From SAR116 cluster alpha proteobacterium HIMB100 (GTDB lineage: Bacteria; Pseudomonadota; Alphaproteobacteria; Puniceispirillales; Puniceispirillaceae), in contig AFXB01000007.1 in NCBI GenBank assembly GCA_000238815.2, positions 1 through 64,000 on the forward strand: 64,000 nucleotides of DNA, given 5' to 3'. Numbering within the stretch: position 1 is the first letter of the stretch; each line of letters starts with the position of its first letter. A model generated the notes under the pieces. The model was not told the DNA's origin, did not search any database, and was given only the letters and a program-made list of their open reading frames with translations. Both the position numbers and the translations under genes were made by a program. This document shows, in pieces, positions 1 through 64,000 of the stretch.

Positions 1-33
1 CTCCTTTTATATGTTACCTTTTATTCTCTTTAA

Positions 34-71
34 TGCCCAATAATCCCATGTTTTCTCGGGATTTATGGGCA
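34..71. repeat. Imperfect inverted repeat upstream of the integrase
   Basis: Two 15-base arms (34-48 and 57-71) are near-perfect reverse complements: TGCCCAATAATCCCA against CGGGATTTATGGGCA. They are separated by a T-rich loop. The repeat sits about 75 bases before the integrase start. It could be a terminator of the gene to the left (outside the window), or an integrase or excisionase binding region at the island edge. No T-run follows directly, so a terminator role is unsure. Confidence 0.45.
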
Positions 72-118
72 TAAAAGCGATGGACCTGTCCATTACTGTC
101 CTGTAGAATCTTAACTAA

Positions 119-142
119 ATTGTGGGGTGAATTGTGGGGTGA
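119..142 (+). repeat. Tandem 12-base direct repeat at the integrase 5' end
   Basis: ATTGTGGGGTGA is repeated twice without spacing, immediately before the integrase ATG at 147. Read in frame from TTG at 120 it would add a short Trp-Gly-Glu-rich leader. A very similar double repeat occurs at 19,061-19,086. The sequence may be an integrase arm-type binding site or a conserved leader of this integrase group. Confidence 0.6.
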
Positions 143-146
143 GTTT

Positions 147-1355
147 ATGGCCTCTCACGCTGCGCATAAACTAAGTGCGCTCTTTGTTAAGAAAACAAAT
201 AAGCCTGGAAAGTATAGCGACGGGTTGGGTCTCTATTTGATTGTAGAACCGACAGGAAGCAAACGTTGGGAACAACGCCTTACTATTAAAGGTAAACGTT
301 GTGACTTGGGTCTGGGCAGCACAAAGCTTGTAACATTAGAAGAAGCAAGGCTCACAGCTCAGTCAAACAAAAAGACGGCTAAAGATGGTGGCGACCCAAG
401 ACAGCTTAAGAAACTTCAAGAAGGGGAGCGGTTAAGCTTTTATGACGTGACGCTATCTGCCCATCAGGTTCTTGTCCCTACATTTAAGACTGAGAAATAT
501 GCAGAGCAGTGGCTAGCTACTCTTGAGAACCACGTATTCAAAGTCATAGGACATAAGCCTATTTCCAGCATCACATCAGCAGATATCTTGTCTGTCCTTG
601 CACCTATTTGGACAGAAAAAACAGATACTGCAAAGAAGCTGAAACAGCGTTTAAGTTATATAATGAAGTGGGCTAAGGCTAAGGCATATTACACAGGCGA
701 TAACCCTGTTGAGCTAGCTGAACAAGCCCTTCCAAGACCAAAGGGATCTGACAATCATTTTGCAGCCCTGCCTTTCTCTGAAGTGCCCGGTATTATAACA
801 GTATTACAGGACCTTGAGATTCAAACATCAACTAAACTATCACTTCAATTCTTGATACTCACCGCATCACGACAAAAGGAAGTTTTAAACGCCAAATGGG
901 ATGAGATTGATTTCAATCTGAACAAATGGATCGTCCCTGCAAGCCGGATGAAAGCAGGTAAGGAACATGAGGTCCCCTTATCGGATCAGGCCCTAAAAAT
1001 TCTCCAAGATGCAAAGCTAAATGATGGTGACAGCCCCCTGCTCTTCCCAAGTTCTGCCACAGGCAAACCACTCTCAGATAACACGCTTCGACTGGTCCTT
1101 CAAAAGAGGCTTAAGCTTGATACAACCACACATGGTCTGCGCTCTAGTTTTAAAGATTGGGCATCAGAGACAACGCATTACCCTAATGAAGTCTCTGAGA
1201 TGGCATTAGCACACACTATCCCAAATGCCGTTGAAGCAGCCTACCGGCGCGGCAATCTGTTTGAGAAGAGACGGCAGCTTATGAATGACTGGGCTGCTTA
1301 CCTGTATGGCCAGCAATCTGAGGTCATTCAGCTTACAAGAGGAAACACAGCATGA
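147..1355 (+). CDS. Tyrosine recombinase/integrase of a genomic island
   Basis: Site-specific tyrosine recombinase of the phage-type integrase family with an N-terminal DUF4102-like arm-binding domain; it would catalyse integration and excision of the element. The C-terminal catalytic domain shows the expected residues in order: Arg in TASRQKE, His-x-x-Arg in HGLRSSF, a second His in ALAH and the nucleophilic Tyr in AAYRRG. Length, about 402 residues, is typical. ATG 147 is chosen; the frame is open from TTG at 120, but that start has no ribosome site and lies inside the tandem GTGGGGTGA repeat. Its stop overlaps the next gene by four bases (ATGA), so the two are translationally coupled. The catalytic residues are intact, so the gene may be functional. 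No tRNA target is visible in the 119 bases to its left. Confidence 0.93.
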   Translation: MASHAAHKLSALFVKKTNKPGKYSDGLGLYLIVEPTGSKRWEQRLTIKGKRCDLGLGSTKLVTLEEARLTAQSNKKTAKDGGDPRQLKKLQEGERLSFYDVTLSAHQVLVPTFKTEKYAEQWLATLENHVFKVIGHKPISSITSADILSVLAPIWTEKTDTAKKLKQRLSYIMKWAKAKAYYTGDNPVELAEQALPRPKGSDNHFAALPFSEVPGIITVLQDLEIQTSTKLSLQFLILTASRQKEVLNAKWDEIDFNLNKWIVPASRMKAGKEHEVPLSDQALKILQDAKLNDGDSPLLFPSSATGKPLSDNTLRLVLQKRLKLDTTTHGLRSSFKDWASETTHYPNEVSEMALAHTIPNAVEAAYRRGNLFEKRRQLMNDWAAYLYGQQSEVIQLTRGNTA

Positions 1356-1576
1356 ATGATAACAACCCTGTTCAGCCAACACTGCTGCGGCTCAAACACA
1401 TCATCGGCGATAAGACACATCCTCCTATCATTCCTCTCTCACGCTCAGCGTGGTGGCAGGGCGTAAAGGACGGTAGATACCCATCACCTATCAAAATTGG
1501 AGCGAACACCACTGTATGGCGTTCAGATGATATTCAGAAACTTGTTGATGATATGTGCGCAGGCAAGATGAGCTAA
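1352..1576 (+). CDS. AlpA-family helix-turn-helix regulator
   Basis: A 74-residue protein of the AlpA/excisionase-like winged-helix type. It has the usual pattern of a helix followed by SRSAWWQGVKDGRYPSPIKI and a Trp-Arg beta hairpin (TVWRSDDI). Such proteins sit next to island and phage integrases and control excision or integrase expression. It overlaps the integrase stop by four bases, supporting one operon. Function is inferred from family and context. Confidence 0.8.
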   Translation: MNDNNPVQPTLLRLKHIIGDKTHPPIIPLSRSAWWQGVKDGRYPSPIKIGANTTVWRSDDIQKLVDDMCAGKMS

Positions 1577-1930
1577 GAGCACCCCATCAAAGATGCACCT
1601 GCCTATAATGTTTTTTTTGCCCTTTGTGTTTTGAAAAAATTTTTTTGAAAATGGTGATACAAACGGTACAAGTGATACAACCCTTATGACGCAAGGCTTA
1701 CAGCTGTACCACTTCTGTATCACTGTCACAGTTTTAAAGGGAACGTGAGACGGAAAATGGAATCTGAAAATAAAAAACCCACAGAAAACACTACTGGTAA
1801 AGTTGGTAGCTCACTTGTCTAAACAGCCAAGGTTCAAGGTCCGCGGGCCGCGGACCTGGATGCAAATATTTTATTTAAACAACCGCCTAAAAAAAGACGA
1901 GAACAGTTAAAAAATCAGCTTTTGTATTGC
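1577..1930. other. Integrase-side non-coding stretch with remnants
   Basis: No convincing gene. It holds a T-rich run (about 1611-1645) and an imperfect inverted repeat built from GTGATACA...GGTAC (about 1654-1672) and GTACC...TGTATCAC (about 1706-1726). A 21-codon open frame follows (1757-1822, starting MESENKKP) with only a weak upstream AAAGGGA; this could be the stump of the element's next gene. The 1837-1857 palindrome comes next. The layout suggests the element's own replication or primase genes were lost here and replaced by the metabolic cargo. Confidence 0.4.
1837..1857. repeat. Perfect GC palindrome
   Basis: AGGTCCGCGG and its exact reverse complement CCGCGGACCT are separated by a single G, in an otherwise AT-rich region. 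It is a strong hairpin or protein-binding site of REP-like character. Related but degenerate copies of GGTCCGC...GACC appear at about 18,923-18,951, and part of it at 27,100-27,107. Confidence 0.65.
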
Positions 1931-3472
1931 TCACTTATTCCTAGAGTTTATTGCAATATAACCTTGTCGCTCGATGTCTGGAAACTGGTCACCCCGGCGA
2001 ACATAGTTCCCCTCACTAAGTCGTCCGGTTGTTTCAAAATCCCAACGCTCCTCGCGTCCGGTTGCAAGCGCCCTATCCACCACCCGTCTCTCGGATTGTG
2101 AGCTAAGCACACGTTGTTTCAGTTCTGCCAAATTCCAATGTGAAGTTGCTATTGCAGTTAATCTTTGTTCATCTGGATGACCTTGACCAGCAAGGTTGTT
2201 CAGCTCAAGAGGATCTACTGAAAGATCATAGAATTGCGGCGGATAGGCTTCAGAAAGCACAATTTTTTTGTCCTTGTCGCGCACAGAAACTCTTGGTGCA
2301 GCTGTGCCGCCATCAATATGTTCAGCAAAGACTGGGCCGATAACGGTCCCTCCCATCAGAGCGGGGAGCAGACTTCTTCCATCCAGCTGCGTGGGGATTT
2401 CGTCATTATCAAGGCCTGCAAGGCCAAGAAATGTTGGGAACAAATCAAGCAATGAAACTGGATGTGTAACTCTTTGTTCTTTTTGATCAGGCAGAGACAC
2501 AATTAGAGGAACCTGTATGGCGGGGTTGAACAGAGTCTTTTTGAACCACATTCCCCGTTCGCCGATCATATCTCCATGATCAGATGTGAAAACAACAACA
2601 GTATTGTCTCCAAATCCAGCCTGCATCAAAGCTTCTATGACATGGCCAAACAACTCATCAATATGGGAAATCATGCCATAATACCCACGTCGCGCACGAC
2701 GATAATCTTGGTCTGTTAATGCCAGTTTGTGCTGGCTGTAGTGGTAATACAGAGATTGGCTGTGCGGATCACGGTCCTTCAGGGGAATGAACGCTGCACG
2801 TGGGTCATCAATCTCCACATCCTGATAGAGGTCCCAGTATTTTTGTTTTGTGACATAGGGATCATGAGGCTGGGTAAGTGAAACCGTCATAAAAAAAGGC
2901 CGTGTCTCTTGCCGTCGCTTCAACGCAAAAATCTCACGTCTTGCCTGATGAACAACATCCTCATCATATTCGATCTGCATTGAGTGGGCGACTGGAGCAG
3001 CATCACGCACCGTATCCAGTGTGGAAACACCAAAACTGCGTACCTCATTTTCACCACCTGTTATGTCTCTGAAATCCCCATCTGGTGTCCATGACATGTC
3101 AGCAGGATAGATTTCAGGAGTAAGCCGCTCTTCAAATCCATGAAATTGATCTGGGCCAACAAAATGCATCTTTCCTGAGATACAGGTATAATAACCCGCC
3201 AAACGGAGATAATGGGTGAAGGTAGGCACAGACGCTGGGAATTCTGCGCCATTATCAAAGGCGCTTATTCGTGAAGGCAGACGGCCAGACATCAAACTGC
3301 AGCGTGATGGAGCACATAAAGGATATGTGCAAAATGCTTGTTCAAAGACCGTTCCGTTGCGGGCGAGTTTATCCAGATTGGGTGTCTTACATACCGTGCC
3401 ACCATAGGCTGACAGGACAAAAGCGGTAAGTTGGTCTACCATAAATAAAAGAATATTGGGTTTCCGGCTCAC
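1931..3472 (-). CDS. betC: Choline-sulfatase-like sulfatase (BetC type)
   Basis: Type I sulfatase predicted to hydrolyse a small sulfate ester such as choline-O-sulfate in the cytoplasm; there is no signal peptide. The modifiable cysteine is Cys53 in CAPSR (C-x-P-S-R), the formylglycine signature. An N-terminal metal-binding segment (MVDQ) and a later DHGD motif (near residue 297) supply the other active-site residues. Stretches such as GKMHFVGPDQ and HGFEERLTPEIYPAD match the BetC group closely. The start is GTG at 3472, overlapping the aminotransferase stop (GTGA), so the two are coupled. Maturation needs a formylglycine-generating enzyme not present in this window. No betA/betB neighbour is present, so the real substrate may be another sulfate ester. 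Confidence 0.85.
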   Translation of the reverse strand: MSRKPNILLFMVDQLTAFVLSAYGGTVCKTPNLDKLARNGTVFEQAFCTYPLCAPSRCSLMSGRLPSRISAFDNGAEFPASVPTFTHYLRLAGYYTCISGKMHFVGPDQFHGFEERLTPEIYPADMSWTPDGDFRDITGGENEVRSFGVSTLDTVRDAAPVAHSMQIEYDEDVVHQARREIFALKRRQETRPFFMTVSLTQPHDPYVTKQKYWDLYQDVEIDDPRAAFIPLKDRDPHSQSLYYHYSQHKLALTDQDYRRARRGYYGMISHIDELFGHVIEALMQAGFGDNTVVVFTSDHGDMIGERGMWFKKTLFNPAIQVPLIVSLPDQKEQRVTHPVSLLDLFPTFLGLAGLDNDEIPTQLDGRSLLPALMGGTVIGPVFAEHIDGGTAAPRVSVRDKDKKIVLSEAYPPQFYDLSVDPLELNNLAGQGHPDEQRLTAIATSHWNLAELKQRVLSSQSERRVVDRALATGREERWDFETTGRLSEGNYVRRGDQFPDIERQGYIAINSRNK

Positions 3473-4395
3473 CTGTTTGTTTGCCTCTCTTTAACATAGC
3501 GTGCAATTTCGGCTCGGTAGAGGCTCTGGATACGTTCTGTTATCTTTCTGTCTCCCGAACCAATTTTCTTGCCATCAATTTCAGCAACCGGGGTCTGCGC
3601 ACCAAATGTTCCGGTAAGAAACGCCTCATCAGCTCCATAAGCTTCATATAATGTAAAGTTTTTCTCAAAGACGGGAATATCGTTTGCAGCACACAAATCT
3701 ATGACTTTTTGTCGGGTAACCCCGTTCATGCAATAATCCCCGGTTGAGGTCCAAACTTCACCTCTTCGAACAACAAAAAAATTGCAGGCATTCGTTGTGT
3801 TCACAAACCCTTGAGGGTCAAGCATGAGGGCTTCATCACCGCCTGCTTGCTCTGCCTGAAGACAGGCTATGACACAATTTAGCTTCGAATGGCTGTTATA
3901 TTTCGCATCCTGACTCAAAGGCAAGCCACGTACCTGTGGCACAGTTGCCAGACGTATCCCGTCATGCCCTAGCGTTTCTGCAGGTTTGGAATGTTCAATA
4001 ATCGCCACGATAGTTGGACCTGTTCGACTGAGAGAGGGATGTTGAAACGGCTTCACTTTCACCCCCCTGGTGATCATGAATCGGCAGTGCGCATCAGTGG
4101 TAATGCCATTCGCGGCGGCTGTATGATTCAAAATTTGAAGCACACCCTCTGGTGTCAGGCCAGTGTCAAGCGATACAGCCTTACAAGAATTGAAAAAACG
4201 GTCCATGTGTTCATCGAAAAATGTCCAGACACCGTCATATAGGCGCAGCCCCTCCCACATGCCATCTCCCAACATGAAGCCGCTATCATAAACTGAAACC
4301 TTTGCATCTGCTTTTGGAACGATTTTCCCATCAACATATATTTTGATGGTCTCATTACGTGCGTCTTCCAACGAATCGTGAGTTGTTTTGCTCAT
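3469..4395 (-). CDS. Class IV PLP aminotransferase-like protein
   Basis: Fold-type IV PLP enzyme (branched-chain/D-amino-acid aminotransferase or aminodeoxychorismate-lyase superfamily), 308 residues. The Schiff-base lysine is likely Lys171 in HSKLN. The N-terminal DSGFMLGDGMWEG and C-terminal GVTRQKVIDL segments are typical. The glutamate that normally binds the PLP ring nitrogen (the E of E-G-x-x-x-N in family members) is replaced by Thr200 in the segment VNTTNACNFF. Either the chemistry is altered or the subgroup uses another residue. It lies upstream of, and coupled to, the sulfatase. Substrate unknown; an amino acid or oxo acid derived from the island's compound is a reasonable guess. 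Confidence 0.8.
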   Translation of the reverse strand: MSKTTHDSLEDARNETIKIYVDGKIVPKADAKVSVYDSGFMLGDGMWEGLRLYDGVWTFFDEHMDRFFNSCKAVSLDTGLTPEGVLQILNHTAAANGITTDAHCRFMITRGVKVKPFQHPSLSRTGPTIVAIIEHSKPAETLGHDGIRLATVPQVRGLPLSQDAKYNSHSKLNCVIACLQAEQAGGDEALMLDPQGFVNTTNACNFFVVRRGEVWTSTGDYCMNGVTRQKVIDLCAANDIPVFEKNFTLYEAYGADEAFLTGTFGAQTPVAEIDGKKIGSGDRKITERIQSLYRAEIARYVKERQTNR

Positions 4396-4510
4396 GATGT
4401 AACGATCCTATTTTGGCAAATTTCTTTTAAAACAAGGTCTTCTTCGGTTGCAGAGCGACAAAAAAAGACCCTATTTACTTTTTCGTGTGACTATATCGCA
4501 CCTATAACTA

Positions 4511-5581
4511 TTAGTTCTCCTCATTTTTCATCCTGTCCTTAAGGAATTCGCCGTATCGGCTAAGTGATGAAATAAAAGCCCAATAAATAAAGGCGATGAA
4601 AACATACGTTTCCATGTAATAGGAAATCCATTCACCGGTCCCGAACGCAGCCTGTGCAGACGCCAGCAGGTCAAACAGGCCAATAATAATCACAACCGCG
4701 GTTTCTTTGAACGTCACAACCACCATATTGATTGTAGACGGCAGCGCATGACGAAATACCTGAGGCATCGTAATCAACCATAAGACCTGCCATTTACCAA
4801 GCCCTAAGGACGCTCCTCCCTCACTTTGGCCCACAGGGATCGCTTGGAATCCCCCTCGGAACACTTCTGCTTGGTAACAAGCAAAAAACAGGGCAAATGC
4901 AAGTATAATCCGCCAGATTTTATCGCCTTGCAGCCATTCCGGCAGCAGGATCGGAATAACTACAGCCGCCGTAAATAATGTCGTTAGCAAAGGCAAAGAA
5001 CGGATTAAATCAATTATCAACGACGCAATCAGCCTGACCAGAGGTAAGCGAGATCGTCTCATCAGGGCCAGACCAAGCCCGCCTGGCAACCCCAACAATA
5101 CGACGGATGAAAATAAAAACAGGACAAGTGATAATCCACCCCATTTATCTGTTGTCACCTTTGTTAGACCCAGCGCACTACCTTCCATCAGAAGATAGTA
5201 GCCTGCAAAGCCGACAACCCAGAGGGTGACAATCCGTTTCGCCTTCCAAAACCAGGGGATACAAGACAATATGATAGTGAAAATAATCGCAAATGCTGCT
5301 GTGGTTGAACGCCAATGTTCATCATAGGGGTAAAGTCCAAACAGGATCAACCTGTGACGGGCATCGATAATTGACCAACACGCCCCTGCAATCTCTTCTC
5401 GGCACGAACCAACTTCTTCAACTGTCCACACTGACCTAACGACAGCCCAATCAAAGGCCAACCAAAACAACCAGCCCAAAAACATTGCAACTAAAATTGT
5501 AATCGCACCGTCTAGCCGTGTGGCAAAGGCTCTCCGCCAAAGGCTTGTGAGCATGGAATGTGGAGGATGAGCCACACCCAT
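4511..5581 (-). CDS. aapM: Amino acid ABC transporter permease, AapM-like
   Basis: Inner-membrane permease of the polar/general L-amino acid ABC family (His/Glu/Gln/Arg type), 356 residues. The first half has several membrane spans and a periplasmic stretch; the second half holds the BPD_transp_1 core with the EAA-like loop around GGASLGLGKWQVLWLITMP. It pairs with the AapQ-like gene, whose stop overlaps its ATG by one base. The set lacks an AapP ATPase; 115 bases downstream the next gene is already the aminotransferase. It probably borrows an ATPase, perhaps AapP at 45,530-46,306. Confidence 0.88.
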   Translation of the reverse strand: MGVAHPPHSMLTSLWRRAFATRLDGAITILVAMFLGWLFWLAFDWAVVRSVWTVEEVGSCREEIAGACWSIIDARHRLILFGLYPYDEHWRSTTAAFAIIFTIILSCIPWFWKAKRIVTLWVVGFAGYYLLMEGSALGLTKVTTDKWGGLSLVLFLFSSVVLLGLPGGLGLALMRRSRLPLVRLIASLIIDLIRSLPLLTTLFTAAVVIPILLPEWLQGDKIWRIILAFALFFACYQAEVFRGGFQAIPVGQSEGGASLGLGKWQVLWLITMPQVFRHALPSTINMVVVTFKETAVVIIIGLFDLLASAQAAFGTGEWISYYMETYVFIAFIYWAFISSLSRYGEFLKDRMKNEEN

Positions 5582-6717
5582 CAGCCAAACCCTTTGAGAG
5601 TGAGTTTAGCATTAAGCCAATTTATAAATTGGGCCATGGTAAAATTCACGGCAAGAAAGCTGCCCATCAGTATTGCAATAAGTTCAAGCGTCTGCCCTGA
5701 CTGATTGATCGATGTGGACACAATATAAAACAAGTCAGAAAAGCCAATTGCCACCCCAACAGTTGTAGCTTTCATGATAAAGATCCATTGGTTGCCCAGA
5801 GGCGGAACAATCGAGCGCAAAGCGATAGGCACTTTTATTGTCCACCAAATTCCAAAACTCTTTAAACCAACACTCCTACCTGCTTCAACCAACCCTTTAG
5901 GGACTTCGTCGAGCCCCCCGCGAACAACCTCTGCTATGTAAGCTGCGCCATAAAATACAATGCCAACAATCATTGCCACCAACTCCACTGAGAGCATGCC
6001 TCCGCCGCGGAATCTGAGCCCTTTTAGTTCTGGCACAGACACAATATCTGACCCGGCAGGAGATAAACCAACTGCAGCCAAGATACAAACAGCCAAAATT
6101 GTAACTAGCCAGACCCCAATTGCCTTCCAAACAGCGCTCATCATTCTAATTAGAATGACTGCAAAAACAATTGATGAAACAACGATAACAAGGAGTGTAG
6201 TTAATGACAGATTAAGGGACGGAACAGCAACACCTCGGTTTGAGAGAAATAGTATATCTGCCACTGAATACGCACTTTTCGGAGAAGGGAAATGAATTAA
6301 TATCGAATATAAAAAAACCACCTGAAGGATCAGAGGTATATTCCTGAATATCTGCACATAAAGACTGGAAAGAACCTTAAGGCCAAGAATGTCGCTATCT
6401 CGCATAGTACCGATAACAAAACCGAAGATGGTTGCAAAGAAAATGGAAATAAATCCTACAAACAAAGTATTGAGAAGCCCTATTGTCAATGTGCGGGCGT
6501 AAGTATCGTCAATGCTTCTTTCGATTAAGGAAAATGAATAGGCCCAGCCAGTGGCTCGCTCAAGAAATGAAAAGCCTGATGTGATACCAAGGGCTGTTAA
6601 ATTTGTTTCCGCACTGCTGATTGCACCATAGATAACAGCTAGCGTTACAGTAACAAGAGCCAATTGGACGCAAATGTCGCGCCCACTCATTCGGTGAAAG
6701 TCTCGCCAATTCAGCAT
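5581..6717 (-). CDS. aapQ: Amino acid ABC transporter permease, AapQ-like
   Basis: Permease partner of the AapM-like protein, 378 residues from ATG 6717 (MLNWRDF). A TTG 15 bases upstream extends the frame but has no ribosome site. It has multiple membrane spans and the conserved core YVQIFRNIPLILQ and EVPKGLVEAGRSVGLKSFG (EAA loop). It lies 69 bases downstream of the binding-protein gene, with a hairpin in between, and overlaps aapM by one base. Function and location follow the AapJQMP family of general L-amino acid importers. Confidence 0.88.
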   Translation of the reverse strand: MLNWRDFHRMSGRDICVQLALVTVTLAVIYGAISSAETNLTALGITSGFSFLERATGWAYSFSLIERSIDDTYARTLTIGLLNTLFVGFISIFFATIFGFVIGTMRDSDILGLKVLSSLYVQIFRNIPLILQVVFLYSILIHFPSPKSAYSVADILFLSNRGVAVPSLNLSLTTLLVIVVSSIVFAVILIRMMSAVWKAIGVWLVTILAVCILAAVGLSPAGSDIVSVPELKGLRFRGGGMLSVELVAMIVGIVFYGAAYIAEVVRGGLDEVPKGLVEAGRSVGLKSFGIWWTIKVPIALRSIVPPLGNQWIFIMKATTVGVAIGFSDLFYIVSTSINQSGQTLELIAILMGSFLAVNFTMAQFINWLNAKLTLKGFG

Positions 6718-6740
6718 AAGAAATCTACACAACAGGAGTA

Positions 6741-6764
6741 CCGCCCTGCATTTACGCAGGACGG
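6741..6764. terminator. Intercistronic hairpin between aapJ and aapQ of the island
   Basis: CCGCCCTGC (6741-6749) pairs with GCAGGACGG (6756-6764) with one mismatch and a six-base loop. The T-run lies on the plus-strand side (6768-6773), so on the operon strand this is more likely an mRNA-stabilising hairpin than a true terminator. It would let the binding protein be made in excess over the permeases. The core aap operon has a true terminator in the same place. Confidence 0.5.
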
Positions 6765-6786
6765 CACTTTTTTAATCGCACGTTCT

Positions 6787-7827
6787 TTAGTCAAGGATAG
6801 GAGAATAGAGAACTCCGCCATTACTCCATAGATTGTTCAGACCGCGCTCAAGCTTGTATGGAGATTCCGAACCGAGATTGCGTTCGTAAATTTCACCAAA
6901 ATTACCCATCGCGGCAATCATTTCACGAGCCCAAGTATCACGCATGCCTAGACGTTCACCCATACCTTTGTCTACACCAAGCAGACGGGCAACTGTCGGG
7001 TTAGGCGGACTTGCAACCATTTGGTCTACATTGCCTGAGTTGACCCCAAGCTCCTCGGCTTTGATGAGAGCAGCAAGCATCCAATTCACGATATCAACCC
7101 ATTTCTCGTCACCCTGCCGCATGGCGGCGGCGATAGGCTCTGCAGACAATTTGTCGCCAAGAATGACATGCTGATCAGCATCATCAAATTGGTTGGCCAG
7201 CAGCACAGCGATCGCAGGTCCCCAGGCGGCATAGGCATCACAGCGTCCTGATTTGTAGGCACCGATGACTTCTGCTGTCTTTTCGAAGCTCACCATTTCG
7301 TGTTGGATGTTTTCACTCTTCAGGTGGTCAGCGACGATACGCTCGATCGTGGTCCCAGCAGCAACACATACTGTGCCGCCATCAAGACCCTTTACAGTAT
7401 CAATGCCCAGTTCTTTACGTACCATAATCTGTGCGCCACCAAAGAAGTATGGAATTGAAAACTGCAAACCTAGCTCGGTATCGCGCCCCATGGTCCATCC
7501 GGTTGCCTTGATCACAACGTCCACATCCCCAGACTGAAGCGCGGGAAAACGTTGCGCCCAACTCAACGGGACGATTTGGTTCTTATCTGGAGACCCAAGA
7601 ATGGCAACAGTCAAGGCACGACAAAGATCGATATCAAGACCCTTCCATTCATTTTTATCGTTCACTTCAACAAAGCCAAAATAGCTCCCATTATGGCCGG
7701 AACACAAAAGTGTCCCACGTTCCTGAACTTTTTGTAATGTTGGACTGTCAGCTAGAGCCGCAGAGCCCACTCCAACAACCCCGATAGTCGCTATCGTTGC
7801 TGCAGCTAATTTTCGTAATATCTTCAT
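6787..7827 (-). CDS. aapJ: Amino acid ABC transporter periplasmic binding protein, AapJ-like
   Basis: Extracytoplasmic solute-binding protein family 3, 346 residues. A signal peptide ends near ALA-DSP (residues 1-26). The mature protein has the family pattern GTLLCSGHNGSYFGF, WKGLDIDLCRA and the C-terminal YERNLGSESPYKLERGLNNLW seen in AapJ proteins. The start at ATG 7827 is preceded by a strong AGGGAGG. It is first in the aapJ-aapQ-aapM order and encodes the ligand-selective component. The ligand is unknown; context suggests an amino acid with a sulfur or nitrogen modification. Confidence 0.88.
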   Translation of the reverse strand: MKILRKLAAATIATIGVVGVGSAALADSPTLQKVQERGTLLCSGHNGSYFGFVEVNDKNEWKGLDIDLCRALTVAILGSPDKNQIVPLSWAQRFPALQSGDVDVVIKATGWTMGRDTELGLQFSIPYFFGGAQIMVRKELGIDTVKGLDGGTVCVAAGTTIERIVADHLKSENIQHEMVSFEKTAEVIGAYKSGRCDAYAAWGPAIAVLLANQFDDADQHVILGDKLSAEPIAAAMRQGDEKWVDIVNWMLAALIKAEELGVNSGNVDQMVASPPNPTVARLLGVDKGMGERLGMRDTWAREMIAAMGNFGEIYERNLGSESPYKLERGLNNLWSNGGVLYSPILD

Positions 7828-7977
7828 ACTAACCCTCCCTGTTTGTTCTATATATCAGCACGATCATTTCATATATCGATAGTGACAGGCAGAAAAATAG
7901 GTGTCAAGTTGGCAGAATGTTAAGGTGTCGAGGTTGGAAAAAGAGCTGAACAGTTACTGTGCTCTGAAAAAATACAT

Positions 7978-9156
7978 TTACTGCCCAAGAAGCGGAAGAG
8001 CGTCTTTAAGGTCTGACTTTAAGCTGTCTATATTTTCAAATCCTATATTGAACCGGACAAGTTGGCCGTCTTCTCGCCACGTGCTTGCTGTTCGGACTGG
8101 CTTAACTGGCAGAACTAGACTTTCATACCCTCCCCAACTAACGCCGATACCAAAATAATGTAGTTTGTCAACAAATGCTCGAATCTGCTGGTCTGAGCAG
8201 GGATGAAAAATCACACCAAATAAACCGGCAGCCCCGGTACAATCTCTCTTCCAGTATTCATGTCCAGGACAGTCTGCAAAGGCGGGATGGAGGATACGCT
8301 TTACTTGTGGCTGTTCTTTTAACCATCGGGCAATCTCCCGGCCAGCTTTATCTGCCTGTTCCATCCGCATGGCCAATGTCCGAATCCCACGTAAAGCAAG
8401 AAATACCTCCTGACTTCCCGTTTTATCGCCATAAGCCATAGTGAATTTGCGGATTTGTTCATCCAATGATTGGTCTGCACACGCAACAGCACCCATCATC
8501 GCATCTGAATGGCCACAAATATATTTTGAAATTGAGTACAAAACCACATCAACACCCAATTCAAGTGGTCTACAAAAGCAGGCCGCGAACCAGGTCCCGT
8601 CAATAATGGTTTTCACATTATTTGGTTTTGCAGCCGAGACTATAGCCCGAATATCGGGAAACTCAAATGTACCGGACCCGGGCGCTTCAAACATTATTGC
8701 AACGGTGTTTTTTCTAAACAAGCCGCCTATCTTAGCGCCAATCATGGGGTCAAAATATTCAATCTCAACACCACGCGATGCCAAAACAACATCACAAAAA
8801 TTTCGCGTATTTCCATAAACATGATCAGCGACCAGCAAGTGATCACCCGGCTTTGTGACAGTTGACAATGTCATTGATATTGCAGCAACGCCAGATGAAG
8901 TGAGGGTCACGCCGGCAGCGCCCTCCAGTTCAGCAAGGACAGATTCAAATTGAAAACTCGCTTCATTTCCGTATCGGCCATAATACATAGTGCCTGACTG
9001 ATAGCGTTTATCACGGGCCTCCTCAAACGCACTCAAACTATCGAAAACCATCGTTGAGCCAAGCTCAATAGGCAGGTTAACATGTCTGCCTTCAATCCGA
9101 CGGGGGCGACCCATTTCAACGAGGACATCTTGAATATTTGATAAATTCTTAGCCAT
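7978..9156 (-). CDS. metC: Cystathionine beta-lyase-like PLP enzyme
   Basis: Cys/Met-metabolism PLP enzyme (fold type I), 392 residues from ATG 9156, which has an AGGAAG site; a TTG six codons upstream is less likely. The PLP-lysine is Lys211 in SISKYICGHSD, and the aspartate contacting the ring lies in IIDGTW. The family cleaves C-S bonds by beta- or gamma-elimination, giving thiol, oxo acid and ammonia. A paralogue at 50,246-51,415 is likewise next to an aap transporter. Here the usual DNTW is DGTW. It is transcribed towards aapJ, 150 bases apart. Role inferred: release of a thiol from the imported compound. Confidence 0.83.
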   Translation of the reverse strand: MAKNLSNIQDVLVEMGRPRRIEGRHVNLPIELGSTMVFDSLSAFEEARDKRYQSGTMYYGRYGNEASFQFESVLAELEGAAGVTLTSSGVAAISMTLSTVTKPGDHLLVADHVYGNTRNFCDVVLASRGVEIEYFDPMIGAKIGGLFRKNTVAIMFEAPGSGTFEFPDIRAIVSAAKPNNVKTIIDGTWFAACFCRPLELGVDVVLYSISKYICGHSDAMMGAVACADQSLDEQIRKFTMAYGDKTGSQEVFLALRGIRTLAMRMEQADKAGREIARWLKEQPQVKRILHPAFADCPGHEYWKRDCTGAAGLFGVIFHPCSDQQIRAFVDKLHYFGIGVSWGGYESLVLPVKPVRTASTWREDGQLVRFNIGFENIDSLKSDLKDALPLLGQ

Positions 9157-9274
9157 GCTTCCTATCCGGAACAATTAAATGAGCCAATTATAATATTCAC
9201 ATATTGTATCACTATGCAGAATAATTGTATCATATAACAACACATAAAACGTAACAAAAGCTTAGAACGGTCTC
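9157..9274. promoter_or_regulatory. Divergent promoter region with 21-base-spaced direct repeats
   Basis: AT-rich space between the divergent cystathionine-lyase-like and molybdoenzyme genes. ATTGTATCA occurs at 9203-9211 and again at 9224-9232, exactly 21 bases (two helical turns) apart. This is typical of a regulator binding one DNA face. The IclR gene 11,599-12,372 is a natural candidate regulator, but no family consensus proves it. Confidence 0.45.
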
Positions 9275-11590
9275 ATGAAAACAACTAGAACATCATTAAC
9301 CTCTAATCATTGGGGTGTTGGGCTGGTAGAGACTATTGATGACGAAATCATTGGTGTGCACCCTTTTGCAGAAGACCCAGAACCATCTGACTTAAACAAA
9401 AATATTGTTGAAAGTATACATGGTGAGGCACGTGTACTTCGGCCTGCGTTCCGCAAAAGCTGGTTAGAAAACGGACCAGGCCGCTCCTCAGTCGAACGCG
9501 GCAAAGATACGTTTGTTGAAGTTGAATGGGATGAGGCGTTAGAGCGAATTGCAAATGAACTTTCACGTGTACGGAATACTTTTGGAAATGAGTCTATTTT
9601 CGCAGGCTCTTACGGGTGGGCAAGTGCAGGCCGGTTTCATCATGCACAAAGCCAGTTAAAGCGCTTTTTAAATACACAAGGCGGGTTTGTGGGCTCAGAA
9701 GGAAACTACAGCTATAATGCTGCCCTTGTTTTTATGCCTCATGTTGTTGGCGATTTTCGCGAAAGCGTCGCCGCCGCAACCAGATGGAATGTAATCAAAA
9801 ACCATACGAAACGTGTTGTTTGTTTTGGTGGGGTTCCCACACGAAACGGGCAAATTTCGGATGGCGGAATCTTTAAACACCGTTTGCCCGGCAATCTCAA
9901 AGACTGTGCAGATTCTGGAGTTAAGTTTATAAATATCAGCCCGCTACAATCTGACCTCTTGCCAGAGCTTGAAGCAGAATGGATGCCAACCTGGCCTGGT
10001 TCAGATACAGCAATAATGATGGGGCTGGCCTATACCCTTCTCTCTGAAAACCTTCACAACCAAGAATTTCTGGACACATATACCGTTGGGTTCCCACAAA
10101 TAGCGGCTTACATAATGGGGAAAACTGACGGTCACCCTAAAACTGCTGAATGGGCGGAAAAACAGTCGGGTGTCAAAGCTGACCGTATTAAATCTTTAGC
10201 CCGCGAAATGGTGCAGAACCGAACTATGATCTCGGTTGCTGCAGGAGTGCAGAGAGGTGATTACGGCGAACAACCTTTGTGGATGGCTGTCACCTTAGCG
10301 GCTATGCTTGGTCAAATTGGCTTGCCCGGTGGCGGATATACAATAGCGTATGCAGTAAACGGAAATGTTGGCAACACTGAACGTTTGTTCCGTGCAGGGG
10401 CGTTGAGTCAGGGTACCAATCCGGTTAAATCATATATTCCTGTTGCAATGATAGCTGATCTGCTGCTCAACCCTGGCGGCCATTATCAATATAATGGCCG
10501 CAATTGCACCTTTAACGACATCAGGTTAGTCTGGTGGGCGGGCGGAAACCCATTTCATCACCACCAAGACTTAAACCGTTTGCGCAAGGCATTCCAACGG
10601 CCAGAGACAATTATCGTTAACGAAATCAATTGGACAAGCACAGCGCGGCACGCAGACATTATTCTGCCTGTTGCGAGCCCTCAAGAAAGAACAGATTTTG
10701 GCGCAGGCAAATCGGACAACGCACTTATTCCCATGCCGGCGGCTATAAGCCCTGTTGGTTCCAGCAGAACAGAATACGAAATTTATGCAGAACTAGCCGA
10801 ACGGCTGGGCAACCGCGAGCTTTTCACGGAGAACAAAACCAGCAACGATTGGCTCAATGAGTTGTGGGAGGTCACACGTGAACGTGGACGGCAAGCTGGA
10901 ATGAATTTGCCAAACTGGAAAGACTTTATCTCAGGCGATGCCATTGAGCTGCCTGACCCCTCTCCAAATCAGGTCTTTCTATCTGAATTTCGGACGGACC
11001 CACATGCACATCCTTTAAAAACACCAAGCGGTAAAATTGAACTTTATTCTGAGGTGATTGCGTCTTTCGCGCTTGAAGATTGCCCTGGTCATGCCACGTG
11101 GTTCCCACCAAGAGACGTGAAGGTAGGTTTGAAGAAAGAATATCCACTCTATCTTTTGTCTGGCCAGCCAGCGACGCGTCTGCACAGCCAGTTTGATAAC
11201 GGCACTTATTCAAGATCCCAAAAAATTGACGGACGCGAGCCCGTATTTATACATCCTGATGATGCCGCTTTACGGGGCATACAGACCGGTGATATTGTTG
11301 AATTATTCAACAAGCGCGGCGCATGTCTTGCTGGTGCCCGAGTAACAAATGAAATCGCAAGAGGAAATGTGTTTTTGTGGACTGGTGCATGGTATGATCC
11401 CGATTTTAACGTTAATCAGGACCGTGACCGGCACGGTAACCCAAACACACTCACCCATGATGAAAAAACATCATCTCTTTCCCAAAGCCCCGCTGCCCAC
11501 TCTGCCCTTGTTGACATTCAGAAATTTGCTGGGCCGGTTCCGGATATCACAGTTCATCATCAGCCAGAATTTACCATTCTTGCAGAGTAA
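9275..11590 (+). CDS. Molybdopterin S- or N-oxide reductase, BisC/TorA family
   Basis: DMSO-reductase-family molybdoenzyme, 771 residues. It is closest in layout to biotin sulfoxide reductase/TMAO reductase: no N-terminal iron-sulfur cysteine motif, and a serine Mo ligand, Ser146 in EGNYSYNAA. The N-terminal HWGVG and GSYGWASAGR segments fit. No Tat signal is seen, so it is probably cytoplasmic like BisC, using a small thiol or flavoprotein donor. The C-terminal dinucleotide-binding domain (SGQPATRLHSQFDNG) is present, so the protein is complete. It is divergent from the C-S lyase and forms an operon with iclR eight bases downstream. Likely role: reduction of an S-oxide or N-oxide group, for example a sulfoxide amino acid, before lyase cleavage. 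Reverse (oxidising) use is possible. Confidence 0.85.
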   Translation: MKTTRTSLTSNHWGVGLVETIDDEIIGVHPFAEDPEPSDLNKNIVESIHGEARVLRPAFRKSWLENGPGRSSVERGKDTFVEVEWDEALERIANELSRVRNTFGNESIFAGSYGWASAGRFHHAQSQLKRFLNTQGGFVGSEGNYSYNAALVFMPHVVGDFRESVAAATRWNVIKNHTKRVVCFGGVPTRNGQISDGGIFKHRLPGNLKDCADSGVKFINISPLQSDLLPELEAEWMPTWPGSDTAIMMGLAYTLLSENLHNQEFLDTYTVGFPQIAAYIMGKTDGHPKTAEWAEKQSGVKADRIKSLAREMVQNRTMISVAAGVQRGDYGEQPLWMAVTLAAMLGQIGLPGGGYTIAYAVNGNVGNTERLFRAGALSQGTNPVKSYIPVAMIADLLLNPGGHYQYNGRNCTFNDIRLVWWAGGNPFHHHQDLNRLRKAFQRPETIIVNEINWTSTARHADIILPVASPQERTDFGAGKSDNALIPMPAAISPVGSSRTEYEIYAELAERLGNRELFTENKTSNDWLNELWEVTRERGRQAGMNLPNWKDFISGDAIELPDPSPNQVFLSEFRTDPHAHPLKTPSGKIELYSEVIASFALEDCPGHATWFPPRDVKVGLKKEYPLYLLSGQPATRLHSQFDNGTYSRSQKIDGREPVFIHPDDAALRGIQTGDIVELFNKRGACLAGARVTNEIARGNVFLWTGAWYDPDFNVNQDRDRHGNPNTLTHDEKTSSLSQSPAAHSALVDIQKFAGPVPDITVHHQPEFTILAE

Positions 11591-11598
11591 TCGCGATT

Positions 11599-12372
11599 AT
11601 GACTGAAGAACTTGAAAAGAAATTGCCAAAAGTCGATTCTACCCTTTCAAAAGGCCTATCAATTCTAGAATATTTGACGGCGTCTGCAGAAAGCAAAGGC
11701 GTAAGTGAGCTCTCCAGAGAGTTAGGGTTGACCAAATCCAATACATACAGGCTTCTGCAAAGCCTGATCACATTAGGCTACGTCTCACAGATGCCTGATA
11801 AAAATTATGCTGCATCTCTTAAAACCTGGCAGGTTGGTCGGCGTGTGATCGATCAAATGAACCTGCGAGAGTTGTATCAGGAAGAAATGCAGTGGTTGTC
11901 AAAACAAACCGGGGAAACAGTGTATCTTGCGGTTCAGGATTCATTGGCCGTGGTCTATCTCGATAAAATTGAGAGCCTCAAGCCAATTCGGTCATGGAAC
12001 ACAGTTGGCGCCAGCGTCCCTCTTCATTGTGTTGGTACAGGCAAAGCAATTCTGTCGGTCAAGTATGAAAAATTAAGAGCTCAACTAGCTGATAAGTTGG
12101 AAAAATTTACTGACAAAACGATCACAGATATAGATAAACTTGATGAAGATATGGCCGAAACCAGAACCCGTGGTTATGCATTTGATTGTGGAGAGTACAG
12201 AGAGGGAATTCTCAGCTTTGGAGCGCCTATCTTGCTCCCCAACAGAGAAGTAATCGCCGCAATCGGCCTTTCAGTACCTGAGGTCAATCTACCCAAAGAG
12301 GGCGCTGAAGTTTTAGGCAGGGTCGTGGCTGAAGCTGCATTAAGAGCCTCCGGAAAAATTATCCCACGTTAA
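11599..12372 (+). CDS. IclR-family transcriptional regulator
   Basis: 257 residues: an N-terminal winged HTH (LSILEYLTASAESKGVSELS, then LTKSNTYRLLQSLITLGYV) followed by the IclR effector domain (VGASVPLHCVGTGKAILS, RGYAFDCGEYREGILSFGAPI). The effector-domain cysteine is kept. It lies eight bases after the molybdoenzyme gene, so it is co-transcribed and likely controls the island's catabolic genes. IclR proteins usually sense an aromatic or small-acid intermediate. Confidence 0.9.
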   Translation: MTEELEKKLPKVDSTLSKGLSILEYLTASAESKGVSELSRELGLTKSNTYRLLQSLITLGYVSQMPDKNYAASLKTWQVGRRVIDQMNLRELYQEEMQWLSKQTGETVYLAVQDSLAVVYLDKIESLKPIRSWNTVGASVPLHCVGTGKAILSVKYEKLRAQLADKLEKFTDKTITDIDKLDEDMAETRTRGYAFDCGEYREGILSFGAPILLPNREVIAAIGLSVPEVNLPKEGAEVLGRVVAEAALRASGKIIPR

Positions 12373-12387
12373 GGGGATAACGGCTCT

Positions 12388-12783
12388 TTATATTTCAGGC
12401 TTTTCTATAGGGCCGCCATCAGCTGTCCATCTTGAGAAGCCCTCACGAAGATGTGAGGCGGTAAACCCCATTTCTTGCAAGGTGGCGACGGTAAGAGCCG
12501 AACGCCAGCCTGATGCACAGTGAAACACAAACCTTTTGTCTTCCCCAAAAATATCTTTGAAATAGGGGCTTTCTGGGTCAACCCAAAATTCGACCATTCC
12601 TCGTGGAGCATGAAAACTCCCTGGGATAAAACCACTGCGCTGACGCTCGCGAATGTCACGTATATCGACTATGACAAGATCTGGGTCTTTCATCATCTCG
12701 ATTAAATCCACAACTTCAACTTCTTCGATCTTTGAACGGGCTCGTTTTACCAATTCTGCTGAGTTCATCTTGAGCTTTTTCAT
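12388..12783 (-). CDS. Rhodanese-like sulfurtransferase
   Basis: Single-domain rhodanese, 131 residues. The active-site loop begins at Cys89 in HCASGWRS; the conserved VIVDIRDIRERQRSGFIPGS segment is near residue 40. It moves sulfane sulfur from a persulfide donor to an acceptor. There is no signal peptide, so it is cytoplasmic. It is divergent from the FAD oxidase gene and convergent with iclR. In this island it may dispose of sulfur released by the C-S lyase. Confidence 0.88.
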   Translation of the reverse strand: MKKLKMNSAELVKRARSKIEEVEVVDLIEMMKDPDLVIVDIRDIRERQRSGFIPGSFHAPRGMVEFWVDPESPYFKDIFGEDKRFVFHCASGWRSALTVATLQEMGFTASHLREGFSRWTADGGPIEKPEI

Positions 12784-12884
12784 TACATTCTCGTACTGAT
12801 ATACAGAACAACGATTTCAAATATTGACACGTTTTGGGCAATCTGGCAACACTTATACTGAAGATATTAAGGGGTGTGAATAAT

Positions 12885-14162
12885 ATGGATAAAGCTGTAC
12901 CGATCTCATTATGGGACTCATCAGCAATCGAGCCCAATTATCAGGCTCCTCTTGAACTGGACGAAGCTATAGATGTTGCTATCGTCGGCGGCGGCTTCAC
13001 AGGTCTCTCAACAGCGTTACATGGGGCTCAAAAAGGCCTTAAATGTCATGTCTTTGAAGCACATCAGATAGGGTTTGGCGGTTCCGGCAGAAATTGCGGA
13101 CTAGTCAATGCGGCATTATGGTTGCCGCCTCAAAACGTCAGGGAAAAGCTTGGGCCAAATTATGGGCCACGATTTATTGAACGATTTGGTGGCGGGCCTG
13201 AATATGTATTTCATCTTATTGAGAAACATCAAATTCAATGTGAAGTCACCCGAACGGGAACAATTCATGGTGCCCATTCTCCTAAAGGGTTCGAAGAACT
13301 CAAAGGTCGGCACAAGGAATGGCTAAGACTTAAAAAGCCTGTCGATCTTTTGGGACGGGACGAAGTGTCTGCACTGATTGGCACAGACAAGTTCTATGGC
13401 GGCCTGCTGGATCATCGCGCAGGAACCATCAACCCGATGGGATATTGTCGCGGTTTAGCCCGCGCCGCCCTGAGCGCGGGGGCGACGATCAGTACAGGCA
13501 CGAAAGTCACGAACCTTATCAAAGAACAAAATCACTGGGTTGTTGAGACAAGCCAGGGTAGCATAACGGCAAAAAATGTAGTGTTGGGCACAAATGCCTA
13601 CACTGACCAGTTATGGCCTGACCTGAACCGCGTGTTCACAATGATTCACTATTTTCAACTTGCAACGACACCGCTTGGGCCGGAAGCGGACCATATTCTG
13701 CCAGGAAAGCAAGGTCTGTGGGATACCGGTCCCATCATGTTTAATTATCGACGCGACTCATTTGGGCGCTTGTTGATAGGGTCCATGGGCAAAATCGTCG
13801 GCTCGGCTCAACGCGGACTTTCAAACCTCTGGGCAAAACGCCAAATCAAAAAGATTTTTCCAACTCTAGACAATGTTGAATTTGAAGAAGCCTGGCATGG
13901 GCAAATCGCAATGACGCCTGACCACCTCCCCCGGATTTATGAGCTTGATAAAAACCTGTTCACACCCATTGGCTATAATGGAAGGGGCATCACCACCGGG
14001 ACGATATTTGGGCAGGCCATGGCAGAACTTCTGACAGGCATGAAACCAGAAGACCTTCCTCTCCCGATAACCGATCTTTCAATTGCGCCTTCTGCCCCAC
14101 TTATGTCTCGCCTTTACCAAACCGCTTTTACGGCAAATCAAATCTTCAGAACAGTATTTTAA
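12885..14162 (+). CDS. FAD-dependent amine/D-amino-acid oxidoreductase (DadA/PuuB-like)
   Basis: DAO-family flavoprotein, 425 residues from ATG 12885, with AAGGGG about ten bases upstream. The dinucleotide motif is VAIVGGGFTGLSTALHGA (around residues 27-45). The FAD-contact segment is GFGGSGRNCGLVNAA, where a cysteine stands at the position usually held by glycine in the SGRNGG motif. The C-terminal GYNGRGITTGTIFGQAMAE is typical. Similar proteins oxidise secondary or primary amines to imines. It is first of an operon with hyuA (10-base gap), hyuB (1 base) and the SDR (26 bases). Confidence 0.85.
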   Translation: MDKAVPISLWDSSAIEPNYQAPLELDEAIDVAIVGGGFTGLSTALHGAQKGLKCHVFEAHQIGFGGSGRNCGLVNAALWLPPQNVREKLGPNYGPRFIERFGGGPEYVFHLIEKHQIQCEVTRTGTIHGAHSPKGFEELKGRHKEWLRLKKPVDLLGRDEVSALIGTDKFYGGLLDHRAGTINPMGYCRGLARAALSAGATISTGTKVTNLIKEQNHWVVETSQGSITAKNVVLGTNAYTDQLWPDLNRVFTMIHYFQLATTPLGPEADHILPGKQGLWDTGPIMFNYRRDSFGRLLIGSMGKIVGSAQRGLSNLWAKRQIKKIFPTLDNVEFEEAWHGQIAMTPDHLPRIYELDKNLFTPIGYNGRGITTGTIFGQAMAELLTGMKPEDLPLPITDLSIAPSAPLMSRLYQTAFTANQIFRTVF

Positions 14163-14172
14163 TCGATTGAGC

Positions 14173-16254
14173 ATGAATCAGAACGCAACCCGTGTCGGGG
14201 TCGATATCGGTGGCACATTTACAGATGTTGCCCTAGAAACCCAAGAGGGACTGTTCACCGCTAAGGTGTTGACTGACTACCAAGAGCCTGAGCATGCCAT
14301 TCTGATGGGCATAGAAGAGGCAGCAGAGCGTGCTAAAATTAACTTACGCAGCATAGAGCAAGTTATTCACGGAACAACACTTGTAACAAATTCCCTGATT
14401 GAGCGCCGCGGTGCCAAACTTGCCTTCATCACCACGGAAGGATTTCGAGATGTCATCGAAATGAGATCGGAAAATCGGTTTGAGCAATATGACCTGAATC
14501 TTGAACTTCCCAAGCCTCTGGTTGCCCGCAAAGATCGATACACCATAAATGAACGCATAGGCCCAGACGGTGAAATTTTACTCTCAGCCAGTGATAAGGA
14601 AATCAATGAATTAGCAGCCAAGATTGTTGCGGAGAAATATGAGGCTGTAGCCATAGGCTTTCTGCACGCTTATGCAAATGATGTTCATGAGATCAAAATG
14701 GAACAGGCGCTGCGAGCTCTGCTTCCTCACCTATCTATCTCCATTTCTTCTGTTATTTCTCCTCAAATGCGTGAATTGCCGAGATTTAATACAGTGATTG
14801 CAAATGCGTATGTCCAACCACAAGTTGCCAGCTATCTGGGACGACTGGTAGATAAACTTCGCAATGCATCGATTCCTGCACCTATATTTTTGTTGCATTC
14901 TGGCGGCGGCCTCATCTCTGTAGAGACGGCAACAGAACAGCCCGTTCGTTTACTCGAGTCCGGCCCTGCTGGCGGGGCGATATTTGCAGCAAACTATGCA
15001 AACGCACATAAGCTTAAAAAAGTGCTGTCCTTTGACATGGGCGGGACAACAGCAAAAATTTGTTTAATTGAAGACAGCGAACCAAAAACAGCAAACTTAT
15101 TCGAAATAGCTAGGACATACCGGTTCAAAAAAGGCTCTGGTATGACTGTATCAACTCCCGTAGTGGAAATGGTTGAAATCGGTGCCGGTGGTGGATCTAT
15201 TGCGTCAATTGATGATATGGGGCGCATTCAAGTAGGTCCGCAATCAGCTGGGTCAGAACCAGGACCAGCCTGCTATCAACTTGGCGGAAGCGAGCCTACA
15301 GTCACAGATGCAAATCTGAAACTCGGTCGTCTTGATCCTGACAATTTTGCTGGGGGATCAATCCCCTTATCCCTTATTGCATCTCAAAGGGTTCTCTCAG
15401 AGAGGCTTGGGTCTAAAATCAACATCTCCAGTGAAGAAGCTGCATTTGGCGTAACTGAAATTGTCGACGAAAATATGGCTAATGCCGCTCGCGTTCACAC
15501 CGTTGAAAACGGACGTGACATTGAACATTTCACCATGATTGCCTTTGGTGGTGGCGCCCCCTTGCATGCTTGTCGTCTATGTGAAAAGTTGAATATCAAA
15601 ACGCTGCTAATTCCGCCTGGGGCTGGCGTTGGTTCAGCGATAGGTTTTTTGCGCGCACCCTTCAGCTATGAGGCGAGCAAAGGATTATTTCAGCAATTAG
15701 ACAATTTCAATCTGCTTAGAGTGAATCAGACACTCAATAGTTTGAAAGAAGAAGCTATTGCGTTTGTGGATCAAGGCGCACCACATGGCGTGCGAAATGT
15801 AAAGCTCACCGCATTTATGCGCTATTCAGGGCAAGGATGGGAAATACCTGTTTTGCTGGATTATCGCGAATTTACAGCTGAAGATGTGGACAGCATCAAA
15901 GCCAAGTTTGAACAAAGCTATGAAACTTTGTTTGGTCGTACGATTAAAGGACTACCAATCGAGATCACAAACTGGTCTCTAAGTGTTTCCAGCCCAAAAG
16001 CTAAACATAAAATGGTGAGCCGCCATGATGGTGGTAATCTGGTAAAAGGTGGGCCAGTGAGGCATTTCTATGATGCTGCCCGGAGACAAGAAGTTGAAGC
16101 GCAAGAGGTAAGACGAGAGGAAATAAAACCAGGGGCCAAAATTATTGGGCCGGCTGTTATTGTTGAAGAGGAAACATCAACAATTGTAACCTCATCATTC
16201 TGTGCAATTGGGCAAAGCGACGGAAGCTTGCTGCTGGCTGCAAAGGATATCTAG
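14173..16254 (+). CDS. hyuA: Hydantoinase/oxoprolinase subunit A
   Basis: HyuA/OplA-type ATPase subunit, 693 residues from ATG 14173. The ASKHA phosphate-binding motif is VGVDIGGTFTDVALE near the start. Further family markers are HGTTLVTNSLIERRGA, FDMGGTTAKICLIE and ELPRFNTVIANAYVQP. With HyuB it opens a cyclic amide (hydantoin, 5-oxoproline) using ATP, or carboxylates a ketone in the acetone-carboxylase branch. The absence of a third (gamma) subunit argues for the cyclic-amide role. The stop precedes hyuB by one base. Confidence 0.88.
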   Translation: MNQNATRVGVDIGGTFTDVALETQEGLFTAKVLTDYQEPEHAILMGIEEAAERAKINLRSIEQVIHGTTLVTNSLIERRGAKLAFITTEGFRDVIEMRSENRFEQYDLNLELPKPLVARKDRYTINERIGPDGEILLSASDKEINELAAKIVAEKYEAVAIGFLHAYANDVHEIKMEQALRALLPHLSISISSVISPQMRELPRFNTVIANAYVQPQVASYLGRLVDKLRNASIPAPIFLLHSGGGLISVETATEQPVRLLESGPAGGAIFAANYANAHKLKKVLSFDMGGTTAKICLIEDSEPKTANLFEIARTYRFKKGSGMTVSTPVVEMVEIGAGGGSIASIDDMGRIQVGPQSAGSEPGPACYQLGGSEPTVTDANLKLGRLDPDNFAGGSIPLSLIASQRVLSERLGSKINISSEEAAFGVTEIVDENMANAARVHTVENGRDIEHFTMIAFGGGAPLHACRLCEKLNIKTLLIPPGAGVGSAIGFLRAPFSYEASKGLFQQLDNFNLLRVNQTLNSLKEEAIAFVDQGAPHGVRNVKLTAFMRYSGQGWEIPVLLDYREFTAEDVDSIKAKFEQSYETLFGRTIKGLPIEITNWSLSVSSPKAKHKMVSRHDGGNLVKGGPVRHFYDAARRQEVEAQEVRREEIKPGAKIIGPAVIVEEETSTIVTSSFCAIGQSDGSLLLAAKDI

Positions 16255-16255
16255 A

Positions 16256-17902
16256 ATGACACCAACCACCATAGATTATCAAATCATGTGGAATCGTCTG
16301 ATTGCCGTTGTGGAGGAGCAGGCCACTACACTGATACGAACGGCTTTCTCAACATCTGTGCGCGAGGCAGGCGATCTCTCTGCTGGATTGTTTGATCGTA
16401 GCGGTCGGATGATAGCCCAGGCAGTTACAGGCACACCCGGCCACGTGAATGCAATGGCCGAAAGTGTAAATCATTTTGTCGCCGAAATTGGCAGACAAAA
16501 TATTTTTGAAGGTGATGTATTCATAACAAACGATCCATGGCTGGGTACAGGCCACCTTCACGATATTACCGTTGTAACGCCTGTGTTTCGAAACAAATTG
16601 CATATCGGACATTTTGCTTGCACAGCCCATGTGGTTGACATAGGGGGTCGTGGTTTTGGGCCTGATGGCAATGAAGTATTTGAAGAAGGTCTTTTGATCC
16701 CAATCACTAAATTTGCTGAGCGTGGAGAGGTATCTGATCTTTTGCTAAAAATGGTGCGCGCAAATGTGAGAACACCAGACCAAACTGTCGGCGATATGTA
16801 TTCTCTTGCCGCCTGTAATGAGGCAGGTAACCGCCGCCTGCAATCCATGATGGACGAATTTGAAATAGGCGACCTTGAAGGTTTGTCTGACTTTATTATT
16901 CAATCAAGCCGCAAAGCCACTTTAGAAGCGATTGCCAAAGTCCCAGACGGCTGTTTTGAGCAAGATATGCACGTCGATGGCTATGATGTCCCTGTTCACA
17001 TGATGGTCTCTTTAAAGATTGAAGGTGAGACCCTATCCGCAGATTTTACCGGCACATCAGGAATGAGCCAATATGGTGTGAATGTACCAGAGGTCTACAC
17101 ACGGGCTTACGCCTGCTATGGTTTGAAATGTGCAATCGCTCCGCAAGTGCCAAATAATACAGGTTCCCTTGACCCGTTTACGATCACCGCACCTGAGGGG
17201 TGTATCTTGGCGGCTAAACGCCCTGCCCCTGTTTCAGTTCGTCATGTGCTTGGCCATCTGGTGCCAGATGTTGTTCTGGGAGCTTTGCACAAAGCATTGC
17301 CTGGTGTGGTTCCTGCTGAAGGCGCAAGTGCGTTATGGAACATCCAGATTTCAGCGCGAGCCAGCGCCTCAGAAAGTGAGTTACCTAACCGAGAAATATT
17401 GATGTTCAATTCAGGCGGAACAGGCGCAAGACCTAATGTTGATGGGTTATCGGCGACCGCATTCCCATCTGGCGTTTCAACAATGAGCGTAGAAGCAACA
17501 GAACATGTCGGCCCGATCACTGTGTGGAGAAAAGACTTGCGTGAAGGTTCTGGGGGCGCAGGCGCATTACGTGGAGGGCTTGGTCAAACAATTGAAATTG
17601 AACCCCGCGAGGGTTATGATTTTTACTTTAACGCCATGTTTGACCGGGTTGAACATCCTGCCAGAGGCAGGGAAGGCGGCGCAAGTGGCAGCGCAGGCCG
17701 CGTAGAGCTTGCTGACGGCACAAAATTAAAAAGCAAGGGACGACAGCTTGTCAAAAATGGACAACGCTTGAAATTGAGCCTGCCAGGTGGCGGAGGATAC
17801 GGAGACCCTATGAGACGGCCTCGGGGACAGGTCAAGTCTGATTTGGATGCAGGATTGATTACAAAAGAACAAGCAAGCGACGATTACGGGTTTGAAAGTT
17901 AA
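16256..17902 (+). CDS. hyuB: Hydantoinase/oxoprolinase subunit B
   Basis: HyuB family subunit, 548 residues from ATG 16256. Diagnostic stretches are VEEQATTLIRTAFSTSVREAGDLSAG, NDPWLGTGHLHDI and the C-terminal SLPGGGGYGDP. It forms the catalytic partner of HyuA, immediately upstream. Substrate not predictable from sequence alone; the flanking oxidase and SDR suggest a cyclic amide produced or consumed by redox steps. Confidence 0.88.
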   Translation: MTPTTIDYQIMWNRLIAVVEEQATTLIRTAFSTSVREAGDLSAGLFDRSGRMIAQAVTGTPGHVNAMAESVNHFVAEIGRQNIFEGDVFITNDPWLGTGHLHDITVVTPVFRNKLHIGHFACTAHVVDIGGRGFGPDGNEVFEEGLLIPITKFAERGEVSDLLLKMVRANVRTPDQTVGDMYSLAACNEAGNRRLQSMMDEFEIGDLEGLSDFIIQSSRKATLEAIAKVPDGCFEQDMHVDGYDVPVHMMVSLKIEGETLSADFTGTSGMSQYGVNVPEVYTRAYACYGLKCAIAPQVPNNTGSLDPFTITAPEGCILAAKRPAPVSVRHVLGHLVPDVVLGALHKALPGVVPAEGASALWNIQISARASASESELPNREILMFNSGGTGARPNVDGLSATAFPSGVSTMSVEATEHVGPITVWRKDLREGSGGAGALRGGLGQTIEIEPREGYDFYFNAMFDRVEHPARGREGGASGSAGRVELADGTKLKSKGRQLVKNGQRLKLSLPGGGGYGDPMRRPRGQVKSDLDAGLITKEQASDDYGFES

Positions 17903-17928
17903 AAATGTTTTGCTGAAGGAGCTTATCG

Positions 17929-18681
17929 ATGTCTAAACGAAAACTGGCACTTGTGACTGGTGGTGCACAGGGTATTGGTTATGCTTGTGCGGAAGCTCTA
18001 GCAGAAGATGGTGCGCGCATCATTCTTGCAGATATAAATGAAGCGGGCGTGATGGCTGCTGCAAAAAAGCTTGGCCATAAGACTATTGCGATAGCTTGCG
18101 ATATGGGCGATGCTGAACAGATTAACAATATGTTCGACATGATAGAAGCAGAGCATGGTACGATAGATGTCCTGGTTAATAATGCAGGAATAGCAGAACC
18201 AGGTGATTTTCTGTCCTATAACCTTGAAACGTTTAAACGTGTGATTGACGTAAATCTCTGCGGGGCATTTATTGCTTTGCAGCGCGCGGCAAACGCAATG
18301 GTAAATGCAGGTATTGAAGGGGCAATAGTGAACATGTCTTCAATCAATGCCGTTGTGTCTATCCCGGCAATTCCGGCCTACTGCGCATCAAAGGGCGGCG
18401 TTATGCAGTTGACGAAAGCCTCTGCTCTAGCACTTGCACCGCACAACATCAGGGTAAATGCCGTAGGTCCTGGGTCAATTGACACCGAAATGATGGCCGG
18501 TGTGAACGCAAACCCAGAAGCTATGAAAATGGTCATGTCACGCACACCCCTAAAGCGTATCGGCAGCGCCCGTGAAATAGGGGATGTCGTTGCCTTTTTG
18601 GCAAGTGACAAGGCGAGCTACATAACAGGTGAGACCATTTATGTTGATGGCGGCCGGATCGGTATGAACTACAACTGCTAG
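17929..18681 (+). CDS. Short-chain dehydrogenase/reductase
   Basis: Classical SDR, 250 residues. It has the TGGAQGIG cofactor motif, NNAG, a Ser in NMSSINA and the Tyr-x-x-x-Lys catalytic pair in YCASKGG. The aspartate after beta-2 (LADIN) favours NAD(H). AAGGAG lies before ATG 17929. Last gene of the FAD-hyuA-hyuB operon; likely oxidises an alcohol or reduces a ketone of the same pathway. Confidence 0.88.
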   Translation: MSKRKLALVTGGAQGIGYACAEALAEDGARIILADINEAGVMAAAKKLGHKTIAIACDMGDAEQINNMFDMIEAEHGTIDVLVNNAGIAEPGDFLSYNLETFKRVIDVNLCGAFIALQRAANAMVNAGIEGAIVNMSSINAVVSIPAIPAYCASKGGVMQLTKASALALAPHNIRVNAVGPGSIDTEMMAGVNANPEAMKMVMSRTPLKRIGSAREIGDVVAFLASDKASYITGETIYVDGGRIGMNYNC

Positions 18682-18920
18682 CTGTCACCAAAATCTCCTT
18701 CTGACAACATTCCAGAAAGTGAAGCGTTCTAAACATATCAGCACTTTGAAAGTTGCAAATTGCTGTTACGATGTAATTTTAGTTGGGATTCTAGGGGGAG
18801 TCCCACTGAGGGTATTGGACCGGCTAGGATTTACCGCCCAAGAGGACACATAACTAACACGAACCAAAGTTTGTATTGGACTGAATCTCAACTATCCGTC
18901 ACAGCCTCTGCCAACCCATC

Positions 18921-18958
18921 AAAGGTCCGCTGTCCGAGAGCCGCAGACCGGCCTTTTT
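18921..18958 (+). terminator. Possible terminator after the hyu-SDR operon
   Basis: GGTCCGC pairs with GCAGACC with one wobble, and outer AAAGG with CCTTT; a T5 run follows. Sequence resembles the GGTCCGCGG palindrome at 1837-1857, so it may instead be a degenerate copy of that repeat. It is about 240 bases past the SDR stop. Confidence 0.35.
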
Positions 18959-19060
18959 AACCCCACCCCCCAATCAGATGTCCAAATTTGACTGGCACAG
19001 GCCATCAGTAACCCCAAACGAAACTACCCTCCCCTTAAAGAGCAGGCTTTTTAGATGAAA

Positions 19061-19086
19061 ATGTGGGGGTGAATGTGGGGTGAGTT
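19061..19086 (+). repeat. Second copy of the integrase-leader repeat
   Basis: ATGTGGGGGTGA followed by ATGTGGGGTGAGTT closely matches ATTGTGGGGTGA twice plus GTTT at 119-146. The reading frame after it closes within about 20 codons, so no integrase follows. It is either the stump of a deleted integrase or an arm-type site at the far end of the island. Confidence 0.55.
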
Positions 19087-19330
19087 AAATATTTGGCAAG
19101 AAAAAGACTCTATTACAAGCACTTGCAGAAGAGTGTGAAGGAGTCCCGGGGAGCCATTTTCTGAAAGAAAATTGAGCACCATAATGGTTTTGGTTCGCTG
19201 TGCAGCACATTTATTACTGTCGCTGAACTACCACAATACCAGACAGATATGAACATCGTCCCCTACCCCTTTTCCGCTGCTTCATGATATAAATTCTGAC
19301 CGTCTCTAGAACAGCAAGGGGAGTATAGGA

Positions 19331-20257
19331 ATGGACTTTGCCGCACCTATTTGTGTAATCGGCGGGGCAAATATTGACATTTCGGCTAAATATACCGTTG
19401 CGGTTGCCGCCTCTGGAGAGTCGCATAACGGGCAGATTTCTACTTCTGCGGGCGGTGTCGCCCGAAATATTGCCGAAAACCTTGCCCGGCTGGGGTCTGC
19501 TGTTCAGCTAATCACAGGTTTAGGTGATGACGGATTTTCAGCCTCTATCCGCAAAAGCCTTAACCTGCCTTTGCTTGATATATCCTTATGCTACTCCGCG
19601 TCTGACAGCCCCTCAGACAGCTATCTCAGCATGTATGACAGGACAGGTGAGCTGATCAATGCGGTGAACCAGATGCAGTTGGTGAATCAATTAACGCCCA
19701 CGTATCTGCAGCCCTTTGAACAGCAAATCAGAAAATCCGCTCTGATCATCGCAGATTGCAACCTGCCGCCGGAAACAATTCATTGGCTTGCGGACCTGTC
19801 GAAAAGGCCTTCGTTATTTGTTGATGGGGTGTCGATGAAAAAAATTACTCGCCTGAAGCCTTTCCTGGACCAAATCGACGGTCTCAAATGTAACCGGCAG
19901 GAAGCAGCTGCACTTCTGGAATTTGTTGTTCAGACCCCGCCGGACCAGCTTGTCGACAGCCTTCATCAGCGCGGAATTGAAACTGTTTTGCTCTCTCTTG
20001 GCGCAGAGGGCGTATATCTGGGCAGGTTTGGCCAGCAGACTTACTTCCCGCTTCCCGCGCCGCGACAGACCATTGCCTCTGTTGCCGGAGCAGGAGATGC
20101 ACTGCTGGCCGGATTTCTGTACAGCCAACTTCGCGATACAAGCGATGAAGCAGCAGTGCATCTTGGCCTGCGTGCAGCACAACTAACGTTAACCTGTACA
20201 GAAGCTGTCCATCCAGATATTGGCAGCCTGTGTGCAGAACAAACAGGAGCAGTGTAG
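19331..20257 (+). CDS. psuK: Pseudouridine kinase (PfkB family)
   Basis: PfkB-type sugar kinase, 308 residues. N-terminal signature GGVARNIAENLARLG, C-terminal catalytic signature VAGAGDALLAGFL with the base Asp. It phosphorylates pseudouridine to pseudouridine 5'-phosphate in the cytoplasm. Assignment rests on its position three bases before psuG; PfkB sequence alone would not decide the substrate. AAGGGGAG precedes ATG 19331. Confidence 0.85.
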   Translation: MDFAAPICVIGGANIDISAKYTVAVAASGESHNGQISTSAGGVARNIAENLARLGSAVQLITGLGDDGFSASIRKSLNLPLLDISLCYSASDSPSDSYLSMYDRTGELINAVNQMQLVNQLTPTYLQPFEQQIRKSALIIADCNLPPETIHWLADLSKRPSLFVDGVSMKKITRLKPFLDQIDGLKCNRQEAAALLEFVVQTPPDQLVDSLHQRGIETVLLSLGAEGVYLGRFGQQTYFPLPAPRQTIASVAGAGDALLAGFLYSQLRDTSDEAAVHLGLRAAQLTLTCTEAVHPDIGSLCAEQTGAV

Positions 20258-20260
20258 CTT

Positions 20261-21178
20261 ATGTCCCCGTCTCTTCCGCTGAAATTTACGCCCGAAATTG
20301 CAGATGCAGTGGCAAATGGTCAGCCGGTTGTCGCACTTGAATCAACCATTATTTCTCATGGGCTGCCTTATCCTGCAAATATGGAAACTGCGCAATTGCT
20401 GGAGCAGACCATCCGTGACAGAGGGGCCATACCAGCGACTATAGCTGTTATTGATGGAGTGGCAACAGCAGGGTTGAGCACAGAGGAACTGTTTATTTTG
20501 GCTAATCCTGAAACAAACATATTAAAACTGTCCCGGCGCGACATGCCCTTTGCTCTTAGCCAGAGCTGCACCGGGGCAACGACAGTTGCGACAACTATGC
20601 TTATTGCAGCTGCAGCCGGTATCCGTATATTTGCAACTGGCGGCATTGGCGGTGTACATCGCGGTGCAGAGGTGGATTTCGATATTTCAGCTGATTTACC
20701 CGAACTGGGCCGAAGCGATGTTGCTGTGGTCTGTGCCGGACCGAAGGCTATATTGAACATTCCGGCGACATTAGAATATCTGGAAACGCTGGGGGTTCCG
20801 GTCATAGGCTATCGTTGTGATATGATGCCGGCTTTCTGGTCACAAAGCACTGATGTACATGTTGATTACAGACTCGACAGCGCAGCAGATATTGCCAAGC
20901 TGTGCACACAAAAGTGGCAGGCTGGTTTAAGCGGTGGTGTGCTGATTGCAAACCCAGTCCCTGAAGCCGATCAAATTGACCCGATAAAGATCGAGGCGGC
21001 TATTTCAGACGCGTTGTCTCTCGCCAACCAAAAATCCATCAAAGGCAAAGCCCTTACTCCTTTTCTTCTTGAACAGATTCGTCAAATTACAGACGGAGCC
21101 AGCCTGAACACGAACAAAGCACTGGTGCAAAACAACGCCTTGCTTGCAGCTGATATTGCTCTTGCAATGACAAGCTGA
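20261..21178 (+). CDS. psuG: Pseudouridine-5'-phosphate glycosidase
   Basis: 305-residue PsuG (YeiN/IndA family) that splits pseudouridine 5'-phosphate into uracil and ribose 5-phosphate. Family segments are ALESTIISHGLPYPANMETA (catalytic Glu), SRRDMPFALS, GATTVATTM, FATGGIGGVHRGAE and CAGPKAILNIPATLEYLET (the Schiff-base Lys). It directly follows psuK. No pseudouridine transporter is adjacent. Confidence 0.94.
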   Translation: MSPSLPLKFTPEIADAVANGQPVVALESTIISHGLPYPANMETAQLLEQTIRDRGAIPATIAVIDGVATAGLSTEELFILANPETNILKLSRRDMPFALSQSCTGATTVATTMLIAAAAGIRIFATGGIGGVHRGAEVDFDISADLPELGRSDVAVVCAGPKAILNIPATLEYLETLGVPVIGYRCDMMPAFWSQSTDVHVDYRLDSAADIAKLCTQKWQAGLSGGVLIANPVPEADQIDPIKIEAAISDALSLANQKSIKGKALTPFLLEQIRQITDGASLNTNKALVQNNALLAADIALAMTS

Positions 21179-21272
21179 AACAGATCCAAGGCATAAACAG
21201 AACCAGTGGTTTTTTTGAATAAATTTTCACCCATTCCGGACTTATCAGGATGAGGTTTCGTGGCCCCTCACC

Positions 21273-21695
21273 CTAAAGGCCAGGACTTTGATTTGAAATT
21301 TCGATCAAATTGCCATCTGGATCTCTTACATAAATCGATAACAACGGTCCAGTTGCACCTGTTTTTTGAACAGGACCATCCTCAACATCTATCGAATAAC
21401 TTGAAAGGCGCTCCACCCACTCCTGAACCGGAACCTCTGTCAGAAAACAGATATCAACTGCCCCCGAAACAGGATTGTGAGCATGCGGGACATAAGGTGT
21501 GTCCGCAAGGTGAAGATTAATCTTCTGAGCCCCAAAATATAACGCCAGTCGCTCTGCACTCCCATCAGCTGGGGTGAATTTCTCCAGCCTCATACCCAAA
21601 ACAGAACAATAAAACTGCACCGTTTTATCAATGTCCTTTGCGGTGAGTACAATATGGTCGATGGATTTAATCAAATCAGTTTCGGATCTATTCAT
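21273..21695 (-). CDS. VOC-family (glyoxalase/dioxygenase-like) protein
   Basis: 140-residue vicinal-oxygen-chelate protein. It opens with IDHIVLTAKDIDKTVQFYCSVLGM and ends with SIYVRDPDGNLIEISNQ, giving the His...Glu metal ligands of one or two beta-alpha-beta-beta-beta units. It lies 12 bases downstream of the CuyA-like gene on the same strand, so is probably co-transcribed. Family members include glyoxalases, fosfomycin-resistance enzymes and extradiol dioxygenases; no specific activity can be assigned. Confidence 0.8.
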   Translation of the reverse strand: MNRSETDLIKSIDHIVLTAKDIDKTVQFYCSVLGMRLEKFTPADGSAERLALYFGAQKINLHLADTPYVPHAHNPVSGAVDICFLTEVPVQEWVERLSSYSIDVEDGPVQKTGATGPLLSIYVRDPDGNLIEISNQSPGL

Positions 21696-21707
21696 CAGCG
21701 GGCCTTC

Positions 21708-22757
21708 TTATTCTGCCGCCTGCGAGGGTGAAAACTGATCCTCATAGGCAAATAATGAGACTGCCCCTCCGGTATGAATGAACACAACATCTCCGTCTTT
21801 TTCGATTTGTCCTGACCGTATCTGACCAATCAACCCCGCCATTCCCTTTCCTGAATAAACAGGATCAAGCAGAATGCCTTCGTTACGGGCCATCAGATGT
21901 GTAGCCAAGACCATGGCTTCAGTAGGTATGCCATAACCATCCCCGACATAACCAGCATCGACTATGACTCTGTCCCGTGACAGAGGTCTGTCTGTAAGCA
22001 AAGCAGCTGTTTTGACAGCCAGTTTATAAACATTGTCAATCTGAACCTGCTCCGGCTGACGCACACTGATACCCAGAATGGGAATGTCACATTTCAGCGC
22101 ATGAAAGCCAGCGATCATGCCAGCATGTGTGCCCGCACTCCCTGAAGACAGCACAACCAGCTTAGGCGACAGCTGCAGCGCATGACATTGCTGGAGCAAT
22201 TCTTGTGCTGCTGACACATAGCCAAGTGCACCAATTTCATTAGAACCGCCACCAGGAATAAAATAAGGTTTTCTTCCTTCAGCCTTCAGCCGTTCAGTCA
22301 CTGAGCGTGCTTCTGCGTTCATATCAAGCCCAGGCGGGCGGAATTCAATTTGCGTGTTGAACATATAATCAAACAGAACATTGCCTGTCTGCTCATAAGC
22401 CTCACCTTTTTTAGGGACTCTTCGCTCAAGAAGCGCATAGCAATCAAGGCCGAGCTTACAGGCCGCAGCTGCGGTCTGACGAACATGGTTTGACTGTACT
22501 GCCCCTTGCGTAACAACAATATCTGCTTCTGCGTCCAGCGCCTCAGCCATCAGAAATTCAAGCTTTCGTGTTTTATTGCCCCCTGTTGCCAGGCCAGTGC
22601 AATCATCACGTTTTATCCATAACCGAGGGCCACCAAGAGCTTCAGTCAGGCGTGGCATCTGCTCTAGAGCAGTTGGCTGGTGACATAAAGACACCCGCTT
22701 AAAACCAGACAAAATATCTTCTTTATCTTGAGTTTCAGAAAGTGTGAAATGAGACAT
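21708..22757 (-). CDS. D-cysteine desulfhydrase / L-cysteate sulfo-lyase-like PLP enzyme
   Basis: Fold-type II PLP enzyme of the ACC deaminase/D-cysteine desulfhydrase group, 349 residues from ATG 22757 with AAGGAAA upstream; the open frame runs further up without support. PLP-lysine is Lys62 in GGNKTRKLE; QSNHVRQTAAAA and PGGGSNEIGALGY are family hallmarks. The DDCTGLATGGNKTRKLEFLM region also resembles CuyA, which releases sulfite, pyruvate and ammonia from L-cysteate in marine bacteria. I cannot separate D-cysteine desulfhydrase from CuyA by reading alone. Co-transcribed with the VOC protein. Confidence 0.8.
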   Translation of the reverse strand: MSHFTLSETQDKEDILSGFKRVSLCHQPTALEQMPRLTEALGGPRLWIKRDDCTGLATGGNKTRKLEFLMAEALDAEADIVVTQGAVQSNHVRQTAAAACKLGLDCYALLERRVPKKGEAYEQTGNVLFDYMFNTQIEFRPPGLDMNAEARSVTERLKAEGRKPYFIPGGGSNEIGALGYVSAAQELLQQCHALQLSPKLVVLSSGSAGTHAGMIAGFHALKCDIPILGISVRQPEQVQIDNVYKLAVKTAALLTDRPLSRDRVIVDAGYVGDGYGIPTEAMVLATHLMARNEGILLDPVYSGKGMAGLIGQIRSGQIEKDGDVVFIHTGGAVSLFAYEDQFSPSQAAE

Positions 22758-23173
22758 ACAACAATTTCCTTTTGTGATGTTAAGTGTGAACTGATGAAAG
22801 CTTTGATGCCAGTTGCCTCGACCCTGGTCCATGATACGTCGCTTGGAAATTTTGAAGCAAGTCATAAGAGGAACTGACGACCTGCGCCGACTGTTTTCAG
22901 TCAATGAATCGAATTATATTAATATGTTAAATTAAATTATAGCCTGCTCAATCATCAAAGGTTTTGACAGCTGGTGTGCCTGACAAAGATGTTCAGAGCT
23001 GACAATATTTGGTCTGCCGCAAAGGAAAGAGAGACAGAACTTTAAAAGTCTATACCCTGAACGCGCGGCACTTTGATGGGTTGGCAGAACCTTAAGACCG
23101 TGGTTTCATTTATATGAGAGAGCACTTTGCCACTTACAGACTACCCGCCAAAACAGTAACGAGACCGCATAAC
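22758..23173. other. Divergent intergenic region
   Basis: No convincing gene. The AT-rich centre (about 22,905-22,945, with ATTATATTAATATG) probably carries the promoter of the CuyA-like gene on the minus strand. The right part leads to the acyl-CoA dehydrogenase start, which lacks a clear ribosome site. Confidence 0.4.
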
Positions 23174-24337
23174 ATGGATTTTTCTCTGACCGCTGAACAA
23201 CAGGCCCTAATTGAGACCACCCGAAAATTTGCCACAGCAGAATTGCCGGAACTGGCCAGACAGATAGAAGCCTCCAGCACCCCGCCTTCGAAAACTTTGC
23301 TTAAACGCTATGCTGAACTTGGCTTAATGGGGGTGAATCTGCCGGTTGAATATGGTGGAGGCGATATGAGTCATTTAGATGCTGTGTTGGTACTTGAAGA
23401 GCTGGCGAAAATTTCCTGTGCAGTTGCTTTTCCTGTGTTTGAGAGCAGTTTCGGCCCTGCCCTTGCCATTGCCCATTTCGCCCCTGAAGAGATGCGCCGC
23501 CGCGTTCTGCCACTGGTCTGCAGCGGCGATATGATCATCGCCGTGTCCATGTCTGAGCCACAGGCAGGTACCGCTCTGACAGATTTAAAAACGACAGCAA
23601 CTGTCAAAGGTGACAAGGTAATTCTGAACGGAAATAAACGCTGGTGTTCAGGTGCTGGCCATGCCGATACCTACCTTGTTTATTGCCGCCTCTCAGATGA
23701 ACCAGGAGCGAAAGGTATTGGTGCTGTCTTGATTGAAAAGGATACAGAAGGGTTCAGCTTTGGTTCGGCCGAACATCATATGGGCTTTCGCGGCATCCCA
23801 AGTGCAGATATGTATTTCGATGAGGTGGAACTTCCCGCCAGTAATATCGTTGTTCCCGCCGGCGGCTTCAAAAAATTAATGGAAGCATTTGATTTAGAAA
23901 GATGTGGAAACACAACTATGAGCCTGGCCTGTGCCCAATCTGCTTTTGATATTGCGCTTGGCTATGTCCAGGAGCGCCAACAATTTGGCAAACCTCTGGT
24001 TGATTTTCAGGCCGTGCAAATCAGTCTGGCAGAGATGAAAATGAAACTGGATGCAGCTCGGATGCTGCTCTATCGTGCAGTCGTTGGCGCGCAAAATGGT
24101 CTGCCCAGCATCGCTGACAGCTCTATAGCCAAATGTTATGCTAACGAGATTACCAGAGAGGTCACTGGTGCGGCATTACAGTTAATGGGGGGATATGGCT
24201 ATTCAACAGCCTATCCATTGGAACAGAAAATGCGTGATGCCTGGGGTTGGGGTATCGCAGGCGGGGCTATCGATGTGCAGAAAACAAATATAGCGGCTGC
24301 ACTGGTGGGCCGGCGTTTCAACCAACGGGCGCGCTGA
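23174..24337 (+). CDS. Acyl-CoA dehydrogenase
   Basis: FAD acyl-CoA dehydrogenase, 387 residues from ATG 23174 (MDFSLTAEQQ). Standard segments are AVSMSEPQAGTALTDLKTTA, RQQFGKPLVDFQAVQ and QLMGGYGYSTAYPLE. The glutamate of the usual C-terminal YEGT position is Gly here (GIAGGAID). A Glu is present at residue 242 in FDLERCG, the helix-G position used as catalytic base by isovaleryl-CoA dehydrogenase. This points to a branched or short acyl-CoA substrate. It is followed after 30 bases by the SAF-domain oxidoreductase, likely one operon. Confidence 0.9.
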   Translation: MDFSLTAEQQALIETTRKFATAELPELARQIEASSTPPSKTLLKRYAELGLMGVNLPVEYGGGDMSHLDAVLVLEELAKISCAVAFPVFESSFGPALAIAHFAPEEMRRRVLPLVCSGDMIIAVSMSEPQAGTALTDLKTTATVKGDKVILNGNKRWCSGAGHADTYLVYCRLSDEPGAKGIGAVLIEKDTEGFSFGSAEHHMGFRGIPSADMYFDEVELPASNIVVPAGGFKKLMEAFDLERCGNTTMSLACAQSAFDIALGYVQERQQFGKPLVDFQAVQISLAEMKMKLDAARMLLYRAVVGAQNGLPSIADSSIAKCYANEITREVTGAALQLMGGYGYSTAYPLEQKMRDAWGWGIAGGAIDVQKTNIAAALVGRRFNQRAR

Positions 24338-24367
24338 CTGAACCGTTAACAAAAAACAGGTATCCTT

Positions 24368-25723
24368 ATGTCATTATCTCAGGCCCTTTTACGCAGGCAC
24401 GCCGAAGATAAGCCTATCCGCATCGGGCTGATCGGGGCGGGCAAATTCGGATCTATGTTTCTGGCTCAGGCACTGAAGCTTAAGGGGATTCAAATCATTG
24501 CCATCGCAGATCTGTCTGTGTTTTCTGCCCGGTCTAATCTGCAGTTGGTTGGCTGGCCTGAAGATGTTCTTCATGCACACTCAGCTGATGAGGCGCGACA
24601 ATCGGGCCAGATTTACATCACAGAAAACGTGGATGAGCTGACCAGCTGCCCGTTTATTGACATTATCATTGAGGCCACTGGCAATCCAATATCAGCTGTC
24701 GATCATATTGTCGCCAGCTTTGTCCAAAACAAACATGTCATCAATGTCACGGTGGAAGCAGACGCATTTTGTGGGGCCGGACTTGCAAAAAAGGCAAAAG
24801 AACAGGGCGTTTTATATTCTCTTGCTTACGGCGATCAACCCGCACTAACCGCAGAGCTTGTTGATTGGGCAAGGTGTTGCGGCTTTGAGGTGATGGCAGC
24901 AGGGCGCGGACATATTTGGCAACCAGAATACCGGCTATCTACACCAGAAACGGTTTGGGATTATTGGGGTTTGAGCAAAGAGCAGGCAGAACGTGGCCGG
25001 CTGAACCCAAAAATGTTCAACGCCTTTCTGGACGGGTCAAAGCCAGCCATCGAATCTGCAGCGATTGCCAATGCCTGTGGGCTGAATGTACCCGAAGCAG
25101 GCTTAAGCTACCCCTCAGGTACTATCGATGAAATTCCACAATTGATGCGCCCGAAACAGGACGGCGGTGTTCTTGAAAGGGCTGGCATGGTTGAGGTCAT
25201 CTCTTCGCTGAAACCAGACGGAAGTCATGTGGGTTATGATATTCGTAAAGGGGTCTGGGTTTGTATTGAAGCAGACACTGATTACATCAAACACTGCTTT
25301 GAAGAATATAAAGTTGTTACTGATGATACTGGACGATATTGCGCGTTATACAAACGATGGCATCTGATTGGCTTGGAGCTGGGCATGTCTGTCGCACAGA
25401 TAGGCATTCGCGGTGAAGCAACGGGAACACCAACTGAATTTATCGGCGATGTCTGTGCAGTTTCAAAAAGTGCACTCAAGCCCGGCACAATTCTAGACGG
25501 AGAAGGAGGAGCAACAGTTTATGGCGGCCTTCGCCCGGCAAAGCTGTCTGTTCAAAACAAATATTTGCCTCTTGGCCTGTGTAAAGGTGCCAAGTTGAAA
25601 CGGTCAGTCGCATGTGATGACATACTTACCTGGGATGATGTTGAAATAGACACACAAGCTCTCGCCTTCCAGTTAAGACAGGAAACAGAAGCATTGGCGA
25701 GGCAGCCACAACATCAGGCCTGA
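24368..25723 (+). CDS. Rossmann oxidoreductase with C-terminal SAF domain
   Basis: 451 residues. The N-terminal NAD(P)-binding Rossmann fold (IRIGLIGAGKFGSMFLAQAL, then IIIEATGNP) resembles homoserine dehydrogenase/Gfo-Idh-MocA proteins. The C-terminal SAF-like domain (residues about 360-430: AVSKSALKPGTILDGEGGATVYGG) resembles antifreeze/FlgA/altronate-dehydratase N-terminal folds. Proteins with this layout are common in alphaproteobacteria but poorly characterised. Partner of the acyl-CoA dehydrogenase upstream; substrate unknown. Confidence 0.75.
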   Translation: MSLSQALLRRHAEDKPIRIGLIGAGKFGSMFLAQALKLKGIQIIAIADLSVFSARSNLQLVGWPEDVLHAHSADEARQSGQIYITENVDELTSCPFIDIIIEATGNPISAVDHIVASFVQNKHVINVTVEADAFCGAGLAKKAKEQGVLYSLAYGDQPALTAELVDWARCCGFEVMAAGRGHIWQPEYRLSTPETVWDYWGLSKEQAERGRLNPKMFNAFLDGSKPAIESAAIANACGLNVPEAGLSYPSGTIDEIPQLMRPKQDGGVLERAGMVEVISSLKPDGSHVGYDIRKGVWVCIEADTDYIKHCFEEYKVVTDDTGRYCALYKRWHLIGLELGMSVAQIGIRGEATGTPTEFIGDVCAVSKSALKPGTILDGEGGATVYGGLRPAKLSVQNKYLPLGLCKGAKLKRSVACDDILTWDDVEIDTQALAFQLRQETEALARQPQHQA

Positions 25724-25801
25724 TGCCCATAATATGTTCTGTTGAGAGTTTCTTGGACCGCGGGCACGGCCCCTTAGCCCTTTGCAGCCTCATCTTCAAT
25801 T

Positions 25802-25828
25802 AAAAAACCAATCATTTACGCTGGTTTT
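25802..25828 (-). terminator. Rho-independent terminator of the DUF849 gene
   Basis: On the minus strand AAACCA pairs with TGGTTT around an 11-base loop, ending in a T6 run, 18 bases after the DUF849 stop. It may serve weakly on the plus strand for the SAF-domain gene as well. Confidence 0.55.
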
Positions 25829-25846
25829 AGGGGGCTGAACAGCCGT

Positions 25847-26728
25847 TTAGACATTACGCAGCTGCTGACGTAATTGTTCGGCGGTTCCAATCTCATAATT
25901 CTCACTCAGGATGGTTTGTGCTGTCTGTCTGACAAGCTGAAGATTACCCGTTTCAGAATAAAAGAATGTATCTTCCAGCCCGGTTCTGATGTGCCCGCCA
26001 GCGTCAAGACAAGCGGGAATAATTTTCTGCAGATTGACCTGCAAACCAGAAATCATCCAGACCGCGTCAGGACTGTTCAATTTCAGCAGGTCGATATAGG
26101 CTGATAAATATATCTCTTCTGCTGGAAATCCAAAGCTGAACTTGTCAGAGAACATAAAGCGGTAAAGAGGTGGGGGGCAACCCTTTGTTTGCCCATGAAG
26201 AAAAGCGCCTAAACGCAAAAAGCCAGGCTCATAGATGGCAAAGCTGGGAACAAAAACATACTGGCTGGCTAGCGCAAGTGCATAGCTGACTTCAGCTTGA
26301 CTATTTATATATAAGAATTGTACCTGCTCGTCTTTTATGGACTCTAATTCTGTTATCTGGGTTGTGCCTGGATCAATCACAGACCATTCCAGAAGACCGG
26401 CAATGGCCAGTTTTTCGACAGTCTCAAAGCGGATATTTGGAGTGAAGGTCTGTTCTGTGTGGCCAAAGCCTGAGAGAGGTAGGGTGGGATACACAATCAC
26501 ATCTTCATGTTCACGAATACCTTCTATCACCGCTCTGTAGGCGTCAAAATCTTCAAATTGCTGGCCAGTTTCTGGATCATAAACATGGATATGAATGACG
26601 GACGCCCCTGCCCTGGCGCATGCAACACCCTCAGTGATTAAATCTTCAGTTGTGATTGGCATTAAGGGCTGTCTTTTTTGCAACCAAGGGCCGTTTAAGG
26701 CAGCTTCAATGAAAACAGGACGTGACAT
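25847..26728 (-). CDS. DUF849 / BKACE-family beta-keto acid cleavage enzyme
   Basis: 293 residues from ATG 26728 (MSRPVFIEAALNGPW); an upstream in-frame start adds 13 residues of unlikely sequence. The BKACE TIM barrel is recognisable: the EAALNGP strand, the HIHVYDPETGQ Zn-ligand His-x-His, and FRMFSDKFSFG-like loops. The family condenses a beta-keto acid with acetyl-CoA to give acetoacetate plus a new CoA ester, as in lysine fermentation and carnitine or dehydrocarnitine breakdown. It stands alone between a terminator and an Lrp regulator. Confidence 0.85.
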   Translation of the reverse strand: MSRPVFIEAALNGPWLQKRQPLMPITTEDLITEGVACARAGASVIHIHVYDPETGQQFEDFDAYRAVIEGIREHEDVIVYPTLPLSGFGHTEQTFTPNIRFETVEKLAIAGLLEWSVIDPGTTQITELESIKDEQVQFLYINSQAEVSYALALASQYVFVPSFAIYEPGFLRLGAFLHGQTKGCPPPLYRFMFSDKFSFGFPAEEIYLSAYIDLLKLNSPDAVWMISGLQVNLQKIIPACLDAGGHIRTGLEDTFFYSETGNLQLVRQTAQTILSENYEIGTAEQLRQQLRNV

Positions 26729-27141
26729 GGCCTGATCAAAACACAAGCTGTCAACTGTGTCTATCAATCTGAGAATTGTAATTATCGGGCGGAGTTTAAC
26801 ATCTTCAAATCCATAATGAGGTACTGGAAAGACAAGCCGCTGAATTTATAGATCAGTTATTTGGCTATCCCTTCAGCACCGCACCCGACAGGCGCAGGCG
26901 TCTCTATGCTCTTGGCCCACCCCCGTTCGCAGGAACGGCAAATCCGATGACCAGAAATATACAGTACGCCCATGACGAGACTGCCTTGCCCCGTACGAAC
27001 AGCAAAATATGGACAAAAAATCGGGAATTGGCGAGATGTGTTTACACCATAAAAATGAATGTCATTAACAACAATACCTTACATAAAGGGCATGACGGAG
27101 GTCCGCGGAGCCATTTTCACAAAAAAACGAACAAGCCTTAA
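26729..27141. other. Non-coding region between the DUF849 and Lrp genes
   Basis: No supported gene; a 64-codon frame at 26,947-27,141 has no ribosome site or recognisable content. A CCGTTC/GAACGG hairpin lies at about 26,923-26,938. GGTCCGCGGAGCCATTTTC at about 27,101-27,119 resembles the element at 19,143-19,163 and half of the 1837 palindrome. Confidence 0.4.
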
Positions 27142-27585
27142 TTATTTGCGTCTGCTCAGCAACAAATTCGTTTCTGTGGCCTCAATACCGTCAATTTTTC
27201 TCAATTCGGATACGGCTTTATCAAACTCTTCTAATGTTGAGGTTTGAATTTCGGCAGCCAAATCCCACTTCCCGTTTGTAGTATGTAATCTGGATATTTC
27301 GACCATTCTCAAAATCAGCTTGATGGCCCTTTCCTCTTTATTGGCCGCAACATTAATCATAATCCAGCCATTAATTTTATGCTTAAACTCTTCAGCACCT
27401 AACAGCACAGTATAGCCGGAAATAATGTCCTCTGCCTCAAGGCGTTTGATCCTGTTATCTACTGTCAGTCTTGACACACCAAGCGCCTGTGACAAAGCAG
27501 TCACGGACATTCTTCCGTCTGCTTTCAACAAAGATAACAGCTTTAAACTTAACTCATCCATCTTCTGATCCTTATCAAATCGCAT
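27142..27585 (-). CDS. Lrp/AsnC-family regulator
   Basis: 147 residues from ATG 27585, with AAAGGG upstream (a GTG two codons earlier is possible). N-terminal HTH (LLSLLKADGRMSVTALSQALGVSRLTVDNRIKRLE) and C-terminal RAM ligand-binding domain. These regulators sense amino acids. It is divergent from the serine hydrolase gene and may control it or the DUF849 gene. Confidence 0.9.
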   Translation of the reverse strand: MRFDKDQKMDELSLKLLSLLKADGRMSVTALSQALGVSRLTVDNRIKRLEAEDIISGYTVLLGAEEFKHKINGWIMINVAANKEERAIKLILRMVEISRLHTTNGKWDLAAEIQTSTLEEFDKAVSELRKIDGIEATETNLLLSRRK

Positions 27586-27678
27586 AGACACCCTTTAATA
27601 TTTAGCAATTTTTACACTCAATTTTCACTGTTATTTTTGTAAATATATAAAAAATTATGACTTCAAAGGGGTTTTAGG

Positions 27679-28800
27679 GTGTCATTTCGAACTGTTTTTT
27701 GCATTATGTTGCTGTTGATGTTGCCGAATTCAGTTTTGGCTGATCATGGTCCGAAGAAAATGTGGAAACGACAGATACAGCCCTATTTCACGGCACATAA
27801 AACAAAGAAGATGGGCCCCTTCCCCATCCATGTACACAGCCATGGGCAGGAAACATCACTATCTGTTCCGCGCAAAAATAATAGAGATTTTGATAAGATT
27901 TTCAAAGACAAGGTCAATCTGGCCGCGCTGCTCAGAAAGGACGGGCAGATTACCTATGCCCATTTCAATAAAAAGCGTGGCATAGACGAAAACACGCTTA
28001 TGCATGGCATGTCGATGTCAAAAACGGCTCTGGCAGCCGCCGTGGGCAGCCTCATCTGCAATGGCCAGATTAAATCCTTAACGGAGACAATGGGGACATA
28101 TTCACCCATCCTCAAGCGCACACCTTACGCAGATGTGTCGATAAAAAATGTTCTCCAGATGAATAGCGGCGTGTCTCCTCTGAACGATCGCGGGAAGAAA
28201 AAAGCGAACCGCATGGCCATGGGGATAGCTGAATTCGAAGGCAAAGCAGATTTAGTTGCAGCCGTGAATATGTTTAACAAAACGCTGCGCAAACAGGGCA
28301 CCCAGCACAATTATCACACAGCTGATCCTTTCGCGTTATCGGTTTTAATCACTGACATCACCAGCAAGCCAGCCAGCCAGGTGTTTTATGAAAATATCTA
28401 TACTGCATTTGCCAAAAGCGGTCAGATTCACTGGGCGGCAGACAAAAAAGGCTATACGGTCTCACAGGCCCGTCTGGTCATGAAGGCTGCTGACTGGTCT
28501 GGCTTTGGTCAATATATTCTGGATGAAATCAAGGCCGGAAGCTGTATCGGGTCGTTCTTTGAAGAAGGCCGGAAAAATGCCGTTTCCACAACCAGACGCA
28601 ATGTGAAATATGGCTATCAGTTCTGGGTATATAAAATTAATGGCGAATCTGTCATTACCATGACCGGCCATGGCGGCTTTTTCAATATCCTCAGCCAGCA
28701 AAAAAACAAGGTCTTGTCTATATTCTCAGTAGATGAACATTATAAAGCCGGAAACTTATTTTCAGATCTGCCCAAGATTGTCAGCCCGGTAATGAAATAA
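27679..28800 (+). CDS. Secreted beta-lactamase-fold serine hydrolase
   Basis: 373 residues, GTG start at 27679. A signal peptide (residues 1-21, cleaved near VLA-DHG) sends it to the periplasm. The class C/esterase fold is shown by Ser112-x-x-Lys115 in GMSMSKTALA and a C-terminal HGGF at the KTG-like position. The Tyr motif seems to be YHT rather than Y-x-N. It may be an esterase, D-aminopeptidase or 6-aminohexanoate-dimer-hydrolase-like enzyme; no resistance function should be assumed. Confidence 0.8.
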   Translation: MSFRTVFCIMLLLMLPNSVLADHGPKKMWKRQIQPYFTAHKTKKMGPFPIHVHSHGQETSLSVPRKNNRDFDKIFKDKVNLAALLRKDGQITYAHFNKKRGIDENTLMHGMSMSKTALAAAVGSLICNGQIKSLTETMGTYSPILKRTPYADVSIKNVLQMNSGVSPLNDRGKKKANRMAMGIAEFEGKADLVAAVNMFNKTLRKQGTQHNYHTADPFALSVLITDITSKPASQVFYENIYTAFAKSGQIHWAADKKGYTVSQARLVMKAADWSGFGQYILDEIKAGSCIGSFFEEGRKNAVSTTRRNVKYGYQFWVYKINGESVITMTGHGGFFNILSQQKNKVLSIFSVDEHYKAGNLFSDLPKIVSPVMK

Positions 28801-28839
28801 ATCCCTCTGTTCACAGGCCTCAATGCCTGCCTCACTGGC

Positions 28840-29688
28840 TCATAGCTCTATGACCTGCAAATCCTCAGCGATGGCGCATGAACCTGTGAATTGTGCTCTG
28901 GCAGCAGCCAACATATCTGCGTGATGGCGAGCTTCATCCATATGTTTACGGATATGGGTAAGCAGCAACTGCTTAACCCCTGCCCGCTCTGCCATTTCCG
29001 CAATTTGCCCTGCATCAGGCGAATATTTCATCACCGTTGGATACTGGGTTTCATGAGCAAGCCGATAACACCAATGCAACAGCAAATCAGCATCTGTGCA
29101 TAAGGCTTCAATTTCAGGTGACAGGCCGGCATCACCTGAATAGACAAATGCCTTCGTTTTGGTGTGCAGGCGAAAAGCCATACAATCCAGATATGGCTGT
29201 GCATGCGGGGCAGCACAAGATGTCAACGCCCAGCCTTCAGCTTCATAGCTGAACCCGGCTGTTATTTCTGTTAACGCTGGTGCGGGCCAGGGACGGGGCA
29301 ATGTGCCGCCTCTTGCTGTCCACACCTCTTGAGAGCCGGGAAATTCAGTTCTGGCTGTAAGGTCTGAGGAAAACACACCGTTACGGCCAAACAGCTTTTC
29401 GGTGATTTCCTTCAGTGGTGATGGTCCAAAAACCTGTATTGGCGGGCTTTTTTCATCCCAGGCGGCATGGATTAACCGGGCGTAATCCATCATATGATCA
29501 GAATGCAGATGTGTGAAAAACAAATGCGTAATGTCTCCGGGGGTAAAGCCAGCCTCAATCAATCGTGAAACCACACCGCCGCCACAATCCAGCAAGATAC
29601 GATCATTCCCGACTTCCACCAGATATCCTGATGACGCCCGCCGTTTATGGGATTCCGGCGTGCCCGTTCCCAAACAGGTAATCTTCAT
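28840..29688 (-). CDS. Metallo-beta-lactamase-fold hydrolase (RNase Z/AtsA-like)
   Basis: 282 residues. The dinuclear metal motif is HLHSDH (His60, His62, Asp64, His65), preceded by LLDCGGG. Overall it resembles RNase Z-like and AtsA-type arylsulfatase proteins. No signal peptide. It overlaps the upstream sulfatase by four bases, so both are made together. A second sulfuric-ester hydrolase or a lactonase acting on the product are both possible. Confidence 0.8.
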   Translation of the reverse strand: MKITCLGTGTPESHKRRASSGYLVEVGNDRILLDCGGGVVSRLIEAGFTPGDITHLFFTHLHSDHMMDYARLIHAAWDEKSPPIQVFGPSPLKEITEKLFGRNGVFSSDLTARTEFPGSQEVWTARGGTLPRPWPAPALTEITAGFSYEAEGWALTSCAAPHAQPYLDCMAFRLHTKTKAFVYSGDAGLSPEIEALCTDADLLLHWCYRLAHETQYPTVMKYSPDAGQIAEMAERAGVKQLLLTHIRKHMDEARHHADMLAAARAQFTGSCAIAEDLQVIEL

Positions 29689-31115
29689 GATGTCAGCTCC
29701 GGTGGCGGGGTCGCTGCTCTTGCGCCAAGCGTTTTAGCAATCTCAAATCCACCATATCCGTCAACCAGCGCCTGCTGGTCCTGATGCGCTTTCGTGTCAA
29801 CAGCCTCAGGGTGACAGATGGCTGTCAATTCGGCATATAAATCCGCTTTCACATTGCTAAAGGCCTCTTGTTCAGCCAGATTGGTTAGCTCCTCAGGATC
29901 TGCCTTCAAATCGAAAAGCTCTGGGGCAAAGCCAACATAATGGATCAGTTTAAACTGGCCTTTTCTCAGCATAAACCCACCGGAAACCGCTCCGACAGCG
30001 TGATACTCGCTAAACACAGCCCTGTCCTCATCTTCTGGCTGCTGACAGATGTCACGAAGAGACTGGCCAACTGTTGCACTCAGCGCTGGCAGCTCAAATG
30101 TATCAGGAATCGTTGCTGAAATATCCAGCAAACTAACCGGTGTGTTACAAACACCAGCCGGAATGCCGGGGCCTGACAGGATCAGTGGTATAGATACAGA
30201 TTCCTGATATAAATTTGATTTTCCCCACAGGCCACGTGCACCAATATTATCGCCATGGTCACTGGAATAGATAATATCTGTGGTTTCACGAAGCCCCGTC
30301 GCCTCCAGCTTTGTGAGTATCTCTCCAATATTATGATCCAGCCAACTCACCAGCCCATAGTAAGCAATAAAGGCACGACGGCGTTCATTTTCATCTGTGA
30401 AGGTTGCTTCTGTATCCATCAATGCATTTTGCTTTTCAATCCAGGGATGGCGTTTATATCCAGATGCAGGATGCAGTTTTGGCTCGGGAAATTCAATATC
30501 CTCATAAAGGCTGTAAAACGGGTCTGGACAAACCAGCGGGAAATGTGGGGCAACCAATCCCACATATAAACACCACCCCTGATCTTTATCCTTGGCCGAA
30601 TCCAACCAGTCCAGTGTGCGTTTCACAACCGCGCTATCATAATCTGTATAGCTGGAATTACCCTTGCCGATGAAATCCCCGAGCATACGGCTGGTGCTGA
30701 TTAAGCGTCTGTCTTCTTGCCGGATAGAGGCCCAGACCATACCCACCCCGTCTTTGACCATCATCGGGATATGCTCAACATCAAATCCAGCATCATCCGC
30801 CTCATCGCGATAGTGCAGTTTGCCGATTGATTCAACCGAAATGCCTGCATCTTGCAACTGATGCCCCCACCCTTTTGGTGTTCCGGTATAAGGCATTGCA
30901 TTATCCCAATGACCTGTTTTGTGGACATATTGTCCACTTGCGAAAGCAGCTCTTGCTGGCACACATATCGGCGACGGGGTATAAGCGTTTGTGAAGCGCA
31001 TACCTGATGCTGCCAGCCTGTCCAGATGAGGAGTCTGGACAAATGGATGTCCGGCACATCCCAATGCACGGGCCTGATGTTCATCAGAAAGAATAACAAT
31101 TAGATTTTTGCTCAT
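29685..31115 (-). CDS. Cytoplasmic type I sulfatase
   Basis: 476 residues from ATG 31115 (MSKNLIVILSDEH). A TTG at 31136 overlapping the MarR stop is an alternative. Formylglycine cysteine Cys51 in CVPARA; metal ligands in SDEH and in SSDHGDNIGARGLWGKSNLYQE. No signal peptide, so the sulfate ester must be imported. Second gene of the leftward marR-sulfatase-MBL operon, and divergent from a TctCBA importer that may supply the substrate. Confidence 0.88.
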   Translation of the reverse strand: MSKNLIVILSDEHQARALGCAGHPFVQTPHLDRLAASGMRFTNAYTPSPICVPARAAFASGQYVHKTGHWDNAMPYTGTPKGWGHQLQDAGISVESIGKLHYRDEADDAGFDVEHIPMMVKDGVGMVWASIRQEDRRLISTSRMLGDFIGKGNSSYTDYDSAVVKRTLDWLDSAKDKDQGWCLYVGLVAPHFPLVCPDPFYSLYEDIEFPEPKLHPASGYKRHPWIEKQNALMDTEATFTDENERRRAFIAYYGLVSWLDHNIGEILTKLEATGLRETTDIIYSSDHGDNIGARGLWGKSNLYQESVSIPLILSGPGIPAGVCNTPVSLLDISATIPDTFELPALSATVGQSLRDICQQPEDEDRAVFSEYHAVGAVSGGFMLRKGQFKLIHYVGFAPELFDLKADPEELTNLAEQEAFSNVKADLYAELTAICHPEAVDTKAHQDQQALVDGYGGFEIAKTLGARAATPPPELTS

Positions 31116-31132
31116 GGATACACTGCTCAATT

Positions 31133-31585
31133 TCAAAAATTCAAATGACCGGACTTCTCTTCCAAACGGTTCAGAAAATTGAATAGCTGTTTCAGCTCTT
31201 CGGATGTAAATCCGTTTTGAAGATGTGCCTGACGCTGCATCATAATCGGAAACATTTTATCAACTGTGTCAACGCCGGATGGTGTCAGACTGATTTTGCG
31301 CAACCGATTATCAGCTGTTGATTTGTCTGTCTGGATAAGGCCCTTTTCCTCAAGACGTTTAATTGTGCGACTGATTTGACCTTTATCTAGTCCCATTGCC
31401 AGAAGAACATCTTTTTGCGTTTCAACCTCAGGATTATACAGAACAGCCAAAGCACGCCACTCGCTCAGGGACAAGCTCAAATGGTCTTTAAGAAGCTCAC
31501 TTGCTTGTGCGCTCAGTTTCGCCTGAAGCCGCGCAATACGATAGGTGAGATGTTGGTTCAGATCATATATCTGGCTGTTGGTCAT
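31133..31585 (-). CDS. MarR-family transcriptional regulator
   Basis: 150 residues from ATG 31585 (MTNSQIYDLNQHL). The winged helix is visible as LSEWRALAVLYNPEVETQKDVLLAMGLDKGQISRTIKRLEEKGLI with the wing STADNRLRKISLT. MarR proteins are ligand-released repressors. It sits at the head of the sulfatase-MBL operon, next to a fitting operator in the divergent region. Confidence 0.9.
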   Translation of the reverse strand: MTNSQIYDLNQHLTYRIARLQAKLSAQASELLKDHLSLSLSEWRALAVLYNPEVETQKDVLLAMGLDKGQISRTIKRLEEKGLIQTDKSTADNRLRKISLTPSGVDTVDKMFPIMMQRQAHLQNGFTSEELKQLFNFLNRLEEKSGHLNF

Positions 31586-31634
31586 AAATGTACCGCGATC
31601 TTCGTTTAGGGTATCGAGATGGTACGAATGAAAA

Positions 31635-31661
31635 AGTTGATTGGTCAACTGTTTTAGTTGA
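31635..31661. promoter_or_regulatory. Three-half-site MarR-type operator
   Basis: AGTTGA (31,635-31,640), TCAACT (31,645-31,650) and AGTTGA (31,656-31,661) form two overlapping perfect inverted repeats with 4- and 5-base spacers. They lie between marR and tctC. The last half site overlaps the proposed -35 of tctC, as expected for repression. Confidence 0.65.
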
Positions 31662-31686
31662 CTTATCCGCAGACCGGCGGTTGAAT
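31658..31686 (+). promoter_or_regulatory. Sigma-70-like promoter of tctCBA
   Basis: TTGACT (31,658-31,663), 17-base spacer, TTGAAT (31,681-31,686), ending 28 bases before the tctC ATG. The -35 matches well, the -10 moderately. Confidence 0.45.
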
Positions 31687-31714
31687 TTGGAAGGTTCTTA
31701 TCTGGGAGGATATT

Positions 31715-32662
31715 ATGAGACGATTAGTAATTGCACTGGCTGCGCTGATTGGCGTTATGGGCGGCGCTGCTTCTGCGGTGGCTGAATGGCAGCCATCTGG
31801 CCCTATCAAGCTGGCCATTGCCTTTGCTGCAGGCGGCGGGGCTGACACCATTTCTCGCCAAATTGCAGATGAGCTGCAAAAACGCAAAGGCTGGGAAATC
31901 ATTCCACAACAAATCACTGGCGGTGGTGGTGCCAAATTGGCAGCAGCGCTGAAAGATGAGCCAAATGATGGCACAACAATCGGCATGGTGGTCACCGAAA
32001 CATACGGCTATAACATGGTCGCAAACCCAAAGGCTGGCTTCAGCCAGGCAGATATGACACCGATCACCACAGTCGCAGCGTTTCAGATGGGTGTGGTCGC
32101 GAAATCTGACAAAGGCTGGAAGACCTTTGCTGATGTTGTCGCTGCCGGCAAATCTGGTGAAAAATTACGGTTCGGAACAATGTCTCCGAAACTTGCTGAC
32201 CTGGCGTTTTTGATCGGTGAAGCAAATGGTATTGACTTTAACATCATCGAAGTTAAAGGCGGCAAAGCTGTCATGAATGGCGTGAATGCAGGTGATATGG
32301 ATTTAGGCTTCATGGCAGGCATTCAAAGAAAGGGCGTAGCGTCTGGCGATCTTGTAAATTTGGCCTCTGCTATGTCTATGCCTCTGAAACAAACGCCTGA
32401 TGCACCGCTCATGGCTGACATTGGTGTGAAGTTTAATGCTGACGGGTATTTCCTGTTCGTCGGCCCAGCTGGCATGGATAGTGAAGCGCGCAAGGCGATC
32501 TCAGAGGCTATTGCAGAGATTGTTAAAGATGAAAGCACAAAGGCTGGTGGGATCATCAAAAAGGCGTTTGGCGGCCATGCGGTCATCAGCGGTCCTGAAC
32601 TTGATCAGCTGTTGGTAATTGAAGCAGCCTCAGCTGAATCGCTGATGATGGCTGTTCAGTAA
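31715..32662 (+). CDS. tctC: TctC/Bug-type periplasmic binding protein
   Basis: 315 residues. Signal peptide residues 1-24 (ending SAVA-EWQP). The Bug fold is shown by IKLAIAFAAGGGADTISRQIA and the long ligand-binding loop. GGGAGGA precedes ATG 31715. It captures the substrate of the tripartite tricarboxylate-family transporter formed with tctB and tctA. These transporters take carboxylates, but context here suggests a sulfated carboxylate or aromatic sulfate. Confidence 0.9.
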   Translation: MRRLVIALAALIGVMGGAASAVAEWQPSGPIKLAIAFAAGGGADTISRQIADELQKRKGWEIIPQQITGGGGAKLAAALKDEPNDGTTIGMVVTETYGYNMVANPKAGFSQADMTPITTVAAFQMGVVAKSDKGWKTFADVVAAGKSGEKLRFGTMSPKLADLAFLIGEANGIDFNIIEVKGGKAVMNGVNAGDMDLGFMAGIQRKGVASGDLVNLASAMSMPLKQTPDAPLMADIGVKFNADGYFLFVGPAGMDSEARKAISEAIAEIVKDESTKAGGIIKKAFGGHAVISGPELDQLLVIEAASAESLMMAVQ

Positions 32663-32732
32663 GCTGAAGAAATCAATTTGATTAGCAAAGCCCGGTTGAG
32701 GAGAATCACTCAATCGGGCTTAATGTCCTGTA

Positions 32733-33287
32733 ATGAACACACCTTACTATGACAGATTCATCGGTATTTTTCTCTGTGTGATATGTCTGCTGTGTCTTTT
32801 TGTGTGGATACCAGCTGACAGCGAAACCGGCTTGGTTGAAACCGTGCGCAGACGATTGATTATCGGTGATGCCCTTGCCCCTTCTGTAGCCAGCCTGTTG
32901 GGGTTGATTTGTGCTGGCCTGTTGATTTTTAAACCAAAAGCACTGCCAGACCTGAACCGCAGGGCGGTCGGCTCTGTCCTTATCTATATAGCCTGTTTCA
33001 CAATTGTTCTGTATGTGATGCGCCATCTCGGCCCGACCCTGATAGACAGCTTGCATTCACTGAATCTCATCACCTCTTCCTACCGGCCATTAAGAGCGAC
33101 ATTTCCTGTCAGCCAAATCAGTTTTGTTACCGCCGGCGGGATCATGATTTTCAGCCTGTCTGTCTATATTGACAAGCAGTATTCCTGGCACAGATTAGGG
33201 ATCTGTTTTGCCCTGGCATTTTTGATTGCGCTTCTGTTTGACGCTCCTTTTGAAGATATATTACTGCCACCTAATGGTGATGTGTGA
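32733..33287 (+). CDS. tctB: TctB-type small membrane subunit
   Basis: 184 residues with four likely membrane spans (starting around residues 9-27, 46-65, 77-95 and 120-165). It is the small integral subunit of the transporter. Its stop overlaps the tctA start region. Confidence 0.82.
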   Translation: MNTPYYDRFIGIFLCVICLLCLFVWIPADSETGLVETVRRRLIIGDALAPSVASLLGLICAGLLIFKPKALPDLNRRAVGSVLIYIACFTIVLYVMRHLGPTLIDSLHSLNLITSSYRPLRATFPVSQISFVTAGGIMIFSLSVYIDKQYSWHRLGICFALAFLIALLFDAPFEDILLPPNGDV

Positions 33288-34867
33288 TGGGCTTGTTTGA
33301 TCATATTCTTCTGGGTATCCAATTTGCCTTTTCAGGAACGGCCTTTTTTGGTGTTCCTGTGACCATATTAATGGTCGGCTCCGGGTTTGTATTTGGTGTT
33401 TTGGTCGGGGCGACCCCTGGCCTTGCTGGTCCGATGGCCATGGCCATAGCCCTGCCGATCCTGATTTCCTTATTTGGCTATGAAGCTGCAGCTTTATTGC
33501 CTGTCATGGGGTTCTTATTAGGGGTTATGAAAGGTGCCACCTTAGGCGGAGCTGTTCCGGCGATCTTATTTAACACGCCGGGAACACCTGATGCGTTAAT
33601 GACAACATTTGATGGCTATCCGATGACCATTAACGGAAAAGGCAGAGAAGCGCTGAAAACGGCTCATTTCGCCTCTGTTTCCGGCGATAGTTTTTCAGAT
33701 ATTGTTTTGTTCATCTGTGCCCCTTTCCTCGCCATCTATGTCGAAGCTTATCTTGATTTACCCGAAAAGACCGCCTTGATTTTGCTGTCTTTGACCTTTA
33801 TCGCGGCGATCATGGGACAGTCTGTCATCAAAAGTCTGATCGCCGTTGCCATGGGATTATTTGTGGCGTTTATTGGCACAGGTGAAGGGTTTTACCCGCG
33901 TCTGTCTCTTGGCATTAACGACTTAAATGGGGGCTTCCCGATTGCCATTGTCGTGCTAGGCGTCCTGGTCATTGGAGAGGTCCTGATGACCATTCACAAA
34001 GCCAGAGAAGAACAGACCAAAACCGGCCAAATAGAACAGGTAAATTTATCAAAATCTGGCTGGTTGTCCTGGGCCAAACGAAAAGCAATGATGCCTCATA
34101 TCGCGACCTCAGCTGTGATTGGGACAGGAATTGGCGCGCTTCCCGGGATTGGTTCAACAATGGCAGCTACCCTTGGCTACACCATTGGCAAACGGCGGCA
34201 TCAGGCGCGAAAAACACCAGATGAAGCTGCCTTTGGACAAGGCGCCCCACAAGGAATTGCTGCTACAGAGGCTGCAAATTCAGCCGTATCCGGTGCAAAT
34301 CTGATCCCGGTTCTGTCTCTTGGCATTCCAGGCAATGCCGCCGCTGTATTCCTGATTTTGGCAATGGAATCTATTGACGGGATTAACCCCGGCCCAGGTG
34401 TATTTAAATTGCCGTCAGAAGGCACAAACCCTGAAATGATTATGGTATTTGGCTTATTTACGCTCATGGCCCTTGCGAACCTGCTGAACTGGGTTGTGGG
34501 CATCCATATCATGCAGGCGATGTCAAATATGGCAAAGATTCCGAAACAACTTCTGATGCCAACTGTATTGCTGGTCACACTGACCGCAATATATGCAGAA
34601 CATGCCTCTATGTTGGCGCTGGTCTGGCTTGTCGGTTTTGGCCTGTATGGATTTATCGTGCGGCTTTTAGGGTTTCCGATTTTGCCGTTTGTGATTGCCT
34701 TTATCCTGGCACGGCCACTTGAAAACACGGCCCGTCAGGCCTTTGCCTCAACAGGAGCAGATCCATGGTTTTTATTTTCCAGCCCGGTCGCGATTGCTTT
34801 GATGGCAGGGTGTTTTTTTGTCATATCTTTCAGTGCGTTGAGGAGATTGAAACATGACGCGTCCTAA
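33287..34867 (+). CDS. tctA: TctA-type large membrane subunit
   Basis: 526 residues from ATG 33287 (GTG 33284 is also possible). Family signatures are GATPGLAGPMAMAIALP, GAVPAILFNTPGTP and ALPGIGSTMAATLGYTIGK, with ten or more membrane spans. It overlaps the downstream sulfatase by 14 bases, tying transport and sulfate-ester hydrolysis in one operon. Confidence 0.93.
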   Translation: MGLFDHILLGIQFAFSGTAFFGVPVTILMVGSGFVFGVLVGATPGLAGPMAMAIALPILISLFGYEAAALLPVMGFLLGVMKGATLGGAVPAILFNTPGTPDALMTTFDGYPMTINGKGREALKTAHFASVSGDSFSDIVLFICAPFLAIYVEAYLDLPEKTALILLSLTFIAAIMGQSVIKSLIAVAMGLFVAFIGTGEGFYPRLSLGINDLNGGFPIAIVVLGVLVIGEVLMTIHKAREEQTKTGQIEQVNLSKSGWLSWAKRKAMMPHIATSAVIGTGIGALPGIGSTMAATLGYTIGKRRHQARKTPDEAAFGQGAPQGIAATEAANSAVSGANLIPVLSLGIPGNAAAVFLILAMESIDGINPGPGVFKLPSEGTNPEMIMVFGLFTLMALANLLNWVVGIHIMQAMSNMAKIPKQLLMPTVLLVTLTAIYAEHASMLALVWLVGFGLYGFIVRLLGFPILPFVIAFILARPLENTARQAFASTGADPWFLFSSPVAIALMAGCFFVISFSALRRLKHDAS

Positions 34868-36383
34868 CATTCTGTTTATTACAGCCGACCAACAGCGCGC
34901 AGACTGTATCGGCATTGAGGGCAGAAACATCAAAACGCCCCATCTTGATGCATTGTGTCGTGACGGGACCCGGTTCACCTCAGCCATTACCCCGTGTGTT
35001 GTCTGCCAGCCCGCCCGTGCTTCAATTCTGACCGGCCAATTGCCGCGCACGCATGGGGTTCATGATAATGGCATCGATCTCAACCCTGAAATTGGTGAAA
35101 AGGGGTTTGCGGGCACATTAAGCGCTGTTGGCTATAATACCGGGTTTTTTGGAAAGGCTCATTTTTCCACCTATCACACTTTTGCCCCGACCGGTTCACC
35201 TGAATGTCTCCGCTCTTCAGCAGATTATCCAGACAGCTGGTTTGGTCCTTACATGGGATTCCAGCATGTTGAAATGATGCTGGTCGGCCATAACTGGTTT
35301 TTGCCCGAAAAACCACCTGCGGGTCAGCATTATGAACGCTGGTTTTATGCAGATGGCAAAGGGGATGAAAAAAACCGCCTCTACCGGGAAAATGCGGGCG
35401 ACACAAAGAACGCCGCACAAACCTGGCATTCCCGCCTGCCGGTCGCCTGGCATAACTCAACCTGGACAGCAGACAGAACCATCAACTGGTTAAAAGAACA
35501 GGCACAACAGGATAAGCCGTTTTGTGCCTGGGTCAGCTTTCCTGACCCCCATCACCCTTTTGATGCGCCAGAGCCATGGTCTCACCTTCACAAGCCGGAG
35601 AATGTTGATCTCCCTGAACACAGGCAAAGAACATTTGAAGGCCGGCCATGGTGGCATGAACAAGTGCTGACAGCAGAGCCTGCTGGCACAAAGGAAAATG
35701 CCGAAACACGTAAAGCCTATAGCCGGATATCACATCAGTCAGATGAACAGCTGCGCGAAATTATTGCCAATACATATGGCCAGATTGCCCTTGTTGACCA
35801 TCAGCTTGGGCGCATTATGGCCAGCCTGGAAGAACTTGGCTTGGCGGAAAACACGCTTATCGTTTATGCCTCTGATCATGGTGACTGGCTCGGCGATCAT
35901 GGGCTGATCCTGAAAGGACCTATGCATTATGAAGGGCTGCTTCGTGTGCCGCTGATTATGAAAGGCCCTGGCGTTCCCGCCGGACAGGTCAATGATAATC
36001 CTGTTTCTACATTGGATCTCAGTGCGACATTTGCTGATCTTGTCGGCACACAGCCCCTGCTCCGCCAGCATGGACGCAGCCTGCTGCCCTTATTGAAATA
36101 CCCCGATGCGGGCCGTATATTTGCCCTTAATGAATGGGAATTGCTACCGACTCGTGCGGGTGTTGCCCTGTCTTTGCGGACGGTAAGGACAAAGACAGCA
36201 AAAATGACAATTGACCAGATCAGCGGCGCCGGAGAGCTATATGATCTGGCAGCAGACCCCGATGAGCTGGTCAATCAGTTTGACAACCCGCAAATGCGCC
36301 CGTTGCGAGATGAGCTTATGGAAATGCTGGAGACCAGGCCGGATGATTATCTGCCTCATCAAACCCAGGTAGGTATGGCGTAA
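34854..36383 (+). CDS. Cytoplasmic type I sulfatase
   Basis: 509 residues. Formylglycine cysteine Cys51 in CQPARASILTGQLPR, metal site ADQQ and SDHGDWLGDHGLILKGP. No signal peptide. AGGAGA lies upstream and the gene starts inside tctA, so it is translated with the transporter. The pair predicts import of a sulfate ester followed by cleavage in the cytoplasm. Specific substrate unknown. Confidence 0.9.
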   Translation: MTRPNILFITADQQRADCIGIEGRNIKTPHLDALCRDGTRFTSAITPCVVCQPARASILTGQLPRTHGVHDNGIDLNPEIGEKGFAGTLSAVGYNTGFFGKAHFSTYHTFAPTGSPECLRSSADYPDSWFGPYMGFQHVEMMLVGHNWFLPEKPPAGQHYERWFYADGKGDEKNRLYRENAGDTKNAAQTWHSRLPVAWHNSTWTADRTINWLKEQAQQDKPFCAWVSFPDPHHPFDAPEPWSHLHKPENVDLPEHRQRTFEGRPWWHEQVLTAEPAGTKENAETRKAYSRISHQSDEQLREIIANTYGQIALVDHQLGRIMASLEELGLAENTLIVYASDHGDWLGDHGLILKGPMHYEGLLRVPLIMKGPGVPAGQVNDNPVSTLDLSATFADLVGTQPLLRQHGRSLLPLLKYPDAGRIFALNEWELLPTRAGVALSLRTVRTKTAKMTIDQISGAGELYDLAADPDELVNQFDNPQMRPLRDELMEMLETRPDDYLPHQTQVGMA

Positions 36384-36407
36384 ATCAGCAGGCAAACAGA
36401 AGAACTA

Positions 36408-36737
36408 TCAACCAGTGGTCAAATCCGGACAAAAGTTGGTCGGGACCATAAGCTTGTTGTTCTGGCGTTCAAGTGCGCCAAGCTCAGCGCTTTTCTGGAC
36501 ATAAGCAAGCCATTCCGGATCAGACCATAGCACAGCACGTTTTGCTTCACGGTCACCTGCATTTTCATATACCCAGATATGAACATATTCATTTGGGTCA
36601 CCACTTTCTCCGCGCAGAAACGCAAGCGGTGTGCCCAGACAGCGATATTGCGGAGCTTTGCCATATTCATCATAAAGCGCAAGATGGGCATGAATTGTGC
36701 CAGGCTTACAGCGGTAGGTTCTCACATCGACTAACAT
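36408..36737 (-). CDS. NIPSNAP-family protein
   Basis: 109 residues, dimeric alpha-beta barrel type: MLVDVRTYRCKPGTIHAHLALYDEYG, then YVHIWVYENAGDREAKRAVLWSDPEWLAYV. Family function is unclear. Converges on the sulfatase gene with 24 bases between stops. Confidence 0.82.
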   Translation of the reverse strand: MLVDVRTYRCKPGTIHAHLALYDEYGKAPQYRCLGTPLAFLRGESGDPNEYVHIWVYENAGDREAKRAVLWSDPEWLAYVQKSAELGALERQNNKLMVPTNFCPDLTTG

Positions 36738-36968
36738 TTCTTATCTTCTCCGTGAATATATCTATTTTTCTTGCCCGAACAGCTCTGCCAGCCAGGCTCT
36801 GGAGCCGTAATGCAAACATCTTAGCGGCAGTGAAATCAGACTGGCAACCCGCCTGCCCTGTCTGTGCTGGCGCCCTGTTCTATAAAGCCGGCCTTGTGCT
36901 GCAAAAACTGCATCAGTCTACTTAAAATTTGGCAGTAGAGATCAGCATAAATGAAATTTATCTTAGCA

Positions 36969-37113
36969 TTGTGGGGAGCAGTCTCTCCCGGGAGGGCGCC
37001 ACCCCCACACCAAATTGATAAGCAGCATGGCTATTTCCTCCCTAGACGTCGCCAAACTGCTGAACAACAAAGCCTCCGCCTCTGCTCTCCTCCACATAGA
37101 TGCGGGGGCTTTG
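36969..37113 (+). ncRNA. Candidate structured small RNA
   Basis: A compound stem starts at 36,970: TGTGGGG pairs with CCCCACA at 37,003-37,009 and encloses the perfect palindrome CTCCCGGGAG (36,985-36,994). A terminator hairpin with a T7 run follows at 37,070-37,113. No gene ends just upstream on this strand (the nearest is 580 bases away), so the terminator needs its own transcript. A short open frame (37,015-37,257) reads through the terminator and overlaps the antisense gene, so it is unlikely to be real. Confidence 0.4.
37070..37113 (+). terminator. Rho-independent terminator
   Basis: AAAGCCTCCGC pairs with GCGGGGGCTTT (11 pairs, one G-U) and is followed by GTTTTTTT. It stands just beyond the 3' end of the leftward gene 37,124-37,621, without an obvious plus-strand gene, and supports the small RNA call. 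Confidence 0.65.
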
Positions 37114-37123
37114 TTTTTTTCTG

Positions 37124-37621
37124 TTACATCAGATTCAAATCTGTCAGATCCCGTGACAACTTTGATAAGGTCGGCAGTTCAGACTGCAGCGACAGTGACC
37201 ACCCTGGCGTTGCCACAATCCCGATATGTGATCGGCGGGAAAACACATAGGCCCTGAATTTTTTAAGCGTATCATGGCCATTATATCCGCGTTGCCGTGT
37301 TCCCGTTTCAACAGAAGAAAAGGTAGGGGCCAAATTCCGGCGTCGACGCTCAGACTTAAAATGAACACGGAAGTAGCCAAATCCGGCCAGAAACTCACTG
37401 GCATTTTCATTGGCATCGACTTCAGCCAGAAACAAAAGCAGCAATTCTGCTGTCTTTTTGAATTCTGTAGGATGGATTTCAATATAACCGCTGCTTAACC
37501 CCCGAGAGAATTTCAGCGCCAGCTGTCCAAGTGATAAATCATGACGCAAAAAATGATTGGCAATATCGGCGACGACCGCGTCAAACATCCATGCTGGAAC
37601 ATAACGATCAGCAGCAGTCAT
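37124..37621 (-). CDS. Uncharacterised protein
   Basis: 165 residues, not recognised. Mixed charge, no signal peptide or membrane span; an Arg-rich middle (SERRRRNL, near residue 92). It is coupled to the winged-helix-like gene upstream by an ATGA overlap, so the two probably act together. Confidence 0.6.
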   Translation of the reverse strand: MTAADRYVPAWMFDAVVADIANHFLRHDLSLGQLALKFSRGLSSGYIEIHPTEFKKTAELLLLFLAEVDANENASEFLAGFGYFRVHFKSERRRRNLAPTFSSVETGTRQRGYNGHDTLKKFRAYVFSRRSHIGIVATPGWSLSLQSELPTLSKLSRDLTDLNLM

Positions 37622-38103
37622 GGCAGCAGTTTTGAAAATTTAGTCAGAAACGGGCGCAAAAGCTTACGTTCCTCGCCGTGGATATCCCCGACAATTTTTT
37701 GGTTATGGTCTGGCGTCGGCGCATAATGAACACCGCCATCATCACCAATCCGCAGCCAGCCTGTCTCACATAAGCGTTTAACCCGACGGCGAACCGTCTC
37801 AAACGGCAAGGCGGTGGACAGGCTGATAGCGGTAATGGTCAGCCGTTTATCCCTGGCATCCGCGTTAACATCTGCCAAACCGTCATGCCAGGCCTGAAAC
37901 GCCTGTTCAAACGTGTCTGTTTCAACATCTGTCTCTATGGTGGTCACCAGCAAATGGTGCCAACAAACGACCTGGACGATAATGGCATCACTTGGGTTTC
38001 CAAAAACTTCGTTTAGCTTTCGTGTTCTGGCAATCATCAGCATCAGCCAGTCAGGCCAGATAGCGGAGAAGTTTTCATCCAGTATTTCGTGAACATTCAC
38101 CAT
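37618..38103 (-). CDS. Uncharacterised winged-helix-like protein
   Basis: 161 residues, ATG start. The middle (RLTITAISLSTALPFETVRRRVKRLCETGWLRIGDDGGVHYAPT) reads as a MarR/Lrp-like winged helix with recognition helix and wing. The N-terminal part is helical (MLMIARTRKLNEVFG). No family name recognised. First gene of a two-gene operon; probably a regulator. Confidence 0.65.
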   Translation of the reverse strand: MVNVHEILDENFSAIWPDWLMLMIARTRKLNEVFGNPSDAIIVQVVCWHHLLVTTIETDVETDTFEQAFQAWHDGLADVNADARDKRLTITAISLSTALPFETVRRRVKRLCETGWLRIGDDGGVHYAPTPDHNQKIVGDIHGEERKLLRPFLTKFSKLLP

Positions 38104-38279
38104 TTGTTACATGCTCAAAACATCTCTTCGCTGTATATGCTGAAACAAATTCAGAGCACTGAAAAGGCAAATTACTCATTTTGTGCACACAAATCGGGTA
38201 ATCTTGTGGTTGTTTTCCCTGAAAATCGTGAAAAACTATAGATCAGCCGGCCAGGACAAAACTGTGCAGGGGTGTGAAA

Positions 38280-38531
38280 ATGGTAAAAAAAGTCTGTTAT
38301 GGTGATGAGCTGACCGAGGTGAATACAGGGCATTTGTGGCAAGTCACTGGCTTGTCACTGAAAGGCGGCCTGCCGCATTTCACGATCAGCTGCAAACATC
38401 CAGGCCGGACAGACACAGATGTGGTGCTGTGCGAAAGCGGCTTGCTGATGCGGTTCAGCAAATCAGAAAAGCTGTCACAGCCTGTCTTCTCGATTGACCG
38501 CCTTGCCCGGTTTGTGCGGCCACAGTCTTGA
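38280..38531 (+). CDS. Small uncharacterised protein
   Basis: 83 residues from ATG 38280, which has AGGGG seven bases upstream (GTG at 38274 would add two residues). Hydrophilic with beta-rich pattern (HLWQVTGLSLKGGLPHFTISC). Not recognised; real coding is supported by the good ribosome site. Confidence 0.6.
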   Translation: MVKKVCYGDELTEVNTGHLWQVTGLSLKGGLPHFTISCKHPGRTDTDVVLCESGLLMRFSKSEKLSQPVFSIDRLARFVRPQS

Positions 38532-38552
38532 TAGTGATGTGGTTGTACAGGC

Positions 38553-38639
38553 CTAAGGCAGGCTTTGAATCCCCTGCCAGACAAAGATCACAAGCACCAC
38601 AATAATTGATGCGATCACCAGCTTTTGTAACAGATTCAT
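38553..38639 (-). CDS. 28-residue single-span membrane protein
   Basis: A very short gene: MNLLQKLVIASIIVVLVIF, then VWQGIQSLP and a stop. AAGGGG lies ten bases before the ATG. A short basic N-terminus plus one hydrophobic helix (residues 7-21) fits a small membrane protein. Function unknown; the reading frame, ribosome site and amphipathic ends make it more than chance. Confidence 0.55.
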   Translation of the reverse strand: MNLLQKLVIASIIVVLVIFVWQGIQSLP

Positions 38640-38809
38640 ATTTGGCCCCTTGCCTCATCATCTCACAATATAGAACGGCTGCTCACATTATGGACTGATT
38701 GTACCCGCCGCATCAAGTCTGATCACGGCAAAACCGCCTGTCAGCTTTCCAAACCAGCAAAGCCAGCCTACACTCAACCCCAGCTCAATCCAAAAAGAGG
38801 TCTGCTATC

Positions 38810-39610
38810 ATGGCTGCATACGCGCTTTCACAAGATACCATCACTCAGTTCAGTACTGACGGCGTTATCGTTCTGCGCGGCCTGTTCACTGACCATATGG
38901 CACTGATTGCAGAGGCGATTGACCAGAATATGGCCAGCCCCGGGCCCTATGCGGCGGAAAATCTGCTTCCTGGTGAATCCGGCCGGTTTTTTGATGATTA
39001 CTGTAACTGGCAGCGGATACCGGCTCTGCGTGAAGTGATCTACACATCAGAGGCTGGCCGGGTGGCCGCCGCGCTGATGCGCTCACACACGGCCCAGCTG
39101 TTTCATGATCATGTTCTGGTCAAAGAGCCGGGCACAGCCAAACCCACCCCCTGGCATCAGGACAGCCCCTATTATTTTGTTGAAGGGGCCCAGACTCTCA
39201 GCTTCTGGATACCGGTTGAGCCAGTAGAAGAGGCAACGCTGCGTTGTGTGAAAGGCTCGCATAAATGGGACAGGCCTGTGCGGCCGACCAGATGGCTGAA
39301 AGAAGATAATTTCTACGCAGATACAGATACATATATGCCTATTCCTGATCCAGATTCTGAAGATATGAATATCGCCGAATGGGCATTGGCACCAGGTGAT
39401 GCGGTGGCGTTTGATTTTCGCATTCTGCATGGGGCGCGCGGCAATCATACAGACCGGCGGCGGCGGGCGTTGTCGTTGCGGTTTGTTGGTGATGATGCGG
39501 TCTATGTGGACCGGCCGGGCCGTACCTCACCGCCTTTCCCGGGCCATGGCATGATACCTGGTCAACGCCTGCGAACGGACTGGTTTCCGCATATCTGGCC
39601 ACAGCAATAA
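38810..39610 (+). CDS. Phytanoyl-CoA dioxygenase-family oxygenase
   Basis: 266 residues, Fe(II)/2-oxoglutarate oxygenase fold. Iron ligands His116 and Asp118 in WHQDSPYY and distal His207 in RILHGARGN; a later Arg (about 219) would bind 2-oxoglutarate. The family hydroxylates many small substrates, and such genes are abundant in marine alphaproteobacteria. No neighbour indicates the substrate. Confidence 0.88.
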   Translation: MAAYALSQDTITQFSTDGVIVLRGLFTDHMALIAEAIDQNMASPGPYAAENLLPGESGRFFDDYCNWQRIPALREVIYTSEAGRVAAALMRSHTAQLFHDHVLVKEPGTAKPTPWHQDSPYYFVEGAQTLSFWIPVEPVEEATLRCVKGSHKWDRPVRPTRWLKEDNFYADTDTYMPIPDPDSEDMNIAEWALAPGDAVAFDFRILHGARGNHTDRRRRALSLRFVGDDAVYVDRPGRTSPPFPGHGMIPGQRLRTDWFPHIWPQQ

Positions 39611-39634
39611 GATGGGCGGGCCCCGCCCCTCACC

Positions 39635-41145
39635 TCAGGCGATCTCAAACACAGCCCATGTCAGATCGTCTGTGAAATCTTCCAGCATCATAATAGTCAC
39701 ATCATCGCCCAAACTGGCTGTGCCCTTGGTGTCATAAATCAGCGTTTCTTGCTTTGTGTTGTCATTGGTTGCACTGGTCTGTGAGAAATAGCTGCCCAGG
39801 CCCCACCTGATTTCCGCCGCGTCTGCCAGGGCGGCCAGTTTTTCAGCCCTGCTCGTTTTGGCGTTAATGGCCGTGATATCCGCCTGATCAAGGTCAATCA
39901 GCAACCTGTCCCCTTCACCCGGATTGAAATCTGTTACCACGTCAAAAAAGGTTTTCGTGCCACCAAGGGTGAATTTATCTGCCCCTGCGCCGCCGGTCAG
40001 GATATGCCCGCCGGTCAGCACATCATCCCCTTCAAAGCCAAAGATGCGCTGTGTTGTCGCCGTACCGGTCAGATTGTCATTGCCTGTCGTGCCTGCGGTA
40101 ATCTGATCAAGCAGCAGATAGAGGGCTGTGGTAATGAAATTGCTTGTGGCAAGAGTGCATGTATAGCCCTTTAATATGGCCAGAATATCGGCCCCCTTGG
40201 TCAGCAGAACCGTATCGCTTCCCGCTTGGCCAAAATAGATATCGCTTAAAGCCCCAATATCTAGCTTATCACCTGTGGCAAAGTCAGTAATGATATCGGC
40301 CTCAGCCAGCTTGTCACTTTCTGCGCTCAGAATAAAGGTGTCATTGCCCACCCTGCCGGTCAGCGTGTCCTTACCCAGCCCGCCGTCAAGGGTGTCATTG
40401 CCTGTGCCGCCGGTGAGGGTATCGTTGCCTTCAAATGCGAATATTTTTGTCCGGCTGTCTGTCAGTGAAAGCTGATCATCGCCTGTTGTAACGATCACAA
40501 GCCTTGTTAAGGACACGAGTGTATCTGAAGAAGTTTTGAATATCCTGTCAAAATAGACATTTGAATAATTGATTATTTGTACAAATGCCCGGCCTTCAGC
40601 ATTCATCAATGTCATTCTGTCGCCATAAGAATAATCAAACCAGATTTCTTTAAGATCGCCTATATCCAATGTAACCAGATGTCCGTATGAATGTTTAGCC
40701 GTGTCTGTTTCTGAAAGCAGACGGCTTCCCTCTGTGTCCAGCTTCACGGTCACATTATGCCCCTTTGTCAGGATATAGGTGTCCGTCCCCTTGCCGCCGT
40801 CCAGAATATCATCCCCGTCCCCACCCTTCAGAACTACCCCGTCGAACAAACCAAGCAGAATATCATCGCCGTCTGAGCCTGTTACTGTGCTGTCAGCTGA
40901 TGCAGGAACAAGTACTTCACTGAGGTTTACCGTTCCGCTTTGTGATATAAAATCATCAGCATCCAGGGGTATAGTCTGGTTGTCAAAATCTTTCAGAACA
41001 GCCATGAAAGACAGATATTCACGACTGCCGAACCATTCAATCGAACTTTGCCGGTACAAGATAAGATCATCGCCGGACTGCACCCAGAATACACTTTTTG
41101 CGTTCCCGATATTAATTTGATCGCCTTTTGTGAAATCGGCTATAA
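39635..41145 (-). pseudogene. RTX/hemolysin-type calcium-binding repeat gene, apparently 5'-truncated
   Basis: Encodes 482 residues or more with nonapeptide GGxGxDxx repeats (GGDGDDILDGG, GGTGNDTLDGG, GGAGADKF) that bind calcium in secreted proteins; the C-terminal end fits a type I secretion signal. The first usable start is GTG 41083, with no ribosome site, yet the coding pattern clearly continues upstream (VIADFTKGDQINIG just before it). The frame meets a TAA at 41,183-41,185 with no ATG, GTG or TTG on the way. The N-terminus thus seems lost, probably by deletion next to the acyl-CoA ligase gene. It may still be translated weakly from GTG 41083. Confidence 0.6.
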
Positions 41146-41193
41146 CCGGTGCTTCCCGATGTGTCCTTGTTCTGCAGGTGTTTTATCGGCGCC

Positions 41194-42954
41194 TTAAGGG
41201 GTGCGGTAGAGCCCCGCCAGCCGGTCTTCATAAACCTGGCTCACCACATGACGCCTGACTTTCAATGTCGGGGTCATCTGGCTGTTCTCAACCGAAAAGG
41301 CTTCATTGGCAATCAGGAAATGGCGCACCCGCTCATACCCCGACAGGCGCGCCTCGGCCCGGCGGATGGCCGCCCCAATTTTTGCCGTCTGTTCTGCCTT
41401 ATCCAGGGCCGCCAGCTCATCAGCCGGCACAATCACCGCGACCAAATGCGGCCGCTTATCGCCCCAGACCATGATTTGCGCTATTTCCGGCTCAATCCCA
41501 TATTCGGCCTCGACTTTGGTCGGGGCGATATTATCACCGCCCGAATTCACGATCATATCCTTTTTGCGGCCGGTAATGGTGATATAGCCATCGCCGTCAA
41601 TCGTCGCAATGTCCCCCGTATGCAACCATCCCTTAACAAGGGTCTCTTCTGTTGCCGCCTGATTGCGCCAATAGCCTTTCATCAGGCAGTCACCTCTGGC
41701 CAACAGCTCGCCATCCTCGCCCAGCTTCACCTCTACCCCGTCTACGGCCGGACCAACCGTTTCAATACGGATACGCCCCGGGCGGTTGGCCGAGATCAGA
41801 GGAGAAGCTTCGGTCTGGCCATAGCCTTGCAGAATATTCACCCCCAGAGCCAGAAAAAACGTCCCGATATCCGGGTTCAGCGCGGCCCCGCCTGACACAA
41901 AATACGCCAGCCGCCCGCCAAAACGCTGCCGCACTTTTTTGCGCACCAGCCCCTCCAGCAGCTTATCCAGAACCAGCTCTGCCACGCCCAGCCTCTTACA
42001 AGCCAGCTTTTTGCGGCCCAGCCGGACCGCCGCGGCAAACAGCTTTGCCGAAAGCCCACCCTTTGCGGCCACACCTTTGGTGATGCGATCATGCAACAGC
42101 TCATAAAGCCGGGGAACAGCGGTCATTAATGTTGGTTTTACTTCAGCCAGATTGGCCGATATCTTGTCCCGTCCTTCACAATACCAGACCTCTGCTGCCA
42201 TCTGCACAGGCAGATGCAGACCGGCGGTATGCTCATAGGCATGTGACAAGGGCAGCAGGCTGAGGAAGACCGCACCCTGTTCTGCCCTGCCTTCAGCCAG
42301 CAGAACAAAAGCAGCGTCAATATTGGCTTGTATGGATTTATGGGTCAGCAAAACCGCTTTCGGCCGCCCGCCAGTTCCGGAGGTATAAATCAGGCAGGCC
42401 GGGTCTTCTTCATCTGCCGGGTAAATTATCTCCTCCAACAGAACCGCCTCTCCGGAAACAGCGGTAATCTCGTCAAACAGATGCACGTCCAGCCCCTCAG
42501 GGGGCTCCTGGGCCTCTGTCAGCGGATCCATACAGATAATATTTGTAATCCTGTCCTGTTCAGCCAGAACAGTAAACAGGGTATCAGCTATCTTGCCACC
42601 AGAGCAGATCACCAGCTTTGCCTCAGAATGGCTGACCAGATAGGCATGATCATCAGCTGTATTGGTTGTATATGCCGGAACTACAACCGCTCCCATGGTC
42701 ATAATCGCCAGATCGGCAACAGCCCAGCTGACCCGGTTTTCCCCGCACAACACCACATGGTCACCGGGTTTCAGCCCAAGCGTTTTCAGATATCTGGCAA
42801 GGCGGCTGACCTGATCTGCTGTCTGCGTATAGCTCAGGCCGCGCCACTCGCCGCCCGTCTTTTCAAAAAATAACGGCTTATCGGGGTGAAGGCGGGCCTG
42901 TTCGGCAAACCGCCTGACCAGATGCGCTGGCTGTGTTGAAAACGCGGTAAACAT
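41194..42954 (-). CDS. Long-chain acyl-CoA synthetase (AMP-binding)
   Basis: 586 residues from ATG 42954; its start forms TGATG with the upstream stop (a GTG one codon earlier also exists). AMP-binding motif YTSGTGGRPKAVLLTHKS, then GYGQTEASP and the C-terminal GWLHTGDIATIDGDGYITITGRKKDMIVNSGG. It activates fatty acids to CoA esters through an acyl-AMP. Noticeably GC-richer than the left half of the window. Confidence 0.9.
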   Translation of the reverse strand: MFTAFSTQPAHLVRRFAEQARLHPDKPLFFEKTGGEWRGLSYTQTADQVSRLARYLKTLGLKPGDHVVLCGENRVSWAVADLAIMTMGAVVVPAYTTNTADDHAYLVSHSEAKLVICSGGKIADTLFTVLAEQDRITNIICMDPLTEAQEPPEGLDVHLFDEITAVSGEAVLLEEIIYPADEEDPACLIYTSGTGGRPKAVLLTHKSIQANIDAAFVLLAEGRAEQGAVFLSLLPLSHAYEHTAGLHLPVQMAAEVWYCEGRDKISANLAEVKPTLMTAVPRLYELLHDRITKGVAAKGGLSAKLFAAAVRLGRKKLACKRLGVAELVLDKLLEGLVRKKVRQRFGGRLAYFVSGGAALNPDIGTFFLALGVNILQGYGQTEASPLISANRPGRIRIETVGPAVDGVEVKLGEDGELLARGDCLMKGYWRNQAATEETLVKGWLHTGDIATIDGDGYITITGRKKDMIVNSGGDNIAPTKVEAEYGIEPEIAQIMVWGDKRPHLVAVIVPADELAALDKAEQTAKIGAAIRRAEARLSGYERVRHFLIANEAFSVENSQMTPTLKVRRHVVSQVYEDRLAGLYRTP

Positions 42955-43475
42955 CACACAGCCTCTGCTTGTTGTGCCAGCAATTTATCAGCCTTGATAA
43001 AGGCGGTCAGCTTGGCCTGGCCGGGCTGTAGTTCGGCAAAGACTGTCGCCAGCTCTAAAACCGCCGCACAGCTGGTCGGCATATGTACACAATCAGGGGT
43101 AAGTTCTTCTTCGGCAAGACACCAGTTCAAAAACATCACCAACCCGGGATTATGGGCAATTACAACCACACAATCAATATTCTGATCCACCTGCCTCACC
43201 GCCCTGCACAGCGTATTTACCCCGCTCTCATACAAACTGTCCTGAAAATCCACATTACATTCCGGCCAATGGGGGCGGGCCAATTCAAATGTTTGCTGAG
43301 TGCGAACCGCCGAAGAACACAAAACAGAAGCTCCGGCACCAACAAACCGGCTGATCTCTGTGGCCACAAGCGGCAAAGCGCGCTGGCCATGGCGCGACAC
43401 GGGTCTATTAAAATCAGACAATCCGCCAGCATCCCAGTCAGATTTGGCATGGCGAAGCAAAATAAGGCGCGGCAT
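42954..43475 (-). CDS. SixA-like histidine phosphatase
   Basis: 173 residues from ATG 43475, with AGAGG upstream. The RHG-type motif is LILLRHAKSDW with catalytic His, and a later HNPGL. SixA-like proteins remove phosphate from phosphohistidine (PtsP/NPr signalling). Operon with the acyl-CoA ligase. Confidence 0.85.
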   Translation of the reverse strand: MPRLILLRHAKSDWDAGGLSDFNRPVSRHGQRALPLVATEISRFVGAGASVLCSSAVRTQQTFELARPHWPECNVDFQDSLYESGVNTLCRAVRQVDQNIDCVVVIAHNPGLVMFLNWCLAEEELTPDCVHMPTSCAAVLELATVFAELQPGQAKLTAFIKADKLLAQQAEAV

Positions 43476-43573
43476 ATGACCTCTTTTGTTCAAGCTAGGC
43501 TGAAGTTATGGATATTCTGATAGGAAAGGCGAAAAAAGCAAGTCCTGATCCGCATCTGAGCCCTGATTAAGAC

Positions 43574-43603
43574 TTGTGAGATATAAAACTATCTTCGTAT
43601 AGT
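43574..43603 (+). promoter_or_regulatory. Possible promoter of cysK-sseA
   Basis: TTGTGA (43,574-43,579), 18-base spacer, TATAGT (43,598-43,603), about 60 bases before the cysK ATG. The -10 sits inside an ACTAT/ATAGT inverted repeat, which may be a binding site. Confidence 0.35.
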
Positions 43604-43663
43604 ATCGATGCAGACCAGCGACAGAATTTTATCCATGAACTTTGAAAAGAATGAGCCTGACAC

Positions 43664-44674
43664 ATGCATCCCGCTTCTGATTTCAGTGCACTTATCGGCA
43701 ACACCCCGCTTATCCGTTTGAACAGCTTGTCTGACCTGACCGGATGCGAGATTTACGGCAAAGCCGAATTCATGAATCCGGGCGGATCTGTAAAAGACCG
43801 GGCTGCAAAGGCGATTATCGACCATGCTGAGGCCACTGGCCAGCTGAAGGCTGGTGGCACAATCGTCGAAGGCACGGCCGGAAATACAGGCATCAGCTTA
43901 ACGCTCGTCGGGCGGGCCAGAGGCTATAAATCTGTAATTGTAATGCCGGAAACACAAAGCCAGGAAAAAAAGGATGTTTTGCGTGTCTGTGGTGCAGATT
44001 TGCGACTGGTTCCGGCGGTCCCTTATCGCGATCCAAATAATTATGTGCGCTACTCTGAGCGGCTGGCAAATGAGCTGGCAGACAACACCGCAGAGGGCGT
44101 CATCTGGGCCAATCAATTTGATAATGTGGCTAATCGTGACGGCCATTTCAACACAACCGGACCTGAATTCTGGGACCAGACAGACGGCCGTATAAATGGC
44201 TTTATCTGTGCAGTGGGATCAGGTGGCACATTGGCAGGCACTGCGATGTATCTGAAATCAAAAAACAAAGATATTCGGATCGGGCTTGCTGACCCAATGG
44301 GTTCAGCCCTTTACCATCATTACACTCATGGCAGCCTGAAGGCTGAAGGCGGGTCAGTATCTGAAGGCATCGGCCAAGGCCGGATCACCGCTAATCTGGC
44401 TGATGCGCCTGTGGACAGAGCCTATCAGATCAGTGATGCCGAAGCGCTGCCCCTGATGTTTGAGCTGATGGAAAAAGAGGGGCTGTATCTGGGCGGGTCG
44501 AGCGCAATTAATGTCGCCGGAGCCTATCATATGGCCAAAGATATGGGCCCGGGTCATGTTATCTGCACTATCTTGTGTGATTCTGGTCAGCGTTATCAGT
44601 CTAAAATCTGGAATCCGGCTTTCCTGCGGGAAAAAAACTTGCCGGTACCGGCATGGCTTGAAGGAGAGGCGTAA
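43664..44674 (+). CDS. cysK: Cysteine synthase-like PLP enzyme
   Basis: 336 residues. PLP-lysine Lys44 in NPGGSVKDRAA, phosphate loop EGTAGNTGISL and C-terminal GGSSAINVAGA. O-acetylserine sulfhydrylase fold; the ETQSQEKKDVLRVCGA segment also resembles cystathionine beta-synthase-like members. It builds cysteine from O-acetylserine and sulfide. Its stop overlaps the sseA start by one base (TAATG). Confidence 0.88.
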   Translation: MHPASDFSALIGNTPLIRLNSLSDLTGCEIYGKAEFMNPGGSVKDRAAKAIIDHAEATGQLKAGGTIVEGTAGNTGISLTLVGRARGYKSVIVMPETQSQEKKDVLRVCGADLRLVPAVPYRDPNNYVRYSERLANELADNTAEGVIWANQFDNVANRDGHFNTTGPEFWDQTDGRINGFICAVGSGGTLAGTAMYLKSKNKDIRIGLADPMGSALYHHYTHGSLKAEGGSVSEGIGQGRITANLADAPVDRAYQISDAEALPLMFELMEKEGLYLGGSSAINVAGAYHMAKDMGPGHVICTILCDSGQRYQSKIWNPAFLREKNLPVPAWLEGEA

Positions 44675-45513
44675 TGCAGACAACACTCGTTACTGTGGAC
44701 TGGCTTCTGTCCCGGTCTGATACAAATATTCTGATTTTTGATGCAAGCTACTTCCTTCCCACTATGGGACGCGATGGACGCACAGAATATGACAAGGCCC
44801 ATATTCCGGGGGCTGTGTTTTTTGATATTGACGGCATTAAGGATGAAACCTCTGCGCTGCCGCACATGATCCCGTCCGCTGAGGTGTTTCAGGCGACAAT
44901 GCGTATGCTTGGCCTGCGCGACGGCCAACAAATTGTGGTTTATGATGATTCTCCGTTTCTGTCGTCTGCCCGGGCATGGTGGATGTTGCGTTATTTTGGC
45001 CATTTGCCGGTGGCTGTTCTGGATGGCGGCTTGCGTGCCTGGCGCGAGGCAGGTGGTGCGCTGACAAGCAATGTCCCTGCCCTGTCAGCTGGCAATTTCA
45101 CCGCCACTGCACCTGCTGAAGCGGATGTGATCACCTTTGCTGAACTTGAAGCGGCCGTGCGTACCGGCACAGCTGATCAGATCCTTGATGCACGGGCGGC
45201 AAACCGCTTTGCCGGTCAGGCCGCTGAACCGCGCCCGGGCCTGCGTGCAGGTCATATTCCAGGATCACTTAACCTGCCCATTAGCGATATTCTGAATACA
45301 GATACTGGCAAGCTGAAGTCTGCTGAACAGTTATCCACACTATTTGCTGCTGCCGGGCTGGATATGCATCAGCCAGCTGTGACCACATGCGGCTCAGGCG
45401 TGACTGCTGCCGGGCTGACATTGGCTCTGGCGATTTTGGGTAAAACAGATATCCGGCTTTATGACGGCTCATGGTCTGAATGGGGCGCTTCTGACGCCCC
45501 GATTGAGACCTGA
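44674..45513 (+). CDS. sseA: 3-mercaptopyruvate/thiosulfate sulfurtransferase
   Basis: 279 residues, two rhodanese domains. The catalytic loop Cys239-Gly-Ser-Gly-Val-Thr is of the mercaptopyruvate type. Coupled to cysK; together they link cysteine synthesis and sulfane-sulfur release in the cytoplasm. Confidence 0.92.
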   Translation: MQTTLVTVDWLLSRSDTNILIFDASYFLPTMGRDGRTEYDKAHIPGAVFFDIDGIKDETSALPHMIPSAEVFQATMRMLGLRDGQQIVVYDDSPFLSSARAWWMLRYFGHLPVAVLDGGLRAWREAGGALTSNVPALSAGNFTATAPAEADVITFAELEAAVRTGTADQILDARAANRFAGQAAEPRPGLRAGHIPGSLNLPISDILNTDTGKLKSAEQLSTLFAAAGLDMHQPAVTTCGSGVTAAGLTLALAILGKTDIRLYDGSWSEWGASDAPIET

Positions 45514-45529
45514 GATAAACACCTGTTGC

Positions 45530-46306
45530 TTAATGATCCAGGATCTGGCTCAGGAACAGCTTGGTGCGGTCTGACTGCGGATTGTTGAAGAAAGCCTCTG
45601 GCTCATTCTGTTCAACAATCTGTCCTTCATCCATGAAAATCACCCGGTTTGCAACCTTGCGGGCAAAGCCCATCTCATGGGTGACACAAATCATGGACAT
45701 GCCGTCTTCAGCCAGAGACACCATGGTGTCCAGAACTTCTTTAATCATTTCCGGGTCAAGTGCAGATGTCGGCTCATCAAACAGCATCAGCTTAGGTTCC
45801 ATGCATAATGATCTTGCAATCGCCACACGCTGCTGCTGGCCGCCAGATAACTGGCCGGGATATTTATGGGCCTGTTCCGGGATTTTGACCCGCTCCAGAT
45901 ATTTCATCGCAATTTCTTCAGCATCCGCCTTAGGCATCTTGCGCACCCAAATCGGAGCCAATGTGCAATTCTCCAGGATAGTTAAATGCGGGAACAAATT
46001 GAAATGCTGGAACACCATCCCCACATCACGGCGGATTTCATCAATATTCTTCAAATCATTATTCAGGGTGATGCCCTGCACGGTGATATCCCCGTCCTGA
46101 TGTTCTTCCAGGCGGTTCAGGCATCGGATCAATGTTGACTTACCAGAACCTGACGGCCCGCAAATCACAATCCGCTCACCTTTATGAACGGTCAGATTGA
46201 TATCGCGCAGCACATGGAAACTGCCATACCATTTATTGACAGCCTGCATTGAGATCATCACCTCATCACTGACGTTCATTTTTGATGCTGCTGTTTTTCC
46301 AGCCAT
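45530..46306 (-). CDS. aapP: Amino acid ABC transporter ATPase
   Basis: 258 residues. Walker [10 protein letters not shown], signature [14 protein letters not shown], Walker [14 protein letters not shown], His-switch [11 protein letters not shown]. Polar amino acid (GlnQ/AapP) group. Last gene of the aapJQMP operon. The only amino-acid ABC ATPase in the window, so it may also power the island's aapJQM set. Confidence 0.94.
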
Positions 46307-46334
46307 AATCAGCTCCTGTTTGACTGAACCTGCC

Positions 46335-47747
46335 TTAATGACGGCGGGACTTACTCAGTTTGTTTTCCATATAAATCGAATAGCGTGACATGCCAAAGCA
46401 GAACACGAAGAAAATAACCGCAATATACAGATACATGGTCACGGCCTGTACAGGTGATGACCAGGCCGCATCTGCGATCGCTGACTGACCAGCCCCAAGC
46501 AAGTCGAAAATGCCGACAATTGAGACCAATGTCGTATCCTTAAATAACCCGATAAAGGTATTCACAATGCCCGGGATCACATGAGTCAGGGCCTGCGGCA
46601 GTATAATCAGCCGCATTGACTGCCAATAAGACAGCCCCATCGCCTGTGCGCCTTCATACTGGCCTTTATCAATTGCCTGCAGACCACCGCGAATGACCTC
46701 CGCCATATAAGCGGCGGAAAACAGCATCACCCCGATCAACGCCCGTAACAGATTATCAAAATTCACCCCCTCTGGCAGGAACAAGGGCAGCATAACAGAC
46801 GCCATGAACAATACGGTGATCAGAGGAACCCCGCGCCAGAATTCGATGAAAATGGTACAGATAAGACGGGCCACCGGCATTTCAGACCGCCGTCCAAGGG
46901 CCAAAACAATCCCCAGGGGCAGTGAGGCAACAATACCTGTCACGGCAACCACCAGCGTGATCAGCAGACCGCCCCAATCACGTGTATCGACAGGCTCAAG
47001 ACCAAAATCAACAGCCCCAACCCCTCTGACGGCATTGTAAATCACAAACACCCAGCCGGTCAGGCCAATCAGCGCATGAAACTCACCCATATTGGCGCCG
47101 AGATAGCCCTGCTTGGCCAGTCGCCCAACCGAAATGACCGCAAGCCCGATTATAAGCCACAATCCGATAGACCCAAATGGCGTTGCTGAATTTCCACCTG
47201 TTAACAAAATGAAGGCCACCAGCGGATAGAGGGTCAGCATCCCTGCCCCGACCTCGCGCCGCCATGGCATTTTTTCAATCAGCACATAGCCCAGCCCGAT
47301 AAGACCGATAAGCACGCTCAGATTGACCCGCCACAATTCTTCCGAAGGATATGGGCCATACATAATGAATTTGTGCTTAGCATAGATGAATGGCCAGCAT
47401 GCCCCATGCCATCCAGACGGAAGACTGCCGCCCTGGTCAACCGTCCAACAGGCTTCCCGCTTAATCCCGTCTGGATCAGACCAGACCGCAGAAAAAAGCG
47501 AAAAATCAAGAAGGGTGTAAATCTGGGTGAACCCAAAATACAATAAAAAGACAGACAGGGCCGCCACACTCAATGAACGGATCATCGCCCCAACAGAGCT
47601 GTAATCCGCCATGCTGGCAAACACATTATGCCACAGCCACCCTGTTATGCCTGCTTCTGTTGCAGGAGGTGGTAATAACGGGGCGTCTGTTGTGCGCACA
47701 AATGCCTGTTCAGACTGCTGTTTTACAGCCTTGTTCTTCTCGGCCAT
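46335..47747 (-). CDS. aapM: General amino acid ABC permease
   Basis: 470 residues, about eight membrane spans; core segment [15 protein letters not shown] and EAA loop [20 protein letters not shown]. Longer than the island paralogue (356) at the N-terminus. One base separates it from aapQ. Confidence 0.92.
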
Positions 47748-47748
47748 T

Positions 47749-48963
47749 CTACCGCTCCACCAATTTTACACGCGCATTGAACCAGTTCATAAACGCGGCT
47801 GTCAGCAATGAGAAGGTCAGATAAACAGCCATCATCATACCAATCATTTCGATTTCTTTTCCCACCTGGTTCAACGCGGTTCCGGCGAAAATCGACACCA
47901 GCTCAGGATAAGCGATGGCGACCGCCAGGGATGAGTTTTTCGTCAGATTCAAAAATTGTGAGGTCAGGGGCGGAATAATCACCCGCAAAGCCTGAGGAAT
48001 GATGATCAGGCGCAAAGTTATACCCGGGCGCAGTCCCAGCGAATATGACGCTTCTGTCTGACCTTTGGCGACTGCCAGAATACCCGCACGCACAATTTCA
48101 GCAATGAAAGCAGCGGTATATAAAGATAAAGCCAGCCAGACTGCGATTAATTCAGGCACAATCACCATGCCTGTGCCTGACTGAAAGCCACGCCGCAGGG
48201 CTGGTCCTGTATCTTTAAATTCCGGAAGCCCCCAGTCCAGCGGGCTGCCCATGGCCAGAAACACCACCATAGTCGCACCGACAATCAGGCCCAGCCCTGC
48301 CCAGAACGCCGGAAAGGTCTGGCCGGTTTCATATTGCCGTTTGGTGGCCCATTTAGAAATCATCACAGCCCCAACGACCGCCATGATAAAAACAGAGAAC
48401 ACATAAATGAACCCATCACCAGCAAGCGGGGCAGGCAGATAAAGACCAGTGATGTTAATTCCGGCAAACCCGGGGATCAGTTCTATCTGTTCACGTCGGC
48501 CAGGCAAAGATCGCAGCACAGCAAAATACCAGAAGAATAATTGAAGCAATAACGGCAGGTTACGCAGCATCTCGATATAGATTGTGGCAAACCCTTTAAG
48601 AACCAGGTTATTTGACAAACGCATGATGCCAATGCCAAATCCCAGCACAGTTGCCGCCAATATCCCCAGCGCAGCAACAACAAATGTGTTGATTATGCCG
48701 ATGAAATACACATCAAGGTAAGTGGATTCACCGACATTATAGCTCATAACCCACGTACCAAGCGTTGAGCTGATCTGAAAACCGGCAGTCTGTACAAGAA
48801 AATTGAAACCAAGGGTTTTACCCTGTTCAGACAGGTTTGAGACCGTGTTATCCACCAGCCACCAAGCTCCGACAATCAGAGCAAGGATTAAGCTGGCCTG
48901 AAACACTAACGCCCTCACGCGTGCATCATTAATCAATGCCATTGACGTTCTGGTACTGCTCAT
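47749..48963 (-). CDS. aapQ: General amino acid ABC permease
   Basis: 404 residues; core YIEMLRNLPLLLQLFFWY and EAA loop AKGQTEASYSLGLRPGITLRL. Downstream of aapJ, separated by 104 bases containing a strong terminator, so its level depends on readthrough. Confidence 0.92.
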   Translation of the reverse strand: MSSTRTSMALINDARVRALVFQASLILALIVGAWWLVDNTVSNLSEQGKTLGFNFLVQTAGFQISSTLGTWVMSYNVGESTYLDVYFIGIINTFVVAALGILAATVLGFGIGIMRLSNNLVLKGFATIYIEMLRNLPLLLQLFFWYFAVLRSLPGRREQIELIPGFAGINITGLYLPAPLAGDGFIYVFSVFIMAVVGAVMISKWATKRQYETGQTFPAFWAGLGLIVGATMVVFLAMGSPLDWGLPEFKDTGPALRRGFQSGTGMVIVPELIAVWLALSLYTAAFIAEIVRAGILAVAKGQTEASYSLGLRPGITLRLIIIPQALRVIIPPLTSQFLNLTKNSSLAVAIAYPELVSIFAGTALNQVGKEIEMIGMMMAVYLTFSLLTAAFMNWFNARVKLVER

Positions 48964-49017
48964 CTGAGGTCCTACTTGTGAAAATTTTTAATTTTAAAAA
49001 AGGGAATAATGAAAATT

Positions 49018-49050
49018 AAAAAAATGCCTGACCCGGAAACCGGGTCAGGC
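49018..49050 (-). terminator. Intercistronic terminator after aapJ
   Basis: Perfect 11-pair stem GCCTGACCCGG/CCGGGTCAGGC with a three-base loop, followed on the minus strand by T7. It partly separates aapJ from aapQMP, allowing excess binding protein. Confidence 0.85.
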
Positions 49051-49067
49051 ACAATATTCAATTTAGC

Positions 49068-50084
49068 TTAGCGGATTGGCGCAGCATACAGGATGCCGCC
49101 CTGGCTCCACAGAGCATTGACACCACGTGCCAGCTTCAGAGGTGTGTCCGGACCAACGTTGCGCTCATAGCTTTCGCCATAATTACCAACCTGACGGATG
49201 ATCTGGTATGCCCAGTCGTCGGCCAGACCCAGCTCAGCGCCGAACTTGCCTTCTTTACCGATGAAGCGTGCTTCAGCAGGTGAGATCTTGTTGTAAGTCA
49301 TAGCGTTTACATTTTCAGAAGAAATACCCATTTCTTCTGCGTTGATCATTGCGTTCAGTGACCAACGAACTATGTTGAACCAGTTATCATCACCCTGACG
49401 AACAACAGGGCCCAGAGGCTCTTTTGAGATGATTTCTGACAGAACCACATGATCGTCTGGGTTAGTCAGCTTGCCGCGCTGCGCAGCCAGACCTGAACGG
49501 TCTGTTGTATACACATCACAACGACCGGCGTCGTATGCAGCAACAACTTCGTCAGCCTTTTCGAAAGCGACAAGGTTGAAAGACATGCCGTTTGCACGGA
49601 AATAGTCAGTGATGTTCAGTTCGGTTGTTGTACCGGTGTTTGTGCAGATGTTTGCGCCATCCAGCTCAGTTGCTGAGTTCACACCCAGAGCCTTTGGTAC
49701 CATCATGCCCTGACCGTCATAATAGTTTACACCAGCAAAGTTCAGACCCAGCTGTGTGTCACGTGTCATGGTCCAGGTTGTGTTGCGTGACAGAATGTCA
49801 ACTTCGCCAGAAGACAGAGCTGTGAAACGCTGCTTCGCTGACAGAGGTGAGAATTTCACTGCATTTGCATCACCAAAAACGGCAGCGGCAACTGCACGGC
49901 ACATGTCGACGTCAAGGCCGGTCCATTTGCCATCATCGTCAGCATTTGAGAACCCTGGCAGGCCCTGGCTCACACCACACTGAATAAAACCTTTTGCCCG
50001 TACATCTTCCAATGTACCAGCAGTAGCTGCTGAAGCGGCCAGAACACCTGCTACACCAGCAACGAGAAATGAAAATCTTTTCAT
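49068..50084 (-). CDS. aapJ: General L-amino acid binding protein
   Basis: 338 residues from ATG 50084 (MKRFSFLVAGVAG). Signal peptide to ATA-GTL (about residue 23). It carries GFIQCGVSQGLPGFSNAD, WTGLDVDMCRAVA and C-terminal YERNVGPDTPLKLARG as in AapJ. Ligand-binding component of the system; divergent from the C-S lyase. Confidence 0.93.
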   Translation of the reverse strand: MKRFSFLVAGVAGVLAASAATAGTLEDVRAKGFIQCGVSQGLPGFSNADDDGKWTGLDVDMCRAVAAAVFGDANAVKFSPLSAKQRFTALSSGEVDILSRNTTWTMTRDTQLGLNFAGVNYYDGQGMMVPKALGVNSATELDGANICTNTGTTTELNITDYFRANGMSFNLVAFEKADEVVAAYDAGRCDVYTTDRSGLAAQRGKLTNPDDHVVLSEIISKEPLGPVVRQGDDNWFNIVRWSLNAMINAEEMGISSENVNAMTYNKISPAEARFIGKEGKFGAELGLADDWAYQIIRQVGNYGESYERNVGPDTPLKLARGVNALWSQGGILYAAPIR

Positions 50085-50245
50085 TTTTAGCTTCCCTGAT
50101 CTATTGTTGTTTTCCTCCCAGCTCACACTGAGACACACATAGTCTTAACACATAGCGGCGAAAAATGAACTGAATTAATGAAAACCAGCCCTATAATTGT
50201 CACAAAACGGACATATTCACACCAAATCAGCGAAAAGACCTGAAG

Positions 50246-51415
50246 ATGACGCGTAAAAACCACCACATTGACACCAAACTGGGCCATCTTGGCCTGTCAC
50301 CAGACACTAATTTTGGTATACCGAACCCACCTATCTACCGCACATCAACGATTCTCTCCTCCAGCATGGCCCAACATCGTGGTGAATTGCCAAAAGCCTA
50401 CGATTATGGGCGTATTGGCACACCGACCTCTGCTGCTTTTGAACAGGCTGTTGCCGCTTTGTATGACGCAGAGGCTTGTATTTCCACGCCATCTGGCCTG
50501 TCTGCAATTACAACAGCCATTCTGTCTGTTGTGAAATCAGGGGATCATGCGCTGTTTCCGGACTCGCTCTATGGCTCATCACGCCGGTTTGTCACCAGCT
50601 TACTGTCTGATCTTGGCGTGGAAGTGAGCTTTTATGTACCGCGGGCAAATGCTGACATTGCAGGTGAATTCAAAGAGAATACCAGCCTCCTCTATCTTGA
50701 ATCCCCTGGCTCACTCACATTTGAGCTTCAGGATATTCCGGCAATGACCACCCTTGCCCGGCAACAGAACGTGACCACCATTTGTGATAATACCTGGGGG
50801 ACCGCACTGCACTATCCGGTCCTAAAACTGGGCGTGGATATCGTTGTTGAGGCCGCCACAAAGTACATAGCCGGCCATTCTGATGTGAATTTAGGTGTTG
50901 CAGCAGCAAGCGGACAAGAGGGCAAAAAGCTGAAAGCCATTGCACGGACGCTGGGGATTTGTGCCGGGCCTGAGGATCTCTATCTGGGGCTCCGTGGTCT
51001 GCGCACAATGCGGTTGCGACTGGAACAATCAGGAGAGAACGGCATTCTGCTGGCAGAACAGCTGAACAATCACCCTCTTGTGAAAGAGGTTATCCATCCG
51101 GCCCTGCCCGGCTCACCAGATTATGCTATTTACAGTCGTGATTTTTCTGGTCCTTGCGGGCTGTTTGCCTTTGTGTTGACGGATTCCATACCGCAAGACA
51201 GGCTGGATAAAGCCGTGGAAAATATGGATATTTTTGCAATTGGGGACAGTTGGGGCGGCTATGAAAGCCTGATAAAACAAGCGCATCTGAACAGCAATTT
51301 GCGCCAGTTCACGCCTGAACATACCCCGGGTCACCTTATCCGTGTCTATGCAGGTATTGAACATGGCCCTGATTTGTGGGCAGATATCGAAGCGATGCTG
51401 GACAGGCTGACCTGA
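50246..51415 (+). CDS. metC: Cystathionine beta-lyase
   Basis: 389 residues. PLP-lysine Lys206 in AATKYIAGHSD, ring-binding Asp in CDNTWGTAL. Cleaves cystathionine or related C-S amino acids. Divergent from aapJ with a 161-base gap; the same gene pairing occurs in the island (7978-9156). Confidence 0.88.
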   Translation: MTRKNHHIDTKLGHLGLSPDTNFGIPNPPIYRTSTILSSSMAQHRGELPKAYDYGRIGTPTSAAFEQAVAALYDAEACISTPSGLSAITTAILSVVKSGDHALFPDSLYGSSRRFVTSLLSDLGVEVSFYVPRANADIAGEFKENTSLLYLESPGSLTFELQDIPAMTTLARQQNVTTICDNTWGTALHYPVLKLGVDIVVEAATKYIAGHSDVNLGVAAASGQEGKKLKAIARTLGICAGPEDLYLGLRGLRTMRLRLEQSGENGILLAEQLNNHPLVKEVIHPALPGSPDYAIYSRDFSGPCGLFAFVLTDSIPQDRLDKAVENMDIFAIGDSWGGYESLIKQAHLNSNLRQFTPEHTPGHLIRVYAGIEHGPDLWADIEAMLDRLT

Positions 51416-51434
51416 CCCGTTCCGGCGGTTACCC

Positions 51435-52817
51435 TCAGGCAGAAAAAATCTTGCCAGGGTTCATAATGCCTTTGGGGTCGAGTGTCTGTTTGATGGATTC
51501 CATCACTTCCACGGCCTCGCCCAGCTCTGCACGCAAATAGCTTTGCTTGCCCTGACCTATGCCATGCTCACCGGTACATGTTCCGCCGAAATCAAGTGCG
51601 CGTTGTGATAAGCGCTTTGTGAAAGCGGTAATTTTATCCTGGGTCTCCTGATCATCTGGCATGCACATGGGCAGACAATGAAAATTACCATCTCCCACAT
51701 GTCCAATGATGGTCGAGACAAGTCCGGTTTGTTCGATATCCAGTCGTGTTTCTTCCACACATTCAGCCAGTCTGGATATCGGCACACACACATCTGTTGA
51801 CTGTCCAACCGCCCCTGGCATCATCGCCATGGTCGCGTAATACGCATCATGCCGGGCCTTCCATAATTTCTTACGCTCTTCTGGGTCAGTGGTCCAGATA
51901 AAATCCTGGTCTGTATGGTCAGACGCGATCATCTTGAATAAATCCGCCTGTTCTGCCACTGATTGCTCTGTGCCGTGAAATTCAAGCAATAACAGAGGTG
52001 TTAACGGCAAGGACAAGCCGGAATAGGCGTTACAGGCCTTGATTTGCAGCTCATCCAGCAATTCAATCCGCGCGACCGGAATCCCATATTGAATGGTCTG
52101 GATAACCGCCTGACAGGCTGCTTTAATTGACGGGAACGAACAAATGCCACCAGCGATCATTTCTGGTATGCCCTGCAGCTTCAGGGTCAGTTCTGTAATC
52201 ACCCCCAATGTGCCCTCAGATCCGATCAAAAGACGGGTCAGATCATATCCTGCTGATGATTTACGGGCCCGCCCTCCTGTACGGATAATTCGGCCATCTG
52301 GCAGCACCGCCTCCAGAGCCAGAATATTATCCTTCATGGTCCCATAGCGGACCGCATTGGTTCCTGACGCGCGGGTTGCGGCCATCCCGCCAAGTGATGC
52401 ATTCGCACCAGGGTCTATCGGGAAAAACAGCCCTGTATCGCGAAGATGTTCATTTAAGGCTTCCCGCGTTACTCCGGGCTGAATCACCACGTCCATATCT
52501 TCAGAATTCACCTGAAGAATTTTATCCATCCCATTCATATCAACGCATATACCGCCATAAGGTGCATTGACATGACCTTCCAGAGATGAGCCAACACCAA
52601 AGGCAATCACCGGACATCCTGTGTCATGACAGACAGAAATAACATCAGACACATCTTCTGCTGACTGTGCGAAAATAACTGCATCTGGCAGTTGCTGAGA
52701 AATCCGCGATGTTGTGTGGCTGTGATGACTGCGGACAGATTCACTCTGTGAGAGCCGATCCCCGAATTTCTGCTTCAATATGGCGACGGCCTGATCGATA
52801 GACTGACGTTCAAACAT
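51435..52817 (-). CDS. FAD-linked D-lactate/glycolate-type dehydrogenase
   Basis: 460 residues. FAD_binding_4 segment PVIAFGVGSSLEGHVNAPYGGI and IDPGANASLGGMAATRASGTNAVRYG; C-terminal GTCTGEHGIGQGKQSY and DPKGIMNPGKIF. Membrane-associated GlcD/DLD type oxidising a 2-hydroxy acid and feeding electrons to the respiratory chain. No GlcE or GlcF partner is adjacent, so single-subunit D-lactate dehydrogenase is favoured. Confidence 0.9.
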   Translation of the reverse strand: MFERQSIDQAVAILKQKFGDRLSQSESVRSHHSHTTSRISQQLPDAVIFAQSAEDVSDVISVCHDTGCPVIAFGVGSSLEGHVNAPYGGICVDMNGMDKILQVNSEDMDVVIQPGVTREALNEHLRDTGLFFPIDPGANASLGGMAATRASGTNAVRYGTMKDNILALEAVLPDGRIIRTGGRARKSSAGYDLTRLLIGSEGTLGVITELTLKLQGIPEMIAGGICSFPSIKAACQAVIQTIQYGIPVARIELLDELQIKACNAYSGLSLPLTPLLLLEFHGTEQSVAEQADLFKMIASDHTDQDFIWTTDPEERKKLWKARHDAYYATMAMMPGAVGQSTDVCVPISRLAECVEETRLDIEQTGLVSTIIGHVGDGNFHCLPMCMPDDQETQDKITAFTKRLSQRALDFGGTCTGEHGIGQGKQSYLRAELGEAVEVMESIKQTLDPKGIMNPGKIFSA

Positions 52818-52910
52818 ATTTAATTCACTCCCGCAATCACCTGCAATGCGCTAAGAAAACGTTACAGTCTACAATTGACAACTCGCCCAAATCAACGAAA
52901 AACCAGCCCG

Positions 52911-54626
52911 TTAGTCGGCTTTATCAGCCTGCAGAAAATCAAAATCCACACCTTCAGGAGCCTGCAGAACATGATCATGAAACAGCTTCTCATAGCCCCG
53001 CCGCTGCACGCGGGCCTGTTCAGGGCTTGCTGCGCGCCGGTTGTCCATCTCTTCAGCTGAAACCAACAACTTCACCTGACGGTTCTGCACATCAAGCTGG
53101 ATCAAATCTCCTGTGCGCACTAAGGATAACGGGCCGCCAACGGCCGCTTCCGGGGCCACATGAAGCACAATGGTGCCCGCAGCTGTACCGCTCATCCGCC
53201 CATCTGAAATCCGCACCATATCCTTAACGCCTTTTTGCGCTAGCTTTTTCGGGATGGGGATCAGCCCCGCTTCTGGCATCCCCGGGGCCCCTTTTGGTCC
53301 GATCCGGCGCAGAACAAGAATATCCTGTTCCTCCACATCCAAATCAGGTTGATCAATACGTGCTGCCAAATCAGCCATATCATCAAAGACCACCGCGCGG
53401 CCGGTATGAGACAACAGATGCTCACTCGCAGCGGCCTGTTTGATAATTGCGCCATCAGGGGCCAGATTACCATAAAGTACCGCCAGCCCGCCTTCCGCAT
53501 AAACAGGATCGCTGGATGGTTTGATAATATCCTGCGGCCAATCGGGGATCACGGTTTGGGCCAGCTCGTCTCCGATTGTCCGGCCAGTGATGGTCATCGC
53601 CCCCAGATCAAGGCAGTCTGACAGTTCAGCCAGCACCCGCACACCCCCGCCAGCCGCATGCAAATCTTCCATATATCCTGTTCCGGACGGCTTCAGATCA
53701 ACGATCACCGGCGTGTGTCGAGACAATTCATCAAGCCGGTCCAACGACAGCTTTATCCCCAGCCGGCCGGCCATCGCGGTCAGATGTATAATTGCATTGG
53801 TTGACCCGCCAACCGCCAGCAGCACTCGCATCGCATTTTCAAAAGACGCCATGTTCAAAAATGCAGCTGGGCGGGCTTTTCGCTGCGCCATATTAACGGC
53901 CAACTGGCCTGTTTCCTCGGCGACCCTGCGCCGGTCTGCCGATACCGCCGGCGCGCTTGCACTGCCCAGCGGGGCCAGCCCTAACGCCTCAACCAGAAGC
54001 GCCATTGTGCTGGCTGTTCCCATCACACCACAGGTACCGACCGAAGGCACCAGCGCATCATTTGCCTCAGCAATCGCTGTTGCATCCAGCTTGTCTGCGC
54101 GGTAATCCGCCCACAGCCGGCGGCAGTCCGTACAGGCCCCGACCCGCTGGCCGCGAAAACTGCCTGTACTCATTGGTCCGGTGACCAGCTGCACAAACGG
54201 AACATCTGCACTCAGTGCTCCCATCACCTGCGCAGGTACCGTCTTATCACACCCTCCGATCAGAACAACTGCGTCCACAGGCAGCGACTTCAGCATTTCT
54301 TCTGTATCCATAGCCATCAAATTGCGCAGATACATTGATGTGGGGTAAGCAAAACTTTCATGCAAGCTGATGGTCGGGAACGCCATCGGCAGGCCACCTG
54401 CTGCCAGAACTCCGGCTTTGACATGGGCGATCAGCTCTTCTGCATTGCCATGGCAGGGGTTGAAATCACTGCCTGTATCCACAATGCCGACAACCAGCCG
54501 GTCAAGCGCGTCATCCCCATAACCAGCGCCTTTAATGAAGGATTTACGCAGAAATAGCGCAAATTCATCATCACCATACCGGGTCAGCCCCTTTTTCATC
54601 CCCGTTGGGTCATCTCTATTTGTCAT
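52911..54626 (-). CDS. IlvD/Edd-family sugar-acid or dihydroxyacid dehydratase
   Basis: 571 residues. Likely iron-sulfur cysteines are Cys58 (NPCHGN), Cys126 (GGCDKT) and Cys199 (GTCGVMGTAST). The C-terminal metal/substrate region includes KDMVRISDGRMSGTAAGTIVLHVAPEAA. The RRGYEKLFHDHVLQAPEGVDFDFL end resembles the L-arabonate dehydratase group more than IlvD proper. It removes water from a 2,3-dihydroxy acid. Confidence 0.9.
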   Translation of the reverse strand: MTNRDDPTGMKKGLTRYGDDEFALFLRKSFIKGAGYGDDALDRLVVGIVDTGSDFNPCHGNAEELIAHVKAGVLAAGGLPMAFPTISLHESFAYPTSMYLRNLMAMDTEEMLKSLPVDAVVLIGGCDKTVPAQVMGALSADVPFVQLVTGPMSTGSFRGQRVGACTDCRRLWADYRADKLDATAIAEANDALVPSVGTCGVMGTASTMALLVEALGLAPLGSASAPAVSADRRRVAEETGQLAVNMAQRKARPAAFLNMASFENAMRVLLAVGGSTNAIIHLTAMAGRLGIKLSLDRLDELSRHTPVIVDLKPSGTGYMEDLHAAGGGVRVLAELSDCLDLGAMTITGRTIGDELAQTVIPDWPQDIIKPSSDPVYAEGGLAVLYGNLAPDGAIIKQAAASEHLLSHTGRAVVFDDMADLAARIDQPDLDVEEQDILVLRRIGPKGAPGMPEAGLIPIPKKLAQKGVKDMVRISDGRMSGTAAGTIVLHVAPEAAVGGPLSLVRTGDLIQLDVQNRQVKLLVSAEEMDNRRAASPEQARVQRRGYEKLFHDHVLQAPEGVDFDFLQADKAD

Positions 54627-54669
54627 GTGCTGAACTCTGTTTGTGGTGAAACTGCACGTGCGTCAAAGA

Positions 54670-56304
54670 CTAGGTCTTCAGCGCGCGGTTGGCAATAAAC
54701 ACTGGCAACAGGCCCGCACAGACGATCATCAAAGCAGGCATGGCGGCAATTTCAATCATCTCATCTTTCGCAAATTGATAGGTAAAGGTGGCAAAGGTCT
54801 CAAAAGAAAACGGTCTCAGCAACAAGGTCAGCGGTAATTCTTTCATTACATCAACAAAGACCAACAGCCCGCCCGCGATAATTGATTTCTGCAACAAAGG
54901 CAGAATCACACGGCGCACGGTCTCGCCAAATCCATGCCCGAGAATACGTCCCGATTCCATCATATGAGGCGGCATCCGCTTCAGCCCAGAGGTCACCGCT
55001 CCATAACCAACCGCCTGAAATCTGATCATCAGGCCAAACAACAGCACAAAAAAACCGCCTGCAAGAACCAGATCATCAGATATCCGCCCCAGCAGATTAT
55101 CTAAAAAACCAGTAAAGCTGAGCACACCTATCGCCAGAATCGTGCCTGGAAACGCATATCCTGAAGCCGCCATGCCAGCCAGAAGCCGGCCCAGCCGCCC
55201 GGAACGGTACACAGCCAGCATCCCAACCAGAACGCTTAACACCATCACCCCTGCAGCCACTGATAGCGCCAGGCTGAAAGATTGCTGGGTTAACGCTGCC
55301 AGAGACAAACCAGACCCACCACTTTGACCGGTGAACACAAAATTCAGCAAAATCACTATAGGGCCAAAAAATCCAATGGACACAGGAATCAGGCAAACCA
55401 GAAAACAAATCACAGCCATCCCTGGAGAAGCTGACATCATCGGCACTCCCAGCTGACCTGTCCCGTTATTCTGAAACGACCGGCGGGATCGGGCAAAGAC
55501 CTCAACCATCAGCAACGCCCCGACCAAGATAAACGCAATCAACGCCAGCTGGGCGGCGGCAGGCATATTATTCATTCCCAGCCAGACATTAAAAATCCCC
55601 AAAGTCAGCGTTTCTAGGGCAAAGTAATCAACCGTGCCAAAATCAGACACAACCTCCATCAACACCAACGCCAGACCAGCGACAATTGCCGGACGAGCCA
55701 GTGGCAGCGCAATCGACCAGAATACCGGCCGGCCGGCCAGAGCGGCAACCTCAAACATCTGAGCAGATGTTTGCCTGAACGCTGTCCGCGTCAACAGATA
55801 AATATAAGGGTATAAGACCGCAGCCATCATCACACTGGCCCCGCCCGCTGATCTAATCTCTGGAAACCAGTACTCACGTGCCGTCTGCCAGCCAAACATC
55901 GCCCTCAGCCCGCTTTGCACAGGCCCGGCATATTCCAGAAAATCTGTATAGCTATAGGCAATGATATAAGCAGGCATTGCCGCAGGCAGCACCAACAACC
56001 AGTCAAACACTGCACGGCCAGGAAAATGATAACGCGAAACAACCCATGCCGTGGACACCCCAAACAAGGTCGCCAGAACTCCGACCCCGGCCATCAGCAA
56101 CAATGTGTTCCCCACATAACGCGCCAGCACAGTCTGCAGTAAATGCGGCATCAGATCAGCTGTATCACCTGTGGCGGTCACCGCAATGGCCAGCAATGGC
56201 GCCATCATCACGGCACAGACCATAATCAGAATCACAGGAACAGGCCCGGCATATAGCCGCAGCAGGCGGGCAGAACTGATATGCCTTATCGTTTTGCTGA
56301 CCAT
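54670..56304 (-). CDS. Iron(III)-type ABC transporter permease
   Basis: 544 residues, a duplicated FbpB/SfuB-type permease with about twelve membrane spans and two EAA loops (MFEVAALAGRPVFWSIALPLARPAI and MMESGRILGHGFGETVRRVILPLL). It imports ferric iron, with a periplasmic FbpA-type protein and ATPase not present here. A Fur-box-like sequence lies 52 bases upstream. Confidence 0.9.
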   Translation of the reverse strand: MVSKTIRHISSARLLRLYAGPVPVILIMVCAVMMAPLLAIAVTATGDTADLMPHLLQTVLARYVGNTLLLMAGVGVLATLFGVSTAWVVSRYHFPGRAVFDWLLVLPAAMPAYIIAYSYTDFLEYAGPVQSGLRAMFGWQTAREYWFPEIRSAGGASVMMAAVLYPYIYLLTRTAFRQTSAQMFEVAALAGRPVFWSIALPLARPAIVAGLALVLMEVVSDFGTVDYFALETLTLGIFNVWLGMNNMPAAAQLALIAFILVGALLMVEVFARSRRSFQNNGTGQLGVPMMSASPGMAVICFLVCLIPVSIGFFGPIVILLNFVFTGQSGGSGLSLAALTQQSFSLALSVAAGVMVLSVLVGMLAVYRSGRLGRLLAGMAASGYAFPGTILAIGVLSFTGFLDNLLGRISDDLVLAGGFFVLLFGLMIRFQAVGYGAVTSGLKRMPPHMMESGRILGHGFGETVRRVILPLLQKSIIAGGLLVFVDVMKELPLTLLLRPFSFETFATFTYQFAKDEMIEIAAMPALMIVCAGLLPVFIANRALKT

Positions 56305-56355
56305 TGATAACCCTTAAACATGAAGGCTTAACTTATCGCTTGTTTCCTAGTTTGT

Positions 56356-56374
56356 GTAAATAATAATCATTCTC
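56356..56374. promoter_or_regulatory. Fur box
   Basis: GTAAATAATAATCATTCTC agrees with the 19-base consensus GATAATGATAATCATTATC at 15 positions. It lies 52 bases before the permease ATG, as expected for iron repression. In alphaproteobacteria the actual regulator could be Fur/Mur or Irr. Confidence 0.7.
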
Positions 56375-56442
56375 AAAAAGAAAAGGCTAAACCACCAAAA
56401 GCTTGCCCGTATCATGGGAAAATCACAGCTTCGCAGACTGAT

Positions 56443-57225
56443 TTATTCTGTGAAATGAGGCGGCCGCTTATTCAGAAAAGCAGCAATGCCTTCCTGGCCG
56501 TCCGGAGCAGCAGCAGACTGGGCCAAACAGAGCGCCTCTTTGTTCATCTGCTCATCTAAATGTGAAGTCAGGCTGGTGTTCAACAACTGTTTTATGCGTC
56601 CATAGGCCTGTTGCGGGCCATTGGCCAGCTGTTCTGCAGCATGCCGCGCTTCAGCCATCAGGCAGTCATCTTCAACAACGCGCGTAACCAGCCCCCACTC
56701 TACCGCCTCTTCAGCAGTAAGCATACGGTTGGTGAAAATAAACTCGCTTGCCCGCCGCATGCCCATCAGTCGCGGCAAATACCAGGTTGATGAGCCGTCA
56801 GGGCTCAAACCGGCTTTGGTGTAGGCAGAGACAAATTTTGCTGATGAGCTGGCCAGAACCAGCTGCGGAAAACCGATAAAGGCCAGCCCGCCACCAGCTG
56901 TCACCCCATTTACGGCGGCAATGACAGCTGCATTCATGCTGGCAAAACAGCTGACCGCGCCATGCAGATAATCTGTAACCTGTTTCAAATGCGCAGCAAT
57001 TTCATCACCCTGCTGATGAAACTGGCCCAGATCACCTCCGGCACAAAACGTTTTTTCTCCTGCACCTGTCAGGATCACTGCCCGCACCGACGGCTCCCCC
57101 GCCAGCCTTTGCGCCGTTTCATATAAAGCTTTGGCCAAATCCAGATCAATTGCATTCATCTGCTCTGGCCGGTTCAGAGTGACGGTTGCGACAGCATCCG
57201 TGATGTCGCTGAGGATAGAAGACAT
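56443..57225 (-). CDS. Enoyl-CoA hydratase/isomerase family protein
   Basis: 260 residues from ATG 57225, with a strong GGAGG. Crotonase fold: CAGGDLGQF oxyanion loop, AGGGLAFIG, and LSPDGSSTWYLPRLMG with the Asp at the second catalytic position, as in PaaG-like isomerases; the usual first catalytic Glu position appears to be altered. Acts on enoyl-CoA esters; exact reaction uncertain. Confidence 0.88.
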   Translation of the reverse strand: MSSILSDITDAVATVTLNRPEQMNAIDLDLAKALYETAQRLAGEPSVRAVILTGAGEKTFCAGGDLGQFHQQGDEIAAHLKQVTDYLHGAVSCFASMNAAVIAAVNGVTAGGGLAFIGFPQLVLASSSAKFVSAYTKAGLSPDGSSTWYLPRLMGMRRASEFIFTNRMLTAEEAVEWGLVTRVVEDDCLMAEARHAAEQLANGPQQAYGRIKQLLNTSLTSHLDEQMNKEALCLAQSAAAPDGQEGIAAFLNKRPPHFTE

Positions 57226-57358
57226 AAAAACGCACCTCCGCATGATGCTGCTGCTGGCTTGTCGGTCCAGACTACCATCTTGCGCCCTGCGCGAGAAGAG
57301 CTAGACTGACTCTGTCCGATGGTCAGTCCAGGACAGCAAATGAAGGGGGGAAGATAAA

Positions 57359-57826
57359 ATGATGGCAATTGTTATCGCGGGTGTAATTGCCTGTCTGGTC
57401 ATGGATGGGTTCCAGCGTTTGCTCTGGGTCACGCTGGGCCAGCCGCCATCTAATTGGGCTATGGTTGGTCGCTGGGCCTTCATCGTGTTGCGGTCTGCCC
57501 GCCTGTATCAGCCTGATATTGAAACAGCACCAGAAGCGCCGCATGAACGGGCCTTTGGCTGGTTTGTACATTACGCTGTTGGCGTCGGTTATGCGGTCAT
57601 TTATGCCAGCCTGATGCAATATGGCCTGCTGACCGCCAGCCTTGTCGATGGGCTGATTTTTGGCATTGCCTCGGTGATTGTGCCTTGGTTCTTTTTCCTG
57701 CCGGTTATGGGTAAGGGCATGCTGGGCAAACATACGCCCGCCCCGCTGAAAGTTTGCATGCTGGCGCTGGTAAACCACTGCATCTTTGGGGTGGGTATGG
57801 CTGCCGGCTTCCAGCTGGCAGTGTAA
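57359..57826 (+). CDS. DUF2938 membrane protein
   Basis: 155 residues with four membrane spans (around 1-20, 66-85, 90-115 and 130-152). GAAGGGGGGA precedes ATG. DUF2938 family; function unknown. Confidence 0.85.
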   Translation: MMAIVIAGVIACLVMDGFQRLLWVTLGQPPSNWAMVGRWAFIVLRSARLYQPDIETAPEAPHERAFGWFVHYAVGVGYAVIYASLMQYGLLTASLVDGLIFGIASVIVPWFFFLPVMGKGMLGKHTPAPLKVCMLALVNHCIFGVGMAAGFQLAV

Positions 57827-57840
57827 AACCTGCCTGTTGC

Positions 57841-58524
57841 TTAAGCGCTCAATGCGTCATGCGCGAAACTGTAAATCTCATCTTTCATGCGGCGATAGCT
57901 GGTCATCTCATCTTCCTCAACGATTTTCATTGATCCCCCGACCAGAGCCTTGCGCCGGATCATCGCAAAGACTTTAATATGACGGTTACATTCATCTGAT
58001 ATTTTTGCGATTTGGCGGCGAGCCAGATGAGTCACACGTGTTTCGATAAATTCAGCCTGTACCGCTGCCTTCATACGAGACGCCGCATCATAATTAATTT
58101 TTCCCATCTGGCTTAATGCACTGTTCTGCGCCAGATTTATCTGATTTTCGAAACTACCCAAATCCGCAGCTGTCGGCTTTGGCAACTCAACAAAAAAATT
58201 CATGTCATCTGGCCCAGGTGACATTTTTTTATATCCTGCCAGACGAAACTGCTGAATCAAAAGATCTCTGTCTTTTAACTCTTTAAGAGCGACTCTTATT
58301 GAAGTGGTTGAAACAACTGGGTCATAAATTATCGTTGACAGGTCCAAAATCCGTTTCATTTTTCCGGCCTGTTCAAATTCGATTTTTCGCAGCGATTCAA
58401 TCTGCACCTCAGAGGGATCAATTGCTTTTAATGTTTCCAGTAAATCTTCTAACAACTGCTCTGCCATTGCCTTTACAGACAGCGAGTAGGAATCATCTGA
58501 AATCTTCACATCAAAACTTATCAT
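57841..58524 (-). CDS. Uncharacterised protein
   Basis: 227 residues, not recognised. Largely helical and charged; residues 20-60 and 130-200 could form coiled coils. No signal peptide or membrane span. The gene converges on the DUF2938 gene. Confidence 0.6.
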   Translation of the reverse strand: MISFDVKISDDSYSLSVKAMAEQLLEDLLETLKAIDPSEVQIESLRKIEFEQAGKMKRILDLSTIIYDPVVSTTSIRVALKELKDRDLLIQQFRLAGYKKMSPGPDDMNFFVELPKPTAADLGSFENQINLAQNSALSQMGKINYDAASRMKAAVQAEFIETRVTHLARRQIAKISDECNRHIKVFAMIRRKALVGGSMKIVEEDEMTSYRRMKDEIYSFAHDALSA

Positions 58525-58777
58525 ACCACTCTCTTCTCACCCCCAACCATCACCGGATTTTAGCATATAACGGGCTGCTAGCGTCTGTCACTACCTTAAC
58601 AGCACCTCAGCTGCACCTGTTCAGCCCGCTATTCAGGCCTTGCCTGCTGTTTTCCTGATGACCGCTCTGCCTGATACAATTTCTGCAGCACATATGGTAA
58701 TTTTTAGCACTTCTGATCAGCGCCGCCTGATGATATGGTTGAATTCCTTATGATATTTCTGTCCATTTGGGGTAATT

Positions 58778-59194
58778 ATGATTCCGCAAGATATTGCTTT
58801 ATTCAGCCTGCTCTTACCTGCGATCCCGCTGACTATGGTGGCGGTCAATTTCCGCTATACCGCCCTTGCGGGTCTGATCCGTCAAATCCACGGCATGGCC
58901 CAAAAACCAGCAGATCACAACCGTCCACCCGCTGTTCTTCTGCGCGAGGTTCACTTGCTGCAGACCAGAATCACATGCGTGAAGTATAGTTTGTTTTTCG
59001 GTGGGTTGTCCTTTTTTTTCAATCTTCTGGCTGTCGGGCTTCTGGTTCTGGGGGCAACGACCTTTTCTTACGGGTTTTTTGTTGCCACGCTGGCCAGCCT
59101 GTCCTCTTCCATCTTGCTGTTTTTATATGAAATCAGCCGCTCGACCGAAGCCTTATCCTTACATATCTCTGATATCCGCCAGTCCGGACAGTAA
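58778..59194 (+). CDS. DUF2721-like membrane protein
   Basis: 138 residues. An N-terminal span (6-28), a charged loop with HLLQTRITCVKYS, and two C-terminal spans (68-92, 95-118). DUF2721 layout; function unknown. Confidence 0.78.
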   Translation: MIPQDIALFSLLLPAIPLTMVAVNFRYTALAGLIRQIHGMAQKPADHNRPPAVLLREVHLLQTRITCVKYSLFFGGLSFFFNLLAVGLLVLGATTFSYGFFVATLASLSSSILLFLYEISRSTEALSLHISDIRQSGQ

Positions 59195-59297
59195 CCGTTT
59201 CCCGGCTTTTGCCTGCCGGACAAGCTTGCATCAGGAAACCTGTTCAGCCTAAATTTGACGGGATTGATGTTAATCATTGTGTGGATAAACCCCTGCC

Positions 59298-60329
59298 ATG
59301 TCGCCTTCTCTACCCTATTTGGATGAACACCCTCTAGCTGTCGATATTCGTCGTGGCAGATCTGTTGAATCAACCCATCTTGTCGATATTGCTGTGGTGG
59401 ATAGTGATGGCCGCCTTATCTTGGGATATGGGGATGTTGAACGGCCTGTCTTTCCGCGATCGGCGATGAAACCGCTGCAGGCTCTTGCGCTTGTTGAACA
59501 GTTGCAACAACGTGGTCTCGACCAAAGCCTGTCAGCAGAATCCTTGTGTGTGACTTGTGCTAGCCATAATGGCCAGGCGGCCCATCTTCAGGCAGCAGGC
59601 GATTTGCTTCGCCAGTTTGATATCCCCGAACATCATCTCATCTGCGGGGCGCATTGGTCACTGGACCAGGACAGCCTGATTGACCAGGTCCGCACTATCC
59701 CTCAGCCTACACGCCTTCACAATAACTGCAGCGGCAAACATGCGGGCATGCTGGTTCTGGCGCGGTTGCTTGATGCGCCGTTTGACGGGTATCAGCGGCT
59801 TGACCATCCGGTTCAGCAACGCATTCTTGGTTGCCTTGAAGCAATGGTGGGGTGCGCGTTAACTGGATATGGCGCAGCTGTGGACGGATGCGGGGCCCCG
59901 GCATTGGCAGGGCCATTGGGTAACTGGGCCCGCGGCTTTGCCCTTTTCACAGGTGACGGCCCCTTGCCAGAACATCGCCAGGCAGCTTGTCAGACATTAG
60001 CACAGGCGATAGCGGATGCCCCGCATCTGATCGCTGGTGACAGGCGACTTTGTTCAACCGTCAATCAGGCCTTTGGTACGGCTGTCACGGTAAAAACAGG
60101 CGCAGAAGGTGTTTATGCTGCTGCGTTTCATGAACTGGGACTGGGCTTGATGCTGAAAGCTCGTGACGGGGCCAAGCGGGCAGCTGAACAGGCCCTGCTG
60201 CATGTGATGACGAGGCTGGGGCTTAACCTGCCTGCCCTTGTGGCAGAGGCGTTCCAGCCTGTGCTGACCAACTGGGCTGGTGAAGCTGTTGGTGATATTA
60301 CAATCCGTGATCAGGGCCAGATCATATGA
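59298..60329 (+). CDS. Type II-like L-asparaginase (Rhizobium etli type)
   Basis: 343 residues. Ser-x-x-Lys in PRSAMKPLQAL and the metal/catalytic segment NNCSGKHAGMLVL mark the R. etli ReAV-type family, not the threonine-based classical asparaginases. Cytoplasmic; splits asparagine to aspartate and ammonia. ATGA overlap with the GNAT gene. Confidence 0.9.
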   Translation: MSPSLPYLDEHPLAVDIRRGRSVESTHLVDIAVVDSDGRLILGYGDVERPVFPRSAMKPLQALALVEQLQQRGLDQSLSAESLCVTCASHNGQAAHLQAAGDLLRQFDIPEHHLICGAHWSLDQDSLIDQVRTIPQPTRLHNNCSGKHAGMLVLARLLDAPFDGYQRLDHPVQQRILGCLEAMVGCALTGYGAAVDGCGAPALAGPLGNWARGFALFTGDGPLPEHRQAACQTLAQAIADAPHLIAGDRRLCSTVNQAFGTAVTVKTGAEGVYAAAFHELGLGLMLKARDGAKRAAEQALLHVMTRLGLNLPALVAEAFQPVLTNWAGEAVGDITIRDQGQII

Positions 60330-60787
60330 CCGCACAATTTCGGGTCCGTCCGGTACACAGCACAGAAGCTGATCATCTGCTTCACCTCTCGGACGCCTAT
60401 ATGCACAGTCTCTATCCTGCCGAAAGCAATCATCTGGTCAGCCCGGATGAGCTCAGGCAAAAGGCGATCATCTTTTTAGGCGGTTTTTGCGATCAGACCT
60501 GTGTTGGCTGCGTGGCATTAATGGCCGGGCACAAACCCGGACATGCTGAGGTCAAACGCTTGTTTATAAAGCAAGACGCACGCGACCACGGCTTTGCGCG
60601 CAAACTGATGGAACAGCTGGAATCTGCTGCTGTCCAGCAGCATATTTCTTGTTTGCAGCTGGAAACCGGCATTCATCAGCCTGCCTCTCATGCACTTTAT
60701 GTATCGATGGGATATCAGCAAATTCCGCCTTTTGGTGCATATCAGGCTGACCCGCTCAGCATGTTTTTTGAAAAACAGCTGAGCTGA
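60326..60787 (+). CDS. GNAT acetyltransferase
   Basis: 153 residues; acetyl-CoA motif region VKRLFIKQDARDHGFARKLMEQLE and C-terminal HALYVSMGYQQIPPFGAY. Translationally coupled to the asparaginase. Acceptor unknown. Confidence 0.88.
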   Translation: MTAQFRVRPVHSTEADHLLHLSDAYMHSLYPAESNHLVSPDELRQKAIIFLGGFCDQTCVGCVALMAGHKPGHAEVKRLFIKQDARDHGFARKLMEQLESAAVQQHISCLQLETGIHQPASHALYVSMGYQQIPPFGAYQADPLSMFFEKQLS

Positions 60788-60852
60788 AGACCGGTGCTTT
60801 ACCAGCTTGCAGCTGATTTGTTAAATTAATGCCAGACAAAGGAGTATGAAAC

Positions 60853-61062
60853 ATGCAGATTGACCTGTCCCCTGCTGCCCACGGTCAGCCCGCTTGTCCG
60901 CGTTGTCACAGCCCCTTACGCACCATTGTGGTCCATGGGCATGAACAATGTGCAATCTGTAAATCAAATATTCTGGAATGCTGCTCTGGTGAGGTCTGCC
61001 AGCCTGACCGGCCTGCACCTAAACGCCCCTCTGATAAAAGCACTGTGACGATAAAAAGCTGA
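60853..61062 (+). CDS. Small zinc-ribbon protein
   Basis: 69 residues. CPRCHSPLRT and CAICKSN form a four-cysteine zinc ribbon; a further ECCSGEVC cluster follows. AAGGAG precedes ATG 60853. Function unknown. Confidence 0.75.
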   Translation: MQIDLSPAAHGQPACPRCHSPLRTIVVHGHEQCAICKSNILECCSGEVCQPDRPAPKRPSDKSTVTIKS

Positions 61063-61114
61063 TAGAGTATATCAAACACTTTGCGCCACCAGTTTTCGCC
61101 CTATTTCGATAAGT

Positions 61115-61690
61115 ATGAGACAAAAACAACATTTGTTCCTACTGCCTATTTTTCTGCTGACCTTTATCTGTTTGTTGAATAACGGCCCGCTTCGGGCTGA
61201 CCAGACAGACCCGCGTCTGCCGGGCCTGTTTAACAGTCTGAAAGACGCCCCAAACGCAAAAGCCGCAAAAACGACTGCTGATCGGATCTGGCGCATTTGG
61301 TCTGAAAATCCTGAAAATCAGCTCTTGACCAAAGTGCTGAATCAAGGGGTGATGCAAATGAATGCTGGTCGTCTGCGTGAAGCTGAACGGCTGTTCACCT
61401 CTGTGATAGAAGCAGACCCTGACTTTGCCGAAGCCTGGAACAAGCGGGCAACCGTATATTTCATCATGGGGGCCTATGATCTGTCCAAACGAGACATTGC
61501 GCAGACAATTGCGCGCGAGCCTCAGCATTTTGGCGCCTTATCAGGCCTTGGGCTTGTGGAAACACATATCGGCAATTATGAAGCAGCGCTGAAAGCCTAT
61601 GAACAGGCTGCCGCCATCCATCCCTTCATGGAGGGGCATGAGGATATCGTCAGCGCATTAAAAAAGTTGGTCAAGGGAACAGCCCTATAG
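61115..61690 (+). CDS. Secreted TPR protein
   Basis: 191 residues. Signal peptide 1-29 (ending LRA-DQTD), then two or three TPR units (MNAGRLREAERLFTSVIEADPDFAEAW; VYFIMGAYDLSKRDIAQTI; EAALKAYEQAAAIHPFMEG). Periplasmic protein-interaction scaffold. Confidence 0.85.
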   Translation: MRQKQHLFLLPIFLLTFICLLNNGPLRADQTDPRLPGLFNSLKDAPNAKAAKTTADRIWRIWSENPENQLLTKVLNQGVMQMNAGRLREAERLFTSVIEADPDFAEAWNKRATVYFIMGAYDLSKRDIAQTIAREPQHFGALSGLGLVETHIGNYEAALKAYEQAAAIHPFMEGHEDIVSALKKLVKGTAL

Positions 61691-61770
61691 ACGGCTTACA
61701 GGTCCGGGGGGCAAATACCCCCGAACACCAAAGCAGAGTCAGACAGAGCAGCCCCCTGTGCAACCAGAAG

Positions 61771-61845
61771 AACATCACCGCGGGAAACATCACCAGGGGG
61801 GAACATCACCGGGGGGACATCGTCGGGGGGAACATCACTGGAGGC
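61771..61845 (+). repeat. 15-base tandem repeat before a membrane protein gene
   Basis: About five imperfect units of AACATCACCGGGGGG. The last unit changes to AACATCACTGGAGGC and so supplies the GGAGG ribosome site. In one frame it would encode a His-rich stretch. Confidence 0.7.
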
Positions 61846-61853
61846 AACAGCAG

Positions 61854-62099
61854 ATGAGACCATTTTTTCTCCTCATCACCGCGATATTGGCGGTGTTTAT
61901 CCTGATTTCAGCTCATGTCTATATGGGCAGTGGACTGTTTGCCGGTCTGTTCAGCTTTGCGATTTATTATCTGGCGTGGGAGCTCACCGTCTGCCAGTTA
62001 CAATCTATTTTACGATCTGATCATCCAGAACAGCTGTCAGACCCGCGCTATGAGGTCCACATCACAACTGACTATTTGGACGACCAAAAACGGGACTAA
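61854..62099 (+). CDS. Small membrane protein
   Basis: 81 residues from ATG 61854, GGAGG nine bases upstream. Two membrane spans (2-21 and 27-46), then a soluble acidic tail. A GTG at 61758 would add a His-rich 32-residue leader coded by the tandem repeat, without a ribosome site. Not recognised. Confidence 0.7.
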   Translation: MRPFFLLITAILAVFILISAHVYMGSGLFAGLFSFAIYYLAWELTVCQLQSILRSDHPEQLSDPRYEVHITTDYLDDQKRD

Positions 62100-62204
62100 G
62101 ATATTTTCTTGTTCCTTTCTAAGATTATTTTGCTTTTCAATAGCCCTCATCCGTGATGAACTCTGCTGGATAATTCATCAAACGCCTGTGTTCAGGAGAG
62201 CGGT

Positions 62205-63365
62205 ATCAACTCTGCCTACCCTTATGCCAGCAACCCTGTATTTCTGGCATTCTTTTTATATTCATTTGCGCTGGGAACGCTTTTTCCGCGTCTGGGTGAT
62301 CTGCAGCTTCAGATGGGGCTCAGCGAGGGCGAACTAGGCCTGTCTCTAGTTGGCGCACCTCTCGGGGTTCAGCTGTCTTTACTGGCCGCTAATCATTTAG
62401 TGGCCCGGTTCAGCCTGGCTAAAGTAATGATCATCGGGCTGGGTCTGATTATGGCGGCTTATGTCGGGACAGCATTTGCAAGTACACCGGCAATATTTTT
62501 TATGCTGTTGTTCGTCATGGGCTTATCGGTCGGCATTCTTGAGGTTGCGGTGAATCTGGAGGCAGACCGGGTTGAATATGGCCTGAAGCAACGCATAATG
62601 AACCGCGCACATGCATTCTGGTCATTGGGATTTTTTGCTACTGGCCTGTTGGGGGCTGTGATGGCCCAGCTGGGCATCTCTGTTCTGGCTCATTTTGTCA
62701 TCTTCGGTGTGGCTGTCCTGGTGCTGACTGTGCTGGGGTTTTCTGGCTATGTTCAGGCCCCCTTGCGCCCGACGGCTGAGACCGCAACCCCGAAATTTGT
62801 CAAACCAACAGCTGCCATTATGGTCCTGGTTTGTTTGACCTTGTCTGCTATGCTGGCAGAAGGATCGGCCATTGAATGGTCTGTTATCTATATGCGTGAT
62901 GTCTTTGCCACACTGCCGCTGGTAAATGGCATGGCCCTCGCCCTGACCGCTTTTGCTCAGTTTCTGACCCGGTATTTTGCTGACCGGTTTGTGGATAAAT
63001 ATGGCCCGCGTCTTGTTGCGGGGCTATGTGTATGGATCATGATGGCCGGTGCTGTTCTGGTGGCAACAGCACCTGTCTGGCCCCTAGCCTTGCTGGGGTT
63101 CACCTGTTTAGGGGCAGGCTCATCTGTGATTTTTCCGCTCGCTATGTCCGCCGCTGCCCAACTCCAGGACCGGCCGGCCGCAGTAAATGTCGCATCCCTT
63201 GCACAGATATCTTTTGTAGTGTTTTTATTATCCCCTCCCATATTGGGGCTGGTGGCCGAACATATTGGCATTCGCCATGCCTTTGCGATATGCCTGCCTC
63301 TGACCATCCTCAGCCTGTTCAGCCTGCGCGGGCTGGCAGCAAAACCTCGTCCTTCTGCTGAATAA
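62205..63365 (+). CDS. MFS transporter with an apparent ATC start
   Basis: 386 residues if read from ATC 62205. The first ATG (62313) begins inside the first transport segment and would remove span 1 (FLAFFLYSFALGTLFPRL). AGGAG at 62,194-62,198 lies six bases before ATC 62205. No ATG, GTG or TTG exists in frame between the upstream stop and 62313. The protein otherwise shows a normal twelve-span MFS plan. Substrate unknown. Confidence 0.75.
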   Translation: MNSAYPYASNPVFLAFFLYSFALGTLFPRLGDLQLQMGLSEGELGLSLVGAPLGVQLSLLAANHLVARFSLAKVMIIGLGLIMAAYVGTAFASTPAIFFMLLFVMGLSVGILEVAVNLEADRVEYGLKQRIMNRAHAFWSLGFFATGLLGAVMAQLGISVLAHFVIFGVAVLVLTVLGFSGYVQAPLRPTAETATPKFVKPTAAIMVLVCLTLSAMLAEGSAIEWSVIYMRDVFATLPLVNGMALALTAFAQFLTRYFADRFVDKYGPRLVAGLCVWIMMAGAVLVATAPVWPLALLGFTCLGAGSSVIFPLAMSAAAQLQDRPAAVNVASLAQISFVVFLLSPPILGLVAEHIGIRHAFAICLPLTILSLFSLRGLAAKPRPSAE

Positions 63366-63464
63366 CAAAGCATCGTGACGCCGTCTTATGGTGATGCTAT
63401 TCTGCAATCCTGATGAAATTGTTTCCGTACAGCCCAGCGGGCTGCCTCAATAAGGAGACCAGAC

Positions 63465-64000
63465 GTGGACACACATCTTCTCTCACAACAATCATCCGGG
63501 GGGCTGACAGAAGCCAGCAGTGACATAAACAGGTTTCGCGAATTAACAGCGCGCACAACCACATCTGATGACGCGCCGCTTGCTGTCGATATTCAGCATA
63601 ATATTCCCCTTTATGACGGTCATTTTGTGAATTCAGCTGCTGTGGACACAAACAGCCGCCAGGCTTTACTGTCAGAATGGGCTGATATTCTGGCAACTGG
63701 CGCTGGTATCATTGTGATTAAGAACGGCCTTTCCAAACATGATATTCTTGATCAGGCCAGCCAGATTTTTGAAGAAATCATTACCGCTGAACAGGCAGCA
63801 TCTGGCGGCGGTGGCGATCATTTTGCCAAAGCAGGGGCAAATGACCGCATTTGGAATGCATTGGAAAAGCATTGTCTTGTTGATCCCCGTAATTTTGCCG
63901 ACTATTATGCGTCTCACGGCATTGCAATGGCGGCTGAGGCCTGGCTTGGCCCTTTCTATCAGATGACGGCTCAGGTTAACCGCGTTAACCCCGGCGGTGC
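63465..64000 (+). CDS. Phytanoyl-CoA dioxygenase-family protein, partial
   Basis: GTG start at 63465 with AAGGAG upstream; 178 codons are seen before the window ends. The visible part (WADILATGAGIIVIKNGL, then DHFAKAGANDRIWNALEKHC, then PFYQMTAQVNRVNPGGA) matches PhyH-family oxygenases just ahead of the iron-binding His-x-Asp, which lies outside. A paralogue is at 38,810-39,610. Confidence 0.8.
   Translation, partial: MDTHLLSQQSSGGLTEASSDINRFRELTARTTTSDDAPLAVDIQHNIPLYDGHFVNSAAVDTNSRQALLSEWADILATGAGIIVIKNGLSKHDILDQASQIFEEIITAEQAASGGGGDHFAKAGANDRIWNALEKHCLVDPRNFADYYASHGIAMAAEAWLGPFYQMTAQVNRVNPGG

Follow-up and report, generated by a model that had tools for sequence, protein, structure and literature searches.

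RESULTS

Gene content of the locus

The window, i.e., the whole stretch of 64,000 nucleotides analyzed here from the SAR116 cluster alphaproteobacterium HIMB100, contains a locus in which, by coordinates and domain searches, genes for an MBL-fold hydrolase, a sulfatase (SulfA), and a MarR-family regulator, in this order on the minus strand, are divergent from genes for TctC, a putative TctB, TctA, and a second sulfatase (SulfB) on the plus strand (Table 1). An earlier note on this DNA had described a TctCBA importer overlapping one sulfatase and, divergent from it, MarR, another sulfatase, and an MBL hydrolase; all of these genes were found in place, with an overlap of 14 bp between the tctA and SulfB open reading frames (ORFs) and of 4 bp between those of SulfA and MBL. 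The SulfA ORF opens with TTG, and the ATG at 31115 is the likelier start. For MarR, ATG 31585 is likelier than TTG 31648 because the latter falls within the putative operator.

The interval covered by that note ended with a NIPSNAP gene (36408–36737), which was rejected as a member of the conserved unit; among the loci of the best 80 of 137 relatives, one gave a NIPSNAP match (>45 bits), and there it does not adjoin SulfB. At these 80 loci, the beta-lactamase-like gene at 27679 and the BKACE gene at 25847 likewise did not appear to belong to the unit.

Table 1. Features of the locus and a distant oxidase gene in the window
Feature	Position	Strand	Basis
MBL-fold hydrolase (RNase Z/ElaC-like side of superfamily)	28840..29688	-	Pfam PF12706/PF00753
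SulfA, Cys-type S1 sulfatase (CVPAR)	29685..31136	-	PF00884, 134 bits
MarR-family regulator	31133..31585 (ORF open to 31648)	-	PF01047, 38 bits
marR promoter-like site TTGACC-18-TACCAT	31619..31648	-	consensus scan (candidate)
Putative operator, two adjacent GTTGAC-NN-GTCAAC-type palindromes	31636..31670	.	inverted repeat and footprinting
TctC, periplasmic solute-binding protein	31715..32662	+	PF03401, 51 bits
Small hydrophobic protein, TctB position	32733..33287	+	hydrophobic stretches and position
TctA, large permease subunit	33284..34867	+	PF01970, 326 bits
SulfB, Cys-type S1 sulfatase (CQPAR)	34854..36383	+	PF00884, 155 bits
D-lactate-dehydrogenase-like FAD oxidase, 15 kb from the locus	51435..52817	-	51–52% identity to L128/L179 oxidases

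The TctC and TctA families, which mark a tripartite tricarboxylate transporter (TTT), were both matched above cut-off. The gene at the TctB position matched no Pfam or NCBIfam model, and its product has several hydrophobic stretches; in related plasmid loci, the gene at this position is annotated as TctB in one (L177) and as a "hypothetical protein" in six others. Sequence-profile and fold matches of TctC comprised 2dvz, 4x9t, Bug27, MatC, BugD, TBP, Rpa4515, and TphC, and the nearest solved folds include binders of malate, oxoadipate, and terephthalate. TTT binding proteins have been described as dicarboxylic acid binders, Bug27 excepted (PMC8556258), and one such transporter has been reported for sulfolactate, which is a 2-hydroxyacid bearing a sulfonate (PMC5812351).

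Conservation of the unit

Loci were found by SulfB, and the best 80 of 137 relatives were compared. All seven genes occur together at 41 of these 80 loci; individually, TctA was found at 67, a homologue of the TctB-position gene at 63, TctC at 62, SulfA at 60, MarR at 59, and MBL at 42. At 58 loci, TctA precedes SulfB in the same orientation by no more than 150 bp. In two cases (L077 and L087), SulfB is located beyond the other arm with linkage retained. Within the family of Shimia biformata (G073, L118), SulfB matches (E up to 1e-150) were present in 25 of 248 genomes, 23 of which encode TctA inside the same 4.5 kb. One scan of viral contigs with SulfB returned no relatives. Altogether, the comparison, computed directly from gene content, supports the importer, the apparently cytosolic sulfatases, and MarR as a unit conserved in many marine bacteria, across several families of alphaproteobacteria and in a small number of gammaproteobacteria, in line with the earlier note, which had named conservation of the locus as a check. 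Some SulfB relatives have other partners, i.e., a GMC oxidoreductase in L130 and ABC genes in L181, and substrates may thus vary among them.

The marR-tctC gap

A first palindrome, GTTGATTGGTCAAC, is found at 31636–31649, and a half-matching, imperfect second copy begins at 31657, the two centers being 21 bp apart; the inner pair GTCAAC-N7-GTTGAC spans 31644–31662. By footprinting, a perfect GTCAAC-N5–9-GTTGAC was present in 31 of 58 distinct MarR/tctC gaps versus 4 of 2,248 control stretches, and the palindromic predicted operator is therefore conserved in the divergent gap. It had been claimed that the operator overlaps the -35 element of tct. This is plausible given TTGACT at 31658–31663, but no good -10 element was seen downstream, and the sole plus-strand promoter-like site of the consensus scan runs into the tctC start codon. 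The operator repeat overlaps the -35 element of the candidate marR promoter-like site (31648–31619). MarR would bind the double palindrome and repress both arms until an effector appears.

Sulfatases and MBL-fold hydrolase

Both SulfA and SulfB have a PF00884 domain with the C-x-P-A-R formylglycine cysteine motif, which agrees with the S1 pattern (C/S)-x-(P/A)-x-R. CVPAR is kept in 58 of 61 SulfA relatives, and CQPAR, CQPSR, or CMPAR is found in 76 of 80 SulfB proteins (best 80 of 137 relatives); the exceptions are cut or broken reading frames, save L099 with CQPTR. A short IUPAC pattern for the motif, run on 13 genomes, was far too unspecific to be informative. The earlier description of both enzymes as signal-less is supported by eye: no signal peptide was seen in either sulfatase, as both start at or near the first core strand.

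The best solved match of SulfA is the choline sulfatase of S. meliloti (1.4e-58). In choline sulfatases, the choline-binding Glu386 is described as fully conserved (PMC5870055); the corresponding position of SulfA is Val in the window and Val, Ala, Ile, or Leu in 27 of 27 aligned rows. The choline sulfatase model TIGR03417 gave 257.8 bits for SulfA and 195.8 bits for SulfB, below the cut-off of 433.45, whereas three other sulfatases of the genome exceeded it (850.7, 562.0, and 561.1 bits). SulfA was thus rejected as a choline sulfatase. The predicted fold of SulfB (pLDDT 88.6) was closest in Foldseek to PsS1_NC, with SpAS1 next, and its nearest solved relatives include carrageenan sulfatase, SpAS1, and phosphonate monoester hydrolases; of these matches, the sulfatases 6pt4 and 4upi are better than the phosphonate monoester hydrolases 2w8s (E 1e-37) and 2vqr (E 9e-36).

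For MBL, the best solved profile match is 8gyg, an MBL-fold enzyme named arylsulfatase (1.4e-28). Residues H60, H62, D64, H65, H162, D186, and H245 are invariant in 18 sequences; they include the HxHxDH binuclear-metal ligands of S4 MBL arylsulfatases, which are common to RNase Z and hence unspecific. Models of RNase Z, cyclic nucleotide phosphodiesterase, and PhnP also matched, all below cut-off. MBL probably acts as another pathway hydrolase and may be a sulfatase that depends on zinc.

Sulfatase maturation

The genome of HIMB100 encodes about eight Cys-type sulfatases, with no FGE or anSME gene detectable in it. A ninth PF00884 match (C10:644517) was left out of this count, as its N-terminal signature suggests that it is probably a phosphoglycerate mutase. 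PF03781 was not found in five other strains carrying the locus, and neither PF03781 nor the anSME model matched in a single-contig relative (G014) that encodes a Cys-type sulfatase (L166). These genomes weaken the explanation that FGE is missing purely through assembly gaps, which may nevertheless hold for the HIMB100 genome itself. Unexpectedly, HIMB100 appears to be without the enzyme that sulfatases normally require for activation. FGE adjoins the locus in some relatives, e.g., L100, L102, and L115; since L100 and L102 have both FGE and MBL there, MBL was rejected as a general stand-in for FGE. In E. coli, formylglycine formation of unexplained origin has been described (PMC6189696).

Oxidase genes beside the sulfatases

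Five recurring neighbor clusters were annotated, i.e., D-LDH, FGE, LldD, AbrB, and LysR. In the set of 80 loci (best of 137 relatives), the gene immediately after SulfB encodes an FMN oxidase of the lactate dehydrogenase family at six, and a D-lactate-dehydrogenase-like oxidase lies beside SulfA at four. On plasmids, an FMN 2-hydroxyacid oxidase directly follows SulfB in five of eight, and a D-LDH-like oxidase adjoins a sulfatase in two, L177 and L179 (SulfB); the latter is a conjugative plasmid with a window-type locus, and its oxidase is 82% identical to that of L128. The two FMN oxidases scanned, from L115 and L118, exceeded the NCBIfam cut-off for the L-lactate dehydrogenase subfamily, and in L115 the order on one strand is TctC-TctB-TctA-SulfB-oxidase-FGE-SulfA.

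No oxidase gene is present in the window locus, and at 70 of the same 80 loci a close oxidase (>45% identical) was missing from the stretch examined; weak matches of 26–31% were seen in L058, L094, L099, and L114. All six LldD and four D-LDH loci fall within one SulfB clade of 12 (100/100) with the window outside it, suggesting few independent events. The D-LDH-like gene elsewhere in the window scored 320 bits against the glcD model (cut-off 567.9) and hence was not assigned; its product may possibly use the product of the sulfatases.

DISCUSSION

Proposed function

The ligands described for TTT proteins, the fold matches of TctC, and the L- and D-2-hydroxyacid oxidases in relatives point to a carboxylated sulfate ester. 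The explanation that we favor, with middling confidence, is a MarR-controlled unit for small sulfate esters that also bear a carboxylate, most likely 2-hydroxyacid O-sulfates of the lactate or glycolate type. TctC would capture the ester dianion in the periplasm and TctAB would move it into the cell, where formylglycine-type SulfA and SulfB would release sulfate; the freed 2-hydroxyacid would then be oxidized by lactate/glycolate-type dehydrogenases, which adjoin the locus in some relatives and in the window species could sit elsewhere in the genome. The earlier note had proposed an undescribed route taking up sulfate esters whole. The conserved unit and its predicted operator stand, and no description of such a locus was found in the literature searched; we infer uptake of the intact ester from the gene linkage and the lack of visible signal peptides.

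A more specific version, which we consider unlikely, is that marine bacteria possess a pathway devoted to hydroxycarboxylate organosulfates (glycolic/lactic acid sulfate), in which TTT would import the dianion, SulfA (with D-LDH) and SulfB (with the L-hydroxyacid oxidase) might prefer opposite enantiomers, and the Cys-type sulfatases, in genomes with no recognizable FGE/anSME, would either function without modification or owe their maturation to an aerobic system not yet described.

Aryl and alkyl sulfates, the ligands first suggested, would fit less well than a 2-hydroxyacid O-sulfate and are kept as a rival, namely, scavenging of sulfur from general sulfate esters in the manner of Pseudomonas ats, the carbon part being incidental. 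Two S1 sulfatases beside an MBL whose best solved match is named arylsulfatase agree with this, and import followed by a cytosolic sulfatase is a known arrangement in ats. However, seawater is rich in sulfate, making scavenging less needed, and both the dicarboxylic acid binding described for TTT proteins (Bug27 excepted) and the oxidases joining the unit in some relatives speak against it; we judge it a doubtful reading. It is improbable that the ester imported and hydrolyzed is a sulfate of a sugar acid or of an aromatic carboxylate (e.g., sulfated uronate or hydroxybenzoate), with the oxidases a side branch: although the window lies outside the oxidase clade, the nearest solved fold of SulfB is a carrageenan exo-sulfatase, and terephthalate binders are among the TctC matches, a D-LDH-like gene adjoins SulfB in the window-type locus of the conjugative plasmid, and the five annotated neighbor clusters include no sugar or aromatic catabolic gene. 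Quite improbable, too, is a phosphonate or phosphate mono- or diester cleaved by PMH-like "sulfatases" and an MBL phosphodiesterase; the matches of SulfB to 2w8s and 2vqr and the subthreshold MBL models would suit it, but sulfatases match both proteins better (SulfB, 6pt4 and 4upi; SulfA, choline sulfatase) and those clusters hold no phosphonate genes. A choline-O-sulfate or other osmolyte-sulfate pathway, suggested by the best solved match of SulfA, is highly improbable given the replaced Glu386 and the three other sulfatases above the family cut-off.

In fine aerosol (PM2.5), carboxylated C2–C3 organosulfates (glycolic and lactic acid sulfate) are reported to rank with the most abundant compounds of this class (PMC12224290), and no route for their import or desulfation was found in the literature searched. 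If the reading as 2-hydroxyacid O-sulfate use is true, the locus would be a biological sink for them, with a new ligand class for TTT systems. Genomes with several Cys-type sulfatases and no recognizable FGE (or, where searched, anSME) make unexplained formylglycine formation, for which E. coli provides a precedent (PMC6189696), testable by comparison with relatives that carry FGE beside the same locus.

Comparison with known systems

Pseudomonas ats (AtsR/AtsBC, AtsA, and AtsK) imports sulfate esters and then desulfates them in the cytosol, using an ABC importer under sulfur-starvation control. The HIMB100 locus, likened by description, would follow the same plan with TTT and MarR. S4 AtsA of Pseudoalteromonas carrageenovora (SulfAtlas) resembles MBL in its fold near the RNase Z clade and its HxHxDH motif; S4 requires at least 30% identity to AtsA (PMC5066984), and the similarity of MBL is remote, through the profile match to 8gyg. 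On Psychrobacter plasmid pP62BP1, slfRCHSL likewise groups a sulfatase with oxidoreductases for organic sulfate use, but the sulfatase is an MBL alkylsulfatase (SdsA1 type), the regulator is AraC, and "tripartite" is absent from the text of the paper (PMC3346939). BetC of Sinorhizobium, the nearest solved relative of SulfA, is a Cys-type S1 sulfatase that cleaves the S–O bond of a small alkyl sulfate (PMC5870055); SulfA differs in the loss of Glu386, its score below the family cut-off, and the TTT importer and MarR at its locus. SlcHFG, the 3-sulfolactate TTT of Roseovarius and Chromohalobacter, handles a sulfonate rather than a sulfate ester, and "sulfatase" is absent from the text of the review (PMC5812351); likened by description, SlcHFG is reported to import a small sulfur-bearing 2-hydroxyacid dianion together with a catabolic pathway for it, as we propose for the HIMB100 locus.

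Conservation of the importer–sulfatase unit

The gene cluster flagged in the earlier note is a real, conserved unit. Its gene order on contig C7 (genome 2.46 Mb, 10 contigs, completeness score 100%) is as claimed there, with the TctCBA importer and a sulfatase divergent from MarR, a second sulfatase, and an MBL-fold hydrolase, and the two sulfatase genes overlap their neighbors by 4 and 14 bases. A SulfB (sulfatase B) scan across genomes gave 137 relatives, and the best 80 of 137 were taken as loci, in which partners were sought by tblastn with the window proteins and counted when present anywhere in each stretch; several of these loci were clipped by contig ends, one flank exceeding 7.5 kb in 69/80. 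Among these best 80 of 137, TctA was detected in 67, the TctB-like protein in 63, TctC in 62, SulfA (sulfatase A) in 60, MarR in 59, and MBL in 42; all seven genes occurred together in 41/80, and the six genes leaving MBL aside in 52/80, which bears out conservation of the locus. In 58/80, TctA was co-oriented with SulfB and lay within 150 bases 5' of it; TctA at 45% identity or more was absent from 13/80. Conservation with the unit was not seen for the NIPSNAP gene closing the flagged interval.

Features and their locations (L numbers denote stretches around SulfB relatives)
Feature	Location	Strand
MBL hydrolase, sulfatase A, MarR	flagged interval	minus
TctC, TctB-like, TctA, sulfatase B	flagged interval	plus
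Third signal-less sulfatase	window 1931-3472	
Second TTT–sulfatase pair of the window genome	L049 (G000:C1:158000-176000) 6576-11258	
FMN oxidase remnant after SulfB	L122 10516-10803	
FMN oxidase remnant after SulfB	L128 10528-10659	
SulfA fragment after SulfB–oxidase pair	L119 11685-11792	
SulfA fragment after SulfB–oxidase pair	L124 7172-7270	
AbrB-family gene	L120 1247-2320	
Universal stress protein gene	L177 8155-8985	
Universal stress protein gene	L178 8168-8992	

By record title, most of the best 80 come from Rhodobacteraceae/Roseobacteraceae, Rhizobiaceae, and SAR116 or unplaced members of the Alphaproteobacteria; some are bins from Gamma- and Betaproteobacteria, and one is a Chloroflexi bin. 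In the family of Shimia biformata (G073), SulfB was found at E ≤1e-150 in 25 of 248 sampled genomes, 23 of which had TctA inside the same 4.5 kb; in the window's family, full-length SulfB at 73% identity or more was present in 7/61 genomes, its own included. Among 72,556 plasmid records, 8 carried SulfB at E ≤1e-100, one of them (H1) typed conjugative. Sulfitobacter sp. SK012 has two plasmids with two different locus versions (L177 and L179), one plasmid being typed conjugative. An AbrB-family (PF05145) gene accompanies the locus in 6/80 loci and 3/8 plasmids, and in two plasmid loci tctA and SulfB are separated by a universal stress protein gene. In L115, L119, L123, L124, and L131, the upstream place taken by MarR in the main family is held by a divergently oriented LysR-type gene; in L131, it is upstream of SulfB itself.

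No leader was seen by eye before the first core strand of SulfA or SulfB, nor in the N-termini inspected among relatives, in agreement with the proposal that both sulfatases are signal-less, while the N-terminus of TctC is leader-like. The route had also been called undescribed, and no account of the locus was found among titles and opening lines of abstracts in a mostly open-access literature, with few subscription papers, on TTT (tripartite tricarboxylate transporter)/TctC–sulfatase pairing, Rhodobacteraceae sulfate-ester import, and sulfatases with 2-hydroxyacid or lactate sulfate.

A conserved repeat between marR and tctC

The inner pair GTCAAC-N5–9-GTTGAC was perfect in 31 of 58 distinct MarR/tctC gaps, and in 30/56 once similar gaps were removed, while control stretches from elsewhere in the same loci had it in 4/2,248. 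For the 14-mer GTTGAC-NN-GTCAAC, 44/58 gaps agreed at no fewer than 11 of its 12 fixed positions; 11/58 reached only 9/12, which is within the shuffle range. Neither measure was attained in any of 1,160 mononucleotide shuffles. As the motif was derived from the same gaps, this footprint test shows conservation, not binding. The window repeat overlaps a promoter-like site of marR. Of the suggestion that an operator overlaps the tct −35, the conserved repeat stands and the −35 is plausible, but no good −10 was seen after it.

Relatives of the sulfatases, MBL enzyme, and TctC

The nearest solved protein to SulfA is choline sulfatase, whose choline-recognizing residue is Glu386 (PMC5870055). We rejected SulfA as a choline sulfatase, since this residue aligns to Val, with V, A, I, or L in 27/27 rows of alignment A2. 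Three other sulfatases of the window genome pass the choline-sulfatase cut-off. SulfB (model pLDDT 88.6) resembles the PsS1_NC carrageenan sulfatase, SpAS1, and phosphonate monoester hydrolases.

The metal-ligand positions of MBL are kept in 18/18 aligned rows. Its best PDB profile match is 8gyg (1.4e-28), an MBL enzyme that carries the name arylsulfatase, with BA1088 just behind (5.6e-28) and RNase Z following; the S4 arylsulfatase of SulfAtlas is placed near the RNase Z clade (PMC5066984). MBL is possibly a third, formylglycine-independent sulfatase.

TctC (model pLDDT 91.3) matched 2dvz, listed as BugE in a table of PMC5812351, ligand-free TctC (4x9t), Bug27, malate-bound MatC, the terephthalate-binding proteins, BugD, and oxoadipate-bound Rpa4515. 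Dicarboxylic acids are given as ligands of TTT binding proteins, Bug27 excepted (PMC8556258), and SlcHFG is one TTT listed for sulfolactate (PMC5812351).

Other sulfatases of the window genome also seem to lie beside transporter genes. One, the third in the window without a signal peptide, scores 561 bits, above the choline-sulfatase cut-off. Its neighbors, up to 7827, are by a guess from sequence starts an aminotransferase-like gene and an operon resembling amino-acid ABC importers; this is perhaps another importer–sulfatase pairing. In L049, a Cys-type sulfatase comes immediately after a TctC-like gene, and TctA-like and small membrane-protein-like genes run divergently from the pair.

Maturation of the sulfatases

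PF00884 gives nine matches in the window genome; as one is probably a phosphoglycerate mutase, about eight sulfatases are left. All eight carry the C-x-P-x-R cysteine, and no leader was seen by eye in any of them. The formylglycine-forming maturase FGE was not found in this genome with PF03781 (E ≤0.001) or with the L115 PF03781 protein as query (E ≤10), and anSME (TIGR03942) was found in 0/61 genomes of the family, the window genome included. PF03781 did occur in 28/61 of these genomes, above 200 bits in 11, and in G004, of the window's genus, FGE is directly 3' of SulfB on the opposite strand. We also picked 22 named genomes among those contributing the 80 loci; most are cultured strains, and each carries SulfB, though not always the complete unit. 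PF03781 was present in 17/22 and was not found (E ≤0.001) in G061, G063, G070, G071, and G075; G069 gave one match of 80.5 bits, above the Pfam cut-off, and only 22 bits with an FGE protein query. These five genomes and G069 have 5 to 16 PF00884 matches each, some split.

E. coli is described as making formylglycine with a machinery yet to be identified, and choline sulfatase without the modification as retaining slow turnover (PMC6189696). The apparent lack of FGE and anSME could thus reflect maturation by an unknown enzyme, catalysis without the modification, an FGE that has diverged, or gaps in the assembly.

Oxidases beside the locus and the substrate

The best clue to the substrate is the set of genes accompanying the locus in other genomes. 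Among the best 80 of 137, an FMN 2-hydroxyacid oxidase is immediately 3' of SulfB in six (L115, L117, L118, L119, L124, and L126), and a D-lactate-dehydrogenase-like (D-LDH-like) FAD oxidase is immediately 3' of SulfA in L120, L122, L128, and L129. L115 reads TctC-TctB-TctA-SulfB-oxidase-FGE-SulfA on one strand. The two FMN oxidases scanned scored 408.5 and 426.3, passing the NCBIfam L-lactate dehydrogenase subfamily cut-off of 376, and both missed the stricter LldD cut-off; the best solved match of the D-LDH-like oxidase is D-lactate dehydrogenase (472 bits), and it missed the glcD cut-off. FMN oxidase remnants follow SulfB in L122 and L128, which have the D-LDH-like gene at SulfA, and SulfA fragments follow an intact SulfB–oxidase pair in L119 and L124; these remnants suggest exchange between the FMN-oxidase and D-LDH branches. 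All ten oxidase loci belong to a single 12-member SulfB clade (support 100/100) that leaves out the window, and so represent few independent events.

Five of the eight plasmids (H2, H3, H5, H6, and H7) also have the FMN oxidase after SulfB, the H5 and H6 arrangements being nearly identical. L179, on the Sulfitobacter SK012 conjugative plasmid, holds a window-type locus (MBL–SulfA–MarR, TctCBA–SulfB) in which, arranged differently, a D-LDH-like gene 82% identical to that of Shimia adjoins SulfB. In the window itself, the D-LDH-like gene lies 15 kb from the locus and is 51–52% identical to the locus-side oxidases of relatives.

Taken together, these observations favor the O-sulfate of a 2-hydroxyacid as the substrate. 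Glycolic and lactic acid sulfate are reported as frequently among the top five organosulfates of PM2.5 (PMC12224290), and our guess for a marine substrate is compounds of this type. Altogether, the import-then-desulfate route is a hypothesis with good support; the import and hydrolysis of sulfate esters proposed in the earlier note is retained, but the ligand class moves from aryl and alkyl to carboxylated sulfate esters. How the locus sulfatases mature is an added, testable puzzle, and with it the locus appears as a variant of known import-plus-sulfatase systems.
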